NCBI RefSeq assembly: GCF_000832065.1
Contig: NZ_JXQM01000020.1
Span: 1 to 57,523, forward strand
Source of the DNA: Nitrosospira sp. NpAV
GTDB taxonomy: Bacteria; Pseudomonadota; Gammaproteobacteria; Burkholderiales; Nitrosomonadaceae
DNA: 57,523 nucleotides
Direction of reading: 5' to 3'
Below are positions 1-57,523 of the stretch, piece after piece (position 1 is the first letter of the stretch; the number at the start of each line of letters is the position of its first letter). A program made the translations under genes and the position numbers. The notes beneath the pieces are model-generated. The model was given only the letters and a program-made list of their open reading frames with translations, was not told the origin of the DNA and did not search any database.

Positions 1-142
1 GTGAAAAGGAAATCCTCCCCCCGCCGGGCGATCATGTGCATTGAGGCACTCAACACACGCTCAGATTCTATCTAGGGGATTTTCGACGAGTTTTTCTCGT
101 GGAGCGCATACGCACAAACTTTAGAATTTACGCGACGGCTTC

Positions 143-769
143 TTAACTATTCACCCATTCAACAATCGGTTGCCACTGCGACAGATCGCGTTCGGCTTGG
201 TAGTATGGCAGATCGAAAATGCTCTTGCCGTTGAAAGCCGCATTGACATACACCATGGTGTCGCGTAGATAAGTGAGGATCGGGAGATCATACTGCCGGA
301 GAAATTGCTCCAGGGTAGCCGCAGCGCGAGTGCGGGGATCTACGCGCATGCCGATAATACCAATGAAAGCTTTGTGCTTCCGCACGGCTTTTTCTTCCAT
401 CAGCTGATCCAGAAAATCCCGGGTGGCCGCCATATCGAATACCGAAGGTTGCACGGGTACCACAACTTTGTGAGCTAGCTTCAACGCATGGGCAAGGTTC
501 TTGCCGTGCATACCTGCGGGGGAATCCAGCACAAGCCAATCGTTGTATTCAGGAATATCCGGATGAGTGTCATTGCGATCTGCATCCAGGTGGGTAATGG
601 CCGGTAACTCGGCAGGACGCAACGCAAGCCAGTCCAATGATGATTTTTGACGGTCCAGATCCCACATGGCAACCCGCTGATTTTGTCCGGCCAGATAAGC
701 GGCCAGGTTAGTTGCCAATGTGGTTTTTCCGCACCCCCCTTTGGGATTTGCCACCAAAATCGTTCGCAT
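143..769 (-). CDS. ParA/Soj-like P-loop ATPase
   Basis: A 208-aa MinD/ParA-family ATPase. The deviant Walker A motif PKGGCGKTT lies at residues 9-17, followed by the DLDRQKSS segment and the LVLDSPAG Walker B-type motif. I chose the internal ATG at 769 because the P-loop begins a few residues later and a GGGAG ribosome site lies about 7 nt upstream; the open frame runs 21 codons further. No ParB or parS site is visible, so this is probably an orphan ParA acting in positioning of DNA or another cargo rather than a complete partition system. It lies just downstream of scpA-scpB on the same strand, so a shared chromosome-organisation role is possible but inferred. Confidence 0.88.
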   Translation of the reverse strand: MRTILVANPKGGCGKTTLATNLAAYLAGQNQRVAMWDLDRQKSSLDWLALRPAELPAITHLDADRNDTHPDIPEYNDWLVLDSPAGMHGKNLAHALKLAHKVVVPVQPSVFDMAATRDFLDQLMEEKAVRKHKAFIGIIGMRVDPRTRAAATLEQFLRQYDLPILTYLRDTMVYVNAAFNGKSIFDLPYYQAERDLSQWQPIVEWVNS

Positions 770-838
770 TGCAAACTCCCCACACTTATTATTCGTGTCC
801 CCTTCTTTCTCCCTAGCCCGGAATGCCACCACTGCCGG

Positions 839-1456
839 CTACGGAGACGGTAATAACTCCATGCTCCCCATGTTTTCGCTAGGCTCAAGCAGCGTACCCA
901 ATTCCTCCAGCGGCGGCAACTCGTCTAGAGAGCGCAGATTAAGATCATTGAGAAAATCCGTGGTCGTTGCATACAAGACTGGTCTGCCGGGAACATCACG
1001 ATGCCCAATGGCGCTGATCCAGCCGCGTGACTCAAGTGCCTTAAGCACCGGACCTGAGACCGCGACACCACGGATCTCCTCGATATCTCCACGCGTTACG
1101 GGTTGGCGATAAGCGATAATGGCAAGTGTTTCCAGCACCGCGCGTGAATAACGCGGAGGTTTTTGAGGATTGAGCCGGTCAAGAAATTTTTGCATCTCCG
1201 GTCGGGTATGGAAACGCCACCCGCCGGCAACTTTTACCAGCTCCACTCCTTTATCATCCCAGTCCTCGCGCAACTCTTCCAGCAGGCGGCGTAGAATATC
1301 CGCACCCAGCTCTTCGTCGAACAACTTTTTCAGCTCCGATAGGGGCAATGGTTCCTGGCTCGTAAGCAGCGCCGTTTCCAGAATCCGCTTGATCTCGCCG
1401 GGACTGGATGAGCCGGTGGAGCTAGACGGCGGCAAGGAAACCGATGGATCTGACAT
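839..1456 (-). CDS. scpB: Segregation and condensation protein ScpB
   Basis: A 205-aa protein matching ScpB, the winged-helix subunit that pairs with ScpA and SMC in the bacterial condensin complex. Recognisable features are the [14 protein letters not shown] start of the first winged helix and the conserved [20 protein letters not shown] segment near residues 110-130. The C-terminal tail is acidic and proline-rich. Its start lies 35 bp inside the end of scpA, so the two are very probably co-transcribed and translationally coupled. Confidence 0.93.
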
Positions 1457-2231
1457 AAATGATTCCGAAAGCGTGAGATTGCGCTACTTCCACCTGATTT
1501 TCCCTGACCAGCTCCAGCAACGCAAGAAAGGTTACCACCATTTCCGCCACGCCAGCTGTTGGGTTGAATAATTCATCGAATTCAACAAACTTATGACCAT
1601 GGAGATGGCGCAAGATGCGGCTCATGTGTGACCGAACGGAAAGTTGCTCCCTTGTGATGCGATGGCGCCGATTGGCTTGCGAGCGGGCCATCAGCGCGAG
1701 CCAGGCACTACGCAGGTCATCCATATCGACATCCGGTAAACGTTTGATCACCGCCTGATCGATCCAAACCTGCATCAACCCGAAGTCCCGCTCAGCCTGA
1801 GGCAATTCGTTAAGCCGCTGTGCCGCGAGTTTCATTTGTTCGTATTCCAGCAAACGGCGCACCAGTTCGGCGCGCGGGTCACCCTCTTCCTCATCTCGAT
1901 TGACGGGGCGTGGCAGCAGCATGCGCGATTTAATTTCGATCAGCATCGCGGCCATCAGGAGATACTCTGCTGCCAACTCCAATTGATTGGTTCGCATCAT
2001 CTCGACGTAGGCCATGTATTGTCGCGTAAGTTCCGCCATGGGTATATCCAGCACATCCAGATTATGTTTGCGAATAAGATAGAGCAGCAGATCGAGGGGT
2101 CCCTGGAAGGTGTCAAGAAACACCTCCAGCGCATCCGGCGGAATATATAAGTCCCGCGGGAGCTCCCGCAGCGGCTCACCGTGGATTCTCGCAACCGGGC
2201 GCTCGATGGCGGGGTAAAGGAAATCATTCAT
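1422..2231 (-). CDS. scpA: Segregation and condensation protein ScpA (kleisin)
   Basis: A 269-aa ScpA kleisin. The signature [19 protein letters not shown] lies near residues 43-61, followed by helices containing [19 protein letters not shown]. ScpA bridges the SMC heads and recruits ScpB. The C-terminus (about the last 20 residues) overlaps scpB by 35 bp and looks somewhat extended. Upstream is a 150-bp gap separating it from trpS on the same strand. Confidence 0.93.
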
Positions 2232-2384
2232 TCGGAGAAACCTCCTGCCACCACTCCAGCAACTACGACTGGCTTGACCGGTGCTTGATTGTCTTGATCA
2301 GTTGGCAAATGAATAGGCAAATGAGCGGGTATATAATCAGGCAAATGGCTGACAAACAAGCCCATCTTGAATCAGAACGTAATC

Positions 2385-3587
2385 CTAAAAATAATTCAAC
2401 CCCATCGCCTCTCTGACATCACGCATCGTTTCCTGGGCCAGCTTGTCGGCTTTCTCACATCCGTCCGCGATGATATTGCGCACCAGCGTGGGATCCTCTT
2501 CATATATGCGGGCACGCTCGTGCATGGGTTTCTGCTCCGCCAGTATTGCGTCAATAACGGGTTGCTTGCATTCCAGGCAGCCAATACCGGCGGTCGTACA
2601 GCCTTGTTGCACCCATTCCTTGACTTCCGCATTCGAATAAACCAGGTGGAATTGCCATAGCGGACACTTGGCGGGATCGCCCGGATCACTCCGTCGAACA
2701 CGCGCCGGATCGGTCGGCATTGTGCGGATTTTCTTTATGACACTCGCTTCATCTTCCCGGAGATTGATAGTGTTGTTATAGGATTTGGACATTTTCTGGC
2801 CATCCAGCCCCGGCATTTTCGATGCCGGGGTAAGCATGACCTCAGGCTCGGAAAGTATCATTTTACCCCCACCTTCGAGATAGCCGAATAAGCGTTCCTG
2901 ATCCCCCATACTCAAGTTCTGCTGTTCATCAAGCAACGATTTGGCGGCAGCCAGCGCCCCCTCGTCGCCTTGCTCCTGGTAACGATTTCTGAGCTCGCGG
3001 TAGACCCTGGATTTTTTGGAGCCAAGTTTTTTTATCGCCAACTCGGCTTTCTCCCGGAAGCCGGCTTCCTTGCCGAAAATATGGTTGAAGCGCCGCGTGA
3101 TCTCGCGGGTAAATTCGATATGCGGCGCCTGATCTTCGCCTACCGGAACGCGGTTGGCACGGTAAATGAGAATATCCGCGCTCTGAAGTAGGGGGTAGCC
3201 AAGGAAGCCATAGGTACTCAGATCCTTCTCCGACAACTTTTCCTGCTGATCTTTGTAGGATGGAACGCGTTCCAGCCAACCCAGTGGGGTAATCATGGAA
3301 AGCAAGACATGCAACTCAGCATGGGCGGGCACCCGGGACTGAATGAATAATGTCGCCTGCGCCGGGTCCACACCGGCGGCAAGCCAATCTATCACCATGT
3401 CCCAGACATGCTGCTCTATGACTTCGGGGGTATCGTAATGCGTGGTGAGAGCGTGCCAGTCGGCAACGAAAAACAGACATTCGAATTGGTGCTGCAGTTC
3501 TACCCAGTTCTTCAGCACTCCATGGTAGTGCCCTAAATGGAGGCCGCCAGTGGGGCGCATTCCCGACAAAACACGATCAGTGAACAT
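2385..3587 (-). CDS. trpS: Tryptophanyl-tRNA synthetase
   Basis: A 400-aa class I aminoacyl-tRNA synthetase that charges tRNA-Trp in the cytoplasm. The HIGH-type motif is HLGH at residues 17-20 and the KMSKS loop is at residues 265-269. At 400 aa it is longer than the roughly 330-aa E. coli enzyme, with extra sequence in the middle, as in several beta-proteobacterial forms. It is followed 25 bp downstream of its start, on the same strand, by an upstream M50 protease gene, so it may be the second gene of that transcription unit. Confidence 0.95.
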   Translation of the reverse strand: MFTDRVLSGMRPTGGLHLGHYHGVLKNWVELQHQFECLFFVADWHALTTHYDTPEVIEQHVWDMVIDWLAAGVDPAQATLFIQSRVPAHAELHVLLSMITPLGWLERVPSYKDQQEKLSEKDLSTYGFLGYPLLQSADILIYRANRVPVGEDQAPHIEFTREITRRFNHIFGKEAGFREKAELAIKKLGSKKSRVYRELRNRYQEQGDEGALAAAKSLLDEQQNLSMGDQERLFGYLEGGGKMILSEPEVMLTPASKMPGLDGQKMSKSYNNTINLREDEASVIKKIRTMPTDPARVRRSDPGDPAKCPLWQFHLVYSNAEVKEWVQQGCTTAGIGCLECKQPVIDAILAEQKPMHERARIYEEDPTLVRNIIADGCEKADKLAQETMRDVREAMGLNYF

Positions 3588-3612
3588 GTTGCTTGCCCTT
3601 AGTAATTCCTGC

Positions 3613-4266
3613 TTAAATTTCCAGTCCGAAAAACAATACTACCATTTGTATGGTGATACTGATAAAAGGCCCGATGATGGCACCGAGCACACCAGTGATC
3701 AATAACAATAGCAGGATCATAAAGCCATAAGGCTCAATCTTCGAAAAACTATATGCCATTCGATGGGGGAGCAAGCTTACCGCAATGCGTCCGCCATCCA
3801 GCGGGGGCAGAGGCAAGAGATTCAGCACCATTAGTATCACATTGATTTTGATGCCTGCTTCGCCCATCAATATCATGGGTCGTGCCAGATCGCTTTCCGG
3901 CAAACCGATCCCAAGCTTGATTACGAACGCCCAAAGCAATGCCATGAAAAGATTTGCGCCCGGCCCGGCCAGCGCTACCCAAAGCATATCCTGTTTCGGA
4001 TGGCGGAGCGCCGAAAAATTAACCGGTACCGGCTTTGCCCAGCCAAACAGGATGCCGCCCAGTATCAGCGTTAACAATGGAAGCAGAATCGTCCCCACGG
4101 GATCGATATGCCGAATTGGATTCAGACTGACGCGTCCCTGTGCATAGGCCGTCAGGTCACCGAAGTGCTTGGCTACGTACCCGTGTGCGGCTTCATGCAA
4201 AGTAATGGCAAAAATCACCGGCAGCGCATAAATGGCGACATTCTGAATAATACTATCCATGCACAA
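3613..4266 (-). CDS. Site-2-protease-like M50 zinc metallopeptidase
   Basis: A 217-aa polytopic membrane protein of the M50B family without a PDZ domain. The zinc-binding HExxH is HEAAH at residues 24-28, and the third-ligand motif LPPLDGGRI lies in the later half. Four or five hydrophobic segments are visible. Its first codons overlap the end of the Sua5/YciO gene by 14 bp. A second ATG two codons in (4260) is an alternative start. The substrate is not inferable from the sequence. Confidence 0.88.
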   Translation of the reverse strand: MCMDSIIQNVAIYALPVIFAITLHEAAHGYVAKHFGDLTAYAQGRVSLNPIRHIDPVGTILLPLLTLILGGILFGWAKPVPVNFSALRHPKQDMLWVALAGPGANLFMALLWAFVIKLGIGLPESDLARPMILMGEAGIKINVILMVLNLLPLPPLDGGRIAVSLLPHRMAYSFSKIEPYGFMILLLLLITGVLGAIIGPFISITIQMVVLFFGLEI

Positions 4267-4885
4267 TTCCGAATGGCGCGAGGCTGCCCTTTCCTTGTCG
4301 CACCAGTTTTGGCTCGTCGCCGGTCAGATCAACTACGGTGCTCATCTCCAGGCCACAGGCGCCGCCATCCAGTACCAGTTCTACATGGTGTTCGAGGCGA
4401 TCGCGAATTTCCCCGGCGTCGTTGAGAGGAAATTCATCTCCTGGCAGCATCAGGGTGGAACTCAGCAACGGCTCATTCAACTCTGTCAGCAGTGCTTGCA
4501 CGACTGGATGATCGGGTATTCTCAGGCCGATAGTGTTGCGTTTTGGATGTTGCAGGCGGCGCGGCACCTCGCGCGTGGCCTGAAATATAAAAGTGTAGCT
4601 ACCGGGCGTACTTGCCTTGAGCAACCGGTATTGGCTATTATCGATTTTCGCATAATGCGAGATCTCGGCCAGATTCCGGCACATCAGCGTAAAGTGATGG
4701 TGCTCATCCACTTGCCGTATGGCGCGAATACGCGTCATAACTGCCTTGTCTCCCAGTTGGCCGCCCAGCGCATAACAGGAATCGGTTGGATAAGCGAGTA
4801 CGCCGCCAGCGCGCACGATGGCTGCGGCTTGTCTTATCAAGCGCGACTGCGGATTAGTTGGATGAATGGAGAAAAATTGAGCCAC
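4253..4885 (-). CDS. YrdC/Sua5/YciO-family protein (L-threonylcarbamoyladenylate synthase family)
   Basis: A 210-aa YrdC-domain protein. The signature GGVLAYPTDSCYALG lies near residues 28-42, and the family's TIGLRIPDHP segment is present further on. Sua5/TsaC members make threonylcarbamoyl-AMP for tRNA t6A; the shorter YciO paralogue has an uncertain role. The length and the lack of a C-terminal Sua5 domain fit YciO/TsaC rather than long Sua5. It overlaps the M50 protease gene and is followed downstream by trpS. Confidence 0.88.
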   Translation of the reverse strand: MAQFFSIHPTNPQSRLIRQAAAIVRAGGVLAYPTDSCYALGGQLGDKAVMTRIRAIRQVDEHHHFTLMCRNLAEISHYAKIDNSQYRLLKASTPGSYTFIFQATREVPRRLQHPKRNTIGLRIPDHPVVQALLTELNEPLLSSTLMLPGDEFPLNDAGEIRDRLEHHVELVLDGGACGLEMSTVVDLTGDEPKLVRQGKGSLAPFGIVHG

Positions 4886-5093
4886 GTGAGAAACGGTTTC
4901 TGATTATGTTTTAGTTTTTTAGGGCACTTCAAAAATTTCAAAGACCAGGCGAAATCTTTCGCCGGTTTATTTCACTCATTTGCCAAATGAGGCTACCCAT
5001 GCAAATATGGCCCGCTCACTGGATGTATAAGGAATAATTTGCTGTATAGCGACGGCTTCATAGTTATTCCCGGAGGCACCGGCTATGCCTTCG

Positions 5094-5936
5094 CTACATC
5101 ACCTGCTTCCAATCATGCCAAACCGGCGTGCAGTTGGCGGGCAATTCCGGCATCCGGCCCAGATCAAAATAGCTCTCGCCCGGCCCGTGAAAATCCGAAC
5201 CGCGCGAAGCCAGTAAACCCATACGCCGACTATGATTTGCGAACAGCAGAGATTGCTCCGGTGTGTGGCTGGAGGTAACGACCTCAATGGCCTCGCCGCC
5301 AAGGGAGCGAAACTCCAGCATCAACTCGTCCAATGCGCCTTTGCCTAATTTATAACGTGCAGGATGGGCAATTACGGCTCTGCCGCCGCTACTGCATATC
5401 CAGTTGACCGCGTCGCTCAACGGAGCCCATTGATGCGGCGCATAACCAGGTTTACCTTTGACCAGATATTTCTTGAATACGGATCTCACGTCCTTGGCAT
5501 AACCCTGCTGGACCAGGAAACGGGCAAAATGTGTACGGCCTATCAACTGTCCATCGCCGGCGTAAGCGGAAGCCCCTTCAAAACTGCCATGGATACCAAA
5601 TTTATCGAGTTGTGCAGCGATGTTGCGTGCGCGCACGGTGCGGCCATTGCGAATGGACTTCAAGCCTCCCACCAGTGGCGGGTGTCCGGGGTCTATACCG
5701 AGGCCGACGATATGCAAGGTCTGTCCGCGCCAGTCAGCGGAGATTTCCACGCCATTGATAAATGTAATATTCTTCCCGGCAGCGACCTGGCGCGCCTCCT
5801 CCAGTCCCGCAACATCATCGTGATCGGTTAGCGCCAGTACATCCACTCCGCATGCGGCTGCATGTTCTACCAATCGCGTAGGCGTCAGTAATCCGTCCGA
5901 AACTGTCGAGTGGCAATGGAGATCAATATTGGGCAT
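5094..5936 (-). CDS. PHP-domain metal-dependent phosphoesterase (YciV/RNase AM-like)
   Basis: A 280-aa polymerase-and-histidinol-phosphatase (PHP) domain protein. Metal-ligand motifs visible are DLHCHSTVSDG at residues 5-15, LTDHDDVAG near 36-44, RTHFAR in the middle and a late SDFHG. The E. coli relative (YciV/RnmB) acts as an exonuclease on short 5' ends; assigning that activity here is by family only. It belongs to the same leftward set as the YciO, M50 and trpS genes but is separated from YciO by about 200 bp, so it may have its own promoter. Confidence 0.88.
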   Translation of the reverse strand: MPNIDLHCHSTVSDGLLTPTRLVEHAAACGVDVLALTDHDDVAGLEEARQVAAGKNITFINGVEISADWRGQTLHIVGLGIDPGHPPLVGGLKSIRNGRTVRARNIAAQLDKFGIHGSFEGASAYAGDGQLIGRTHFARFLVQQGYAKDVRSVFKKYLVKGKPGYAPHQWAPLSDAVNWICSSGGRAVIAHPARYKLGKGALDELMLEFRSLGGEAIEVVTSSHTPEQSLLFANHSRRMGLLASRGSDFHGPGESYFDLGRMPELPANCTPVWHDWKQVM

Positions 5937-6210
5937 GAAAAAAGCTATTCGCGCTTAGCAAGAGACGCATCATAGCAAATTAGCGGCACCATGAAAAATG
6001 AACCGTCCGAAAGAAGGGAGATTCCGTGTGTTCAAACAGGAAAGGAGTAGGTTGCAGGATTTAGCCCGCCTCATTCTAATGAATTTTCGGGTAAAGTAGT
6101 ACGGAATGCACAATTACCAAGGATCCGCCAGTTATAGAGAGCCTCAGAAGGAAAAAAAGTCAGGCGGCGTTAAACGGCTTTGGTTGGTTACAGTTTTACA
6201 AATGGAATAA

Positions 6211-7635
6211 ATGGATTTTCTGCCCATCTTTATCAACATCAAAAATTGCAACTGCCTTGTGGTCGGCGGAGGGGAGGTCGCTCTGCGTAAGATCACCTTG
6301 CTGTTGCGCGCGGGTGCTCACATTACCGTAATAGCTCCGGAGCTATGCATCGGACTCAGTGACCTGCTGCGCGAACAAACCGCGGGTGCGATTACTCATC
6401 GCGCCGAGGCTTTTCATCCCAGCCATTTGAGCAACGTTGTTCTGGTTATTGCCGCTACCCATGACCCGGTGACCAACCGCGAGATTTCTGAAGCGGCGAG
6501 ACGATTGCGCATCCCTGTCAATGTCGTGGATAACCCGGATCTTTGTTCTTTCATCATGCCTTCCATCATAGATCGCTCCCCCGTTCTGGTTGCGGTTTCA
6601 AGCGGAGGAGCGTCGCCGGTATTGGCAAGGCTGCTGCGGGCTCGTCTGGAAACCATGATCCCGGCGGGATATGGGCGCCTCGCGGCTTGCGCCGCAAGCT
6701 TCCGCGAGCGGGTGAAACTGCATTTCTCGCATCCCGAGAAGCGGCGCATATTCTGGGAAAAGGCATTGCAGGGACCATTTGCCGAAATGGTCTTTGCCGG
6801 CCGGGATCGGGCGGCAAAGGATTATCTCGAAGGTTCGCTGGAAGGGGAAGCTGACGAATCTGCGCAGGGAGAGGTCTATCTCGTAGGCGCCGGCCCGGGA
6901 GATCCCGAGCTGCTGACTTTTCGCGCGATGCGCCTGATGCAGCAAGCGGATGTGGTGGTATATGATCGCCTGGTGTCGCCCGAGGTACTCGACATGGTGC
7001 GCCGCGATGCATCACGCATCTATGCCGGTAAGGAGCGCAGCAAGCACGTCATGCCGCAGGAATCCATCAATGAATTACTCGTGCGGCTGGCAAAAGAAGG
7101 CAAGCGCGTGCTGCGGCTGAAAGGGGGTGATCCCTTCATATTTGGCCGTGGCGGCGAAGAAATCGAAACGTTGTCCGCGCAGGGTATTTCTTTTCAGGTG
7201 GTCCCGGGCATTACCGCCGCATCCGGGGCGGCGTCCTATGCCGGTATTCCCCTTACCCATCGCGATTACGCCCAGTCGTGCATATTCGTGACCGGCCATC
7301 TCAAGGATGGCAGTGTGGATCTGGATTGGTCCATGCTTGCACGGCCAAACCAGACCATCGTAATCTATATGGGACTGCTTGGATTACCCGTGCTGTGCCG
7401 GCAATTGATTGCGCATGGTTTATCTGCCGCGACACCCGCCGCCATCGTTCAGCAGGCGAGTACCCGCAATCAGCGGGTACTGACGGCTACGCTGGAAACC
7501 CTTCCTGATCTGACCGCATCCGCCCATCTCACTCCCCCGACTCTTATTATCGTAGGCGAGGTCGTTAAACTGCACCAGAGACTTGCCTGGTTCGAGCCGG
7601 AAGACGATTTGCACCCTGGCACCGGCAACAAGTAG
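6211..7635 (+). CDS. cysG: Siroheme synthase CysG (bifunctional)
   Basis: A 474-aa two-part enzyme of siroheme synthesis. The N-terminal part (about 1-210) has the NAD-binding VVGGGEVALRK motif and carries out precorrin-2 oxidation and ferrochelation. The C-terminal part starts near VYLVGAGPGDPELLT (about residue 222) and is the SAM-dependent uroporphyrinogen-III methyltransferase, with the LRLKGGDPFIFGRGGEE and VPGITAASGAASYAGIP motifs intact. Siroheme serves sulfite and nitrite reductases. The gene stands alone on the plus strand and ends before a clear terminator shared with the convergent peroxiredoxin gene. Confidence 0.95.
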   Translation: MDFLPIFINIKNCNCLVVGGGEVALRKITLLLRAGAHITVIAPELCIGLSDLLREQTAGAITHRAEAFHPSHLSNVVLVIAATHDPVTNREISEAARRLRIPVNVVDNPDLCSFIMPSIIDRSPVLVAVSSGGASPVLARLLRARLETMIPAGYGRLAACAASFRERVKLHFSHPEKRRIFWEKALQGPFAEMVFAGRDRAAKDYLEGSLEGEADESAQGEVYLVGAGPGDPELLTFRAMRLMQQADVVVYDRLVSPEVLDMVRRDASRIYAGKERSKHVMPQESINELLVRLAKEGKRVLRLKGGDPFIFGRGGEEIETLSAQGISFQVVPGITAASGAASYAGIPLTHRDYAQSCIFVTGHLKDGSVDLDWSMLARPNQTIVIYMGLLGLPVLCRQLIAHGLSAATPAAIVQQASTRNQRVLTATLETLPDLTASAHLTPPTLIIVGEVVKLHQRLAWFEPEDDLHPGTGNK

Positions 7636-7680
7636 GGCACTCGGCGCAATGCGCTTCGCTTATTGGCTTCCTACCAAAAG

Positions 7681-7707
7681 AAAGCGCCCTGGAATCCGGG
7701 CGCTTTT
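7681..7707. terminator. Bidirectional rho-independent terminator between cysG and the peroxiredoxin gene
   Basis: A perfect 9-bp stem, AAAGCGCCC at 7681-7689 with GGGCGCTTT at 7698-7706, around an 8-nt loop. A-rich sequence precedes it and T residues follow. The symmetry suits termination in both directions between convergent genes. Confidence 0.85.
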
Positions 7708-7734
7708 GCATTTCCTGGGGTGAATGATGGGCTG

Positions 7735-8373
7735 TTATTTATTCGGCTGCGGTGTGATGCGAAGATAGGGGCGCGGCGCCTTATAACCTTTCGGGAATTT
7801 TTGTTTGATGACTGCTTCGTCCTGAATTGTCAGCGGGATAATCACGTCATCTCCATCTTTCCAATTGGCGGGTGTGGCCACCGAGCAATTATCGGTCAGC
7901 TGCAGCGCATCAAGAACGCGCAGCACTTCCTCAAAATTCCGGCCGGTGCTCATCGGGTAAGTGATGATGAGGCGTACTTTCTTTTTCGGGTCGATGATGA
8001 ACAGCGAACGAACCGTCATGGTTTCAGACTGATTCGGATGAATCATGTCGTAGAGCGCCGCAACCTTTTTGTCCACATCCGCGATAATGGGAAAGCCGAC
8101 GCTGCAATTCTGTGTTTCCTCGATGTCCTTGATCCACCCCGAGTGCTTGTCCACCGGATCAACCGATAGCCCGATCGCCTTAACGTTGCGCTTGTCGAAT
8201 TCCGACTTGAGTTTTGCGGTCATTCCCAGTTCCGTTGTGCAGACGGGGGTGTAATCGGCGGGGTGAGAAAACAGCACCGCCCAGGAATCTCCGATCCATT
8301 CGTGAAATTTAATCTTGCCGATTGAGGAATCTTGCTCGAAATCAGGTGCGATATCGCCTAAGCGCAAAGTCAT
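7735..8373 (-). CDS. 1-Cys peroxiredoxin (Prx6 family)
   Basis: A 212-aa alkyl-hydroperoxide-reducing peroxiredoxin of the Prx6/AhpC-TSA class. The peroxidatic cysteine sits in PADYTPVCTTELG, near residue 46-48. The long C-terminal extension with MSTGRNFEEVLRVLDALQ is typical of the 1-Cys Prx6 group. I start at the ATG at 8373, where GGGAGG lies about 6 nt upstream, rather than at the longer frame. It is monocistronic and convergent with cysG. Confidence 0.92.
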   Translation of the reverse strand: MTLRLGDIAPDFEQDSSIGKIKFHEWIGDSWAVLFSHPADYTPVCTTELGMTAKLKSEFDKRNVKAIGLSVDPVDKHSGWIKDIEETQNCSVGFPIIADVDKKVAALYDMIHPNQSETMTVRSLFIIDPKKKVRLIITYPMSTGRNFEEVLRVLDALQLTDNCSVATPANWKDGDDVIIPLTIQDEAVIKQKFPKGYKAPRPYLRITPQPNK

Positions 8374-8573
8374 GGCATCCTCCCTAAGTTTGGAATTGAT
8401 TGGAAATGGGTCACAAATTGACAGCGTCAATATAGCCCGACTGCTTCAATGACTCAACAATTATTATTCATGTAGGGAAGGTGGGGGTGAATGATCGCCA
8501 CACCACGTCTTATTCCGTCGTTGGACGCCCTACCGCTTATCGAATGGCAAAAGCGAGTTTATTCAAAGGCTCT

Positions 8574-9971
8574 TCAGGATAGCGGGTCAGTTTCATCGGC
8601 AACCGGAAATCCCCAGGAATAAGGGCGTTCATATTTCAGCAGAATGTTGTAGTAAGTCCGCACGGATTCCGTCAGGATCACTGCCTCGCCGCCGCGCGCA
8701 TAACCGTGTTTCAAATTTTGGAAGTATTTACTGAGGCTCAATAACGGCAATGTCTTCTTCAGATCTGCCCATGAATCCGGGTTGAGCTCAAGGCGCTGTG
8801 CCAGAACGCGCGCATCTTCTATATGGCTGGAGCCCTGATTATATGCCGCCATCGCAATCCAGGTGCGATCGGGTTCCAGAATACGCGTCGGCAACCTATC
8901 CTTGAGCAGTCGCAGGTAACGTGCGCCAGCGAGTATGTTCTGTCGCGTGTCCAGCCGATCGGTCACCTTCATCCGGTCGGCCGTCGTCTCCGTGAGCATC
9001 ATGATACCCCGTACGTTGCCGGGTGAAACCGCGAAGTGGTCCCAATGGGATTCCTGGTACGCCAACGCTGCGATCAAGCGCCAATCGATCCCGGTTAACT
9101 CCTCGGCTTCGTGGAAATGGTTGCGCAAATCCGGTAGCAGTGTACGTCTTTTGCTCAGAATGCCACTCACATCCGCCTGCTCAAGCCGCTGAATGTGACC
9201 GTAATATCGGTCCAGGAGACGCATCAAGGTGCCATCCTGTTCGATCCGGTTAAAAAACTTCCGCGTCTTTTCCAATAACTCTCGTTCGGCAAAGGGCGAA
9301 AATGCCCAAGCCTTGCCGACGGGCTCGCCCAAATCGAAAGCACTATCCAGGTTGGAGTAGAAATTCTTGGCCTGGTTGATCTGCGTGGAATCGGCCACCA
9401 CATAGTCGACTTTGCCCTCCGCCAGTTTTGCCAGCAAATCTTCGCCCGTGATATCGACCTCGCTCCATTTCAGGCCGGGGGCCTGCTGCATGGCTTTATT
9501 GAGTTGTTCAGCATAGGTTGTTCCGCTTGCGATCTCGATGGTTCTTCCTACCAGTTGACGGATACTTTTGGGTCTGCGGTAGTCGGTGTTGTAGGCCACC
9601 TGAGGCTGGGTAGTTTGATAGACCGGGCCGAAACGAGCGTGCAGTTCATGCTTGGTGCTGATGCTTAAGCCAGCGGCGAAATGTCCCCTATGCTCTTCAA
9701 GCTTCGCCAATACCTGATCCATTCTAGGTGCTAACCTGAATTTCACGCTCATGCCCAGCTCTCGCGCGAATTCAGAAGCAAGATCAAACTCCAGTCCGGC
9801 ATAACGTCCGTCGGCATTCTCATAGTAGGTATCCGGGCTATTAACGGTAATCACCACCAACTCATCGGTTTTGTCGAACGGTAACACCGGCTTCTCAAAC
9901 GAATCGCAGGCGGGGAGCATGAGGCCGCAAACGATGAGAATACCAACAAACGGGTGGGGGAAAGGGCGCAT
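8574..9971 (-). CDS. mltF: Membrane-bound lytic transglycosylase F
   Basis: A 465-aa lipoprotein with an N-terminal periplasmic substrate-binding-like domain (about 35-265) and a C-terminal SLT lytic transglycosylase domain. The lipobox is LPAC near residue 20 when translation begins at 9971. The catalytic Glu lies in ALAYQESHWD. MltF cleaves peptidoglycan with formation of 1,6-anhydro ends at the outer membrane. The longer open frame to 10001 adds ten residues before a signal peptide and is less likely. It is the last chromosomal protein gene before the tRNA-Ser target. Confidence 0.92.
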   Translation of the reverse strand: MRPFPHPFVGILIVCGLMLPACDSFEKPVLPFDKTDELVVITVNSPDTYYENADGRYAGLEFDLASEFARELGMSVKFRLAPRMDQVLAKLEEHRGHFAAGLSISTKHELHARFGPVYQTTQPQVAYNTDYRRPKSIRQLVGRTIEIASGTTYAEQLNKAMQQAPGLKWSEVDITGEDLLAKLAEGKVDYVVADSTQINQAKNFYSNLDSAFDLGEPVGKAWAFSPFAERELLEKTRKFFNRIEQDGTLMRLLDRYYGHIQRLEQADVSGILSKRRTLLPDLRNHFHEAEELTGIDWRLIAALAYQESHWDHFAVSPGNVRGIMMLTETTADRMKVTDRLDTRQNILAGARYLRLLKDRLPTRILEPDRTWIAMAAYNQGSSHIEDARVLAQRLELNPDSWADLKKTLPLLSLSKYFQNLKHGYARGGEAVILTESVRTYYNILLKYERPYSWGFPVADETDPLS

Positions 9972-10073
9972 GGACGGGAGGCAGGCGGAATACGAGAACA
10001 TTCTGCCATGTTTTTACGCTGAACGAGCGCAAGATAAACACAGGATAAACTGGTAAAATATCGATCTCGCAAC

Positions 10074-10166
10074 GGAGAGGTACCGAAGTGGCCATAACGG
10101 CGCTGACTCGAAATCAGATGGTCAGGGTAACCTGGCACGTGGGTTCGAATCCCACCCTCTCCGCCA
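10074..10166 (+). tRNA. tRNA-Ser, anticodon CGA (integration target)
   Basis: The acceptor strands GGAGAGG (10074-10080) and CCTCTCC (10156-10162) pair fully. G at 10163 is the discriminator and CCA is encoded at 10164-10166. The anticodon loop CTCGAAA gives CGA, which reads UCG serine codons. The T-loop GTTCGAATC and a long variable arm fit a class II tRNA-Ser. The gene is intact, and its 3' end doubles as the left attachment site of the island. Confidence 0.95.
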
Positions 10167-11667
10167 ATTGTAACCGCTTGCTTGTAAACCCACCTAACAC
10201 CTTGAAGGGTAATGGGGTATCGGTGGTTCTAAGTCCTGTATTCCGATGATATTGAAATCCACCCGGAACCACGAGTTTGAGCACGGCATGTCGATCCGAT
10301 AGTCGCCCGGAACTCCAGAGTTTATGCGGCTTAGCGATAAAGTCGAGGCTGGTTCTAAGTGCCGCATCGAATGAACGCCTCGGGCGCAACGATTGGCCGG
10401 ATTTTTCGACCAGAACGGCTCTGTCAGTCTCGAATTTCTTGATCCGGGATTCGTAAGCCTTCACCATTGAATCGCTATCCGTCTCAACCAGCCTGTCCAT
10501 CAATTGCTCGATCTTGGTATTCAGCTTATGTATTTCATCCTCAAGCGCCTTTCCGCGCTGCGCGATCTGCGCCTGCCGGTAATTCCACCATGTCTCGAAC
10601 ATCCTGCTCGCAGTTTTGAATAGCGGCACGGAAGGTTCGAGCGTGTGCAACAGAGCTTCGAACTCGCCCTCGATCTTCTCGCGTCTGATGGCTTTACCAT
10701 AGCTCTCACAACGTTTGCTAGTAAAGCAGTAGTAGTACGGATAGTGCTTACTGCGCCCCTTGGTCCAGCAAGCAGTGAGCGGGTTATCGCAATCAGCGCA
10801 ACGTACCGCCCCCCTTAGCGGAAAATCCTCGTTCAAATTTTTTCGCGCAGGTATCTTGGGTTTTTCCTGCATGCGATGTTGGATTTTTTGAAACGTCGCC
10901 AGCGAGACCAAAGGCTCGTTCTGTGCGGGGCGTAAAGACACATCCATGATGTCCGACTGGATATGCGCGGCATAAATTACCCGGCTTAAGATACGGTTGA
11001 CGTGTTCGTTGGTGACTTCGCCCTTGGCGTTCTTGGGGAATTCAGGAAATTGTTCAAAGTAGCGTTTCACCTCTGCCCTGAGCTGGAAGCGCCCGCTGGC
11101 GTACCCTTCCAACCCCTCGGCAACAATGCTCGCCAACGGCTCGTTTCGTACCAGCACCTTCCCATGGCCCGGTTTCGAGGCGTACTTATAACCGATGGGT
11201 GCGAAATGCACCCAATACCCATTCAGCATACGCGCCCTACGCCGGTTGCGTGTTTGTTCCGCGTTCTTCTGACGATGATGTTGCGATACACTGGCAAGCA
11301 GGTGCTCGATCAATAACGAGTCCGAGTCTTCCCCGAAGGACAGGCTCGGAGAGGCTAGCTTTGCACCCGCCTCGGCAATTTTTTTTCGCAAATTAAGGTG
11401 TGCAGAAATCCCTCTTGCCAGTCTGCTCAAATCGTCGATGATAATTGTCAAATTGTCCTTACGATGCGCACGCGCAAACTTGAGCATCGCCTGCATGCCG
11501 GGGCGGTCAATCAGGGACCCGGATTCAGAATCCTCAAACTGCCCAATCACATCCATATGACGATGACGTGCAAACTCGCGGCAGCGAGTGGCTTGTGAGG
11601 CCAATCCCGCGCCTTCCGTTGTTTGCCGCTTAGTCGATACTCTACAATAAATCAATGCCTTATCCAT
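10114..11667 (-). CDS. int: Large serine recombinase (element integrase)
   Basis: A 517-aa large serine recombinase as integrated. It has a catalytic resolvase domain at about 1-145 with Ser11 in YCRVSTKRQ, a recombinase domain, then a zinc ribbon (residues around RCADC ... CFTSKRC) and a coiled coil. The ATG at 11667 has AAAGGAG about 9 nt upstream and overlaps the previous gene's stop (ATGGATAA). The last 14 codons (504-517, ending CQVTLTI) are read antisense from the tRNA-Ser gene, with the stop in the anticodon-stem region. Excision should replace those 14 residues by a 32-residue tail encoded at 36912-37007. Large serine integrases normally act with a recombination directionality factor; none is recognised with certainty here. 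Confidence 0.9.
   Translation of the reverse strand: MDKALIYCRVSTKRQTTEGAGLASQATRCREFARHRHMDVIGQFEDSESGSLIDRPGMQAMLKFARAHRKDNLTIIIDDLSRLARGISAHLNLRKKIAEAGAKLASPSLSFGEDSDSLLIEHLLASVSQHHRQKNAEQTRNRRRARMLNGYWVHFAPIGYKYASKPGHGKVLVRNEPLASIVAEGLEGYASGRFQLRAEVKRYFEQFPEFPKNAKGEVTNEHVNRILSRVIYAAHIQSDIMDVSLRPAQNEPLVSLATFQKIQHRMQEKPKIPARKNLNEDFPLRGAVRCADCDNPLTACWTKGRSKHYPYYYCFTSKRCESYGKAIRREKIEGEFEALLHTLEPSVPLFKTASRMFETWWNYRQAQIAQRGKALEDEIHKLNTKIEQLMDRLVETDSDSMVKAYESRIKKFETDRAVLVEKSGQSLRPRRSFDAALRTSLDFIAKPHKLWSSGRLSDRHAVLKLVVPGGFQYHRNTGLRTTDTPLPFKVLGGFTSKRLQLAERVGFEPTCQVTLTI
10152..10169 (+). other. Left attachment site (attL) in the tRNA-Ser 3' end
   Basis: Bases 10158-10169 (TCTCCGCCAATT) recur exactly at 37007-37018. 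Bases 10152-10166 (CCACCCTCTCCGCCA) recur exactly at 40931-40945. The tRNA stays complete, so this end carries the target gene and sequence to its right is element DNA. The integrase reading frame crosses the site. Confidence 0.8.
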
Positions 11668-11983
11668 TGGGCTTGCTCCTTTCACTGTTGCCTGCTTCAG
11701 CGCTTTGATTGAACGGTTGCGCTGCCTTTCCTGTTTGATCGTTTTTATCTTCATTCAACGCAGCATATAAAAATGTCGGCATGATCATCTGCACCGCATC
11801 CATGTCCAGATTGAGATCGCACATGGTGCGCATGATATCCCACAGGATCGAAAGTAATTCGTTTTCCTGCTCGGTAGTCAGCTCGAACTCGGTCAAGTCC
11901 TCACGGTATGCATCGCAATCGAGTGTGGGGACAGGGATGACCTCCTGTTTGTTTTTACCCGGTGTAGCTGTTTCTTCGTTCAT
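11660..11983 (-). CDS. Small acidic protein coupled to the integrase
   Basis: A 107-aa acidic protein with no domain I recognise. I start at the ATG at 11983, 8 nt from a GGAGG site, rather than at the GTG five codons upstream. The first third is Glu/Asp-rich. The middle (EQENELLSILWDIMRTMCDL) looks helical and amphipathic. Its stop overlaps the integrase start by 8 bp, so the two are translationally coupled. By position it is a candidate directionality factor or accessory partner of the serine integrase, but that is context only. Confidence 0.75.
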   Translation of the reverse strand: MNEETATPGKNKQEVIPVPTLDCDAYREDLTEFELTTEQENELLSILWDIMRTMCDLNLDMDAVQMIMPTFLYAALNEDKNDQTGKAAQPFNQSAEAGNSERSKPNG

Positions 11984-12203
11984 GCTTGCATCCTCCACGT
12001 TATCAAAGCGCTGCCCTGCAGGCTAATAATTCCTCTATCGGTCCTCTTCGTTGTTAAAAAGAGCAACAACTGAATAGAACAAATAGAGAACATAGTTTTA
12101 ATTAAATAGCAATAAAATCCTATTGTTACCGTTAAGATTCCGGGGGAAATCCGCATTTCTTTCCGTAACGGTTTTCCGTATGGAATAGCTCTTCAAGCTT
12201 CTT

Positions 12204-12644
12204 CTAGCGTTGCGGCACCCGCTGTCTCTGCACCTCACAATCTCTTTGCACGGCGTGCTCCGGCTGCTCAAGCGTGCGGTGCTGCTCCCGTTGCCGGTTG
12301 AGATCGGCCAGCCGGGTGTCACGTTGTTCACGCAACCATGCGCGGTTGAATGTCTCTCGGATGGGAGCCTGCTCGAATTCAGGCCGCAGTTCGGGAAACG
12401 GCTTGTCCCGTTTCACCATCTGCGAGCCGCCCCCGCTGCGCTCACTGTCACCGCGCCGCTGCGCCTCTGTTTGTTCCATCGCCCTGATCTGCTTGCCGAT
12501 ATAGGGATCGCGGGCCAGATCGAAATCCCGATGGAGCGGTGGCGCTTTTTGGAAGCTTTCAGGGTTATCGTTTGCCAGTTCCGGGTGCTTTCCAGCAAAG
12601 CTCGTCGTTGAAGGTGCCGCCGGACTGTCAGCGTTCCGGGCCAT
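12204..12644 (-). CDS. Hypothetical hydrophilic protein of the element backbone
   Basis: A 146-aa very charged protein, rich in Arg, Gln and Glu, with a predicted coiled-coil C-terminal half (REQRDTRLADLNRQREQHR). No enzymatic motif or membrane segment is seen. It overlaps the next gene upstream (12628-12942) by 17 bp, so the two are probably co-translated. Its place between traG and the integrase suggests a role in mobilization or DNA processing, which is inference. The opposite strand also has open frames here, but the gene order and overlap favour the minus strand. Confidence 0.65.
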   Translation of the reverse strand: MARNADSPAAPSTTSFAGKHPELANDNPESFQKAPPLHRDFDLARDPYIGKQIRAMEQTEAQRRGDSERSGGGSQMVKRDKPFPELRPEFEQAPIRETFNRAWLREQRDTRLADLNRQREQHRTLEQPEHAVQRDCEVQRQRVPQR

Positions 12645-12942
12645 GATCCGGCACCCGGCCTTTATCTACGGATGGCTGCGCAGCCCGCTCTTCCTGATAC
12701 TCCTGCATGCGTTGATCGCGTTGTTCGCGCAAGGTAATGCGCCCGTCAATCGGCACACTGTCCAGAACAAGCTCGGCACCGCGCCCGTCCTTGTGCATCC
12801 ACATCGCGCCCACGCGGTTCCAGTATTCCCTGCCGTCCGGGGTGCCGCGCACCGCATAGGCAATCTGGTCGGGCTTGCGTCCCGCGTGCGAGGGTGAATC
12901 TTCATGCGGCGTGTCGTTTGAATTTCGGTTGCTCATGGTCAA
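12628..12942 (-). CDS. Hypothetical small conserved-looking protein of the element backbone
   Basis: A 104-aa protein whose middle (residues about 26-70) has a compact pattern including YAVRGTPDGREYWNRVG and GAELVLDSVPIDGR. This resembles small beta-sheet proteins often found next to conjugation genes, but I cannot name a family. The C-terminal third is charged. The start at 12942 lies two codons before a second ATG (12936). It overlaps the 146-aa gene downstream. Confidence 0.65.
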   Translation of the reverse strand: MTMSNRNSNDTPHEDSPSHAGRKPDQIAYAVRGTPDGREYWNRVGAMWMHKDGRGAELVLDSVPIDGRITLREQRDQRMQEYQEERAAQPSVDKGRVPDHGPER

Positions 12943-13020
12943 ATCCTCATTGAATTGCCTGCATGGATCGATACCGCTACCCGGATGCAGGCCAAGCCGG
13001 GAAGCAGGTAAAATCGACGC

Positions 13021-13314
13021 TTACAGGGGCGTTTGCCGTCTTGTTCGCCGGTCGATGATCACGATCACGGGGCAGTCATCGCCCACGTTGCGCTCGATCA
13101 ATCCGCGCCCGCCGAGATAAACGCAGTCGTTGTAATCGCGGTACGTGCCATATTGCTTGTAGGTATACCAGACCAAGAAATGCGGCCCGACAGGCGAAAT
13201 CACCCACGCTGCGATGAGCAGCAGGAACCAGTGGCGCAGCAGATAGGTCACGCCGCGCAGGAACACCGACAGCCACGCAAACGGGCGGTATTTTTTGGGG
13301 GAATAGGTTTTCAT
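13021..13314 (-). CDS. Hypothetical inner-membrane protein
   Basis: A 97-aa protein with a basic N-terminus (MKTYSPKKYR) followed by about 35 hydrophobic residues that could form one or two membrane segments (HWFLLLIAAWVISPVGPHFL). A cytoplasmic or periplasmic tail contains two cysteines. It starts 9 bp after the end of traG on the same strand, so it is very probably in the traG operon. The function is unknown. Confidence 0.65.
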   Translation of the reverse strand: MKTYSPKKYRPFAWLSVFLRGVTYLLRHWFLLLIAAWVISPVGPHFLVWYTYKQYGTYRDYNDCVYLGGRGLIERNVGDDCPVIVIIDRRTRRQTPL

Positions 13315-13323
13315 CGTTTTGTC

Positions 13324-15078
13324 CTATAGGCGCAGTTTGATTTTTTTTCGGAAGGGCTTGCCATGGAACGGGTTGATTGCGACTTGCGAGCGCCACGGCT
13401 CGATCTCGGCATAACTCACCGGCTCGAACAGAATGGGGCGATGCTGGCGGACGAACAGGATGCCTGCCTTCATGCGCCGGATTTCATCGGGCGTGGCGAG
13501 CGGGCGAGCCGCTTCGCTCAGATTTTCGTTCAGCCCGAACTGGTCGATGGAGCGGCTGGTGCCCATGGCCGTCACGGTTTGATCCCCCAGCATCTGTCTG
13601 GAAATCAGTTCCAGCGTTTTGGGCGAGCGCTGGCCGGGCAGGAACTGCTTTACTTCAGTCTCGCTTAGGACCGTGTCGAGCGCCGACTTGCCGTAGACGC
13701 GTTCGAACGCAGCCAAGTCCTGAAAGATGAGGTGAAGCCTAAGTCCGTACGATCTGCCCCATGTCAGCAGATTCTCCAGCCCGTTGACCTTGTAATTCGT
13801 GGCCTCGTCCAGAATGAAATACACGGGCCGCTCTTTATTGGGATGGCGCTTTACCGCCGTCGTGCAGCACCACTGCATCAAACCGATATAGGCTTTGTAC
13901 GCCTCCATGCGGCTGGCATCGGCCACGATGAATAACGTAGTCGGTGTTTTGCCTTCCTTGAGATCGTTCATGCTAAAGGTCGAGCGGCCCATGGCCGGGG
14001 CCAGCCGCCCGAATGCGAATGGAGCTAACGATTGCTGAGCGCCGGTGATGAAGCTGCCGAAGGTACGGCTCTCGTTCCCCGACATCAAGGTAATCAGGTT
14101 ATGTGCTATGGCCCTGACCAGCGCCGCGAACTGAGCCACATCCCGTGAATCGTGCACTTTGGCCCATTCGGTCTGCTCGATGGGAAACGGACCGTCTGGA
14201 TGCGGTTTGCCTTCGATATCGACCCCGGCAATCCACCGTGCGGTGTCTTCGAGACGCTGGCGGTTTTCCAGCAGTAAGGAGACCGATGAAAGCGTGGCAT
14301 CGAATAAGTCCACCATACTTTCAGCCAAGCTTGCAAACCCGGTTATCTGGCGACCGCCTTCCCGGAAGTAAGTATTTTCTGACTCTTTCTCTCCCGGTTC
14401 CGGTTGTATTTGCGTAGCCATCCCAAGCAAATCGGCCATGACATCTCTCAAACCTTCCGGACGGGTCAGGTCGTCAGCAATAATGTCGAGCGGGTTGTAC
14501 GAATCAGTTTGATCGATGATGTCCGCCCATAAATTGCCGGGGTTGAGCACACGCACAATTTCACCACGTTTTTTTAGTGGTGCTTCAAGCATACAAGTAA
14601 GCTCAGCCTTAAAATCTGCTATCACCTTGCTGTGCCGGATCGCCATAGCCATTGGAACGACCGTATAGATGCCCTTGCCGGACCCGGCGGGGGCCACAGT
14701 TAGGGCGTTGGAGGCGTAGTCGAAAAATAAGGCGGGCCGGGAATCGCCCGCATACCGTCCCCAGAACGGCCCGCGCTTGTCTTTGCTCAATTCACGCTTG
14801 AATTCCTTGAGCGCCGCCCATGCAGCCGTGCCATGTTTCCCCGTCGGTTCACGGCTGGCGAAGAAGTCGATGAAATGTGCGGCATTGTCGAGTGCACGAA
14901 TCACGGCTTGCAGGCAGAACAGACCCGCCAGCAAATGGATGAGCGCCGAGAACCAGTCGATACGCCCACCCATCATTGGCGGATTGAGGTTATAGGCCCA
15001 CCACGCCAGCCCCGCCGCGATACCGGCGAGTGACAGCAGGGTGGCGGGGGATTTATGGCTGCGAGAATGTGGAGTCAT
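13324..15078 (-). CDS. traG: TraG/VirD4-type conjugative coupling protein
   Basis: A 584-aa type IV coupling protein ATPase. Two N-terminal membrane segments lie at about 12-31 and 42-63. Walker A is APAGSGKG at residues 129-136, and the Walker B region reads VYFILDEATN. The family's late glutamine-rich VRQHRPILFEP segment is also present. Coupling proteins dock relaxosomes to a type IV secretion channel. It lies in the minus-strand backbone, 30 bp after the VWA gene. Carrying its own coupling protein but no channel genes is a known layout for some mobilizable elements. Confidence 0.9.
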   Translation of the reverse strand: MTPHSRSHKSPATLLSLAGIAAGLAWWAYNLNPPMMGGRIDWFSALIHLLAGLFCLQAVIRALDNAAHFIDFFASREPTGKHGTAAWAALKEFKRELSKDKRGPFWGRYAGDSRPALFFDYASNALTVAPAGSGKGIYTVVPMAMAIRHSKVIADFKAELTCMLEAPLKKRGEIVRVLNPGNLWADIIDQTDSYNPLDIIADDLTRPEGLRDVMADLLGMATQIQPEPGEKESENTYFREGGRQITGFASLAESMVDLFDATLSSVSLLLENRQRLEDTARWIAGVDIEGKPHPDGPFPIEQTEWAKVHDSRDVAQFAALVRAIAHNLITLMSGNESRTFGSFITGAQQSLAPFAFGRLAPAMGRSTFSMNDLKEGKTPTTLFIVADASRMEAYKAYIGLMQWCCTTAVKRHPNKERPVYFILDEATNYKVNGLENLLTWGRSYGLRLHLIFQDLAAFERVYGKSALDTVLSETEVKQFLPGQRSPKTLELISRQMLGDQTVTAMGTSRSIDQFGLNENLSEAARPLATPDEIRRMKAGILFVRQHRPILFEPVSYAEIEPWRSQVAINPFHGKPFRKKIKLRL

Positions 15079-15108
15079 GGTTCTTGCACTCAGAACTTAT
15101 TCAGCGCA

Positions 15109-15762
15109 TCAAAGGTTGGATCGCGCTTCAAACGTAGCCCCGGCCTTTTTCATCCACGCCGTCCATGCGTTTGTGATGTGTTTTTTTTCGGGCCGTTGGA
15201 GTGCGCCGTTGACAGTGATACCGACGCCAATGAACTCGACATGGCATCCTTTGAGAATGCCGGGCGTTGGATCGGGCAACGGCTTTTTATCGATGACAAA
15301 TTGCTTCCCCGTCAATTCTGACGAATGCTCAACTCCATCTGTAAACACAATGACTTTCGCATTTCCGGATGCACACTGGAATTCCCGGTAGCAATCCTCG
15401 AAAAACGACATCAGGCGGGTTTCGTTTTGTGGATTTTTGGCAGCGTCCTCGGCCTTGGCGGCAATGGCTTTCTCCAAAGCCGCTCCCACCTGCGAGGGCC
15501 GCATTTGCGCCGACAGTTTTACGCGCTTGGTCAACTGGAAATTGCGCAGATTGCCATCGCCGAACGTCATCACCGCAACTGTATCGCCCATATTCAAGGC
15601 GCTAACCGTGTCCTTTGCGTACTTGGCGGCGGCATTGCGAAATTCTTTGACTTCGTTGGGATTGGATGAAGACTGATCCAGCGCGAACGTTGCATGCACC
15701 GGGTTCTGTGCATGGCCTACATTGCTCAACGCGGTGAGGAAGAGGAATGGAATGAGTTTCAT
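15109..15762 (-). CDS. Exported von Willebrand factor A-like protein
   Basis: A 217-aa protein with a clear signal peptide (MKLIPFLFLTALSNVGHAQ). Its fold pattern matches a VWA domain: HATFALDQSSSN stands at the MIDAS DxSxS position, AVMTFGDGN comes later and AKVIVFTDGVEHSS marks the last strand. I start at 15762, with AAAGGAG about 8 nt upstream. VWA domains bind protein partners through a metal site. It sits between the 326-aa membrane protein (13-bp gap) and traG, so I infer a role in cell-surface or channel interaction during transfer. Confidence 0.75.
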   Translation of the reverse strand: MKLIPFLFLTALSNVGHAQNPVHATFALDQSSSNPNEVKEFRNAAAKYAKDTVSALNMGDTVAVMTFGDGNLRNFQLTKRVKLSAQMRPSQVGAALEKAIAAKAEDAAKNPQNETRLMSFFEDCYREFQCASGNAKVIVFTDGVEHSSELTGKQFVIDKKPLPDPTPGILKGCHVEFIGVGITVNGALQRPEKKHITNAWTAWMKKAGATFEARSNL

Positions 15763-15775
15763 GGTTGATACTCCT

Positions 15776-16756
15776 TTATTTAAGAACACGGTCAATCACA
15801 CTGCGGATATGCTTCACGGTGTGTGTCTTGAGGATATCGAGACGGGTTTTAACGCCAGATAAATCCGGTTGTTTGCCTAGCACTCGGCCCAACACGGAGT
15901 CCGGCTCATCGTTGCCGGTAAACAGGGCTGGATGGGCTTCCATTGCCGCCTCACCACGTCGCACGAATTGCTCGACCTGGCTGGCAGCCAGTACGGCAGC
16001 GTGGTTTCTGATGAAGTTATCGCTGCGCTGTTCGAGTTGAGCGAGTTCGCTCGCGGTTTTGCGACATGCTTTGTCGTCTGCCAGCAATTGTTTCCATCCC
16101 CGCCGCGCAGCGTTCTGGTTTAACAGGGCGAGAATGATAAGGTGGGCATTCGTGCTGATCGTGTCGATGCATTCTCCGCCCACGAACAGACTCATTATCG
16201 AAATTCCCGTGACAGACCCAACAAAAATCGGCGCGGCGAGCACCATATTCCCTTGCAGCCATGAAACAATGGTCTGTCCCATAGTGCTGACCTGAACCTG
16301 TTCTACCGGCAAACCAAAAATCGCATCCGGCGTTCCTGAGGTTGCCGTAGCAAGGGCACCGGGAAAAAGCAGGATGCTGAGGAATAGGCCTCCTGCCAAT
16401 GCATATAACGGTGCAAACACGGTGCTGAGATTGCGTATCAGCCTTACTGCCCACAGGTCAGGATTATGTTTGCAAAGCCAGTGATAGGTCAGCATAGCCA
16501 TAACCCCTGTCAGGGACAGCAATCCCGCCGAATGCTGCACTACCGGATCTTCAACACCTTGTAACAAGCCGCTGAATACGCCATAGGCAATTGCGATTTC
16601 CACTCCGACTGCACTCAAAAAAATCAGTATCGACAAGATCAAGGGGAGCAGCTTCCACAGCGATTGCCGCGCTTCCTTTCTTATGTTGTTCATGGTGACC
16701 GCCAAGGCAGCGAATTGCTGATCGGTCATCATCGTTATGGGTTTTGTTTTATTCAT
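15776..16756 (-). CDS. Polytopic membrane protein of the element backbone
   Basis: A 326-aa protein with four or five membrane segments in residues about 35-210 (for example LWKLLPLILSILIFLSAVGV and IFVGSVTGISIMSLFVGG). A soluble C-terminal region of about 110 residues follows. No family is recognised. It starts 6 bp after the 113-aa gene and ends 13 bp before the VWA gene, so all three form one unit with traG. It may anchor the VWA protein or help the coupling protein, which is inference. Confidence 0.7.
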   Translation of the reverse strand: MNKTKPITMMTDQQFAALAVTMNNIRKEARQSLWKLLPLILSILIFLSAVGVEIAIAYGVFSGLLQGVEDPVVQHSAGLLSLTGVMAMLTYHWLCKHNPDLWAVRLIRNLSTVFAPLYALAGGLFLSILLFPGALATATSGTPDAIFGLPVEQVQVSTMGQTIVSWLQGNMVLAAPIFVGSVTGISIMSLFVGGECIDTISTNAHLIILALLNQNAARRGWKQLLADDKACRKTASELAQLEQRSDNFIRNHAAVLAASQVEQFVRRGEAAMEAHPALFTGNDEPDSVLGRVLGKQPDLSGVKTRLDILKTHTVKHIRSVIDRVLK

Positions 16757-16762
16757 GTCGCT

Positions 16763-17104
16763 TTACTCCTGATCGTTGTGCCGATGCATCAAGGCGCGAA
16801 TGGTTTGCGGGGAACCCGAACCGGACAGATGGGAAGGAGGATTGTCCGGAGAACCAAGGCTGAGGATGAGGTGCGCATTGGTCATTACACTGCGCGACAG
16901 ATCAGCCATGTCCTGTTGCTTGTTATCAATGGCACGCTGATGCTCATCCGCAAGCGCTTGGTAAAGCTGGACATAGAGCGCTTCGCCCGGCGGATTGAGG
17001 TCGTACAAACTTTCATTTATTTGTTGAAGAAAGGCTTCAGTAGATAATGATCGTGACGCGGTGAATGATCCGGGGGTGTCGTGGTTCTTGTCGGTCGTTC
17101 TCAT
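16763..17104 (-). CDS. Hypothetical protein, first gene of the leftward backbone operon
   Basis: A 113-aa hydrophilic protein of no recognised family. The ATG at 17104 has GGAGGG about 7 nt upstream; the longer frame to 17164 lacks this. The centre is helical (FLQQINESLYDLNPPGEALY). It is the promoter-proximal gene of the long minus-strand backbone, and the operator-like repeats at 17178-17217 lie about 75 bp upstream. Confidence 0.7.
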   Translation of the reverse strand: MRTTDKNHDTPGSFTASRSLSTEAFLQQINESLYDLNPPGEALYVQLYQALADEHQRAIDNKQQDMADLSRSVMTNAHLILSLGSPDNPPSHLSGSGSPQTIRALMHRHNDQE

Positions 17105-17177
17105 ATAGTTTCCCTCCAGCAGTCGTATTGATGACCGGACTATAAATCGAGCTGTAGGGAACAAGCGAGGAAGCGGA

Positions 17178-17217
17178 TTTCCGAAATTTGCGCGTTTTCG
17201 GAAATAAATTTCCGAAA
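17178..17217. promoter_or_regulatory. Operator-like array of three TTTCCGAAA sites
   Basis: TTTCCGAAA occurs at 17178-17186 and 17209-17217. Its reverse complement TTTCGGAAA lies between them at 17196-17204. The cluster lies between the divergent backbone operon (start 17104) and the small plus-strand gene at 17339, where a regulator controlling both would bind. No regulator is identified for it. Confidence 0.5.
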
Positions 17218-17338
17218 GGGGACGGAGGGATTACTGGATAGATATCGGCAAACTATTTTCTTGTCAATTTTCCAGAATGATGATAGCTAGTATCGTCAGT
17301 TGTAGGTGTAAACAGTCAAAAGCGAAAAGGCGCTCGGG

Positions 17339-17554
17339 ATGGCAAAGGAGAAGCCCAAAAGGACCAGACTGTTGTTTGACAAGGAATCCATCGACCCGGC
17401 TGTGTGTCAGGTATTCTTTAATGAAGTTTGCAATGGAGACCGCAAACGCGCGGGTGAACTGGTCAATGAGTTTATGCAGGAAGCTTGTAATAAACGTTAT
17501 GGACCCGGAGCAGAAAAAATCATTGAGTCAATTCGACGACACTTGGAGAAATAA
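17339..17554 (+). CDS. Small hypothetical protein
   Basis: A 71-aa basic protein starting MAKEKPKRTR and ending in a helical segment (KIIESIRRHLEK). GGGATGG at the start gives a weak ribosome site. No known family is recognised. It is divergent from the backbone operon across the TTTCCGAAA array, so it could encode the array's regulator, but no helix-turn-helix is obvious. Confidence 0.5.
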   Translation: MAKEKPKRTRLLFDKESIDPAVCQVFFNEVCNGDRKRAGELVNEFMQEACNKRYGPGAEKIIESIRRHLEK

Positions 17555-17620
17555 ACGAAATCTTTTGGCAAGATTTTGCTTATCGGCATGAGCTACAAGT
17601 AACTGTTTTATACTGCCTAA

Positions 17621-19453
17621 GTGAATAGCCAAATACTAAAAAACAAGTTTAGACCCGAATCGATTTCAAGCGAATTTCGGGAGATGTTTACATTTGCATC
17701 GGATGCCACAAGACGTCAGCATACAAATGGAGTTATATCATCCAAAGAATATGTAAGAGAGTTTTACAACTGGATTAAGCCGAAGGATGCGCGAAATAAC
17801 GAGACATTCAGGGCATTAATTGAAAAAGTAACGGGGAGCAGCTACTCCACATTTGGACATTGGCAATCCGACGGATCGCCCAATATCAAGGAAAAGGCAT
17901 CGCTCTGCTTCGGCGCATCGGCGCAATTCCACGACACTCATATTGAAGAACATTTCGCCAGATTTTTATATTTCTGGAATTCTTACCGAGAAGAAAATCC
18001 CGTACAACCAGATTTTTGGGAATACGAAACCAAAAGGAAAAAATTATGGGCGAAATATCGCCTGATTCCCAATGAACAGCATCCTTTCGCAGCACAACTA
18101 CAACGCCATCTTTATTCAGCGGGCTTCGAGCATAAAAAGACGTTCGATGACATCAAGAATTTTATCGATACTCATTCTTCAGGTTACGTAACGATTGAAG
18201 GAAAAACCGATACAGAAAAAAGCTCGTTAACCGCTTATACGGCAATAACACTCTACGAGAGCGGCCAATATCAGTGCATATGGCATTTCAACGAAATGGG
18301 ATCAGGTCACAACAAAAGTGCAGATTTGCTTCGTACCCTCTTTTCCCAACTCAGAGACATGTATGCATGTCTCGACGACGATAAGTTTAATCTCGAATAT
18401 AAGCAGGTGTTGAATTCTGATTCCGGATATGGCGGGTTCTATCGGACCGTTTTCGATCAACTTGCCTACGATAGAAAATTCCAGAATAGCAAGCTAGTTA
18501 TTTTTGTTGACGCCCTAGACGAAGTCAGTCGGTTCGACCTATGTCGGCAAGAATCAATAAACACATTATTTATACCGCAGGGTTTAATTAAGAATACGTT
18601 TGTTATTGTTACATCGAAAAACTTTACACGAGAAACGTATATTGGAAACAAGCTAGAAATTAACCTTTCTCAGATTAAATCGTATGAAACAAATAAACAA
18701 AGCGTAACAGGAAATAATTGCGAGCTTGGGCATGTCGAAGATGAAAAGAAATGGCAAGATCCTTACAGTTTCGACTGGTTTGGGTTCGCAAGCAGGAAGA
18801 AAGAATTCAAACGGCTTAATCAATTTATTAATCATGATGATCAATTCAAGATTTGGGCTATTTCTGGTCCTGCGGGGGCGGGGAAAACTTGGCTTGCTCA
18901 TCAATGGGCTGTCCATTCATCCGCATTAAAGGGCTGGAATCGCGTCCCGCCTCAAGAAAATCGCAGCGAACTAAAGGAATGGCTTAAATGGCCGGATAAA
19001 CCGACACTAATCATCATCGAGTGCAGGTACGATTTTGATGAGGTGACTTCTAAACTGCTGAAGTATTGCTTAGAGTCTAGAGTGTCCAAGGTAAGATTAC
19101 TTGTTATCGACCGTGTATTTTCAGTACCGTTGCATAGCGATAAGCGCTGGAAATTTTCTAGTGATGCTTCAAGTTTGAATTGCACTGAAACATATTTTTT
19201 TGCCAAAAAGCCGCTTGATTTACGACAAACGGACGATCAGGAAGAGATCATTAAAGAAATAATTGCTCGCCATGCCAACATAAAAAATGTAGAAAGCCCA
19301 CAAATCAATGAAGCTCACGACTATCTTCTAAATATGAAAGGGGCATATTATCCCCTTTATGCAGTACTTGTCGGTGAAGCGATCAGGGATAAAAGGCCTT
19401 ATCGATTGCTAAAGAGAAAAGACGTTGCGATATTCGAGCTGCTAGATGAATAA
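17621..19453 (+). CDS. Large protein with two P-loop NTPase-like modules (NACHT/STAND-like)
   Basis: A 610-aa protein with a possible GTG start at 17621 and a poor ribosome site. The first 170 residues are of unknown fold. A first NTPase-like module has a degenerate P-loop (GKTDTEKSS, 194-202) and a Walker B that fits the NACHT pattern, VIFVDALDEV at 293-302. A second module has a good P-loop, GPAGAGKT, at 416-423 and a hydrophobic LIIIE strand at 463-467. It ends soon after, so no long sensor repeat follows. The gene is AT-rich compared with the backbone. Its place in cargo next to other defence-type genes suggests an anti-phage role, which is inference. No catalytic effector domain is recognised. 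Confidence 0.7.
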   Translation: MNSQILKNKFRPESISSEFREMFTFASDATRRQHTNGVISSKEYVREFYNWIKPKDARNNETFRALIEKVTGSSYSTFGHWQSDGSPNIKEKASLCFGASAQFHDTHIEEHFARFLYFWNSYREENPVQPDFWEYETKRKKLWAKYRLIPNEQHPFAAQLQRHLYSAGFEHKKTFDDIKNFIDTHSSGYVTIEGKTDTEKSSLTAYTAITLYESGQYQCIWHFNEMGSGHNKSADLLRTLFSQLRDMYACLDDDKFNLEYKQVLNSDSGYGGFYRTVFDQLAYDRKFQNSKLVIFVDALDEVSRFDLCRQESINTLFIPQGLIKNTFVIVTSKNFTRETYIGNKLEINLSQIKSYETNKQSVTGNNCELGHVEDEKKWQDPYSFDWFGFASRKKEFKRLNQFINHDDQFKIWAISGPAGAGKTWLAHQWAVHSSALKGWNRVPPQENRSELKEWLKWPDKPTLIIIECRYDFDEVTSKLLKYCLESRVSKVRLLVIDRVFSVPLHSDKRWKFSSDASSLNCTETYFFAKKPLDLRQTDDQEEIIKEIIARHANIKNVESPQINEAHDYLLNMKGAYYPLYAVLVGEAIRDKRPYRLLKRKDVAIFELLDE

Positions 19454-19699
19454 ACCCGGTGCAAAAGATTAATCTTGCCGTTATCCCAGTAATTTTAAAC
19501 AATATCAATTAGACATTAAAACTTTTAAACATCCCGTACGTCATATTTCTGGATTTCTATAAATGCTATCGTATCGAAATGGGAAATATTTCCCTATAAA
19601 TTAACTGTTTTTTAACTCATTCCTGTTAGCGTAAAAAGGGCAATTTAAAACAGGTATAACCACCTGTAGTGTCAATAACCGGGGGCAGGAACATGGGGG

Positions 19700-20560
19700 T
19701 TGGTGAGTTCCGAATTACATATCGCGCTTTTTCGGCGGCACGGTTCCTCCATGGAGCCGGTAATGGTTGAGTCGACCGATGCAAAATTGCGGGTTTCAGG
19801 CGGTCTGACAAACACCTTCCTTCATTGCCACACCTGTCTGTCAGACGAAGATTTTGATCGTCTGCGCCGAATGGAATTCACCGAAAGAGAAAACTACATT
19901 CTGAACGGTCAGCTTAGCGGTTCTGTCGCTGGGATTGTCGAGCGCAGTTCAGTATCTAACAGAACTCAATCCAAACAAGCCGAAGAACGTAAATCCAAAG
20001 AAAGCCGGACGGCGCAATTCGTCGAATTGTTTGAGCAAATCCGTGCTTCCATTAAGCAAATGGAAACCGATATTAGAGCATTAGTGGCATCGTTCGAGAA
20101 GCGAGACGGCGACGCATGGCGGGAAAAGCTGGCGCTTGATATTTTAGGGGCGGACGATATTCCACAGCAGCGATCCGGCGAAAACATTAACGCCTATCGC
20201 AAGCGGCTGGAACAGCACCTCATTAACGAAATGCTCACCGCCGATGGCACAATCAAAGATAAATATAAAAACGATGCGAAATACGGCGATTACGCGGAAT
20301 GGGCGCAGAAACAGTTCCATCTCAACAGCGCCCGAGCGGTTGTCGCGGAACTAGATGATGACAACATCGGCCCGCAACGTAAGGAACAGCTCCTCGATGA
20401 AATGAAACAGCGGGGCTATGTACAGGAAATGGTATTTGCTGACCGTATATCGAACAGTCTGGATACGCAGGACTCTGTACGTGACGCCCGCGATGATAGC
20501 CGTGATGCAATACTCTCACAGGGACAATCTCCCAACGCTACCCTGAAGTTTTTATCGTAG
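19700..20560 (+). CDS. Hypothetical coiled-coil protein
   Basis: A 286-aa hydrophilic protein. The frame opens with TTG at 19700, then GTG at 19703; the first ATG is at 19751. The start is therefore uncertain and the protein may be about 269 aa. It has a CHTC pair early on. Residues about 95-150 form a strong coiled coil (RTAQFVELFEQIRASIKQME). The C-terminal part is acidic and helical. Its stop abuts the stop of the convergent 152-aa gene exactly. No function can be assigned. Confidence 0.6.
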   Translation: MVSSELHIALFRRHGSSMEPVMVESTDAKLRVSGGLTNTFLHCHTCLSDEDFDRLRRMEFTERENYILNGQLSGSVAGIVERSSVSNRTQSKQAEERKSKESRTAQFVELFEQIRASIKQMETDIRALVASFEKRDGDAWREKLALDILGADDIPQQRSGENINAYRKRLEQHLINEMLTADGTIKDKYKNDAKYGDYAEWAQKQFHLNSARAVVAELDDDNIGPQRKEQLLDEMKQRGYVQEMVFADRISNSLDTQDSVRDARDDSRDAILSQGQSPNATLKFLS

Positions 20561-21019
20561 CTATTGGAACAGCGGATTCGTGTTGGCCGCCCGTTTGGCA
20601 ATGACGGCTACCTGTTCCCGCACATTGTCTATCAAAAATAATTCAGTCGTTCCGCCACGAATATGAAATGAGATGCCGGTGGCAGGCGCATCGTTTTGTT
20701 CAAAGAAAAACTTGATGTTCGTCATGCCGACCTTTTTAAAATCCCGCGTGAGTACAGTCTTGATTTGATCGTCCGTAATCCCCGGCTGGGTTCCCATAGC
20801 AACTGAAATTCCCACACCATTAGGATGTTTCTCCGACCATTCGCTCCCGGCAACATCCACGCAGGGCTGTTTTCTACAGGCGATATAGTCGTTCTTGGCT
20901 GACAGCAGTGCATCTTGCGCATATCCAACGCCGCCGCCAAATGATACACACAAAACACCCAGAAACATTCCCCAATAACTGAAAAGACGTTTTCTTTTCA
21001 ATATCTTGCTTTGTGACAA
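20561..21019 (-). CDS. Exported hypothetical protein
   Basis: A 152-aa protein with a signal peptide: a basic N-terminus (KILKRKR), a hydrophobic stretch, then a VGYAQ cleavage site. The mature part has two cysteines (ACRKQPC) and a possible beta-rich domain. The start is a TTG at 21019; an ATG 16 codons in would remove the basic part of the signal. The start overlaps the inverted repeat at 21013-21038, so its expression may be controlled by whatever binds there. This is the only minus-strand gene inside the plus-strand cargo. Confidence 0.55.
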   Translation of the reverse strand: MSQSKILKRKRLFSYWGMFLGVLCVSFGGGVGYAQDALLSAKNDYIACRKQPCVDVAGSEWSEKHPNGVGISVAMGTQPGITDDQIKTVLTRDFKKVGMTNIKFFFEQNDAPATGISFHIRGGTTELFLIDNVREQVAVIAKRAANTNPLFQ

Positions 21020-21038
21020 AAAGGGACCATTTTGTCAC
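21013..21038. promoter_or_regulatory. Perfect 9-bp inverted repeat in the resolvase intergenic region
   Basis: GTGACAAAA (21013-21021) and TTTTGTCAC (21030-21038) are perfect reverse complements around the 8-nt spacer AGGGACCA. The repeat covers the start of the exported-protein gene. A related repeat lies at 21139-21160, next to the resolvase gene. Confidence 0.6.
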
Positions 21039-21138
21039 AATTCACATATCTCCTTATGAAAGAAAAGCAGCCCATCTGATGTGTTTTTTCAATGCAATTT
21101 TTCCATTTCTAGTTGACGGGGAGCGGTTATGAAGATAG

Positions 21139-21160
21139 GTCAAAAGGGTCCCCTTTTGTC
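21139..21160. promoter_or_regulatory. Second inverted repeat upstream of the resolvase
   Basis: CAAAAGGG (21141-21148) and CCCTTTTG (21151-21158) pair around TC. The core AAAAGGGNCC resembles AAAAGGGACC at 21019-21028, and AAAGGACCA at 21168-21176 looks like a further half-site. It lies 20-40 bp before the resolvase ATG. Resolvases often bind repeated sites next to their own gene. Confidence 0.55.
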
Positions 21161-21178
21161 TATCGATAAAGGACCAAA

Positions 21179-21838
21179 ATGGATAAGAAGCACAATCGCA
21201 TGCCGGAAGATAAAAGCCGTACCATCGGTTATGCCCGCGTTTCGACAGAGGATCAACATCTCGACCTTCAGATTAATGCCTTGAAGCTGGCAGGGTGCAG
21301 CGCCATCTTTGAGGATCAAGGTATATCAGCCACCGCCAAACGCCGACCCGGTTTCGAGCAGGCTTTATCCAGCTTGCAGGCGGGCGATGTTTTCGTTGTC
21401 TGGAAAATGGACCGCGCCTTTCGCTCCCTTAAAAACGCGTTGAACATTCTGGAGGAGTTTGAGAACCGGGCCATCGAGTTTCGTTGTTTGACCGAGGATA
21501 TCGACACCACCACAGCAATGGGAAAATGCATGTACCAGATACGTCATGCATTCTCCGAACTGGAACGTAACCTCATCCGGGAACGAACCAAGGCCGGGAT
21601 GGAAGCCGCACGGCAACGCGGCGCACATCTGGGCAGACCGAAGAAGCTGTCCCACCCCCAGATTGCCGACATCCGGGGCTTATTACAACGTCATCCCAAT
21701 CTGACCCTTGCGCAGATCGCGGGTCAGTTCGGCGTCTCCACTCGCACGATCTACCGCGCACTATTACAACTTGCTAACACTCAAAAGGGGCTGGCTATAA
21801 ATGCTGGACATACGTCTCAGACTGGAGGCTGCGGTTGA
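21179..21838 (+). CDS. Small serine recombinase (resolvase/invertase family)
   Basis: A 219-aa serine recombinase of the Tn3 resolvase/DNA invertase type. The catalytic domain starts TIGYARVSTEDQ with Ser22 in the active site. The E-helix region is HAFSELERNLIRERTKAGMEAAR, and a C-terminal helix-turn-helix (LAQIAGQFGVSTRTIYRAL) binds DNA. No transposase accompanies it. Its own upstream inverted repeats may be its crossover or operator sites. It could resolve dimers of the excised element or invert a segment. A second ATG at residue 8 is an alternative start. Confidence 0.88.
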   Translation: MDKKHNRMPEDKSRTIGYARVSTEDQHLDLQINALKLAGCSAIFEDQGISATAKRRPGFEQALSSLQAGDVFVVWKMDRAFRSLKNALNILEEFENRAIEFRCLTEDIDTTTAMGKCMYQIRHAFSELERNLIRERTKAGMEAARQRGAHLGRPKKLSHPQIADIRGLLQRHPNLTLAQIAGQFGVSTRTIYRALLQLANTQKGLAINAGHTSQTGGCG

Positions 21839-21909
21839 CGAGTAATGATAGCGCAGCTATGAATTTGCGTATCAGTGAGCGTGCGTTTAGGGTGAACAAT
21901 CAAAAGTAG

Positions 21910-21926
21910 CTGAATAAAAAATTCAG
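21910..21926. terminator. Possible terminator after the resolvase gene
   Basis: CTGAAT (21910-21915) and ATTCAG (21921-21926) form a 6-bp stem around AAAAA, with a T-run 10 bp further on. It is weak and A+T-rich, so the call is tentative. Confidence 0.3.
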
Positions 21927-22036
21927 ATCGAGTCTATTTTTTCGACAACTTAATGTATAGCAATGAATTGGCATTATCGGTCACAGTAACGTCTAGAGAT
22001 TTTCTTGATAACCGTATGGGCAAAGGAATGTAATGA

Positions 22037-22705
22037 ATGCAAAAACGCCTGTTAAATACCCATAACCTTATATCTATTTTTATAATTTTCGCAGCTCTAG
22101 TCTTGGTTTCTTGTCGATCATCAAGCACCGAATTGGTAAGCGTTTCCATTGCTAAAAACGAGCTATCTATTCCTAGAAACTATCTAACTTCTTGGAAAGA
22201 CTCGTCGTCGGCAACGACAGGAAAAATAAACATACAGTTAGCATTGCCAGATTTTGAGCCATTCAACGGAGAAAACGCAGAAAGATTTGAGGTCAAGAAT
22301 CGTCAGTATCTGATCATCAATCTCCACGAAAATCCGGATCAAACCGCGACCTTGTCACCGATTGGCGATTCAAATGATTTGAGCGGCGTGCTCGCGAAGA
22401 AGTTGTTGAATGGCTACTCCGCTGCCGAGGTAACCAGCGCAGGATTACAGAAATATACAAATAACTCTAAAGGGCGACAGCGCACTGATATTTACGTCCG
22501 AACCAAGAACGGAACGCCGATATTGATTGTTGAGTGCAGTCGTGATGGCGACTGGCCAAATCCGCAATGCGAAAGCACAAAGCCTATCTTGAATAAGTTA
22601 ACTCTGTACTACCGCTTTCCAACCTCATTTTTGGAGTCGGCATTGCTCATCGACGAGAAAACCGAGACTTTGATCAAATCGTTTCTGCAAGAAAGAAGGA
22701 AGTGA
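22037..22705 (+). CDS. Lipoprotein encoded immediately upstream of the RTX protein
   Basis: A 222-aa predicted lipoprotein. An N-terminal basic region is followed by a hydrophobic stretch and the lipobox LVSC near residue 26. AAAGGA lies about 8 nt before the ATG. The mature part has no recognised domain and two further cysteines (VECSRDGDWPNPQC). Its TGA overlaps the RTX gene's ATG (TGATG), so the pair is translationally coupled. By position it could be a partner, surface anchor or protective protein for the RTX product; no direct evidence distinguishes these. Confidence 0.75.
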   Translation: MQKRLLNTHNLISIFIIFAALVLVSCRSSSTELVSVSIAKNELSIPRNYLTSWKDSSSATTGKINIQLALPDFEPFNGENAERFEVKNRQYLIINLHENPDQTATLSPIGDSNDLSGVLAKKLLNGYSAAEVTSAGLQKYTNNSKGRQRTDIYVRTKNGTPILIVECSRDGDWPNPQCESTKPILNKLTLYYRFPTSFLESALLIDEKTETLIKSFLQERRK

Positions 22706-25700
22706 TGACGTATGTTCTAACGACAAATCAGCGTGCCGTAATCCAGACACTCGTAGACAATGAGGACTGGTCAACCGCCTATTTCACGCTTGGCGAAATA
22801 TTAGATGTACCAGTTGGCAATAATGACATTGATGTTGGTGTCCAGTGGTGGATACAAATAGCAGGCGATATTAACTCGGATTCTGGCGGATGGGCCTCTG
22901 TTCTTGTTCGCGAGAATACAAAGAGGGCCGGTAATGGAACTATCACTGATCAAGATTTTCAAGATGCATCGGACAAGATCGCCAATGATTTTTTTGACAT
23001 GCTGTTGAATCCGCCTCCCGGAACCACTGCGGGCACAATTCCAACGATAGAACAGATCATAGAAAACGATGTAGTTGGAGCGGTTAATGAACTAGGTCTT
23101 GAGGATGAGGATTGGGCGGGGACGTTGTTAGCATCTGCCTTGTTTGGCTATCCGGCTGTTGAGAACTTTATTGATAGTCCAGCGGATGTAGTAGAACAAG
23201 CTCTGCGCGGACTTCTGACCCTGGAGGACGGACTCGGTCTTCTCGATCGGGTTGAGCCTTTGCTCAATCCAATCCTTGGTCTTCTCGGTCGCACTCCGAG
23301 TGGCGGCAGCGGAATCGGTGGCGGAGTTGAGCCGCTCGTGTTTGATCTTGATGCATCTGGCACGATTGATTTGCTTTCCACGGACGACGGCGTTCATTTT
23401 GATTTTGGCGTTGACAGCTTTGCCGAGAAAGTCGGCTGGGCTGCGTCGACTGACGGCATGTTGGCGATTGATCTCGACTCGTCCGGCTCAATCAACACAG
23501 GCGCAGAACTGTTCGGCTCTGAGGTTCCATTGAGCTATATCACGAATGCAAATTGGGACCAATTTATCAACGAAGAAAACGGTTTTGCCAAGCTTGCAAG
23601 ATATGATCTTGTGGCGAACGGCGGCAACGGTGATGGCGCGATCACTTCTGCCGATGCTGTCTGGTCTGATCTTATCATGTGGCAGGATGCGAACAGTGAC
23701 GGCATTTCCCAGAGCGGAGAAATGCTCACCCTCACCTCTCTTGGCATCACAAGCATTGACGTCAGCAATTATGAGTTGGAGAGTTTCAACGGTTTGTCCA
23801 GCGGCACGCCATTTAGTCGCATCATTGAAGGCAACACGGTAACACATACGGGCAGTTTCACGATGAACGGCAATGCCTACGAAGTGGCCGACGTCTGGTT
23901 CAACAGCCAACTGATAAATACCGTATATACAGAAGATTATGAATTGGATGTGCGTGTGCTCTTCCTGCCCACGGCACACGGTTACGGCATGCTGCCAGAC
24001 CTCCATGTAGCCATGAGCATCAACGAAAACTTGCTTGATGACATGGCAGGTTTTGTAACAGGCAATGACTTCGGCGATCTATTCGGGACGACAGCGCAGG
24101 TCGATGCCGAAAACATAATGCTTGGGTGGGCTGGCATTGACCCGGATAACCTTGCTGTCGATCACAGCAAGCTCGGCTTTTATGGCCACATGAAGGAATA
24201 TCAGTTCCTGAGGAGCTTTACAGGCCAAAACGCGGACGCATATGGAGTGTGGTTCGACTTAAAACCATGGGTGCCGTATGAGTATGACGGTCTGACGGCG
24301 GTTAACGAAGCTTACAAGAACGTTTTGGATGCGTTTACAGCGCGTCTTCTATTCCAGAGTGGCGGCGAAGCGTTATTTGATAGTGGCGTTAGCTACAATC
24401 CCTACACAGACGAATTCGAAGGCGTCTTTGCACTCTCTGAAAATGCTATTACCGATCTGGAGACGGCTGCATCTCTCTCAGGCAATCTTGCGGAGTACTG
24501 GCGAGGAGTTGCCAACTTCATCGAGCACACGATGGGCATATCGGAACTCAGCGGCACGGAAATTGGCTGGCTCGATGATGCCATCGATGGCTCTAGTTCC
24601 GGAGCGCTGGAGTGGACGGACATCACTGCACTTCTTGCCGATCCCATAGCTGTAACGGGGACGAGTGGAAATGACACGATCAGCGGGACTATTCATGATG
24701 ACATCCTAGGTACTACGTCCAGCACCGGGCCTTACTATTCTGGAACGGATGGCAATGACACGCTCAGCGGCGGGGCCGGAAATGATGTCGTCTATGGAGG
24801 CTACGGAGACGATACGCTCGATGGCGGAGAAGGAAACGATATTCTGGATGGTGGCTACGGTAACGACACGTATATTTATAACTATGGCAATGACGTCATT
24901 ATCACTGCTGGATCATCCACTCCCTCGATTGAAACAGACATTATCTTGATGGATGCAGGAATTCTTGAGAGCGATGTGACCATACACTACGAATATATGA
25001 ACCAATTTCAGGTCAACCTGTTTTTAGAGATCGAAGGTCGTGGCACCATCACGATTGCTGTGATCGATACTAACGGATACGGGCCTTATGCATCTTATGT
25101 CGACGAAATACACTTTGCCAGCAGTGCGGTCTGGACCATGGGTCAAGCCCCTGTCTATTTCCATGGAACAGATGCGCTCGATGGCATTAACTCAACAGGT
25201 TTCGAGGGTAACAATATTATCACCGGCTACAACGGAGATGACATCATCCAAGCAGGCTCCGGAGACGACACGCTCGATGGGAGCGGCGGAAATGACGATC
25301 TGCGCGGCGAAGCTGGCAATGATATCTATATAGTCAGCGCAGGTGGCGACGTGATCCGTGAAACAGGAAACGATGCTGGCGATATCATTATGCTTCCAGA
25401 TGGCTTTGATCTTGGTGACGTAACTTTTTACAAGGTTGAAGCTGGTGGTACATACGGGATGTACGACGATATGAAAGTTGACGTAGAGGGTCTTGGCTCT
25501 TTCACCATCTTGAACTCTTTTGGGTGGAGCGGAACAACTGGGAATGTCGAAATATTGAAAGAGTTCGCTGGAACTCAAATTAATCTGCTTTCACAGGTTT
25601 TTACCACCATCGGCACCAGTGGAAACGATTATTTTCAAGGCACCTCTAACTATTGGGGCCAGCCAAACGACGTATATCTATTTGGAACCGGCCAAGATGA

Positions 25701-27570
25701 AGTTTATGAATATGGCGGAACAGATACGCTCCTGTTTGGAGAAGGCGTCCTGCCGGGAGCTATCACGGCGAGTCGTATTGCAGGTAACAACTTCGCGGAC
25801 CTTCAATTCTCTGACGGCTCAGGAAACACGATTACATTCCTAAATCATTTTGGCTCGTCAGCAACAGCGAGCGCATTGGAGAATGTTCGATTTGCAAATG
25901 GAACAATCTGGACCATCGCAAATATGGAGATCCAAACACTTGGAACCAACTCTGGCGAGAATATCTTCGCCTATGCCTGGGGTGATGCCAGCCAGAATGA
26001 CACTATCTTTGCTTATGGAGGCGCGGATCAGGTTCAAGGCGATGCGGGCAACGATTACATAGATGGCGGCGATGGCAACGATAATCTGGATGGCGGATCG
26101 GATAATGACACTCTCAGTTATTCAACGGCAGGCGCAGCCGTAACTGTAAACCTCGCAACAACCGCCGCTCAAAATACTGGCGGAAGCGGAACCGATACGA
26201 TCAGCAACTTTGAGAACCTGATCGGTTCTTCTTATAACGACACTCTTACGGGTGACGGTAACGCCAATATCATTGAAGGCGGCGCAGGCAACGATACGAT
26301 GAATGGCGCCGGCGGCACGGATACGCTCAGCTATGAACGTGCGGGCGCAGGTATCACGATCAATCTTGCTACGGCTACTGCCCAGAACACAGGCGGCGCT
26401 GGAACAGACACAATCTCCAGCTTTGAAAATCTTCGCGGGTCCGCTTTTAACGATACCTTGACCGGAACTTCGGGTAATAACGTTATCGAAGGCGGCGCAG
26501 GCAACGACACGATGAATGCACAAGGCGGCACGGATACGCTGACCTATGCAAATGCTGCTGCCGGAATCACGGTCAGCCTCGCCCTTGCCACAGCTCAAAG
26601 CACAGGCGGCGCAGGGAGCGACACCATCAGCAACTTCGAGAACCTTACAGGCTCGAATTTCAATGATGTCCTCACGGGCAGCACTGCCGCGAACATAATT
26701 GACGGCGGCGATGGAAATGACATCATTCAAGGTGGCGCTGGCAATGACACACTAACCGGGGGCAACGGCATTGATACTGTCTCATACGCCAGCGCTGCTT
26801 CGGCGGTGACGTTTAACTTGGCAACGACTACCAGCCAGAACACTGTCGGCGCAGGCAGTGACACCGTCTCCGGTTTTGAGAACATCCGCGGCTCAGCTTT
26901 CAATGACACGCTTACAGGCAATAACAGCGACAACATCATTGAGGGTGGCGCAGGTAACGATACGATAAATGGCTCGGGTGGCACAGACACGTTGAGCTAT
27001 GTAAATGCAAGTTCAGCCGTAACCGTTAATCTTTCCACGGCAACGGCTCAAAACACCGTTGGTGCGGGTACAGACACGATTAGCAATTTCGAAAGTCTTA
27101 CCGGCTCGAACTATGGCGACACACTAACGGGTAGTACGGCAGCTAATATCATTCGCGGCGGTGCAGGCGCTGATACGATTAGTGGCGGTAACGGCAACGA
27201 TATTCTTTATGGGGATGCCGGGGCGGATACGTTAACGGGCGGCAGCAATGCCGATACCTTTATCTTCGAAGCTTTAACGGCTTTGGGTGCATCGGACACG
27301 ATTACGGATTTCAGCACGGCCCAGGTGGATAAGCTGGATGTTTCTGACATCTTGTCTGGCTATGACTCCTTGACCGATTTGATCTCTGATTTTGTGCGTA
27401 TCACCGATAATGGAACGCACAGTTTCGTGTCAGTTGATGCCGATGGTGGTGCAAACAGCTTCACTCAAATTGCCCAGCTATCCGGCGTTATCAATATCGC
27501 TTCGGGAGCGACAGCGACAGAACTTGAACTGCAAGCAATGATCTCCAACGGAATGCTGATCGCAGCTTGA
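22705..27570 (+). CDS. Large RTX-type calcium-binding secreted protein
   Basis: A 1621-aa protein. The N-terminal 200 residues are of unknown fold. Residues about 210-360 resemble FrpC-like proteins, with Ca-binding DLDASGTIDLLS and DLDSSGSINTGAELFG, and an EF-hand-like WQDANSDGISQSGE. After a middle region without recognised enzyme motifs, RTX nonapeptides (GGxGxDxLx type, such as GGAGNDVVYGGYGDDTLDGG) begin near residue 650. Five 71-80-aa repeats follow. The C-terminus (DTFIFEALTALGASDTITDF onward) fits a type I secretion target. No HlyB/HlyD/TolC homologues are nearby, so export must use a transporter elsewhere. The ATG at 22705 is preferred over the GTG at 22702. Confidence 0.88.
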   Translation: MTYVLTTNQRAVIQTLVDNEDWSTAYFTLGEILDVPVGNNDIDVGVQWWIQIAGDINSDSGGWASVLVRENTKRAGNGTITDQDFQDASDKIANDFFDMLLNPPPGTTAGTIPTIEQIIENDVVGAVNELGLEDEDWAGTLLASALFGYPAVENFIDSPADVVEQALRGLLTLEDGLGLLDRVEPLLNPILGLLGRTPSGGSGIGGGVEPLVFDLDASGTIDLLSTDDGVHFDFGVDSFAEKVGWAASTDGMLAIDLDSSGSINTGAELFGSEVPLSYITNANWDQFINEENGFAKLARYDLVANGGNGDGAITSADAVWSDLIMWQDANSDGISQSGEMLTLTSLGITSIDVSNYELESFNGLSSGTPFSRIIEGNTVTHTGSFTMNGNAYEVADVWFNSQLINTVYTEDYELDVRVLFLPTAHGYGMLPDLHVAMSINENLLDDMAGFVTGNDFGDLFGTTAQVDAENIMLGWAGIDPDNLAVDHSKLGFYGHMKEYQFLRSFTGQNADAYGVWFDLKPWVPYEYDGLTAVNEAYKNVLDAFTARLLFQSGGEALFDSGVSYNPYTDEFEGVFALSENAITDLETAASLSGNLAEYWRGVANFIEHTMGISELSGTEIGWLDDAIDGSSSGALEWTDITALLADPIAVTGTSGNDTISGTIHDDILGTTSSTGPYYSGTDGNDTLSGGAGNDVVYGGYGDDTLDGGEGNDILDGGYGNDTYIYNYGNDVIITAGSSTPSIETDIILMDAGILESDVTIHYEYMNQFQVNLFLEIEGRGTITIAVIDTNGYGPYASYVDEIHFASSAVWTMGQAPVYFHGTDALDGINSTGFEGNNIITGYNGDDIIQAGSGDDTLDGSGGNDDLRGEAGNDIYIVSAGGDVIRETGNDAGDIIMLPDGFDLGDVTFYKVEAGGTYGMYDDMKVDVEGLGSFTILNSFGWSGTTGNVEILKEFAGTQINLLSQVFTTIGTSGNDYFQGTSNYWGQPNDVYLFGTGQDEVYEYGGTDTLLFGEGVLPGAITASRIAGNNFADLQFSDGSGNTITFLNHFGSSATASALENVRFANGTIWTIANMEIQTLGTNSGENIFAYAWGDASQNDTIFAYGGADQVQGDAGNDYIDGGDGNDNLDGGSDNDTLSYSTAGAAVTVNLATTAAQNTGGSGTDTISNFENLIGSSYNDTLTGDGNANIIEGGAGNDTMNGAGGTDTLSYERAGAGITINLATATAQNTGGAGTDTISSFENLRGSAFNDTLTGTSGNNVIEGGAGNDTMNAQGGTDTLTYANAAAGITVSLALATAQSTGGAGSDTISNFENLTGSNFNDVLTGSTAANIIDGGDGNDIIQGGAGNDTLTGGNGIDTVSYASAASAVTFNLATTTSQNTVGAGSDTVSGFENIRGSAFNDTLTGNNSDNIIEGGAGNDTINGSGGTDTLSYVNASSAVTVNLSTATAQNTVGAGTDTISNFESLTGSNYGDTLTGSTAANIIRGGAGADTISGGNGNDILYGDAGADTLTGGSNADTFIFEALTALGASDTITDFSTAQVDKLDVSDILSGYDSLTDLISDFVRITDNGTHSFVSVDADGGANSFTQIAQLSGVINIASGATATELELQAMISNGMLIAA
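26113..27204 (+). repeat. Five tandem 213-240-bp coding repeats in the RTX gene
   Basis: Units begin at about 26113, 26326, 26539, 26779 and 26992. Four are 213 bp (71 aa). The third is 240 bp because one extra RTX nonapeptide is present. Each encodes a beta segment (AAVTVNLATTAAQNTGGSGT-like), a SNFENLxGSxxNDTLTG segment and RTX nonapeptides. The nucleotide similarity could promote unequal recombination. Confidence 0.85.
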
Positions 27571-28059
27571 TTGTTCGCAAAGATAAGTTCCCGGCAGCTC
27601 ACTTCCATATTGGGTCGGGTCAGTTATGGCTTGATGTAGTGCCAGAAAGGGGTTCTCCCGCCCACGCTTCACGCTACGCGCAAGAGGTGCGCTGTACTGC
27701 AAAATGTTCCATTTTTCCGTCCAGCGCATCTTGGCAAGGGGACCCGCTGGCGCGTCCCCGTTGCATCCCCCCGGCTATTGGCGCAGCTCAGGCATTGAGC
27801 CTTCCTGCACCAGCCGACCGTTGCGCCGGTCGATCACCCGTCAGGGTATTGGCCCCCGACACCCGCCAGTCTGAGGAGTGTTCCCGCTCCTCCGACGCCT
27901 CCATGACCAAGGGAGAATCCTATCTCCCTCTGGACACCCGTCGAACACCCTGCGTGGGGTTGGATTGCGACCGCCTCTTGACCCAATGCTGCAATCCTCT
28001 CTATACCCGATTGCACCGAAGTGGTGTAGAGTGGTGCAAATCGATTCGGGAGATTATTT
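27571..28059. other. Gene-poor stretch between the RTX and RHH genes
   Basis: This 489-bp stretch is GC-richer than both neighbours. It has open frames on both strands, but none has a convincing ribosome site or recognisable product. It may hold remnants of an earlier insertion or the RTX terminator region. I see no terminal inverted repeats or known insertion sequence in it. Confidence 0.5.
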
Positions 28060-28251
28060 ATGCCACCAACCAGCCATAAATTGATTCGACAAACCAAGGT
28101 CAACGTTGCATGTCGGGCGTCGGTAACTTTTCCTCCTGAACTTTACGAAGCGCTAGAGGCCATTGCCCGAAGCAAGAAAGTCTCAGTCGCTTGGGTGGTT
28201 CGCGATGCCGCTGAAAAGTACGTCGCCAACGAGCATCCCGGAAGTAAGTAG
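28060..28251 (+). CDS. Ribbon-helix-helix (CopG/Arc-type) DNA-binding protein
   Basis: A 63-aa protein with a complete ribbon-helix-helix pattern. A beta strand (VACRASVTFPPELYEAL) is followed by two helices (ALEAIARSKKVSVAWVVRDA). Such proteins are dimeric repressors, often antitoxins or autoregulators. GGGAG lies about 8 nt before the ATG. It ends 30 bp before the TIR-APAZ gene in the same direction, so it is probably the first gene of the SPARTA operon and a candidate regulator of it. Confidence 0.75.
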   Translation: MPPTSHKLIRQTKVNVACRASVTFPPELYEALEAIARSKKVSVAWVVRDAAEKYVANEHPGSK

Positions 28252-28260
28252 GACCAGAGC

Positions 28261-28284
28261 ATGGATGATGGTAAAGAAAAATGA
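28261..28284 (+). CDS. Seven-codon upstream reading frame overlapping the TIR-APAZ start
   Basis: ATG at 28261 opens a seven-codon frame (MDDGKEK) ending in TGA at 28282-28284. The TIR-APAZ ATG at 28281 lies within the overlap AATGA. The TIR-APAZ start has no good ribosome site of its own, so this short frame may feed ribosomes into it. It may also be chance. Confidence 0.35.
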   Translation: MDDGKEK

Positions 28285-29663
28285 CGCAGGATGCTGGAAC
28301 AGCAATACGGAATGTTATCTTCATCAGCAAGGCGACGCCGGGGGATGATGAGTTTATTCTATGGCTTGCTCCACGTCTTGAGGCTGCTGGCTATACCGTA
28401 TTCGCCGATGTTCTCAGTCTGGAACCGGGAGACCGTTGGCGAAAGCAGGTCACCAGCACGCTTCAGAACGAGGCCATCAAGATGCTTCTTTGCTGCCGCG
28501 ACTCCTCTCTTGAAAAGGACGGTGTTCAAGAAGAAATCGGGATTGCCACCGACCTCGTCAGGGAGCTAGCCGACCCTCGCTTCATCATTCCACTACGTTT
28601 GGAAAAGTATAAGAAGATATTCGGAATTGGTGAGCTCCAATGGGTCAATTTCGTTGGTAGCTGGGCTAATGGCTTGCACGAACTTCTTGAAACGCTAGAA
28701 ACACAAGGCGTCCCGCGCTCGACAATTCCCGTAATTAACCCAAATTGGGAGAGCTACAGGAATCGCCTAGCTATTAAGATCGAGGATGCGCCGGAAGTGC
28801 TCACGTCGAATTGGCTTCGGATCGCCAGCATTCCTAACGTTATTCGTTATTTCCAACCGACTGGTTCTATCGATCACGGGCTGATGGAAAATGCCTGTAG
28901 ACACGCGCCGTTTCCTTCCGCCGTACATCTACGGGGATTCTTTTCATTTATGTCGCTAGACGAGGTTCAGCAAGATTTTGCGGGCGTCGGAAGGTTTAAG
29001 ATTCACTCCGAACACAGCCTTTTTGAGTTCATTGCTGACGGTAGTAAAACTCCGGCAATGCATCCCCGGGAAGCCCAGAACATGATCGCATCCATGTTTC
29101 GGCAAAGCTGGGAAAGCTTTTGCCGAAGTCGAGGGCTATATCAGTACGCGTTCTCCCAGCAACTCGGGTTTCATGTTGCTGAAAATCAGATACCACTGAA
29201 AAAGCGGATTTCTTGGGGGAAGCAAGGCCAGCGCCGCAACTCCATGCTTCGCAACAGTGCGGCAGGCAAGGTCTGGCAGTATGGTGTCTCGGCCAATTTT
29301 TCCTTTTGGCCATTTCCACATGTCAAGGTCAAATCAAGGGTTTTGTTCGCCGAACTTGTGGGCAAAACCACCGGCAAGGTTTTCGATGACCCGGATCAGC
29401 AGCACCGGCTGCGGCGTAGTATCTGCAAGGGCTGGCGTAACAAGGTATGGCACGGGCGACTGATGGCCTTTCTTGAATTGCTTTCGGGAGAATCTCAGTA
29501 TATTGAGCTTTTACTATCCGGCTCTGCGTCCATCAAGATCGATGCAACTCCTCTACTCGTAACTTCACCTGTGAGCACAATCTTGACGGATGTCATGGCA
29601 GATGACGCGGAGGAACAGGATTTGACGACACTTGGAAACTTCCACTCGGAGGAGGATGAATAA
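28281..29663 (+). CDS. TIR-APAZ protein of a SPARTA (short Argonaute) system
   Basis: A 460-aa two-domain protein. The TIR domain (about 8-140) begins [20 protein letters not shown] and contains the catalytic-Glu region GVQEE (residues 81-85). The Glu at 85 aligns with the catalytic residue I recall from characterised SPARTA TIR domains. The APAZ region follows to the C-terminus. In SPARTA systems TIR-APAZ pairs with a short Argonaute, and guide-directed recognition of invading DNA switches on TIR degradation of NAD(P)+, causing cell death or dormancy. The length matches the family. Its stop and the Argonaute start overlap by one base (TAATG), so the subunits are co-translated. Confidence 0.88.
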
Positions 29664-31216
29664 TGGATCTTCCTAAAAAGTCAATGGAAGTTGTTTATAT
29701 ACCGGAACCGAATCTATCTTTCGGGCATGGGCAAATTACAGATCATCCCAAGGATGGATTGTTTCTTTATGGGCCGCATTCTGGTCCTAAGCGATCACGC
29801 GAAGTAAAGATCGGTGTAATCGGTACAACGACTGGCTTAAACTATTTCCGGAGCTGGGCAATAAAACTTGGTGGCTTCATCTCCATTCCACCAAGGGGGA
29901 AGATGGACAAGGAACACCGGCTTCATCTATCAAACTTCCCCGGACTAGAGGAAGCATTTGGTTTGCTGATTAACCCCGCAGAATTCGTTCATCGGAAAAT
30001 TGACCTGGCGGCTCTCGATAGCGCCACTAAGACGCTGAACCAGCATGAGGCAGTGAAGAAGGCTGTTGATCTCTACATTAAAGAGATTGAGCACCACGAC
30101 AAGAATGAAGAACGTACCGTTGATATTTGGATATTCGTTTTGCCGGAATTAGTGTTCGAGCGCTGCAAGCCACTTTCTCGGCGCTCCGGTTTGGAATTGA
30201 AAATGGGTGAATTCCTGAAGACTCAGAAGAAAAAATCGAACCTGCCACTCTTTGCAGACATCATCAATCAGGATGATGAAGCCATTTTTGATGACGTGCC
30301 CGATTTTCATCGACAGGTAAAGGCCCGCCTCCTTAAGCTCGGTCATACCTCTCAACTTCTTCGCGAAACGACACTCGCGCCGGATCAGTTTCTGAACAAG
30401 GCGGGATATCCTCTACGGACTTTGCAGGAGCCAGCCAGCGTCGCATGGAATCTCGCGACTGGGCTTTACTATAAGACGCAACCGGAGCCCCCGTGGAAGC
30501 TGGCAAACGTTCGGCCCGGAGTCTGCTACATCGGTCTTGTATTCAAGTTGATTCCGAATGATCGACGAGAACATGCGTGTTGCGCTGCTCAGATGTTTTT
30601 AAATGAGGGCGACGCAGTTGTGTTTCGCGGCGCGAATGGTCCGTGGAAGACGGGAGACTATGATTTCCACCTTAAGGCACCGGAGGCCAAGCAGCTGATT
30701 TCCCGGGTCCTTGAGACATTCAAAGACAAGCACGGCACCCCGCCGAAGGAATTCTTCATTCACGGCAAAACTACATTCAATGAGGAAGAGTGGGATGCCT
30801 TTGCCGAAGCGGCACCGCCAGAAACAAATGTGGTCGCCGTGCGGATCAAGACAACAACCGGAGACACAAAATTATTTCGGAATGGGGATTATCCCGTCCT
30901 GCGCGGTACGGCCATTATTCTGGACGACAAGAATGCCTATTTGTGGACCACGGGTTTCGTACCACGTCTGGATACCTATATTGGACCTGAGACGCCCAAC
31001 CCACTTTTTGTTACAGTCCTACGCTGCTCCGGCGAACCTCCCAATATCCGAACAGTTCTTACAGATATCATGGGTCTAACAAAAATTAACTACAACGCCT
31101 GCAACTATAGCGACGGACTTCCTGTAACTGTACGATTTGCTGGCAAGGTTGGAAATGTTTTGACGATGGGCTCTGCAAAGGATGCTGAGAAACAGCCCTT
31201 GAAATTTTATGTCTGA
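29663..31216 (+). CDS. Short prokaryotic Argonaute (MID-PIWI) of a SPARTA system
   Basis: A 517-aa short pAgo with MID and PIWI domains only. Characteristic stretches are [20 protein letters not shown] near the N-terminus and [16 protein letters not shown] followed by VCYIGLVFK. At the last site the catalytic PIWI strand would normally carry an Asp, but here it reads IGLVF. That fits the catalytically inactive short Argonautes, which use the guide for sensing, not cutting. GGAGG lies about 8 nt before the ATG. It forms a heterodimer with the TIR-APAZ product in characterised systems. Confidence 0.88.
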
Positions 31217-31276
31217 CCGCAGTGAAGGAGCGATGAATAACTTTCATCAGATGCACATTCCTCTGAAGTTATTCGT

Positions 31277-31334
31277 GCTCAACGGGTATAGGTTAACCAA
31301 GCTGAACTGTCCCGCCGGTCGGCAGGCGTTAGGC
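31277..31334 (+). other. attC-like boundary before the HEPN-like gene (tentative)
   Basis: GCTCAAC (31277-31283) fits the RYYYAAC consensus and GTTAGGC (31328-31334) fits GTTRRRY, 58 nt end to end. The inner arms do not pair well, so this is at most a degenerate integron site. No integron integrase is seen. Confidence 0.25.
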
Positions 31335-31350
31335 ACTTAAAGAAATAGTA

Positions 31351-32109
31351 ATGGCTACACAGAAGTTCACTCTTGTCGAAAATGCCCTAGATAGCCTTGA
31401 GCATGCGATTTTGCATCTCAATGACATGCCAAAAGCATTGACTGCCGGGACTTTCAAGCGAATTATTCTCGATTTATCTCATGTCGCTGAACTTCTCTTC
31501 AAGGAGCGCTTACGGCAGGTCCACCCAGCATTCGTCCTCGCTGATGTTGACAAGTATCCGTCCATGACTGCACACACCGTAACGGCAGCCGATGCACTTA
31601 AGCGGCTTCAAAGGATCGGGTCGGTTGAGTTCAATGATTCTGATCAAAGCGCATTAAAGACCATAAGGGAGAAACGCAACGAGATTGAGCACTATGCGTT
31701 CTCCATAGATGAGGCAGAGGCAAAGGTTGTCATAGGAAGCGTGTTGGCGTTCATTTTTCGCTTCGCCACAGATGAAGTTGGGCTCGATTGGGCTGACCGG
31801 AGAATTAATGACCCTGCGTGGAAACGACTTAACCAATTCGCGGAGTTCTACGAGATAGAAAAGGCCCGCGTGCTTGCCGCGCTTGAAGACGGCGAAATCC
31901 CCATCATGGAATGCCCTCTGTGTAGCAATGAGACATTCGATATGGAAGCGGAGGTATGCGTGCTCTGTGGTCACAGAGAGCCGGTTCTTGAATGCAAGGC
32001 ATGCAAAGCCGACTACCTCTACTCCAAAGTTGAGTACGAAGATGCAGGGCTATGTCCAAAGTGCGAATGGAAGGATGGATATGCAACAGCTCACTGCGAA
32101 AAATATTAG
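31351..32109 (+). CDS. HEPN-like protein with C-terminal zinc ribbons
   Basis: A 252-aa protein. The N-terminal helical region (1-150) carries the HEPN ribonuclease motif RNxxxH as RNEIEH at residues 109-114. The C-terminal part has four CxxC pairs: C188/C191, C203/C206, C215/C218 and C235/C238. These would form two zinc ribbons able to bind nucleic acid. HEPN proteins are often RNases in toxin and abortive-infection systems. It lies directly downstream of SPARTA but with a 134-bp gap, so it is probably a separate unit. RNase activity is an inference from one motif. Confidence 0.65.
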   Translation: MATQKFTLVENALDSLEHAILHLNDMPKALTAGTFKRIILDLSHVAELLFKERLRQVHPAFVLADVDKYPSMTAHTVTAADALKRLQRIGSVEFNDSDQSALKTIREKRNEIEHYAFSIDEAEAKVVIGSVLAFIFRFATDEVGLDWADRRINDPAWKRLNQFAEFYEIEKARVLAALEDGEIPIMECPLCSNETFDMEAEVCVLCGHREPVLECKACKADYLYSKVEYEDAGLCPKCEWKDGYATAHCEKY

Positions 32110-32115
32110 CGATAC

Positions 32116-32197
32116 GCCTAACGGGTAGGTAAAACCGACTCCCACGGCATGCAGTCGATGGCGCCTTCTGCGCTTCGCGCTCCGGCACCGTTACCTC
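32116..32197 (+). other. attC-like boundary after the HEPN-like gene (tentative)
   Basis: GCCTAAC (32116-32122) fits RYYYAAC. The far end, GTTACCT (32191-32197), departs from GTTRRRY at two positions. AGGTAA near the left pairs with TTACCT at the right, and a GCGC-TTC-GCGC hairpin lies inside. It is suggestive only. Confidence 0.25.
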
Positions 32198-32223
32198 GGG
32201 ATATTAATTATTGGAGTAGTTCG

Positions 32224-33387
32224 GTGAACAAGAATCCAAAGGTATTCATCTCATATTCCCATGACGGAGACGAGCATAAGGAATGGGTGTTGCGACTGGC
32301 TATAGATCTAATGGGAAAAGGCATTGACACCGTATTAGATCAGTGGGAACTCAATTTAGGCGCAAACCTTCCAAAGTTCATGGAACACGGGTTGCAAGAA
32401 TCCGATAGGGTTCTTGCGGTATGCACGGACAACTACAACGAGAAATCTAATGGAGGAATAGGTGGGACTGGCTACGAAAATAACATTCTTACCGCAGAGT
32501 TATTGTTGAATCAGAAAACAACCAAGTTCATTCCGGTGGTTAGAGCAGTTACGAAAGCCATGAAAACGCCACTGTGTTTAGCTGGACGAATGTATATAGA
32601 TTTTTCTGATAATGCAGCATATGAGCAATCGCTGAATCAGTTGATACACGAGGTTTATGGAGTAAAGCTTCGGGCAAAACCGCCGCTAGGAAAAAATCCG
32701 TTTATCGAGACTGAAGATGATCGACCTACTCTAGGGGAGAATAGCACTACGTTCTTTTTTAACCGTTTTTGCTCGGCATTTCCCGGTGTCCGCGGCATTG
32801 CGTGGTTTGGAGGCAAGGAAGCTGTAGACAGGTTGATGATTCTTTTAAAAATCCCGCTCAATTTCAAGGACGGTGCACCTATCTGGTGGTGGAGAAGCGG
32901 CGATTGCCAAATTGAACGATTTGATCGACTACATGAAAATATTGTTTTAATGGACTACCAAGAACTAAGAATAAGGAGAATTGCCGCAGTAAATTCTGGC
33001 TCCTATTACCAATCGTTTATATACGTTGAAGTTGAGGCAGACAAACCGACAGGGCTATATAAAATCGATATTAGCGCTGATGTGAAAGACCGGGGATACT
33101 CACGAGAAGAATACGGATTATTTGAGGGCAGGACAATATCGCGTGCAGAGTATGATGACGATGCAACTGTTATTGATGGTAAACCCGTTGACTTGCATGG
33201 CAAGGCCGACCTTAGAGTTAGATATTTGACACCATACAACTTTATTATAGCTGCTCATAATTCTCCTATTAACAATGGCGGATATGATAATCGGCGTGAT
33301 GAAGTGTTGAACAACGTACTTATGGGAAAATTGCCGTTGGAGCAGCTTGTTGATGAAATACATAAGCTGCCAAAGCGCGGATATTAA
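32224..33387 (+). CDS. SEFIR/TIR-like signalling protein with an unknown C-terminal domain
   Basis: A 387-aa protein starting at a GTG with TTGGAG about 8 nt upstream. The frame continues 25 codons further upstream, but that part looks non-coding. The N-terminal domain (about 5-150) fits SEFIR/TIR: KVFISYSHDGDEHKEWV as box 1, DTVLDQWELNLG, then RVLAVCTDNYNEKS. The remaining 230 residues include FNRFCSAFPGVRGIAWFGG and no family I can name. TIR/SEFIR domains in bacteria act as NAD+-degrading effectors or assembly modules in defence. It follows the HEPN-like gene in the same direction at a distance of about 115 bp. Confidence 0.7.
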   Translation: MNKNPKVFISYSHDGDEHKEWVLRLAIDLMGKGIDTVLDQWELNLGANLPKFMEHGLQESDRVLAVCTDNYNEKSNGGIGGTGYENNILTAELLLNQKTTKFIPVVRAVTKAMKTPLCLAGRMYIDFSDNAAYEQSLNQLIHEVYGVKLRAKPPLGKNPFIETEDDRPTLGENSTTFFFNRFCSAFPGVRGIAWFGGKEAVDRLMILLKIPLNFKDGAPIWWWRSGDCQIERFDRLHENIVLMDYQELRIRRIAAVNSGSYYQSFIYVEVEADKPTGLYKIDISADVKDRGYSREEYGLFEGRTISRAEYDDDATVIDGKPVDLHGKADLRVRYLTPYNFIIAAHNSPINNGGYDNRRDEVLNNVLMGKLPLEQLVDEIHKLPKRGY

Positions 33388-33434
33388 ATTTAACAACCAC
33401 TTCTAATCCACCGCTTACCTATCCGCTAAGCGCT

Positions 33435-33668
33435 ATGACAAGCCGCAGCTCAAGCAGATCTTTAAATGTCACAAAGCCATATGAGCAATTGGACGGAAGT
33501 GGGGTAATTTCACGACTGCCAGTTTGGCTAAGAGTGTCAGATGTTTTTGCGACGCTGGATAAGGCTCGCATGGAATATAAAAAGCTTAATGGACGAGTCC
33601 CAACGTCTAATCGTTATAAACCGAAACGGTTCACCTGCCTTTCTACTTCCCCGCTGGGAATAAATTAA
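33435..33668 (+). CDS. Small hypothetical protein (doubtful)
   Basis: A 77-aa frame with serine-rich start and a helical middle (VFATLDKARMEYKKLNGR). No ribosome site is evident before the ATG and no family is recognised. The amino-acid composition is plausible for a protein, so I list it with low confidence as possible cargo between the SEFIR-like gene and ardA. Confidence 0.3.
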   Translation: MTSRSSSRSLNVTKPYEQLDGSGVISRLPVWLRVSDVFATLDKARMEYKKLNGRVPTSNRYKPKRFTCLSTSPLGIN

Positions 33669-33793
33669 TTTAACACAGAACCTGCCTCCACTAAGTCATC
33701 CCCCAATCTTCCGCACGCCGTTACGGCGTTTGTGCAGACCGGGTGGTTCCCCCTGACTTGGCTCCACCAGAACCTGTGTTTTCGCTCGTTTTA

Positions 33794-33854
33794 CTCGCTT
33801 TTCTCTGGGGTTTTCAACCCCAGCGGGGGTTGTTCTTTAACCCTTTAAAGCGAG
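33794..33854 (+). promoter_or_regulatory. Structured 5' leader of ardA with two exclusive hairpins
   Basis: CTCGCTTT (33794-33801) pairs perfectly with AAAGCGAG (33847-33854), enclosing two alternative 6-bp hairpins. One is GGGGTT/AACCCC (33807-33812 with 33816-33821). The other is AACCCC/GGGGTT (33816-33821 with 33826-33831). They share 33816-33821, so only one can form. This layout could switch translation or transcription of ardA. Confidence 0.5.
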
Positions 33855-33862
33855 AAAAAACC

Positions 33863-34378
33863 ATGAGCGATGAAATCAGAATCTATGTTGCAGACTTGGC
33901 CGCATACAATAATGGGAAGCTGCACGGTGTTTGGATCAATGCCTGTGACGATATCAATGATATCTGGAGACAGATTAAAGCAATGATAAACGCAAGTCCG
34001 GAAGGCTTTGCGGAAGAATACGCCATTCACGATTATGAAGGCTTCGGTGCTTATGCCTTAAGCGAGTATGAGGGTATTGAAACCACCCATGAGATCGCTT
34101 GCTTCATTGCCGAGCACCCAGACTTTGGGGGTGAAATGCTGAGCTATTTTGGCGGTGACCTGGGGGATGCAAAAACAGCCGCAGAAGACAATTATTGCGG
34201 CTGTTACAAATCACTGGCCGATTATGCGCAGGAATTAACCGAGGAAACGACGCAGATTCCAGAAAACCTGACTTACTACATCGACTATGAACGCATGGGC
34301 CGGGATATGGAGATGAACGGCGATGTGTTCACTGTAGCAACAGGTTTTGAAGAGATTCACATTTTCTGGAATCACTGA
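33863..34378 (+). CDS. ardA: Antirestriction protein ArdA
   Basis: A 171-aa acidic DNA-mimic protein of the ArdA family, which blocks type I restriction enzymes as mobile DNA enters a new host. Typical stretches are IRIYVADLAAYNNGKLHGVW near the start, EEYAIHDYEGFG and AYALSEYEGIE. The net charge is strongly negative. I use the ATG at 33863; the longer frame would read through the structured leader. The gene is followed by a strong terminator. Its role fits a mobilizable element. Confidence 0.92.
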   Translation: MSDEIRIYVADLAAYNNGKLHGVWINACDDINDIWRQIKAMINASPEGFAEEYAIHDYEGFGAYALSEYEGIETTHEIACFIAEHPDFGGEMLSYFGGDLGDAKTAAEDNYCGCYKSLADYAQELTEETTQIPENLTYYIDYERMGRDMEMNGDVFTVATGFEEIHIFWNH

Positions 34379-34396
34379 AGACCAAAGCCAACGATG

Positions 34397-34430
34397 GCGC
34401 TGCTGGCTGAAACCAGCAGCGCTTTGCTTT
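34397..34430 (+). terminator. Rho-independent terminator of ardA
   Basis: GCGCTGCTGG (34397-34406) pairs perfectly over 10 bp with CCAGCAGCGC (34413-34422) around CTGAAA, followed by TTTGCTTTTCTGTTTT. This is a strong terminator 19 bp after the ardA stop. Confidence 0.88.
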
Positions 34431-34445
34431 TCTGTTTTGCGGAAA

Positions 34446-34476
34446 AAAATTTACGCCGAAATCCGTAGCTTTCGGC
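34446..34476 (-). terminator. Rho-independent terminator of parDE
   Basis: On the minus strand GCCGAAA and TTTCGGC (plus-strand 34470-34476 and 34455-34461) form a 7-bp stem, followed by GTAAATTTTTTT. It lies about 38 bp after the parE stop and terminates leftward transcription. Confidence 0.7.
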
Positions 34477-34513
34477 GGCAAAATAGAATCAGGGGTGTTA
34501 ACGAAACGCAGAA

Positions 34514-34807
34514 CTATAAATGCTGTTCGATATCCATGCGGCCATGCAGGATGCGGACAATCTCAATCCGTTCTTGTCCGGTGAGGCGGTAAAAAATCAC
34601 ATGCTTGCCGACACCGTATTTGAAATAACCTTCCCGGATATCATCGCACGCCCGCCCCAGACCGGGCTTGTCCGCCAGATCATGAAAGGCGCTGTCAAGC
34701 TGGGTTAGATAGTGTCTTTGCTGGGCCTTGCCCCATTGCTTACGCGTGTAACGGCCAATGCCAAGCAAGTCGTCCTTGGCTTTCTGGGTGAGGATAAACG
34801 TCCCCAT
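34514..34807 (-). CDS. parE: ParE-family toxin
   Basis: A 97-aa RelE/ParE superfamily toxin. Visible features are the LTQKAKDDLLGIGRYT helix, the GRACDDIREGYFKYGVGKH strand region and the C-terminal FYRLTGQERIEIVRILHGRM. ParE toxins poison DNA gyrase. Its ATG directly follows the parD stop, so the pair is coupled. It lies downstream of the relaxase on the same strand and should stabilise the element. Confidence 0.9.
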   Translation of the reverse strand: MGTFILTQKAKDDLLGIGRYTRKQWGKAQQRHYLTQLDSAFHDLADKPGLGRACDDIREGYFKYGVGKHVIFYRLTGQERIEIVRILHGRMDIEQHL

Positions 34808-35050
34808 CTAGTCTTCACTTTCCAGTTCATCCAGTATGTTTTGCAGGGAATAATCAGCAATGCCACTTCGCTCGCCCTCGGTCAAGGCGCGGCACAGCGC
34901 TTCCAGCTTGGTCTCACGTTCTTCCAGCAGGCGAAGACCGGCGCGTATCGCTTCGCTGGCTGAGCCGTAACGTCCAGATTCGATTTGATACGCGAGAAAC
35001 TTCTCGAAATGCTCGCCCAGCGTGACGCTGGTATTTTTCTGTACCGGCAT
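34808..35050 (-). CDS. parD: ParD-family antitoxin
   Basis: An 80-aa ParD/CC2985-type antitoxin. The N-terminal ribbon-helix-helix (KNTSVTLGEHFEKFLAYQI, then GRYGSASEAIRAGLRLLEE) is clear, with an acidic C-terminal toxin-binding tail. I start at the ATG at 35050, which has a GAGGAAA ribosome site; the frame runs 11 codons further upstream. It probably represses its own promoter. Confidence 0.9.
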   Translation of the reverse strand: MPVQKNTSVTLGEHFEKFLAYQIESGRYGSASEAIRAGLRLLEERETKLEALCRALTEGERSGIADYSLQNILDELESED

Positions 35051-35173
35051 GGTTTCCTCTATGAATCCAATCTTTATACCCAATTATAATATTTATTGGT
35101 ATTGACGGCAATATAATTATGAACGGTTCACCGCGCTGTACCAAACAAGTATGCGATATTGAAACCGTACTTT

Positions 35174-36472
35174 CTAGCGTGTCCAGTCGAGGCCGCGCTG
35201 GCGAGGCTGGGGGCGGTCCCGGTTTTGTTGCTGACGTTGTGCCTCAAGCTGTTCAAGACGCCGATCCCGCATGGCTTGGTATTGGGACCTGTCCTGTTCC
35301 AGTTCATCCAGCCGGTAGGATTTCAGCGATTCCAGCCGCTCGATCCGTGCTTGCAGGGTACGGCGGGTTTCTAGCTGCTCAAAGATCAACGCGTCGCGTT
35401 CCTGTTGCTGTCGCATTTGAATCTGCCATGCTTCTAGTTCATTCCATTCTTCGATTTGCTTGCGCCTTCCCGTGAGGCGGTCAAACAGGCCGCGCATGCC
35501 TTTATTGAAATTGTTCCGCCATTCCTGTTGTTTGCCCTGCCAGTAGGATTGCTGGGCCTCATTTAATCTTTGCCGTTCAGCCTGATTTTGGCGTACCAAT
35601 GCTCGCCGTTTTTCTTCCAGCTCAGCCCGGCGAGCTGTAAACACCGTCATTTGTTCTTGGGAAAGCGTCTCCAGCCGTGTCGTCATCTCTTCGGCGATCT
35701 GGATTCTCGCTTCTGCGACCGATGGCAGGTTTTTTTCATCGGTAAGACGGGTGCGCACTTCCTTTGTTTTGATCCCCACCCATTTAGACACGGCAAACAC
35801 TTCGCCTCGATGATCCACCGCAACAAAGCCGCGCCGGTCGCCACGGGCGAGGAGATACCCTTGCTCTTTCAGTGCATGGGCAAAAGCGTTCTGTGTTTTA
35901 CCGAGAGACCAGCATTGCTGAAATACCGCTTTAATCTGCTTCGGGTCTTTGCCTATCCGCTTGGCCTGCTGCCATTCCGCCAGCGTAAAGTTAAGCGGAT
36001 TACGATCATGAGAATGCCTAAGTCCTTCCGGCATGGTCCAGCCGTGTTCCAGAAACAACTCACGGGACAAATCGATTAATCTTCGTTTGGAGAAAGAAAG
36101 CTGTACCGCTTTCATTTCATCCAGCTTGATGCGTGACCACACCGCATGGCAATGCCTGCGCCCGTTTTTCTCATGAAAAACGATGGCGCGAGGCTGATCG
36201 TTCAGCCCGAGTTTTTCCTCGGCCCGCTCGATGGCTTGTTTGAATGTTTCGGTAGAAACATTCTCATGCTTTGGGGGATTAAGACTTAAGGAGAACAGAA
36301 ACTGCTTGCAGCGCGTTGCGCGGCTAATTGCATAGGCTTCGTTGAGCGCGCCCATGAGGTTTTGCGAGGCAAATCCGCGCACCTCATGAACTTCGACATG
36401 CTCATTCTCTTGTTTGAGCAAGTGCAGGGCCAAATCCTTGGCCCCGCCGCGCTGATTGCCAACAAGGATCAT
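35174..36472 (-). CDS. mobA: Relaxase of the MobA/VirD2 type
   Basis: A 432-aa relaxase with its nuclease domain at about 1-190. The metal-binding motif is RRHCHAVWSRI, near residues 104-115. The upstream motif carries SLNPPKHE. A relaxase of this type nicks oriT through a Tyr residue; I cannot place that residue with certainty in this N-terminus. The C-terminal half is a long Arg/Gln/Glu coiled coil. It overlaps mobC by ATGA. With mobC it forms the relaxosome that the TraG protein would deliver to a helper channel. Confidence 0.9.
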   Translation of the reverse strand: MILVGNQRGGAKDLALHLLKQENEHVEVHEVRGFASQNLMGALNEAYAISRATRCKQFLFSLSLNPPKHENVSTETFKQAIERAEEKLGLNDQPRAIVFHEKNGRRHCHAVWSRIKLDEMKAVQLSFSKRRLIDLSRELFLEHGWTMPEGLRHSHDRNPLNFTLAEWQQAKRIGKDPKQIKAVFQQCWSLGKTQNAFAHALKEQGYLLARGDRRGFVAVDHRGEVFAVSKWVGIKTKEVRTRLTDEKNLPSVAEARIQIAEEMTTRLETLSQEQMTVFTARRAELEEKRRALVRQNQAERQRLNEAQQSYWQGKQQEWRNNFNKGMRGLFDRLTGRRKQIEEWNELEAWQIQMRQQQERDALIFEQLETRRTLQARIERLESLKSYRLDELEQDRSQYQAMRDRRLEQLEAQRQQQNRDRPQPRQRGLDWTR

Positions 36473-36912
36473 TCATCTTCCACGGGCGCTACACCCAGCG
36501 CAGTAATTAGCAAAACCCGTATAGCTTGGATTTCCGCGCATGCCTGTACAATCGCACTTTCCGTTTCCGGTGTTACATCCAGCGTTCCTATATTGGCCGC
36601 TTTGGCGAGCTGGTTGATATTGGAAGCCAGACGCGACCGACCGAATTCACCCAACACCAGAGCCAGCAAGGCAGTGTCAGGCGCAGGTTTTTTGATCTTA
36701 CGGCGCTTCTCAGTCTGTTCGCCGAGCAAGCGGCCACGTATATACGACCCCAGCGGTTGATTGCCCGCGAGTTCATCCAGCCGCTTACGTTCCTCGACAG
36801 TGAGCCGCAGGGAAAACGGCGGCGTAGAACGCCATTTAGATTTCTTTGGGGAAGGTGCCGCAGCAGTCGAGAATGCCCGAGCTGCTGAGGAAATATTGCT
36901 GAAGCCGCTCAT
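36469..36912 (-). CDS. mobC: Relaxosome accessory protein MobC
   Basis: A 147-aa MobC-family protein. The signature is FGRSRLASNINQLAKAANIG near residues 89-108, after a ribbon-helix-helix-like PFSLRLTVEERKRLDELAG. MobC assists relaxase binding at oriT. It overlaps the relaxase gene by ATGA. Its own ATG also overlaps the TGA of an orphan reading frame that becomes the integrase C-terminus if the element circularises (see 36909-37016). Confidence 0.9.
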   Translation of the reverse strand: MSGFSNISSAARAFSTAAAPSPKKSKWRSTPPFSLRLTVEERKRLDELAGNQPLGSYIRGRLLGEQTEKRRKIKKPAPDTALLALVLGEFGRSRLASNINQLAKAANIGTLDVTPETESAIVQACAEIQAIRVLLITALGVAPVEDE

Positions 36913-37016
36913 GGTGACGGCTCCTGATAATACGAGACATTACTCTTGAGATAGTCGTTCCATTCCTCTAGAATTTCCAGAACGCGGTTCGAAGTTTCGC
37001 ACTCCGTCTCCGCCAA
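36909..37016 (-). other. Orphan coding tail: predicted C-terminus of the integrase in the excised element
   Basis: Reading leftward from the TTG at 37014-37016 gives LAET and 31 further residues, ending YYQEPSP and a TGA at 36909-36911 that overlaps the mobC start as ATGA. An in-frame TAA lies directly upstream, and there is no ATG and no ribosome site. So this is a headless reading frame as it stands. The integrase has the same LAE at residues 501-503 across the 12-bp att repeat, in the same frame. Joining the ends gives a 535-aa integrase with a tail encoded at 36912-37007. Confidence 0.75.
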
Positions 37017-37018
37017 TT
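37007..37018 (+). other. Right attachment site (attR) of the mobilizable element
   Basis: TCTCCGCCAATT matches 10158-10169 exactly. The sequence to its left (CGCGGTTCGAAG at 36983-36994) is also like a tRNA-Ser T-arm, but that part lies in the coding tail. The downstream ATTAAAC is where the tRNA would have joined flanking DNA before insertion. Confidence 0.65.
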
Positions 37019-37110
37019 AAACTTTATAAGTTATTGATTAATAAATCATTATTTAAAACTGAAACTCATATACCCACATTCTTACCCACGTGAAGCGCAA
37101 AGACCGTTAG

Positions 37111-37316
37111 TCATTCTGCACTAAATTCTTTAGGCCGAGATTGCTGTAGTAATCGGATAACTGCATATCGATCTTCCATTGGATTGCTCTCGAGTACTTT
37201 CGCCGCAGTAGCGATACTCATCATTGCCGAGCAGGACATGTTTTGCGAATCTGCATCCTTTAATCCAGTTGATCGGCCATTTCAACAAAGTTAGCTACGT
37301 ATCCTTCAGTTGACAT
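37111..37316 (-). pseudogene. Small gene broken by a frameshift
   Basis: ATG at 37316, after an AGGA site, opens MSTEGYVANFVEMADQLD and then stops at TAA. A shift by one base at GGATTAAAGG leads into a frame that continues KDADSQNMSCSAMMSIATAA and ends KEFSAE with a TGA at 37111. The total of 206 bp is one base short of 69 codons, so a single-base loss explains it. No family is recognised. It reads toward mobC. Confidence 0.45.
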
Positions 37317-37490
37317 CCATTTCCTACCCGTTGTTACTAGCTGATCTTCTTAGTCAACGCGTGGAGGTAGTCAATCGCAAGGCGTATTTTCGGCCGTGTT
37401 CATCCTTGATAACCTATTTTATCAGGGGTAAAATGCTCCCGTGAGGGGCGACCGGCGCCGAACTCAACGCGGAAAGATGGGTGGGCAGTC

Positions 37491-37772
37491 ATGAGCAATC
37501 GCTTCCTGAGGTGGGTCAACACATGGATCGAGGAAAACATCCCTCCCGGCACCAATCCCGACATAGAGAGTTATGAAGTAAAGGCAAAGCGGCTGTCGGA
37601 GAAACTGTTCGCCGAGGCAGCTGCGGCCAACTTCACAAACTTCGAGACCGAGGAGGAGCGGGAGCGCGTTACGTCCCTGGTACTGGCCGCGGTCTCGGAT
37701 AGCAGAGACTTTGACATCGATGCCTATCATCTCAAGTCGCAACTTGCGCAGGAGAATGAAGACGGCGACTGA
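37491..37772 (+). CDS. Small hypothetical protein
   Basis: A 93-aa acidic, helical protein (starts MSNRFLRWVNTWIEENIPPG and has EEERERVTSLVLAAVSDSRD in the middle). The start has only a weak ribosome site. No family is recognised. It is flanked by decayed sequence on both sides. Confidence 0.5.
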   Translation: MSNRFLRWVNTWIEENIPPGTNPDIESYEVKAKRLSEKLFAEAAAANFTNFETEEERERVTSLVLAAVSDSRDFDIDAYHLKSQLAQENEDGD

Positions 37773-37911
37773 GCCCCGCATGGTTGGTCTTCAGGGCGGC
37801 ATCGCGTTGGTTGCTTGTCAGCTGCTCGTGGCATATCCATAATCAAAAGAGGGCTGTCATTTGTTCTCAAGGATCTTCCTGGAGACAAGCCTGTAGTTTT
37901 TCGCATCGGTA

Positions 37912-38101
37912 AAGCATAGGCGCTTGTCAGCTGTATCCAGGATGGCGGTACTTACGCGGTGGCGCAGGTGGCGTTCCCGTGGGACTGAACTTCACCTTTG
38001 GCATGCCATTCGACGTAAATGTTCTGACTGTCGTGACCGCTGGAGGCGGCTACAATGTTGCTTCTCCGCCTCCTATAATCGCCTTCACGGACGTTCCGTA
38101 A
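37912..38101 (+). pseudogene. Fragment of a larger protein gene (tentative)
   Basis: An open frame without a start codon reads WRYLRGGAGGVPVGLNFTFG, continues FDVNVLTVVTAGGGYNVASP and stops at TAA 38099-38101. The glycine-rich, beta-like composition is protein-like. Only about 60 codons survive. No family can be named. Confidence 0.35.
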
Positions 38102-38311
38102 GCCGCCTGATCATAATGGCGCAGCGTAAACGTAGTGATCATCACTATCGTTCGCGGCCCGCCAATCCGGCATCCATATTCATCCAGTAAAATCCAGAAA
38201 ACTCAATAAGTACGCTGTAGTAAGCGTTATTATTATCCAATTAAGTGCGGTAACATCCTCCTGAGTCCAAGCTTGAACCGTGGTAATTTTGGTGGTAACG
38301 AATTTACCTGG

Positions 38312-39583
38312 TTAAAAAGTTACCACAAGAGGGGTTACCCCGATGGCAACAAACCTTTTATCTGCTGCCCAGTGCAAGAACGCTTGGCCCGCGGTTGTAT
38401 TGCGGGATGGTATCGCCCCCATTCCATTTCTGATTTCAAACCTATAAGTTTTCCCACCCATCTTCCTTCGCCGCGCCATGAAACCAACAAGGGCCAGACC
38501 TGCAAGAAAGAGCGCGGAGATTTCCGGCTCCGGGATCGCCGGGATTGTTCCCATTCCTCCAATGGCGATTACCTGCCCTGAGTTATTGATGCCCGTGGCT
38601 GCAGTTAGAATAATCCCCGGGGGTAAATCAACCAGCGAATTGAGATCCATCATGCCTGCGCCATTAGGACCAGTAATGAAAGCAAGGCGAGCGCCTCCAG
38701 CCGTGAAAGAAAACCCCACCACCTGCCCGGCGTCGTTGATGCCACTAGCCTCGCTGTGGCTACCGCCCAAAGTGCCAAGGTCTCTCATACCCATCCCGTC
38801 GGGGCCGGTAATGAAAGCATGGCGACCGCCGCCAGTTATGTCAGCATTGCCCGTCACCTGCCCGGCCTCATTGATGCCAGAAGCAAAGCTTTCGCCACCC
38901 AAAGTGCCAAGGTCTCTCATGCCCATCCCGTTGGGACCGGTGATGAAAGCATGGGATTTATTGCCTTCAGCCGTGAGAGAAGAACCCGCCACCTGCCCGG
39001 TATCATTGATGTCATTAGCATAGCTGGAACTACCGCCCAAGGTGCCAAGGTCTCTCACACCGATCCCATCGGGGCCGGTGATGAAAGCATGGGGTGTTTT
39101 GTTTCCAGGCGTGAGAGAAGAACCCACCACCTGCCCGGCGTAGTTGATGCCAGAAGCAGAGCTGCTACCACGGTAGGTGCCAAGGTCTCTCATGTCCATC
39201 CCGTTGGGGCCGGTGATGAAAGCACGCGCAACGTCGTCCGTCTCCGAAACACCCACCACCTGCCCAGCGTTGTTGATGCCATGAGCCGCCGCGTAAGTGC
39301 CGCCCAGGCTGCCAAGGTCTCTCATGCCCATCCCATCGGGGCCGGTGATGAAAGCTTGTGCCATGCGGGGATCGGGAAAAAAATATCCCGTCACCTGCCC
39401 GGCATCGTTGATGTCTTCAGGAATATTCCTACCTGAGCCTAAGGTGTCGAGGGCGGTTACCATCTTGCTGTTGAGATCGATGAGGTATGTTTGTGCGGAA
39501 GCATGAGTGCCGAAACCCAGGCCAGCAGAAAATGCTGCAGCCAAGATCAAGCTACGAACTTTGACGCTCGGGATGATTCTCAT
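38312..39583 (-). CDS. HAF-repeat exported protein with an internal PEP-CTERM signal
   Basis: A 423-aa exported protein. The signal peptide ends near THASAQT. Six or seven HAF-type repeats follow (HAFITGPDGMGMRDLGTLGG and GINDAGQVVG), with a period of about 47 residues. A PEP-CTERM sorting signal is present: PEPEISALFLAGLALVGFMA followed by RRRK. These signals are normally the last residues and are cut by exosortase, yet here 49 more residues follow, ending TPLVVTF. A lost stop or frameshift just after the signal is likely. The start at 39583 follows a GGAGAT site. Confidence 0.8.
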   Translation of the reverse strand: MRIIPSVKVRSLILAAAFSAGLGFGTHASAQTYLIDLNSKMVTALDTLGSGRNIPEDINDAGQVTGYFFPDPRMAQAFITGPDGMGMRDLGSLGGTYAAAHGINNAGQVVGVSETDDVARAFITGPNGMDMRDLGTYRGSSSASGINYAGQVVGSSLTPGNKTPHAFITGPDGIGVRDLGTLGGSSSYANDINDTGQVAGSSLTAEGNKSHAFITGPNGMGMRDLGTLGGESFASGINEAGQVTGNADITGGGRHAFITGPDGMGMRDLGTLGGSHSEASGINDAGQVVGFSFTAGGARLAFITGPNGAGMMDLNSLVDLPPGIILTAATGINNSGQVIAIGGMGTIPAIPEPEISALFLAGLALVGFMARRRKMGGKTYRFEIRNGMGAIPSRNTTAGQAFLHWAADKRFVAIGVTPLVVTF

Positions 39584-39711
39584 GCTGAATCTCCTTCAGT
39601 GTATTTAACAAAAAGGAGATCATCTAGCTTTTTGCCGAACATGGCTACTTTCTTTTTTTAGATCCGCGATTCGTTTGAAGAACAGCTCATCCAGAAAAAT
39701 GAAATTGCGAC

Positions 39712-39969
39712 ATGTTCATATTTCCGGATAGGCTTGGGCCGATTCTGGTATGGCAATCTACATGCCCGGGTTACAAAATCATACCTGACGCTGATACTAA
39801 TTGGTTCATGGCAGCGCTAGGGAGGCTACAAGACAGCTTGAAGAAGCTAAAATTGACACGAAAAGTAACGGATGATCCGGATTTTGAAGTATGGAAACCG
39901 CATGAATACTGGCTTTGTTATATGGCTCATAGGCTCTCTATAGAAGGGCCTCTCTATTATTCCTTATAA
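39712..39969 (+). CDS. Small hypothetical protein (doubtful)
   Basis: An 85-aa frame, MFIFPDRLGPILVWQSTC onward, with an aromatic-rich C-terminal half (HEYWLCYMAHRL). No ribosome site is clear and no family is recognised. It may be a remnant in the decayed segment. Confidence 0.3.
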   Translation: MFIFPDRLGPILVWQSTCPGYKIIPDADTNWFMAALGRLQDSLKKLKLTRKVTDDPDFEVWKPHEYWLCYMAHRLSIEGPLYYSL

Positions 39970-40089
39970 ACATAGAATAACTACACAACTCTTACCGTTT
40001 TGATACCAAACTGATACCAAGAAAAGTAACTTGCAAATAAAACATTGGATCGTTTTCAAGCAAATTCTAATCTCTGAAACTAGGGAGGA

Positions 40090-40575
40090 ATGATTATTAA
40101 GATCGTCTTTTGTAGTTATCAAAAACATGCTCGTGAAATTCTAGAGATATTTAACGACGCAATTCTTAATTCAACAGCACTCTACGAGTATAAACCGCGA
40201 CCACCTGAAAGTATGGTTTCTTGGTTTAAAGCAAAACAAGACGCTCATTTTCCGGTAATAGGACTAGAGGATGAGAGCGGCGAGCTGGTAGGATTCGGAA
40301 GCTACGGGACATTTCGAGAACGGCCAGCATATAAATATTCCGTAGAGCATTCTGTTTATGTTCGTAAGGATCAGCGAGGAAAAGGTTTCGGTCTGCAAAT
40401 AATGAATAATCTTATCGAGAATGCCAAATCTCAGGGTTATCATGTTCTTATTGGGGGAATTGATGAGTCAAACTTAGCAAGTATTTGTCTGCATAATAAG
40501 CTCGGCTTCAGTCATGCAGGAACCATCAAACATGCGGCATTCAAATTTGGACGTTGGCTTAATCTTAGCAGCTAA
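40090..40575 (+). CDS. GNAT-family N-acetyltransferase (phosphinothricin-acetyltransferase-like)
   Basis: A 161-aa GNAT acetyltransferase. The acetyl-CoA-binding motif is VRKDQRGKGFGLQIMNNLI near residues 97-115. The later IGGIDESNLASICLHNKLGF and the final FKFGRW-type end fit the PAT/bar subgroup, which acetylates amino-acid-like substrates such as phosphinothricin or methionine sulfone. GGGAGG lies about 5 nt before the ATG. It may act on a toxic amino-acid analogue, but the substrate is not known. Confidence 0.85.
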   Translation: MIIKIVFCSYQKHAREILEIFNDAILNSTALYEYKPRPPESMVSWFKAKQDAHFPVIGLEDESGELVGFGSYGTFRERPAYKYSVEHSVYVRKDQRGKGFGLQIMNNLIENAKSQGYHVLIGGIDESNLASICLHNKLGFSHAGTIKHAAFKFGRWLNLSS

Positions 40576-40619
40576 TACTTGACGCACCAGAGAATCCAGT
40601 GGACGGCTAGCGCCTCGCC

Positions 40620-40674
40620 AGCACCACATCAGCCAACTAAATGGCAGCTAAAAATCTTGTTTTAGTGTGGTGCT
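40620..40674. repeat. Inverted repeat after the acetyltransferase gene
   Basis: AGCACCACA (40620-40628) and TGTGGTGCT (40666-40674) pair perfectly over 9 bp; inside them CTAAAA and TTTTAG form a second stem. There is no T-run after it, so it may be a recombination or regulatory structure rather than a terminator. Confidence 0.4.
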
Positions 40675-40682
40675 ATTAATCA

Positions 40683-40733
40683 GGATTCGAATTCACAGCA
40701 CTTCAATTTTTTTAGGGATTCGAACTCACAGCA
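40683..40733. repeat. Two direct copies of a tRNA T-arm-like 18-mer
   Basis: GGATTCGAATTCACAGCA (40683-40700) and GGATTCGAACTCACAGCA (40716-40733) differ at one base and lie 33 bp apart. Their complements resemble a tRNA T-arm (GAGTTCGAATCC). They may be footprints of earlier insertions near the right end of the island. The rest of 40576-41053 shows no convincing gene. Confidence 0.45.
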
Positions 40734-40930
40734 TAGGCGGGTGGATAGTCATAGACAGAAACCCAATCCTTGAAGCCCATCGTTAGAAAGTTTTTACCCA
40801 TTTTTATATTTCCATGCTTATACTTCACTTACGGCGTTTAAAATGCCACAGAGTGTTGCTACAGAGTCATTCTCAAGCCCTTTGGATAAACAAATATAAT
40901 CAATAATTTAGAATTGTGAATTGCGGAATT

Positions 40931-40945
40931 CCACCCTCTCCGCCA
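40931..40945 (+). other. Third tRNA-Ser 3'-end copy: right end of the outer island
   Basis: CCACCCTCTCCGCCA matches tRNA bases 10152-10166 exactly; including one mismatch the similarity extends to 20 bp leftward. Chromosomal genes resume directly to the right. Confidence 0.75.
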
Positions 40946-41053
40946 CTTCCAAATATCCCCACATCTGCAATAGAGAGGGTGCTATGCACAATTTTCATTT
41001 TCCGTTTCACTGAATTTTGCTCACTTCATTCAGAGCCGCATGCTCATGAAATT

Positions 41054-41374
41054 ATGAAAGCCATCGTAATCACCTTATTGGCTGTCGCATCATTGGTTGG
41101 CTGTGCCAGCAAGCCCCCCTATGAACAAACCTCAACGAGATTGAATGATGGGACAACACGCTATTTCATCAAAACGGATTTTAAACCTTGCCAGTCCAGC
41201 CGGGATTGGGCAACCCGGACATTGACGAAACGTGCGAATGAAATTTGCAAGTCAGGATATACACTCATTGACGAGCAAACGCCTGTGCTGTTGGGGCCAT
41301 TGGAAGCGAGCGCTGCAAAAAGGACGCTTTCATGGGAAATAAAATGCAAGCCTGCCGAACAGCCTCGATCTTAG
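41054..41374 (+). CDS. Small lipoprotein of unknown function
   Basis: A 106-aa lipoprotein starting MKAIVITLLAVASLVGC, with the lipobox LVGC at residues 14-17. The mature part has a DGTTRYFIKTDFKPC stretch and a second and third cysteine. The open frame extends back to 40916 across the att site, but the signal peptide fixes the start at 41054. It ends 1 bp before the start of the exonuclease-family gene. Confidence 0.7.
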   Translation: MKAIVITLLAVASLVGCASKPPYEQTSTRLNDGTTRYFIKTDFKPCQSSRDWATRTLTKRANEICKSGYTLIDEQTPVLLGPLEASAAKRTLSWEIKCKPAEQPRS

Positions 41375-41375
41375 C

Positions 41376-42623
41376 TTGCGTTTCGCACCTCTTTTCCACT
41401 TTATTTCCCTTCTGGCATTTCTATTGCCTGGTTTGCCGGTCAGTGCGCAGGCACAGGAAACTGCGCCAGTCGCAATTGCTATCTTCAACATGGCATGGGC
41501 TGGGACCGTTGACGACTTTAAACGTCATGTCGAGGTTTGCAGTGCCCCTGAGGTCAATTGGTGCGATAGCCGCATCAAGATTCCTCGTGGCGCGCGGCAT
41601 GCGGAGCCGGAAGAGGAGATTCGCGCAAATCGGTGTCGGGAAGCGACGGCGGTAGCAGCTGGCGGCTTTGACGCGATGATGATGACTGCTCCTTGCAACG
41701 CATATGGGAAAAGAAAGCATCCCGCCAAGGTAGAGACAGTGGAGAATTACCATGCGAAGCTGGAGGGTTTACGCGCCACCGTCAAGAATTTGATTCAGAA
41801 TGAGAATGTCAAGGTCATTGCGTTTCAGGAAGTAAAGTCCCGAGAGGTCATAGAGCAGGTGCTTGGCGGATTTGCCGGGCAATTTAATGTTTGTATTGCG
41901 CCGCATGACGCCTTTCAGACTGTGGCGTTCGCTTGGGATAAATCCATTTCATCGGTTCCGTCTATCGCGAATAATTGTCTGCCAAACCCGGATTTGGCCA
42001 TCGCGGAACAGCTTCGAGACGAGTCCGTGAGGCACCGCGCCAGGCCCGGCCTGGCGCTTCGACTGGTGATCAACGGCGCACCGGTAACTTTCCTGAACAT
42101 ACATCTCAAGTCCGGCTGCGCCAATCTAAAAACGGGCAGGGGCTTCGCGGGTCACAAGCTGACCGACTCGGATCCCGCGTGCGAAGTCCTTAATCGGCAA
42201 ATTCCCATTATCGAGGAGTGGGTCGAGAACGTGGCCAAGGAAAGTCCGCGCTTTGTTCTCTTCGGCGATTTTAACCGCCGGATAGACGAAGAGGAAATGG
42301 CATCGGTCGTAAAGTCAGAAGTTCGCACCGACGGCACCGACCCGGTGGGGCCGAATACAAAAGACGAGCAGGGCAGGGTCAAAAGCAGTTATCTATGGCA
42401 AGAAATTGCTGATGGGTTTCCCGCCATGCACCAAGTGCCATTGGCCTATACTGAGCGAGGTTGTACCGGATTAAAAGGGTTGGATCATATTGTTATCAGC
42501 GATGCCATCCAACAGTTGCAAACTCGCACGCTCGGGTCGCGCAAGATTGCGGTGGTAAAAAAACGCCCGCAACCTATTGTAACCACTGATCATTGTCCGA
42601 GGGTTACGGTTCTTGAGCTGTAG
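41376..42623 (+). CDS. Exported endonuclease/exonuclease/phosphatase-family protein
   Basis: A 415-aa protein. A TTG start at 41376 gives a signal peptide (FHFISLLAFLLPGLPVSAQA). The DNase I-like EEP fold is shown by IAFQEVKSRE, NIHLKSGC, LFGDFNRR, LDHIVIS and the final TTDHCPR. These carry the usual metal-binding and catalytic Glu, Asp, Asn and His residues. Family members cleave DNA, phospholipids or inositol phosphates; I cannot tell which. An insert near residues 60-110 with four cysteines suggests disulfides, consistent with export. It is coupled to the lipoprotein gene. Confidence 0.8.
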   Translation: MRFAPLFHFISLLAFLLPGLPVSAQAQETAPVAIAIFNMAWAGTVDDFKRHVEVCSAPEVNWCDSRIKIPRGARHAEPEEEIRANRCREATAVAAGGFDAMMMTAPCNAYGKRKHPAKVETVENYHAKLEGLRATVKNLIQNENVKVIAFQEVKSREVIEQVLGGFAGQFNVCIAPHDAFQTVAFAWDKSISSVPSIANNCLPNPDLAIAEQLRDESVRHRARPGLALRLVINGAPVTFLNIHLKSGCANLKTGRGFAGHKLTDSDPACEVLNRQIPIIEEWVENVAKESPRFVLFGDFNRRIDEEEMASVVKSEVRTDGTDPVGPNTKDEQGRVKSSYLWQEIADGFPAMHQVPLAYTERGCTGLKGLDHIVISDAIQQLQTRTLGSRKIAVVKKRPQPIVTTDHCPRVTVLEL

Positions 42624-42716
42624 CTTATTGATCCGGCAGAGAAATAATACAAACGTCTTACTACGGAAGCCAGCATTTAATAGCGTGCGAAGCACACCAT
42701 TGTTGTTTTGGACTGG

Positions 42717-42737
42717 ATTCCGGGTCAAGCCCGGAAT
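42717..42737. repeat. REP-like palindromic element
   Basis: ATTCCGGG (42717-42724) and CCCGGAAT (42730-42737) pair perfectly around TCAAG, then TGACG. This is the form of dispersed palindromic repeats found between genes in many proteobacteria. Confidence 0.6.
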
Positions 42738-42916
42738 GACGAAATTTACGGTATTTTCTCGCAGGATTAAATGGATGAACAGCATTGAAGCTAACTTTGA
42801 GGATTCGCTCAGTATAATCCGGTGAAAAGTCTCGCGCTGCGTTGATAAAATATTGACCGATCGCTCTAGTCTCGCGAGTGTGCAGGTAAAGTAACTCATC
42901 CAGGATCATTCCTTAT

Positions 42917-44770
42917 ATGAAACGCTACAGCATAGAACAGTTCATGGCGACGACTTCCATATTGGGGGCGTCATTCAGTGCCGATGAAAAGCGCATTCTC
43001 TTTAGCAGCAATGCGTCCGGTATCTTCAATGCTTACACGCTACCGGTCGAGGGGGGTACGCCGGAGCCGCTGACCCGGTCCACAGTCGACAGTACTTTTT
43101 CTGTCAGTTTCTTTCCGGACGACGACCGGATTCTATTTACGCGGGATCACGGTGGCGATGAAAATTATCATCTTTTCCTGCTTGATCTCGATGGCACGGA
43201 AAAGGACTTGACGCCGGGAGAGAAGCTCAAGGCACAGTTTATGGGGTGGCGCCCGGATGGCAGCGCTTTTTTTATTTCCAGCAACGAGCGTGATCCCAGA
43301 TTTTTTGATCTGTATCGCTATGACGCGCGGACCTATGCCCGCACTTTACTCTATAAGAATGAACAGGGATTCGACCTGGGTCCGATCAGCCGTGATGAAC
43401 GCTGGATTGCGCTGAACAGAGCCAATACCGCTTCCGACAGCGATATTTATCTGTTCAATGTCGATAAGCAGGAAGTCAAACATCTGACCCCGCATGAGGG
43501 TGCTATCAGTTTCCGTGGCGAAACGTTCGATCCAGTCTCTCAAAGGCTGCTTTTTCTCACCAATGAGGGCAGCGAATTCAAGCGTTTGTGCACCTATGAT
43601 TTAGTTACGGGTGAGGTCCAGAATCATGAAAGCGCCGACTGGGATGTGGTCTACACTTATTTTTCCAGAGATGGGCATTTCCGGGTGACGGGTATTAACA
43701 AGGACGGCAGCATAGTGGTCCGGATTGTAAAGGCCGGGGGAAATGAAGAGAAGCCCGTGCGGCTTCCCGCGCTCCCGGAAGGGGAGATCCGGGGCCTGGT
43801 CTTTTCGGGGAACAGCGCCCGCATGGCTTTCTACGTGAACGGTGATCGTTCTCCCGATAATCTGTTCGTCTACGATTTCAGGACAGAGCAGTCGGGGCAG
43901 GCCGGACTGCCGGGGCAAATCAGGCAGCTTACCCAAAGCCTGAGCCAAGATATCGACCCGTCAGATCTGGTGGAAGCGCAAGTGGTACGCTTCCGTTCCT
44001 TTGATGGAATGGTGATACCTTCCATTTATTACAAACCGCATGATGCGTCGATGACAAATAAAGTGCCCGCCATCGTCTATGTTCATGGCGGGCCGGGCGG
44101 TCAGACCATGCGCGGTTATAATGCCCAGATACAATACCTCGTGAACCATGGCTATGCCGTGCTGGGGATCAATAATCGCGGCAGCTCGGGGTATGGCAAG
44201 ACGTTCTTTACCGCTGCCAACCGTAAACATGGGCGTGAGCCGCTATGGGATTGCGTGGAGGCCAAGACCTATCTCGCCAGTCTCGGTTACATCGATCATG
44301 AGCGCATCGGCATCATGGGTGCCAGCTACGGCGGTTATATGACACTGGCTGCACTGGCTTTTCGTCCAGAGGCCTTCAAGATCGGCGTGGATATTTTTGG
44401 CGTCAGCAATTGGCTGCGAACGCTGGAACGCATCCCCCTCTACTGGGAATCGGTGCGCAAAGCGATTTACGATGAGATTGGCGATCCGGTGAAGGACATA
44501 GACTTTCTCGTCGCGACCTCACCGCTTTTCCACGCCAGGGAAATACGAAAACCCCTGATGGTTATTCAGGGCACCAACGATCCTCGCGTCATCAAGGCCG
44601 AGAGTGACGGGATTGTGGAAGCCGTCAAGCAACATAATATCCCAGTGGAATATATCGTGTTCGATGATGAAGGTCATAGTTTCACGAAGAAGAAGAATCA
44701 GATCGAGGCCAATCGTCGGATACTGGAGTTTCTCGATAAGTACCTGAAAGGCGGTGAGGCGGCTAGCTAG
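42917..44770 (+). CDS. S9-family prolyl oligopeptidase-type serine peptidase
   Basis: A 617-aa peptidase with an N-terminal beta-propeller (about 1-350, repeats such as SFFPDDDRILFTRD) and a C-terminal alpha/beta-hydrolase domain. The nucleophile is Ser470 in GASYGGYM, the acid Asp555 in GTNDPRV and the base His587 in EGHSF. The oxyanion-side HGGPGG motif is intact. No signal peptide is seen, so it acts in the cytoplasm on short peptides, with acylaminoacyl-peptidase-like relatives. It stands alone on the plus strand. Confidence 0.92.
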   Translation: MKRYSIEQFMATTSILGASFSADEKRILFSSNASGIFNAYTLPVEGGTPEPLTRSTVDSTFSVSFFPDDDRILFTRDHGGDENYHLFLLDLDGTEKDLTPGEKLKAQFMGWRPDGSAFFISSNERDPRFFDLYRYDARTYARTLLYKNEQGFDLGPISRDERWIALNRANTASDSDIYLFNVDKQEVKHLTPHEGAISFRGETFDPVSQRLLFLTNEGSEFKRLCTYDLVTGEVQNHESADWDVVYTYFSRDGHFRVTGINKDGSIVVRIVKAGGNEEKPVRLPALPEGEIRGLVFSGNSARMAFYVNGDRSPDNLFVYDFRTEQSGQAGLPGQIRQLTQSLSQDIDPSDLVEAQVVRFRSFDGMVIPSIYYKPHDASMTNKVPAIVYVHGGPGGQTMRGYNAQIQYLVNHGYAVLGINNRGSSGYGKTFFTAANRKHGREPLWDCVEAKTYLASLGYIDHERIGIMGASYGGYMTLAALAFRPEAFKIGVDIFGVSNWLRTLERIPLYWESVRKAIYDEIGDPVKDIDFLVATSPLFHAREIRKPLMVIQGTNDPRVIKAESDGIVEAVKQHNIPVEYIVFDDEGHSFTKKKNQIEANRRILEFLDKYLKGGEAAS

Positions 44771-44827
44771 CTTAACAAGCACTGCTTCGTCCGCCATCGG
44801 ACGCAGGTATTGCGGATGGCAATACTC

Positions 44828-45637
44828 CTATCGAAATCCATAGGTTGGGTCAAAAAATTCACGTATCAGGAAATCCTCCAATCCCTTGCTATCTTCCATG
44901 CGCGAGGACAGGGTAACTACGCGGTCGAGCCGGTAAGATTCCCATTGAAACTCTTCTTTGTGATACTGGCGTATCAGTTCGATCATTTTCCGAACGACAG
45001 CGCGCTGTATATCGCCATCCGGGCCGGCAGCGACTTCAACCACTTCACGCCGGGGATTGCTGGCATCCGATTTCCAGGCTCGAAATAAAAACTGGGCGGA
45101 TCGAACCCCCATTCGGGTAATTTGAAATATTCCACCTACCCCGGGTTCTCGAAGATTACGTTTGACGTTGGCCATTCTGAGCTCTTCTTCAGTGGCCTCG
45201 CGTTCGACATTTTTGGGTTCCGTGGGCTCATCCTCAAAAATCCCTCCCGCAGTGCGGCGCTCCTTGGCTTCCTTCATGTAATCCGTCAGATCCTTTGGAG
45301 GCTCCGGCTTGGGGGCTGGGGTGCGTTCCACCTTCGCTTCCTTCTTGGCGGTTCCTTTTTCGCGCGGAACCGGCTTTGCTTTCTCGTCCCCCAGACGCGG
45401 CTGAGATTTAGGCCGGGGCGGTACCTTGGGAGCCTTCTGAGGGATGGCCGCTGGTTTCTGTTCTTTTTTTTCTTCAGGCAATTCTATAAAGCTTGCCTGG
45501 ACCGGAGCCTGCGTTTCGGTTTTCACCTCGGGAGAAGTGAGGAAAAATCCGAAAGCCCAGATAATGAGCAGCCAGAGGAGGGCCGCCAGTGGCAACGGCC
45601 ACCAGACTCGAACCTCCTTCGCTCTGGAATACCGCAT
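44828..45637 (-). CDS. TonB-like energy-transducing protein
   Basis: A 269-aa protein with one N-terminal membrane anchor (about 12-35) and a long Pro/Lys/Glu-rich periplasmic region (PKVPPRPKSQPRLGDE). A structured C-terminal domain follows. The layout matches TonB. The C-terminal domain is diverged from textbook TonB, so partner receptors cannot be named. It follows exbD by 8 bp and exbB, the three forming one proton-motive-force complex. Confidence 0.75.
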   Translation of the reverse strand: MRYSRAKEVRVWWPLPLAALLWLLIIWAFGFFLTSPEVKTETQAPVQASFIELPEEKKEQKPAAIPQKAPKVPPRPKSQPRLGDEKAKPVPREKGTAKKEAKVERTPAPKPEPPKDLTDYMKEAKERRTAGGIFEDEPTEPKNVEREATEEELRMANVKRNLREPGVGGIFQITRMGVRSAQFLFRAWKSDASNPRREVVEVAAGPDGDIQRAVVRKMIELIRQYHKEEFQWESYRLDRVVTLSSRMEDSKGLEDFLIREFFDPTYGFR

Positions 45638-45645
45638 ACTGAGTG

Positions 45646-46047
45646 TTATTGGTGTTTCACCGCGATCAGAAAGTGCTGCGCACCGGCCGTGCGGGCGCGT
45701 AACATCGCCTGTACGACAATGCCCTGCGGCGCATCGCTGTCAGCCGACACGATCAGCTTCTGTTCCGAATCCTGCAGTAGTGGTTTTAGCGTGTCGGCCA
45801 GTGTGTCCAATGTGACGGAGGTGCGGTTAATGAGAATTTGGCTATCGTTTGTCACCGTCAGTGTCACGGGAGTCTTGGCATTGAGTTTTTCTGCGGAGCC
45901 TTGCGGTAGATTGACTTGCAGGGAATCGAGATTCTGCATTGATAATGAAGACAACATGAATGTCGCCAGCAGGAAGAACATGACATCGATCATCGGGATG
46001 ATTTCGATACGCCCTTTGCGAAACGCTCTGGATTTACGCAGTTTCAT
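45646..46047 (-). CDS. exbD: ExbD/TolR-family biopolymer transport protein
   Basis: A 133-aa ExbD/TolR protein with a single membrane segment carrying the conserved proton-path Asp21 in PMIDVMFFLL and a periplasmic domain after it. It starts 2 bp after the end of exbB and belongs to the ExbB-ExbD-TonB set. Confidence 0.9.
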   Translation of the reverse strand: MKLRKSRAFRKGRIEIIPMIDVMFFLLATFMLSSLSMQNLDSLQVNLPQGSAEKLNAKTPVTLTVTNDSQILINRTSVTLDTLADTLKPLLQDSEQKLIVSADSDAPQGIVVQAMLRARTAGAQHFLIAVKHQ

Positions 46048-46049
46048 TG

Positions 46050-46682
46050 TTACCGTCCCTCCTGATCGAGGCGGATGTGGTCAATCAGGCGCGTTCCAAG
46101 CCGCTCCATCTCATCCATTATTTGTGATTGCAAGCGAGAGAAATAATTGAATCCAAACAAGGCGATCAACGCGATCACCAGCCCGACCACCGTCGCGATG
46201 AGGGCCTCGGCTACCCCTCCCGTCACCGCCGTGGGGTTAACGATTCCCTCGCCGCCGATGATCTGGAAAGCACGCATCATGCCGACGACTGTTCCCACGA
46301 GTCCGAGCAATGGCGCGGCGGTGACGATTGTTTCCAGTATCCATAGCCGGCTGGCGAGGGATGTCTCGATCAATTGGGCTTCATCCGCCGCACGGGATTC
46401 GGTCCACCACGACGGCCGATGCCTGTTACTGATTACCACCTCGAAGAAACGTTTGTAATAGTGGCGCTCATCCAGTCCCGATAATATTTTTTCGAGGTCG
46501 GCCCAGGCAAAACCATAGGTTTCGACGAGATTTAGCAAATCATGCGACAGGCGCGCATAACGCCAGTAGACAAAAGCTTTTTCAAGCATGATGGCCAAAG
46601 CGATTACAGCTAGCAAAGACAAGGGCACAATAATTAACCCGCCGAGTTTTAATGCGGTCCAGGTTGCTTGTAGTTCTTGCAT
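46050..46682 (-). CDS. exbB: ExbB/TolQ/MotA-family proton channel protein
   Basis: A 210-aa protein with three membrane segments, at about 15-35, 118-145 and 160-185. The MotA/TolQ/ExbB signature spans APLLGLVGTVVGMMRAFQII and TAVTGGVAEALIATVVGLVI. It is the first gene of the three-gene operon; the 20-bp palindrome at 46784-46803 lies about 100 bp upstream of its start. Confidence 0.92.
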   Translation of the reverse strand: MQELQATWTALKLGGLIIVPLSLLAVIALAIMLEKAFVYWRYARLSHDLLNLVETYGFAWADLEKILSGLDERHYYKRFFEVVISNRHRPSWWTESRAADEAQLIETSLASRLWILETIVTAAPLLGLVGTVVGMMRAFQIIGGEGIVNPTAVTGGVAEALIATVVGLVIALIALFGFNYFSRLQSQIMDEMERLGTRLIDHIRLDQEGR

Positions 46683-46783
46683 GTTTATCTCCGAACGGGG
46701 TGATGTTCTTCCCCCTTATTGGTTAGAAAAATTCTGTCGCTCCCTGCGGAACGTCTTTTCAAGTCATAGATTCACCTGTGCCA

Positions 46784-46803
46784 AGCTGTAAGATCTTACA
46801 GCT
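46784..46803. promoter_or_regulatory. Perfect 20-bp palindrome upstream of exbB
   Basis: AGCTGTAAGATCTTACAGCT is its own reverse complement. It lies in the exbB upstream region. It could be a dimeric regulator site. It has no T-run, so a terminator is unlikely. Confidence 0.45.
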
Positions 46804-47156
46804 ATCCATAGTGCTCATTTTAAGGTTTCATAGCTCTTTCATGGGTGGGCGCTGAGCCAGCCTCGCGGTGTAGTTCGGGTTCATCGATTAAAAAGAGTGA
46901 TAAGCGATTGAATGGTTTAGATTTTAGACTCATGACAACACCGCTGGAATAAAATCGCATCCAATCCCAATCCCGACGGGAGCAAGAATGCCACCCGTCG
47001 GCGCAAGCAAATCGTCTTCGCCTAATGCGTTGAGCAGTGCGATGGAAATAATGAGCTAATCGTACGGATTGATTGAATTTAACACCTGGAACGATAAAGC
47101 GATATGCATAGTTATTCTTTTGAGAAAAGAAAGATCAATAGTGCTGAGTTTTCGTA
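46804..47156. other. Intergenic region between exbB and the histidine kinase gene
   Basis: No open frame with a credible start is seen. It must hold the kinase promoter, but I can identify no specific element in it. Confidence 0.5.
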
Positions 47157-49172
47157 ATGATATCTCCAATCAAGAACAGAGGGACTACATGTCTATCCGA
47201 GATGACTCGGGAAATCTGTGAACTTGCACCAATCGAAAATGCGTGTACCAGGGTTGACGGCATTCTCGAGCAAAGTCTGAACGAAATTTATCTTTTTGAT
47301 GCTCAGACCCTGCATTTCGAGTATGTAAACAGCCGGGCGCGGCTCAATCTTGGCTATAGCATGGATACGCTGCGGATGATGACGCCACTGGACATCAAGC
47401 CGGAATTTGATGAAGCATCTTTCAGAACCCTGGTCAATCCGCTTCTGCATGGAGCGATGAAAATACTCATTTTTGAAGCCATGCATTTGCGTGCGGATGG
47501 CACGCTTTATCCCGTCGAAGTTCACTTGCAGCTATTCGCTCAATCAGGACGCATGGTATTCCTGGCCGTTATTCTTGATATTACCATCCGCCGTCGTGCC
47601 GAGTCGGCGCTACGGGAGAGTGAGGAGCGGTTCCGCACCATCGTCAATACCATCCCGCAGCTCGCCTGGATAGCCGAGCCCGATGGATCGAGGGTTTGGT
47701 ACAACCAGCGCTGGTACGACTATACGGGAACAACGCCGGAAGAGATGGAGGGTTGGGGCTGGCAGAAGGTGCATGACATCGAGATGTTGCCGAAAGTCGT
47801 GGAGCGCTGGACCCATGCTACCGCTGCCGGGAAGGCATTCGACATGGAGTTTCCATTACGCGGGGCGGATGGGCGGTTTCGTATATTTCTGACTCGGGCG
47901 GAGCCATTAAGGAATGCGGAAGGGCGTATAACGCAGTGGTTTGGAACCAATACGGATGTAAATGAACAGAGACTGGGGGAGAAGGCTCGACGTGAAGTAG
48001 AGAAGCGGTTTGAGGTGGTAATGGGAAACATGAGCGAGGGCCTTGTCATTTTCGACCTCGCAGGTCAGCCGCTGCATTGGAATGCGGCGGCATTGAGGAT
48101 GCATGACATCGGTAACTCGGAGGTCATGCTGCTCAATCCTCATACTTTTGCGCAAATCTATCAGCTCTCGACCGTCGAGGGAGTCGCTCTGCCATTCGAC
48201 CAATGGCCATTGACACGCATCCTCAGGGGTGAGCACCTGAATGATCTGGAGCTGCGGATTGGACGCGTGGATAGAGATTGGGAGCGTGTATTCAGTTATT
48301 CCGGAGCCCTCTCACATTATGGCGACGGCAAAGAGTTGGCGTTTCTTGTCGTTAAAGATATCACCGAGCGTAAAAATGCCGAAGACGCACTCCGGGATGC
48401 AAAGGTAAACCTTGAGCACAAAGTAGATGAGCGCACCGCCCAGCTCCTGGCCAAGGGTAAGGAGATGGAAAGTTTTTGTTATTCCGTCTCGCATGACCTC
48501 AGGGCCCCTCTCCGCGGGATCGATGGCTATAGCCGCCTATTGTTGGAGGAATATCACGACCGCTTCGATGAGGAAGGCCAGAATTTTCTGAAGAATGTGC
48601 GGACGGCAACAAAATATATGACAGATTTAATTGAAGACCTGCTTGCTTATTCAAGACTTGAGCGGCAGGGAATATCCAGGACGGCCGTAGAGCTTTCCAG
48701 CTTTATCTCCAATTTGTTGGATCAATACCATACCCGCGCCCAAAATGTGCGCCTCACGGTCGAGGTCAGCGATTTTCAGGTGAGTGTCGATCCCGAGGGT
48801 CTCGCGATAGCGCTGCGCAATCTGATTGATAATGCGCTTAAATTCTCCGGATATGCACCTGAACCGGCAATAGAAATTCGTGCGCGCGCCGCAAGCAATC
48901 ATTGCATTCTCTCGGTGCGCGATAATGGAATTGGATTTGATATGCGTTTTTACGAGAAAATTTTTGAGGTATTTCAACGCCTTCATCGTGCCGAAGAATA
49001 CCCCGGTACCGGTATCGGACTGGCTATGGTGCAAAAAGCGATGGAACGGATAGGAGGACGGGTTTGGGCGGAAAGTCAGCCAGGTGCCGGAGCGACCTTT
49101 TACCTGCAATTACCTCTGTTGAACGCGAGTCAGGCAATCCCTCACGAGCGCGTGAACAATGCCATTGGCTGA
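47157..49172 (+). CDS. Cytoplasmic PAS-domain sensor histidine kinase
   Basis: A 671-aa protein with three PAS-type regions (about 38-145, 155-272 and 285-405), a coiled coil, then the HisKA phosphoacceptor His446 in SVSHDLRAPLRG. The HATPase part has NLIDNALKFS, VRDNGIGFD and GTGIGLAM. There are no membrane segments. The kinase core resembles the cyanobacterial phytochrome-type group but lacks a GAF/PHY chromophore module. A second ATG at 47202 is an alternative start. The stand-alone response regulator 290 bp downstream is its likely partner. Confidence 0.9.
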   Translation: MISPIKNRGTTCLSEMTREICELAPIENACTRVDGILEQSLNEIYLFDAQTLHFEYVNSRARLNLGYSMDTLRMMTPLDIKPEFDEASFRTLVNPLLHGAMKILIFEAMHLRADGTLYPVEVHLQLFAQSGRMVFLAVILDITIRRRAESALRESEERFRTIVNTIPQLAWIAEPDGSRVWYNQRWYDYTGTTPEEMEGWGWQKVHDIEMLPKVVERWTHATAAGKAFDMEFPLRGADGRFRIFLTRAEPLRNAEGRITQWFGTNTDVNEQRLGEKARREVEKRFEVVMGNMSEGLVIFDLAGQPLHWNAAALRMHDIGNSEVMLLNPHTFAQIYQLSTVEGVALPFDQWPLTRILRGEHLNDLELRIGRVDRDWERVFSYSGALSHYGDGKELAFLVVKDITERKNAEDALRDAKVNLEHKVDERTAQLLAKGKEMESFCYSVSHDLRAPLRGIDGYSRLLLEEYHDRFDEEGQNFLKNVRTATKYMTDLIEDLLAYSRLERQGISRTAVELSSFISNLLDQYHTRAQNVRLTVEVSDFQVSVDPEGLAIALRNLIDNALKFSGYAPEPAIEIRARAASNHCILSVRDNGIGFDMRFYEKIFEVFQRLHRAEEYPGTGIGLAMVQKAMERIGGRVWAESQPGAGATFYLQLPLLNASQAIPHERVNNAIG

Positions 49173-49461
49173 TCCGGATATTTCATAAACTGACGTACCC
49201 TCGCTGATCCCCAGAACCTACCTATATAGACAAAATCCTGCGTAATCACTACGCGAATTTATGAAACATCTGGGCTAACAGCTTCGAGTAACGAAATCGA
49301 GTGAAGCCTGGAAATGGCCGGAGATGCTGGCAGATAGACGCGAGGATGCCTCCGGTCATCATAAGCAATGGCGAGCCACGTGATATTCCCGCGATACGCC
49401 TAGCCGCTTTAAGCGGCGATATTTCTGACATGTTCATCACCATTCACCTATCAGTATAACC

Positions 49462-49890
49462 ATGACATTGCCAATTCTGCTTGTTGAAGACAATCCAATG
49501 GATGTGGATCTCACGCAGCGTGCTTTCATTCGGCACAATCTCGCTAATCCGCTCCAAGTGGCGCGCGATGGACAGGAAGCGCTGGATTTCATTGAGAATT
49601 GGGAGGCAGGGGAGACTATGCCCGTCGTGATATTGCTCGATCTAAAGTTGCCCAAGATTAGTGGACTTGAGGTATTGCGAAGCATCCGGGCGCATTCTGG
49701 CAGTAAAACCATCCCTGTCGTAATTCTCACGTCCTCCGATGAGGATCATGATATTCATGAAGCCTACGCACTGGGGGCTAATTCTTATATCGTAAAACCT
49801 GTGGAGTTTGACAAATTTATTGATGTGGCTAGGCAAATCGAGCTTTATTGGACCGTCCTCAATATCCCGAGTCCGTCAAGGTGCGAATGA
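49462..49890 (+). CDS. Stand-alone response regulator (Rcp1-type receiver)
   Basis: A 142-aa receiver domain with no output domain. The acid pocket is VEDN (Glu9, Asp10), the phosphoacceptor Asp60 is in LLDLKLP, and Lys112 is in IVKPV. The long loop around WEAGETMP and the C-terminal FIDVARQIELYW end fit the Rcp1 subfamily that serves phytochrome-type kinases. It lies between the PAS kinase and the GGDEF-EAL protein and may relay phosphate from one to the other. Confidence 0.9.
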   Translation: MTLPILLVEDNPMDVDLTQRAFIRHNLANPLQVARDGQEALDFIENWEAGETMPVVILLDLKLPKISGLEVLRSIRAHSGSKTIPVVILTSSDEDHDIHEAYALGANSYIVKPVEFDKFIDVARQIELYWTVLNIPSPSRCE

Positions 49891-50020
49891 CCCTCATCTT
49901 GCCTGCCATCTTTCATTTCTCTCATCTTTCAGCCGGTGCCATGATCCCTACTAAACTTTTGCCTATAAAGAGCTGCGACTTTCATTTGGTGAATTCACCA
50001 CCACCGTCGGATTTAGGATA

Positions 50021-53000
50021 ATGAGAATCCTCTACCTCGAGGACAACGCTCAAGACGCTGATCTTGTGCGAATCGAGTTACGGAAACGTGCACCGGATAT
50101 CCAGCTCGAGGTTGTCTCTACATTAACCGAGGCGCTTGCACGGCTCGAACGATTTCATGTGACTTATGGAACCAGCTTGAAAACAGCTGGAGTTGTGCTG
50201 GCCAACGAAGGCGCTCCCCCGCGTTATGATTTGGTTTTGACCGACCTCAACCTCCCCGATGGGAGCGGCAAAACTTTGCTTGCCCGGGTTCGCAGTCAAC
50301 ACTTGCCGCTGCCTGTCGTAGTTCTTACCGGTTCGGGCAGCGAAGACGTCCTGGTAGAGCTGCTGCGCGCGGGTGCTGATGACTATATCATAAAACGTCA
50401 TAATTTCACGGAGACTTTGGCGCTTGTGCTTCGCGCCGCGCTCGACAGGTTCCAGACGGAAACCTTCCGCCGCGCCGCTACGCTGAAAGTTCTGTATGTG
50501 GAACCGAATGCTTATGATATCGATTTGACGAAACGAGAACTGGCTTCAATCGCCCCGCACCTGCACATTGAATCACTTCAACACGCCGAGCAAGTCTTGG
50601 ATTGCTTTGAAGGATCTGATCCGAAACTTGTCACGGATGTTCTCTTGCTTGACTATCGTTTACCTGGCGCTTCCGCCACCGACGTTATAAAGGAGCTTTG
50701 CCAGGTTCGGGGGCTTGATCTGCCAATAATTCTCGTTACCGGACAGGGCGACGAAGAAATTGCACGGCAATCGCTTAAACTGGGCGCCGCTGATTATGTG
50801 GTAAAAAGTTCCGGCTATCTTCAGCGGCTACCCACGGTCATAGAAAACGTTTGGCTCCGCGCCGAGTCGACCCGTAGAGAGCGGGTTTTGCTGGAGGAAA
50901 GAACGCGCCTTTCTCTCGCCACCGAAGCGGCCGCGATCGGCATTTGGGAGTGGAATACCGCCACCGGTGGGATCATCTGGGATGACAACATGTATGAGAT
51001 CTATGGTGTTCCACGGGAGTGCCCAATTACTTATGAGATCTGGAAATCCTACGTGCACCCGGATGACCTGGCGGAACAGGAGGTGAAACTGCGCAGGATT
51101 GTTGCCCAGAAAGGGCAGGAGCAACTGGATTTTCGCATTTTGCGGGCACACGAAACGGTACGCTATCTCCATGTTGCTCAAACAGCGACGTGGGACACAA
51201 GCAATAAGGAGTTGCGAGTAATAGGAACCAATATCGATATCACTGAACACAAACAGGCGGAATTAGCTATCCGGCAACACGCTAAGCAGCAAGGTCTCAT
51301 TGCAGCGTTCGGGCAACAGGCACTCGCCAGCACCGATCTGGGCGAGTTGTGGAACCAGGTGGCGGCAGTTGCCTCTCAGGGTTTGGATATAGATTTCTGC
51401 AAGATTCTTTTGATTACCCTGGATGGCCATTCTTTTATTCTTAAAGCGGGTTCGGGTTGGCAAGAAGGGTGGATTGGCCGTCAAATCTGCACGCTCGATG
51501 AGAATACGCAGAACAGGTTTGTTCTCATGAGCGGTGAACCTGTCATTGTGGAGGATTTTCGCACCGAGACCCGGTTTACGCCCTCGGAGATACTCAGAAC
51601 TCATGACATCCGCAGTGGGGTCAATGTGCTTATCTCGGGAGCCGACGGCCCAACTGGAGTTCTCGGTGCTTATTCCCACGATACGCTTCATTTTACGCCA
51701 GCCAGCGTCAGTTTCTTGCAGAGTCTCGCCAATGTTCTCGCGGCCGCGATTAATCGCAAAAGTGCGGAAGAGCGGCTGACTTACCTGGCACAATTCGATC
51801 CTCTTACAGGGCTGCCCAATCGAAGCCTGTTTCTTGACCGTCTTGGGCAGGCGATGGAACAGGCACAGCGCAACCATGGGCGAATCGGTGTCGTATTTGC
51901 TGATCTGGATCGCTTCAAGATCGTCAACGATACGATGGGACACGGTACCGGCGACAGGCTGCTGGTTCAGGTTGCGCAACGGTTGCAACGGTGCGTGCGT
52001 TCCGGCGACACGGTTGCGCGTCTGGGCGGAGACGAATTCGCGTTCATTCTTTCCAGCTTGGCTCATGCCGAGGATGCAACGCTGGTGGCGGAAAAAGTAA
52101 TAACCGCACTGTCACTGCCATTCGAATTGGAAGGTCAGGAGATCTATATTTCTGCCAGTCTCGGCATTAGCATTTATCCCGGCGACGGTACGGATGCGGA
52201 TGGCCTGCTCAGAAATGCTGACACTGCGATGTTCCAGGCCAAAGAACAAGGACCCGCGATTTATCAGTTTTACTTGCCGCAGATGAACGAGCGTGCGGTC
52301 GCACGCCTGAAATTGGAAACGCAACTGCGCGGTGCGCTGGCACGGCGTGAATTCGTGCTGCACTACCAGCCGAAGGTAAGTCTGGTCAGCGGCAAAATCA
52401 CCGGCTTTGAAGCGCTGTTGCGCTGGCGGCATCCGGCGCTTGGGCTGGTGCCGCCGTTCCAGTTTATTTCGGTTCTGGAGGATACCGGATTGATCGTATC
52501 CGTGGGTGAATGGGTAGTGCTAACAGTTTGCGAACAGATAGGAAAATGGCAGAATCAAGGGCTGGTTCCCCATCCGGTTTCGGTCAATCTCTCGGCACGG
52601 CAGTTTCAGCAGCAAGATCTGGATATGGTAATTGGAAAAACGCTCGAGGTTACCGGAATCGATCCCCGCCTGCTGGAATTCGAGTTGACCGAATCGGTAT
52701 TGATGAAGGAAGCCGAGACCGCCGCCAATGCACTGCAAAATCTGAAGGCCTTTGGTGTGCAAATTTCAATGGATGATTTCGGCACCGGCTACTCAAGTCT
52801 CGCTTACCTCAAACGTTTTCCGCTTGACGTGCTCAAAATCGACCGTACATTCATCCGGGATGTGACCACTGATCCTGATGACGCAACTATTGCGGTAGCA
52901 ATGATTAAGCTAGCGCACAGCCTAGGGTTGAAAGTGGTGGCCGAGGGTGTAGAAACCAGGGAGCAACTGGATTTTCTGGTACAGCATGGTTGCGACGAGA

Positions 53001-53086
53001 TGCAGGGTTATTACTTCTCGCGACCGCTGCCTCTCGAGAGTGCTTCGCAGGTGCTTATGGAAGGCCATCGCTTGCTGATGAACTAA
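50021..53086 (+). CDS. REC-REC-PAS-GAF-GGDEF-EAL cyclic-di-GMP signalling protein
   Basis: A 1021-aa multidomain protein. Receiver 1 (1-145) has Asp75 as phosphoacceptor. Receiver 2 (155-285) has Asp211 but a pocket reading VEPN instead of VEDN, so it may not be phosphorylated normally. PAS spans about 295-415 and GAF about 430-585. GGDEF is intact at 669-673, preceded by an I-site RSGD at 660-663. EAL is at 797-799, with DDFGTGYSSLAYLKRFP further on. Both synthesis and breakdown of cyclic-di-GMP are possible. No membrane segments are seen. It should receive signal from the kinase and regulator upstream. Confidence 0.92.
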   Translation: MRILYLEDNAQDADLVRIELRKRAPDIQLEVVSTLTEALARLERFHVTYGTSLKTAGVVLANEGAPPRYDLVLTDLNLPDGSGKTLLARVRSQHLPLPVVVLTGSGSEDVLVELLRAGADDYIIKRHNFTETLALVLRAALDRFQTETFRRAATLKVLYVEPNAYDIDLTKRELASIAPHLHIESLQHAEQVLDCFEGSDPKLVTDVLLLDYRLPGASATDVIKELCQVRGLDLPIILVTGQGDEEIARQSLKLGAADYVVKSSGYLQRLPTVIENVWLRAESTRRERVLLEERTRLSLATEAAAIGIWEWNTATGGIIWDDNMYEIYGVPRECPITYEIWKSYVHPDDLAEQEVKLRRIVAQKGQEQLDFRILRAHETVRYLHVAQTATWDTSNKELRVIGTNIDITEHKQAELAIRQHAKQQGLIAAFGQQALASTDLGELWNQVAAVASQGLDIDFCKILLITLDGHSFILKAGSGWQEGWIGRQICTLDENTQNRFVLMSGEPVIVEDFRTETRFTPSEILRTHDIRSGVNVLISGADGPTGVLGAYSHDTLHFTPASVSFLQSLANVLAAAINRKSAEERLTYLAQFDPLTGLPNRSLFLDRLGQAMEQAQRNHGRIGVVFADLDRFKIVNDTMGHGTGDRLLVQVAQRLQRCVRSGDTVARLGGDEFAFILSSLAHAEDATLVAEKVITALSLPFELEGQEIYISASLGISIYPGDGTDADGLLRNADTAMFQAKEQGPAIYQFYLPQMNERAVARLKLETQLRGALARREFVLHYQPKVSLVSGKITGFEALLRWRHPALGLVPPFQFISVLEDTGLIVSVGEWVVLTVCEQIGKWQNQGLVPHPVSVNLSARQFQQQDLDMVIGKTLEVTGIDPRLLEFELTESVLMKEAETAANALQNLKAFGVQISMDDFGTGYSSLAYLKRFPLDVLKIDRTFIRDVTTDPDDATIAVAMIKLAHSLGLKVVAEGVETREQLDFLVQHGCDEMQGYYFSRPLPLESASQVLMEGHRLLMN

Positions 53087-53252
53087 TCCGGATATATACC
53101 CTAGCCGGCCCAAAGATTATTTCGTTATTTGTTTCATAAAATTCTTATAAAGTTCTTTCCCTATCTTCCAATATTTGTTAACTTATCCGTTGCCGGTGTT
53201 GATTTCCCGATCCGTGGGGTGAGCGGATGAATTCTTCCACTAGATAAGAAAA

Positions 53253-54083
53253 ATGAGAGAAATTATATTTGCGGCTTGTGTCATATTTGCATTTGTCGGC
53301 AATGCGTTCGCTCAGCAGGGGGGATTGAATCTCAGGTCGCAGGCCGCGCTGATTCTGGACACGCAGCATGAACGTATTCTTTACAACAAGAATGCGGACA
53401 CCGTGATGCCAATCGCTTCCATTACGAAGCTGATGACAGCAATAGTGGTACTTGATGCCAAGTTACCGCTCGGCGAGGAAATAATTATAGAAGCCGCCGA
53501 TATCGACGTTCTCAAGAATACCCGATCACGCTTGCGGGTAGGAACAAGTCTTACCCGGCAGGAACTATTGCGACTGGCGCTGATGTCTTCTGAGAATCGT
53601 GCTGCTGCGGCGCTGGGACGCACTTATCCAGGAGGTATCCGTGCGTTTGTTGGAGCGATGAATGACAAGGCATTTGAGCTCGGTATGGGCAATAGCTATT
53701 TTGTTGACTCCACCGGGTTAAACAGCGCCAACGTTTCCACGGCGCGCGACCTGGCAAAATTGGTCGATGCCGCGGACGATTATCACATCATTCGTGACTT
53801 TTCCACCACCGCCGCGCATGCGGTGGAATTCGGAGACGAAGATCGCAGTCTGCAATTCATTAATTCCAACAATCTGGTACGTAGCGGGACTTGGGACATC
53901 GGCGTGTCAAAAACGGGCTTTCTTAGCGAAGCTGGGCGTTGCCTGGTGATGCAGGCAAAAATAAGCGGTAAGCCGGTAATTATTGTATTGCTTGATTCTG
54001 CCGGAAAAAATTCCCGTATCGGCGACGCCAATCGTATCAAAAAATGGATGGAGACCGGCTTCACTCGCAAAATTCGTGGCTGA
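53253..54083 (+). CDS. pbpG: D-alanyl-D-alanine endopeptidase of the PBP7 type
   Basis: A 276-aa S11 peptidase with a signal peptide (cleavage near AFAQ, residue 21). The active-site set is SxxK at Ser56-Lys59 (SITK), SxN at Ser113-Asn115 (SEN) and KTG at 220-222. Family members cleave peptidoglycan cross-links in the periplasm. It lacks the C-terminal membrane-anchor domain of PBP5/6, which fits PBP7. It is monocistronic. Confidence 0.9.
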   Translation: MREIIFAACVIFAFVGNAFAQQGGLNLRSQAALILDTQHERILYNKNADTVMPIASITKLMTAIVVLDAKLPLGEEIIIEAADIDVLKNTRSRLRVGTSLTRQELLRLALMSSENRAAAALGRTYPGGIRAFVGAMNDKAFELGMGNSYFVDSTGLNSANVSTARDLAKLVDAADDYHIIRDFSTTAAHAVEFGDEDRSLQFINSNNLVRSGTWDIGVSKTGFLSEAGRCLVMQAKISGKPVIIVLLDSAGKNSRIGDANRIKKWMETGFTRKIRG

Positions 54084-54263
54084 GTGGTTTTTGCTGAAGC
54101 GATTCTGCAACAGTCTTCGAAATCGTTTCTCCAGTAACCTGTCAGAATAGAAGCAGAATGATCCAGAACCGGCTCGACACGCCGGCGGTCGATTCCCCCC
54201 TAAATCCAGAGGCTGTCGGGTATCGTATTAGCGTGCGAGCTATCGCACACGAGTGGAGCTGTT

Positions 54264-54566
54264 ATGCAATTACAGTTGATCGCTGCCCTCATCATTGTTT
54301 TCCTGATTGTCATATTCGCGGTCCAGAATGCCATATCAGTGGGTGTCGTATTTTTTCTGTGGCGCATTGATGCTTCGCTTGCCGTGGTGATTGCAGCATG
54401 CTTTGGCCTGGGTGCGCTCATTGGCGCATTAATGACGGTACCGACGATGTTGCGTGAGCGAATTTCGATAAGCCGTCTGCGTAAACAGGTTGAAATGCTA
54501 CGGACGGAGAATGATGATTTGCGCGCCACAAAGAAAGATGTGCCTTCCGTGCCGTATGGATTCTAA
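54264..54566 (+). CDS. LapA-domain (DUF1049) inner-membrane protein
   Basis: A 100-aa protein with two N-terminal membrane segments (about 3-22 and 40-65), FAVQNAISVGVVFFLWRIDA between them, and a cytoplasmic coiled-coil tail. This is the form of LapA, which works with LapB in lipopolysaccharide assembly in E. coli. GTGGAG lies about 6 nt before the ATG. No lapB neighbour is in the window. Confidence 0.8.
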   Translation: MQLQLIAALIIVFLIVIFAVQNAISVGVVFFLWRIDASLAVVIAACFGLGALIGALMTVPTMLRERISISRLRKQVEMLRTENDDLRATKKDVPSVPYGF

Positions 54567-54602
54567 ATTCGAGGGGACTCCACGTAACGGAAATAGCCCG
54601 GA

Positions 54603-55859
54603 TTAAAGCCACTGAAATGCAAGGATGGCCACAAATGTAGGGGGAAGCGCGGCTGCCAGCAAACCTAACGGATGAATCGCTCCATCTTTGAATGAGCCTT
54701 TAAGGATGGAGAATCCCGCCGGATTGGGTGCATTGGCAATTACCGTCAGGCCTCCGCCTGTAACGGCTCCGGCGACAAGCGCGTAACGAAACTCCGTACT
54801 CGTCCCCTCTATGAGAGAACCTAGGTAAGTAAGCGCCGCGTTGTCGGTGACTGCCGTGAGAAGGGTCGCACCGAAATAGAGAGTGGTACTATCCATGTCC
54901 GTCAACAGGGGTTGCAGCCACCATTTCTGGTATCCCCCCAGTACAACCAGGCCAGCTAAAAAAAAACCAACCATTAAACCTTCACGCAGGATCAGCGGAT
55001 CCTGGTACCGTTCATATGCGTGGGTAAATCCGATAAAGAAAAGCAATAGCCCTATGAAGACAATAGGGTGATGGGCAAACACTACGACTCCAATCAGAAA
55101 AACCAGATGCACCAGCACTACCGGAAAAGGAACCTCAATGCGCGTTGAGTCTTCTTCGTTCCTCATTTTCGACAACTCGCGCTGAAACAGGATAGTGGCT
55201 GCCAAGGCATTCACCAGCACGGCAAGCGCGGCCTTCCAGCCGAAGGTGGTCAACATGAACGTAGTATCCCATCCCCACTTGCCGGCCACCATGAGTACGG
55301 GTGGGGCGGCGAATGGTGTCATGGTTCCGCCAATCGAAATATTGACGAACAGAACACCGAGGGTGACGTATTTGAGCTGCGTCGAGATTTCCTTGGAATA
55401 ATAACGCTGCAGTAGAATCAAACCAGCCAGCGTCATGGCAGCCGGCTCGGTGATAAAAGACCCGAGTAAGGGTACAAATGATAGTGTGACGAAATAAAAT
55501 GCTTTTCCCTCCGGCCAGGGGATGCGCTGTGCGATAGTTTTTACGCATATCATCGCGAATTGGAGGATGGGGCGGCTGCCGGCAATCACCATGATTGCAA
55601 ATACGAACATCGGTTCGATAAAACTCTGCCCATCGAGATAGGTCGTGGCGGCCTCTTTACCCTCAATGATCAGCATCACAACGACCAGGATCATTGCCCA
55701 GAAGCCAAAAACTGCTTCGACTTCTCCCAGAAAATGCCAGATACCCGCATGGGCCGGCCGGCTGTGCGCCAGCCGCTCGAAGAACTTGGTCGAGAAGGTA
55801 TGAATCAGCGCAATGCCAAACAGGATTGCGCCGATAGTCTCAATGGACGTGGGACTCAT
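54603..55859 (-). CDS. Putative Na+/H+ antiporter
   Basis: A 418-aa polytopic membrane protein with about eleven hydrophobic segments. It matches the putative Na+/H+ antiporter family (segments such as FVPLLGSFITEPAAMTLAGL and ATLLTAVTDNAALTYLGSLI). Conserved TEP and TDNAA motifs are likely ion-site residues. It resembles the ArsB/NhaD group in layout. Substrate identity is by family only. The gene follows the Sel1 lipoprotein gene 19 bp downstream on the same strand. Confidence 0.8.
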   Translation of the reverse strand: MSPTSIETIGAILFGIALIHTFSTKFFERLAHSRPAHAGIWHFLGEVEAVFGFWAMILVVVMLIIEGKEAATTYLDGQSFIEPMFVFAIMVIAGSRPILQFAMICVKTIAQRIPWPEGKAFYFVTLSFVPLLGSFITEPAAMTLAGLILLQRYYSKEISTQLKYVTLGVLFVNISIGGTMTPFAAPPVLMVAGKWGWDTTFMLTTFGWKAALAVLVNALAATILFQRELSKMRNEEDSTRIEVPFPVVLVHLVFLIGVVVFAHHPIVFIGLLLFFIGFTHAYERYQDPLILREGLMVGFFLAGLVVLGGYQKWWLQPLLTDMDSTTLYFGATLLTAVTDNAALTYLGSLIEGTSTEFRYALVAGAVTGGGLTVIANAPNPAGFSILKGSFKDGAIHPLGLLAAALPPTFVAILAFQWL

Positions 55860-55878
55860 TCGCTGCGGAGGGTTCTTT

Positions 55879-56541
55879 TTATTTCATTGCGTCAAGATTG
55901 GCTTGTGCATCCGCATTCCCCTGTGCGGCAGCTTTTTTAAACCACTCCTTGGCTTTATCGACATCTCTCGGCACACCTTCACCGGAGTAATACATCACGC
56001 CAAGATTATTTTGCGCATCGACATTACCCTGATCAGCGGCTTTCTGAAATAACTCCACGGCCTTGGCGGCATCTTTCGATACCCCCTCGCCATTGGCATA
56101 CATCAAGCCGAGATTAAATTGAGCATCGGCATACCCCTGTGCAGCGGATCGATGAAACCATGCTGCGGCTGTCTCAGGATCGTTGCTTAAAATTCTGCCC
56201 GATGAGTCCTTGGATATGGCTTCGCCCGTGTAGTACATCACACCGAGACCATTTTGTGCTTTAGGATCTCCGGTATCCGCATCTTTTCTTAACTTCAGGA
56301 ATTTCTCTTCCGGCGTTGGCTCATTTGGCGTGGACGGCATTATCTTGTTCAATAATGCAGACTTTTCTTCCGGTGTTAACTCTTTCTCCAATATCGATGG
56401 AATTTCCTTTTCGGACGTGAACTCATCCGCGAGTTTGGCTTCCGGTTGTTCCGTTTTAGGGGTATTCACAGGTGCTTTTTCACCACAACCCGCAAGCGTT
56501 AGTGTGAGAGCGGCAAAGAATGAAACAGCAAGAATATTCAT
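55879..56541 (-). CDS. Sel1/TPR-repeat lipoprotein
   Basis: A 220-aa lipoprotein with signal and lipobox LAGC at residues 16-19. An acidic linker follows, then three Sel1-like repeats (GLGVMYYTGE, FNLGLMYANGEGVSKDAAKA, NNLGVMYYSGEGVPRDVDKA) in the C-terminal half. Such repeats mediate protein contacts, often in envelope stress or signalling. It is likely co-transcribed with the antiporter gene. Confidence 0.85.
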   Translation of the reverse strand: MNILAVSFFAALTLTLAGCGEKAPVNTPKTEQPEAKLADEFTSEKEIPSILEKELTPEEKSALLNKIMPSTPNEPTPEEKFLKLRKDADTGDPKAQNGLGVMYYTGEAISKDSSGRILSNDPETAAAWFHRSAAQGYADAQFNLGLMYANGEGVSKDAAKAVELFQKAADQGNVDAQNNLGVMYYSGEGVPRDVDKAKEWFKKAAAQGNADAQANLDAMK

Positions 56542-56710
56542 CGCATATTTTCCTTTATCCTAAATCCGGCGGTTGAGGATCTATCTGGTCATGCAGAAGA
56601 AAAGGTCGAGGCAAGCAAGGATGCTCGCTTGCCGGATTTCAATCTCCTGCATTTCAGTCTTCTGGATTTCAATGTGTTCTAAGATAGCCCCGGATGATGA
56701 TAGAGATCAC

Positions 56711-57523
56711 CTATAAGCTGTAATACATATCGAATTCCACCGGATGAGTCGTCATGCGAAAGCGCGTGACTTCCTCCATCTTGAGTTCGATATAGGCATC
56801 GATCATATCATTCGAAAACACGCCGCCGCGAGTGAGAAAATTGCGATCCTTGTCCAGGCTATCCAGCGCCTCATCCAGCGAAACGCAGGGATTCGGAATC
56901 CGGGCCGCTTCTTCAGGAGGAAGATCATAAAGATTCTTGTCCATGGGATCACCGGGATGAATCTTGTTCTGGATGCCGTCCAACCCGGCCATCATTAACG
57001 CGGTGAATGCCAGATAAGGGTTGGCGGTCGGATCGGGAAAGCGCACTTCGATGCGCCGTCCTTTGGGACTGTTGGCATAGGGGATGCGCACGGCGGCGGA
57101 CCGGTTGCTTACCGAGTAGGCAAGATTGATCGGCGCCTCAAAACCCGGCACCAGGCGCTTGTAGGAATTAGTGCCCGGATTGGTGATGGCGTTCAAGGCC
57201 TTGGCATGTTTGATGATGCCGCCGATGTAAAACAGGGCCAGCTCCGAAAGCCCGGCATAGCCATTTCCCGAAAACAGATTCTGGCCGGCTTTCCAGATCG
57301 ATTGATGCACATGCATGCCCGAACCGTTATCGCCGACAATGGGCTTGGGCATGAAGGTCGCCGTTTTACCGTAAGAGTGGGCCACGTTGTGCACCACATA
57401 TTTGAATAACTGGGTCCAATCCGCGCGCTTCACCAGGCTGCTGTATTTGGTGCCGATTTCGCACTGCCCGGCAGTGGCCACTTCGTGGTGGTGGACTTCG
57501 ACTTCCACGCCCATTTCTTCCAG
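56711..57523 (-). CDS. glnA: Glutamine synthetase, 3' part (gene continues beyond the window)
   Basis: The last 270 residues of a type I glutamine synthetase; the frame is open through the right edge. The ATP-binding [16 protein letters not shown] motif, [10 protein letters not shown] and [20 protein letters not shown] are present. The C-terminal [17 protein letters not shown] contains the adenylylation-site Tyr region of the proteobacterial GSI-beta type. The N-terminal Bac-motif region lies outside the window. Confidence 0.93.

Follow-up and report, generated by a model that had tools for sequence, protein, structure and literature searches.

Integration of a mobilizable element into a tRNA-Ser gene is predicted to exchange the C-terminus of its large serine integrase

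It was found that the gene of a large serine integrase in Nitrosospira sp. NpAV runs into a tRNA-Ser gene and ends there in antisense codons, and that a headless open frame at the far end of the same element continues it in the same codon phase. This arrangement suggests that integration cuts the integrase gene: its body comes to end in antisense tRNA codons, and its native tail stays behind in front of mobC. On excision, body and tail would be rejoined into an integrase of 535 aa with a conserved tail (predicted joint ...CAATTGGCGGAGACGGAG...). The stretch of DNA analysed, here called the window, is the 57,523 nucleotides of contig NZ_JXQM01000020.1, from a genome of 3.45 Mb whose nearest integrase and relaxase relatives are found in Nitrosospira. 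Judging by the sequence, positions 10158-37018 are very probably an integrative mobilizable element that was inserted into the 3′ end of tRNA-Ser(CGA) by a large serine integrase and has its attP inside its own integrase gene. The 26.85-kb element is bounded by two copies of TCTCCGCCAATT as direct-repeat ends, at an offset of 26849, and carries both an integrase and a relaxase gene. A Pfam scan of 24 ORFs of the element gave no VirB-type families, while a coupling protein is present; transfer would need a helper conjugation system, with the coupling protein supplied by the element. The features are as follows.

10074..10166, plus strand: tRNA-Ser(CGA), the target gene, still intact in the integrated state (ARAGORN; Rfam RF00005)
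10158..10169: shared 12-bp core at attL, TCTCCGCCAATT, which is the 3′ end of the tRNA including CCA
10114..11667, minus strand: large serine integrase as integrated, with 503 aa through LAE and 14 residues encoded by the tRNA (PF00239, PF13408)
11660..11983, minus strand: 107-aa gene that shares 8 bp with the start of the integrase gene
13324..15078, minus strand: TraG/VirD4-like coupling protein (PF02534/PF12696/PF10412)
35174..36472, minus strand: MobA/VirD2-type relaxase (PF03432)
36469..36912, minus strand: mobC, overlapping the relaxase start and the tail stop, both as ATGA (PF05713 at 20.1 bits, below the curated cut-off of 23.2)
36909..37016, minus strand: headless frame, in which 32 residues follow LAE; the putative integrase tail of the circle only
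37007..37018: second copy of the core TCTCCGCCAATT, at attR

The preliminary description had the integrase frame crossing attL and stopping in antisense at 10114-10116 within tRNA-Ser, which is correct to the base; the frame is on the minus strand, the stop codon is TAA, and the tRNA is tRNA-Ser(CGA) (10074-10166). The frame enters the tRNA from the element side, and its last antisense codons are RVGFEPTCQVTLTI. Counted from ATG 11667, the integrated form has 517 aa (503+14), and the joined ends do give, as had been proposed, one open frame of 535 aa (503+32). An extra in-frame ATG lies at 11754, with which the longest integrase ORF has 546 aa; the relatives align from the 11667 start, where the query itself began. 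The integrase has a serine-recombinase catalytic domain (PF00239, E 2e-24, with matches to catalytic domains in the PDB) and a zinc ribbon (PF13408, E 6.7e-8), and its predicted model shows long helices at residues 347-395 and 399-426, consistent with a coiled-coil region. In the model of the integrase body (mean pLDDT 77, pTM 0.37) the last 21 residues are unreliable. Its best PDB matches are a serine integrase/RDF complex and the Bxb1 and phiC31 integrases, with TM-scores below 0.5 over the flexible whole; at such scores, Bxb1 and the serine integrase of 9dxf/9dxd match the model along most of the integrase length. Pfam gave no match to the recombinase domain PF07508 in the integrase at E<=0.001, and profile positions 220-332 match the A118 integrase 6dnw at 2.6e-7; a PF07508-type domain of the integrase may be diverged. 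The 107-aa gene (11660-11983) does overlap the integrase by 8 bp, as the preliminary description said. It precedes the integrase in 20 of the 43 loci searched (13 distinct), and its product is a candidate accessory or directionality factor that might help excision.

At the other end, the translation of the headless frame is LAETECETSNRVLEILEEWNDYLKSNVSYYQEPSP followed by the stop codon. This TGA (36911-36909) overlaps the ATG of mobC (36912) as ATGA, LAE is read in the same codon phase on either side, and the two frames are linked into one by the 12-bp repeat, so the preliminary description holds on all these points. Immediately upstream of the shared core, the headless frame runs into a stop codon in host DNA. 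Since the frame of the chromosomal copy ends in tRNA-antisense codons, the native C-terminus is invisible from the integrated integrase gene. An open frame of 36 codons is unremarkable by itself, and it is conservation that raises the tail above chance. The part of the tail with the sequence VLEILEEWNDYLK resembles a helix by eye.

The same T-loop motif was found beside both copies of the core.

10142..10149, minus strand: the tRNA's T-loop motif TTCGAACC, at a distance of 17 nt from TGG (the complement of CCA), proposed zinc-ribbon motif of attB
36986..36993, minus strand: the tail's T-loop-like motif TTCGAACC, at a distance of 22 nt from TGG, proposed zinc-ribbon motif of attP (+5 relative to attB)

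The tail DNA would thus be one half of attP, in which the T-loop motif recurs at a distance from the core that is 5 bp greater than in the tRNA. The antisense T-loop motif lies 17 nt from TGG in 35 of the 38 distinct integrase ends, and all 35 are in codon phase 1; the three exceptions are L142 (a joined copy, described below), L084 (at the end of a contig), and L017 (where the end is deleted). ARAGORN called a tRNA at 26 of the 38 integrase ends, for seven amino acids: Ser (GGA, GCT, CGA), Arg (ACG, CCG), Met (CAT), Val (GAC), Phe (GAA), Thr (CGT, GGT), and Leu (CAG, CAA). At the other 12 ends the tRNA is cut, lies at a contig end, or goes unrecognised, and at two of them (L012 and L079) it is probably absent and the T-loop match may be chance. 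The fixed distance of 17 nt is tRNA anatomy; what is informative is the constant codon phase, together with the tails. Among 50 distinct tails, which were picked with a profile including the motif-coded columns and hence not wholly blind to the result, 41 have the motif 22 nt from TGG (TGG+22), 40 of them in phase 1; the next best offset occurs in 9/50, and the median of the others is 2. Nine tails lack the TGG+22 motif, one is out of phase, and one (L132) has a stop codon. The core after TGG tracks the tRNA hit, being TGGCGG for Ser, TGGCGC for Arg, and TGGTAG for Val. In serine integrases, the zinc-ribbon motif of attP is described as lying 5 bp further out than that of attB (Rutherford et al., PMC3783163). 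On the sequence, the distances of 17 and 22 nt are this published shift, and thus the T-loop would be the attB motif and the tail would carry the attP copy. The outward shift of 5 bp was found for the tRNA-side half-site only, and a search by eye for a mirrored zinc-ribbon motif on the other half of attP gave none. New relative to the preliminary description are the targeting of tRNA genes by a whole family, the mimicry of the T-loop within attP, and the displacement by 5 bp. The T-loop as a shared recognition word would be a simple rule for insertion that has many targets yet is site-specific.

Is the predicted exchange of C-termini peculiar to this element? Nearly all of the relatives' integrases that were found end in tRNA-type sequence, and at the opposite end of their elements similar tails occur. 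Twelve elements have both ends on one contig, and of these ten are in phase. TGG is in phase 1 at both ends in the window, Nl5, NMNS01, G074, G085:C39, G085:C62, G021:C3, G085:C19, and G054:C46, and the tenth, Henriciella, is in phase with the core GTGGTGG and without the TGG+22 motif. The integrase frame is damaged in two of the ten (one TAG in G074, several stop codons in G054:C46). The one element out of phase is a 5-kb remnant in Nsp8, which has no tRNA at its integrase end and a 2-nt loss that displaces the tail; the one that was not scored is a remnant on contig C250 whose integrase end is too broken for phase scoring. Nine same-genome pairings across contigs also agree at the core, as weaker cases than those on single contigs: Nsp11, JL21 (L011/L040), UBA151, Chromatocurvus, Sphingobium, G404, G068 (L096/L062), G031 (L077/L063), and G060, where JL21, G068, and G031 have several ends and the partners were chosen by core match. 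The Chromatocurvus and G060 pairs also have, elsewhere and out of phase, a match that exceeds the core in length and is due to chance. The remaining cross-contig pairings are other combinations in those genomes, or G069, which has a tRNA-Leu-type integrase core and a tRNA-Ser-type tail core.

A naturally joined copy was found in G074, another genome of the family. At this locus (L142), integrase residues 441-501 are followed in one open frame by AETECESSNRILEVLEEWNDYLKHNVPYYQEPLP and a stop codon, and then by mobC and the relaxase gene, which is the sequence predicted for the junction of an excised circle. L142 is truncated, with transposase frames directly upstream at the integrase cut (IS240-type DDE domain, PF13610, E 8.9e-21). 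Since its right part is 98% and its integrase part 89% identical to the other element of G074, it is not a simple assembly copy; perhaps a circle junction was captured by an insertion sequence. In G085:C62 too, an integrase remnant, there with a frameshift, precedes the tail. The claim that the integrase ends differently in the two states, its gene being rebuilt across the attachment site, is thus strongly supported by the phase in relatives and by this natural joint; the crossover lies inside the integrase frame, with a C-terminus that would differ between the two states. The natural joint also bears on the idea that the headless frame is a separate gene, in which an NTG from the tRNA core (xTGGCG) starts a leader peptide of ~35 aa before mobC in the integrated state. 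An NTG does stand at the core in the 40 phase-1 tails, the TG being supplied by the CCA complement, but several of these codons are CTG, and the upstream host DNA varies by element so that no conserved ribosome site is possible. As the frame continues the integrase in L142, such a leader peptide is very improbable.

A tail profile, used because a regular-expression search was too strict, matches the sense strand beside mobC and the relaxase gene in 29 of 35 distinct relaxase loci (best antisense match 0.028); 11 of the 29 matched tails had seeded the profile and 18 had not. The six relaxase loci without a tail by this profile are L049 and L051-L055. In an alignment of 21 divergent tails, W19 is invariant, and L16 and L23 are nearly so. 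A helix block of 12 codons, lying outside the attP motif and the mobC ribosome site AGGAG, has stop codons in 0/21 tails in frame 0 versus 16/21 and 10/21 in the other frames. Its pN/pS is 0.45 in frame 0 versus 0.79 and 1.26, with a pS of 0.70, these values being pairwise and not corrected for relatedness. Among eight close tails, a synonymous excess is seen only in the predicted frame (15/33; P=0.017), with P=0.43 and 0.87 in the other sense frames. However, a fraction of only 0.31 of their third codon positions is variable, versus 0.78 in mobC (seven genomes), and such unusually fixed third positions indicate that part of the tail conservation is at the DNA level. Because the close tails give only P=0.017 under this strong DNA-level constraint, the wide set of 21 tails was used for the codon test. 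Some of the DNA-level conservation results from TTCGAACC of attP and the AGGAG of mobC lying within the tail. The constraint on the tail thus appears to be on both protein and DNA, the latter for attP, the mobC ribosome site, and perhaps more.

It may be asked whether the tail is nothing but an attP arm and mobC leader conserved as DNA, with the open frame and the in-frame join lacking any function as protein. The third positions unusually conserved among close relatives fit such an explanation, TTCGAACC accounts for the conserved S-N codons, and AGGAG can account for the QEP codons. Past the motif, however, the helix block has diverged synonymously (pS 0.70) and yet keeps its pattern, the predicted frame alone combines the lowest pN/pS with an absence of stop codons (pairwise over 21 tails, uncorrected for relatedness), and the phase is kept in 10 of the 11 scorable single-contig elements. 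A longer tail variant with an insertion also stays open into the same helix. DNA conservation of an attP arm is therefore improbable as the whole explanation, and a tail that is also translated is preferred. The longer variant was found at L043, L045, L046, and L050, with ~25 extra residues in frame between the attP motif and the helix. In the eight close tails, positions 36945-36966 (minus strand GGAATGGAACGACTATCTCAAG) are nearly invariant including the third positions, for which neither attP nor the mobC ribosome site accounts; this stretch might belong to oriT or to a regulatory site. Three short contigs (L138 on G071:C210, L139 on G068:C166, and L140 on G065:C40) have two or three tails each in the same orientation, as if elements had piled up in tandem.

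The join would also place the mobilization genes behind the integrase. The overlap of mobC with the relaxase gene as ATGA at 36469-36472, proposed in the preliminary description, is present, and the ribosome site of mobC (AGGAG) sits inside the tail. In the integrated state, only ~106 bp of element DNA precede mobC, with host sequence upstream of them, and a scan of 36850-37450 found no promoter-like match on the minus strand. In the chromosome, a promoter, the 107-aa gene, and the integrase gene would be read into the antisense strand of tRNA-Ser. In the circle, the 107-aa gene, the integrase gene, mobC, and the relaxase gene would form one series of overlapping genes, and mobC and the relaxase gene would be transcribed from the integrase promoter only there, silent in the chromosome and switched on when excised. 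The overlaps, the negative promoter scan, and the short lead of ~106 bp fit a coupling of the mobilization genes to the integrase promoter only after excision, and the gene order and overlaps fit a circle-dependent transfer expression of the Tn916 type. The C-terminal exchange may be real with mobC and the relaxase gene expressed independently, from a promoter in the tail or host flank or through a regulator of the element, so that excision is no gate. The ribosome site of its own of mobC would suit this, and many promoters escape consensus scans. In a second relaxase clade, moreover, the distance between tail and relaxase gene is greater by 73-131 nt (the tail's stop codon lies 509-567 nt before the relaxase gene versus 436), leaving room for another promoter, and only 23 of the 50 tails have a stop codon overlapping the ATG as ATGA. 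Given the empty promoter scan, the overlapping genes in the clade of the window, and the precedent of Tn916, independent expression is somewhat unlikely, though to be taken seriously.

In a recipient, the circle would produce the tail-bearing integrase, insert at a tRNA gene, and lose the tail again. I infer that the tail-bearing form is the integrating enzyme, made after transfer. The exchange might even be a built-in sensor of state, where the circle alone encodes a tail-bearing, integration-proficient integrase together with mobC and the relaxase, and the tRNA-tailed enzyme of the integrated state is restricted to excision or idling. I hold this only tentatively, as less likely than not. 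If it is true, a family of serine integrases aims at the universal T-loop of tRNAs and writes the state of its life cycle into its own protein, and a separate directionality factor may be unneeded. Should the tail control direction or activity, one recombination event would tie together the integration state, the form of the enzyme, and the transfer genes.

The two forms of the integrase of myxophage Mx8 are named IntP and IntX. In this phage attP lies within the integrase gene, and integration swaps 112 C-terminal residues for 13 with altered activity (PMC6070905, PMC4701971). The likeness lies in the attachment site inside the integrase gene and the new C-terminus upon integration; Mx8 is, however, a phage with a tyrosine integrase, while here a serine integrase gains a tRNA-encoded tail and transfer genes follow the tail of the circle. 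Streptococcal ICEs targeting rumA have a serine integrase with the attachment site in its own gene, whose length and C-terminus differ between the integrated and excised states (PMC4701971). They resemble the present case in having a serine integrase with a state-dependent C-terminus, but they belong to Firmicutes, the target is a protein gene, and both reading frames are changed by the exchange; the available parts of PMC4701971 make no mention of tRNA targeting, a conserved circle tail, or an overlap of integrase and mobilization genes. In Tn916, circularization has to take place before transcription runs through the attachment site into the transfer genes (PMC11658703, citing Celli and Trieu-Cuot 1998). 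There a promoter reads through the joint, whereas here the joint itself codes and completes the integrase, and its transcription is presumed. A state-dependent switch of the int promoter is described for ICEKp1 and likewise for ICEclc and ICEEc1 (PMC13023037); integration state at a tRNA site alters expression of the integrase in ICEKp1 too, but the switch as described there changes the promoter and not the end of the protein. The A118/LI, Bxb1, phiC31, and SPbeta integrases share the catalytic domain, zinc ribbon, and coiled coil, and the attP motif of LI is also 5 bp further out than that of attB (PMC3783163); what differs from these is the tRNA T-loop as motif and an attP overlapping the integrase's own codons. 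According to the Islander paper of 2014 on a tRNA-island database, serine-family integrases were not known to target tRNA genes (PMC4383910). A literature search, mostly outside subscription papers, found no tRNA/T-loop arrangement for serine integrases, which may still be published. Thus, in the sources at hand, a C-terminal exchange through an attachment site in the integrase gene (Mx8, rumA ICEs) and circle-only transcription of transfer genes (Tn916) are already known. What appears to be new, unless later literature contains it, is a family of serine integrases that aim at tRNA genes and have a conserved tail, predicted for the circle only, which is joined to mobilization genes.

Thirteen relatives of the integrase came from named genomes of Nitrosospira, Nitrosomonas, Sphingobium, Chromatocurvus, and Henriciella, and the relaxase is present in 10 of the 12 genomes concerned. 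Among 125 genomes of the family including NpAV itself, 26 have the relaxase (E<=1e-60), 23 the integrase (E<=1e-50), and 30 the tail (E<=0.01), where the tails of G028, G038, and G120 appear only at E>0.002 and may be chance. Only 5 of 369 genomes of the class, again with its own included, have the integrase (E<=1e-80), and thus the integrase family is patchy. Scans of IMG/VR gave no integrase relatives, and tblastn against plasmids and phages gave only distant serine recombinases, one of which, from a plasmid of Tritonibacter (36% identity, with 42% of the query covered), likewise ends in a tRNA, tRNA-Thr(GGT). In a search for the empty site, the tRNA and part of the left flank were matched in all 22 other genomes of the genus, and the sequence past the tRNA diverges. 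When eleven loci were aligned, only L147 and L155 clearly continue across the junction, weakly; in relatives the right flank of the host is so diverged that no clean empty site was seen. The right neighbour of the element is a gene for a many-copy PEP-CTERM protein, so that its synteny is uninformative.

A remnant of a second element (L003, G000:C250:33000-36930) lies in the same genome and keeps both ends at tRNA-Ser(GCT), with an integrase remnant. Its tail is 86% identical over 118 bp and ends at the core; mobC and the relaxase gene are lost. This copy and that of Nsp8 being remnants, one could suspect that the element of the window is likewise a dead relic whose geometry is a historical accident. 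However, its integrase, mobC, and relaxase frames are open, its cores match, and relatives of like geometry occupy several tRNA genes; a relic is an improbable account of the window copy. The interior of the L003 remnant has genes for a low-molecular-weight phosphatase-type protein and an ArsB-type arsenical pump.

Other genes were noted within the element. A small second serine resolvase with an HTH (21179-21838) is possibly the trace of a nested transposon, and 22702-27570 encodes a protein of 1622 aa with twelve stretches of RTX calcium-binding repeats. Between the cargo and the relaxase gene lie a gene for an ArdA antirestriction protein (33743-34378) and a ParDE toxin-antitoxin pair (34514-35083). 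In the cargo region 28281-33387, PADLOC found a TIR-APAZ type protein adjoining a short prokaryotic Argonaute, a pair which I take to be SPARTA-like, and also a DUF3644-like gene and a bSEFIR-like protein as further defence cargo.
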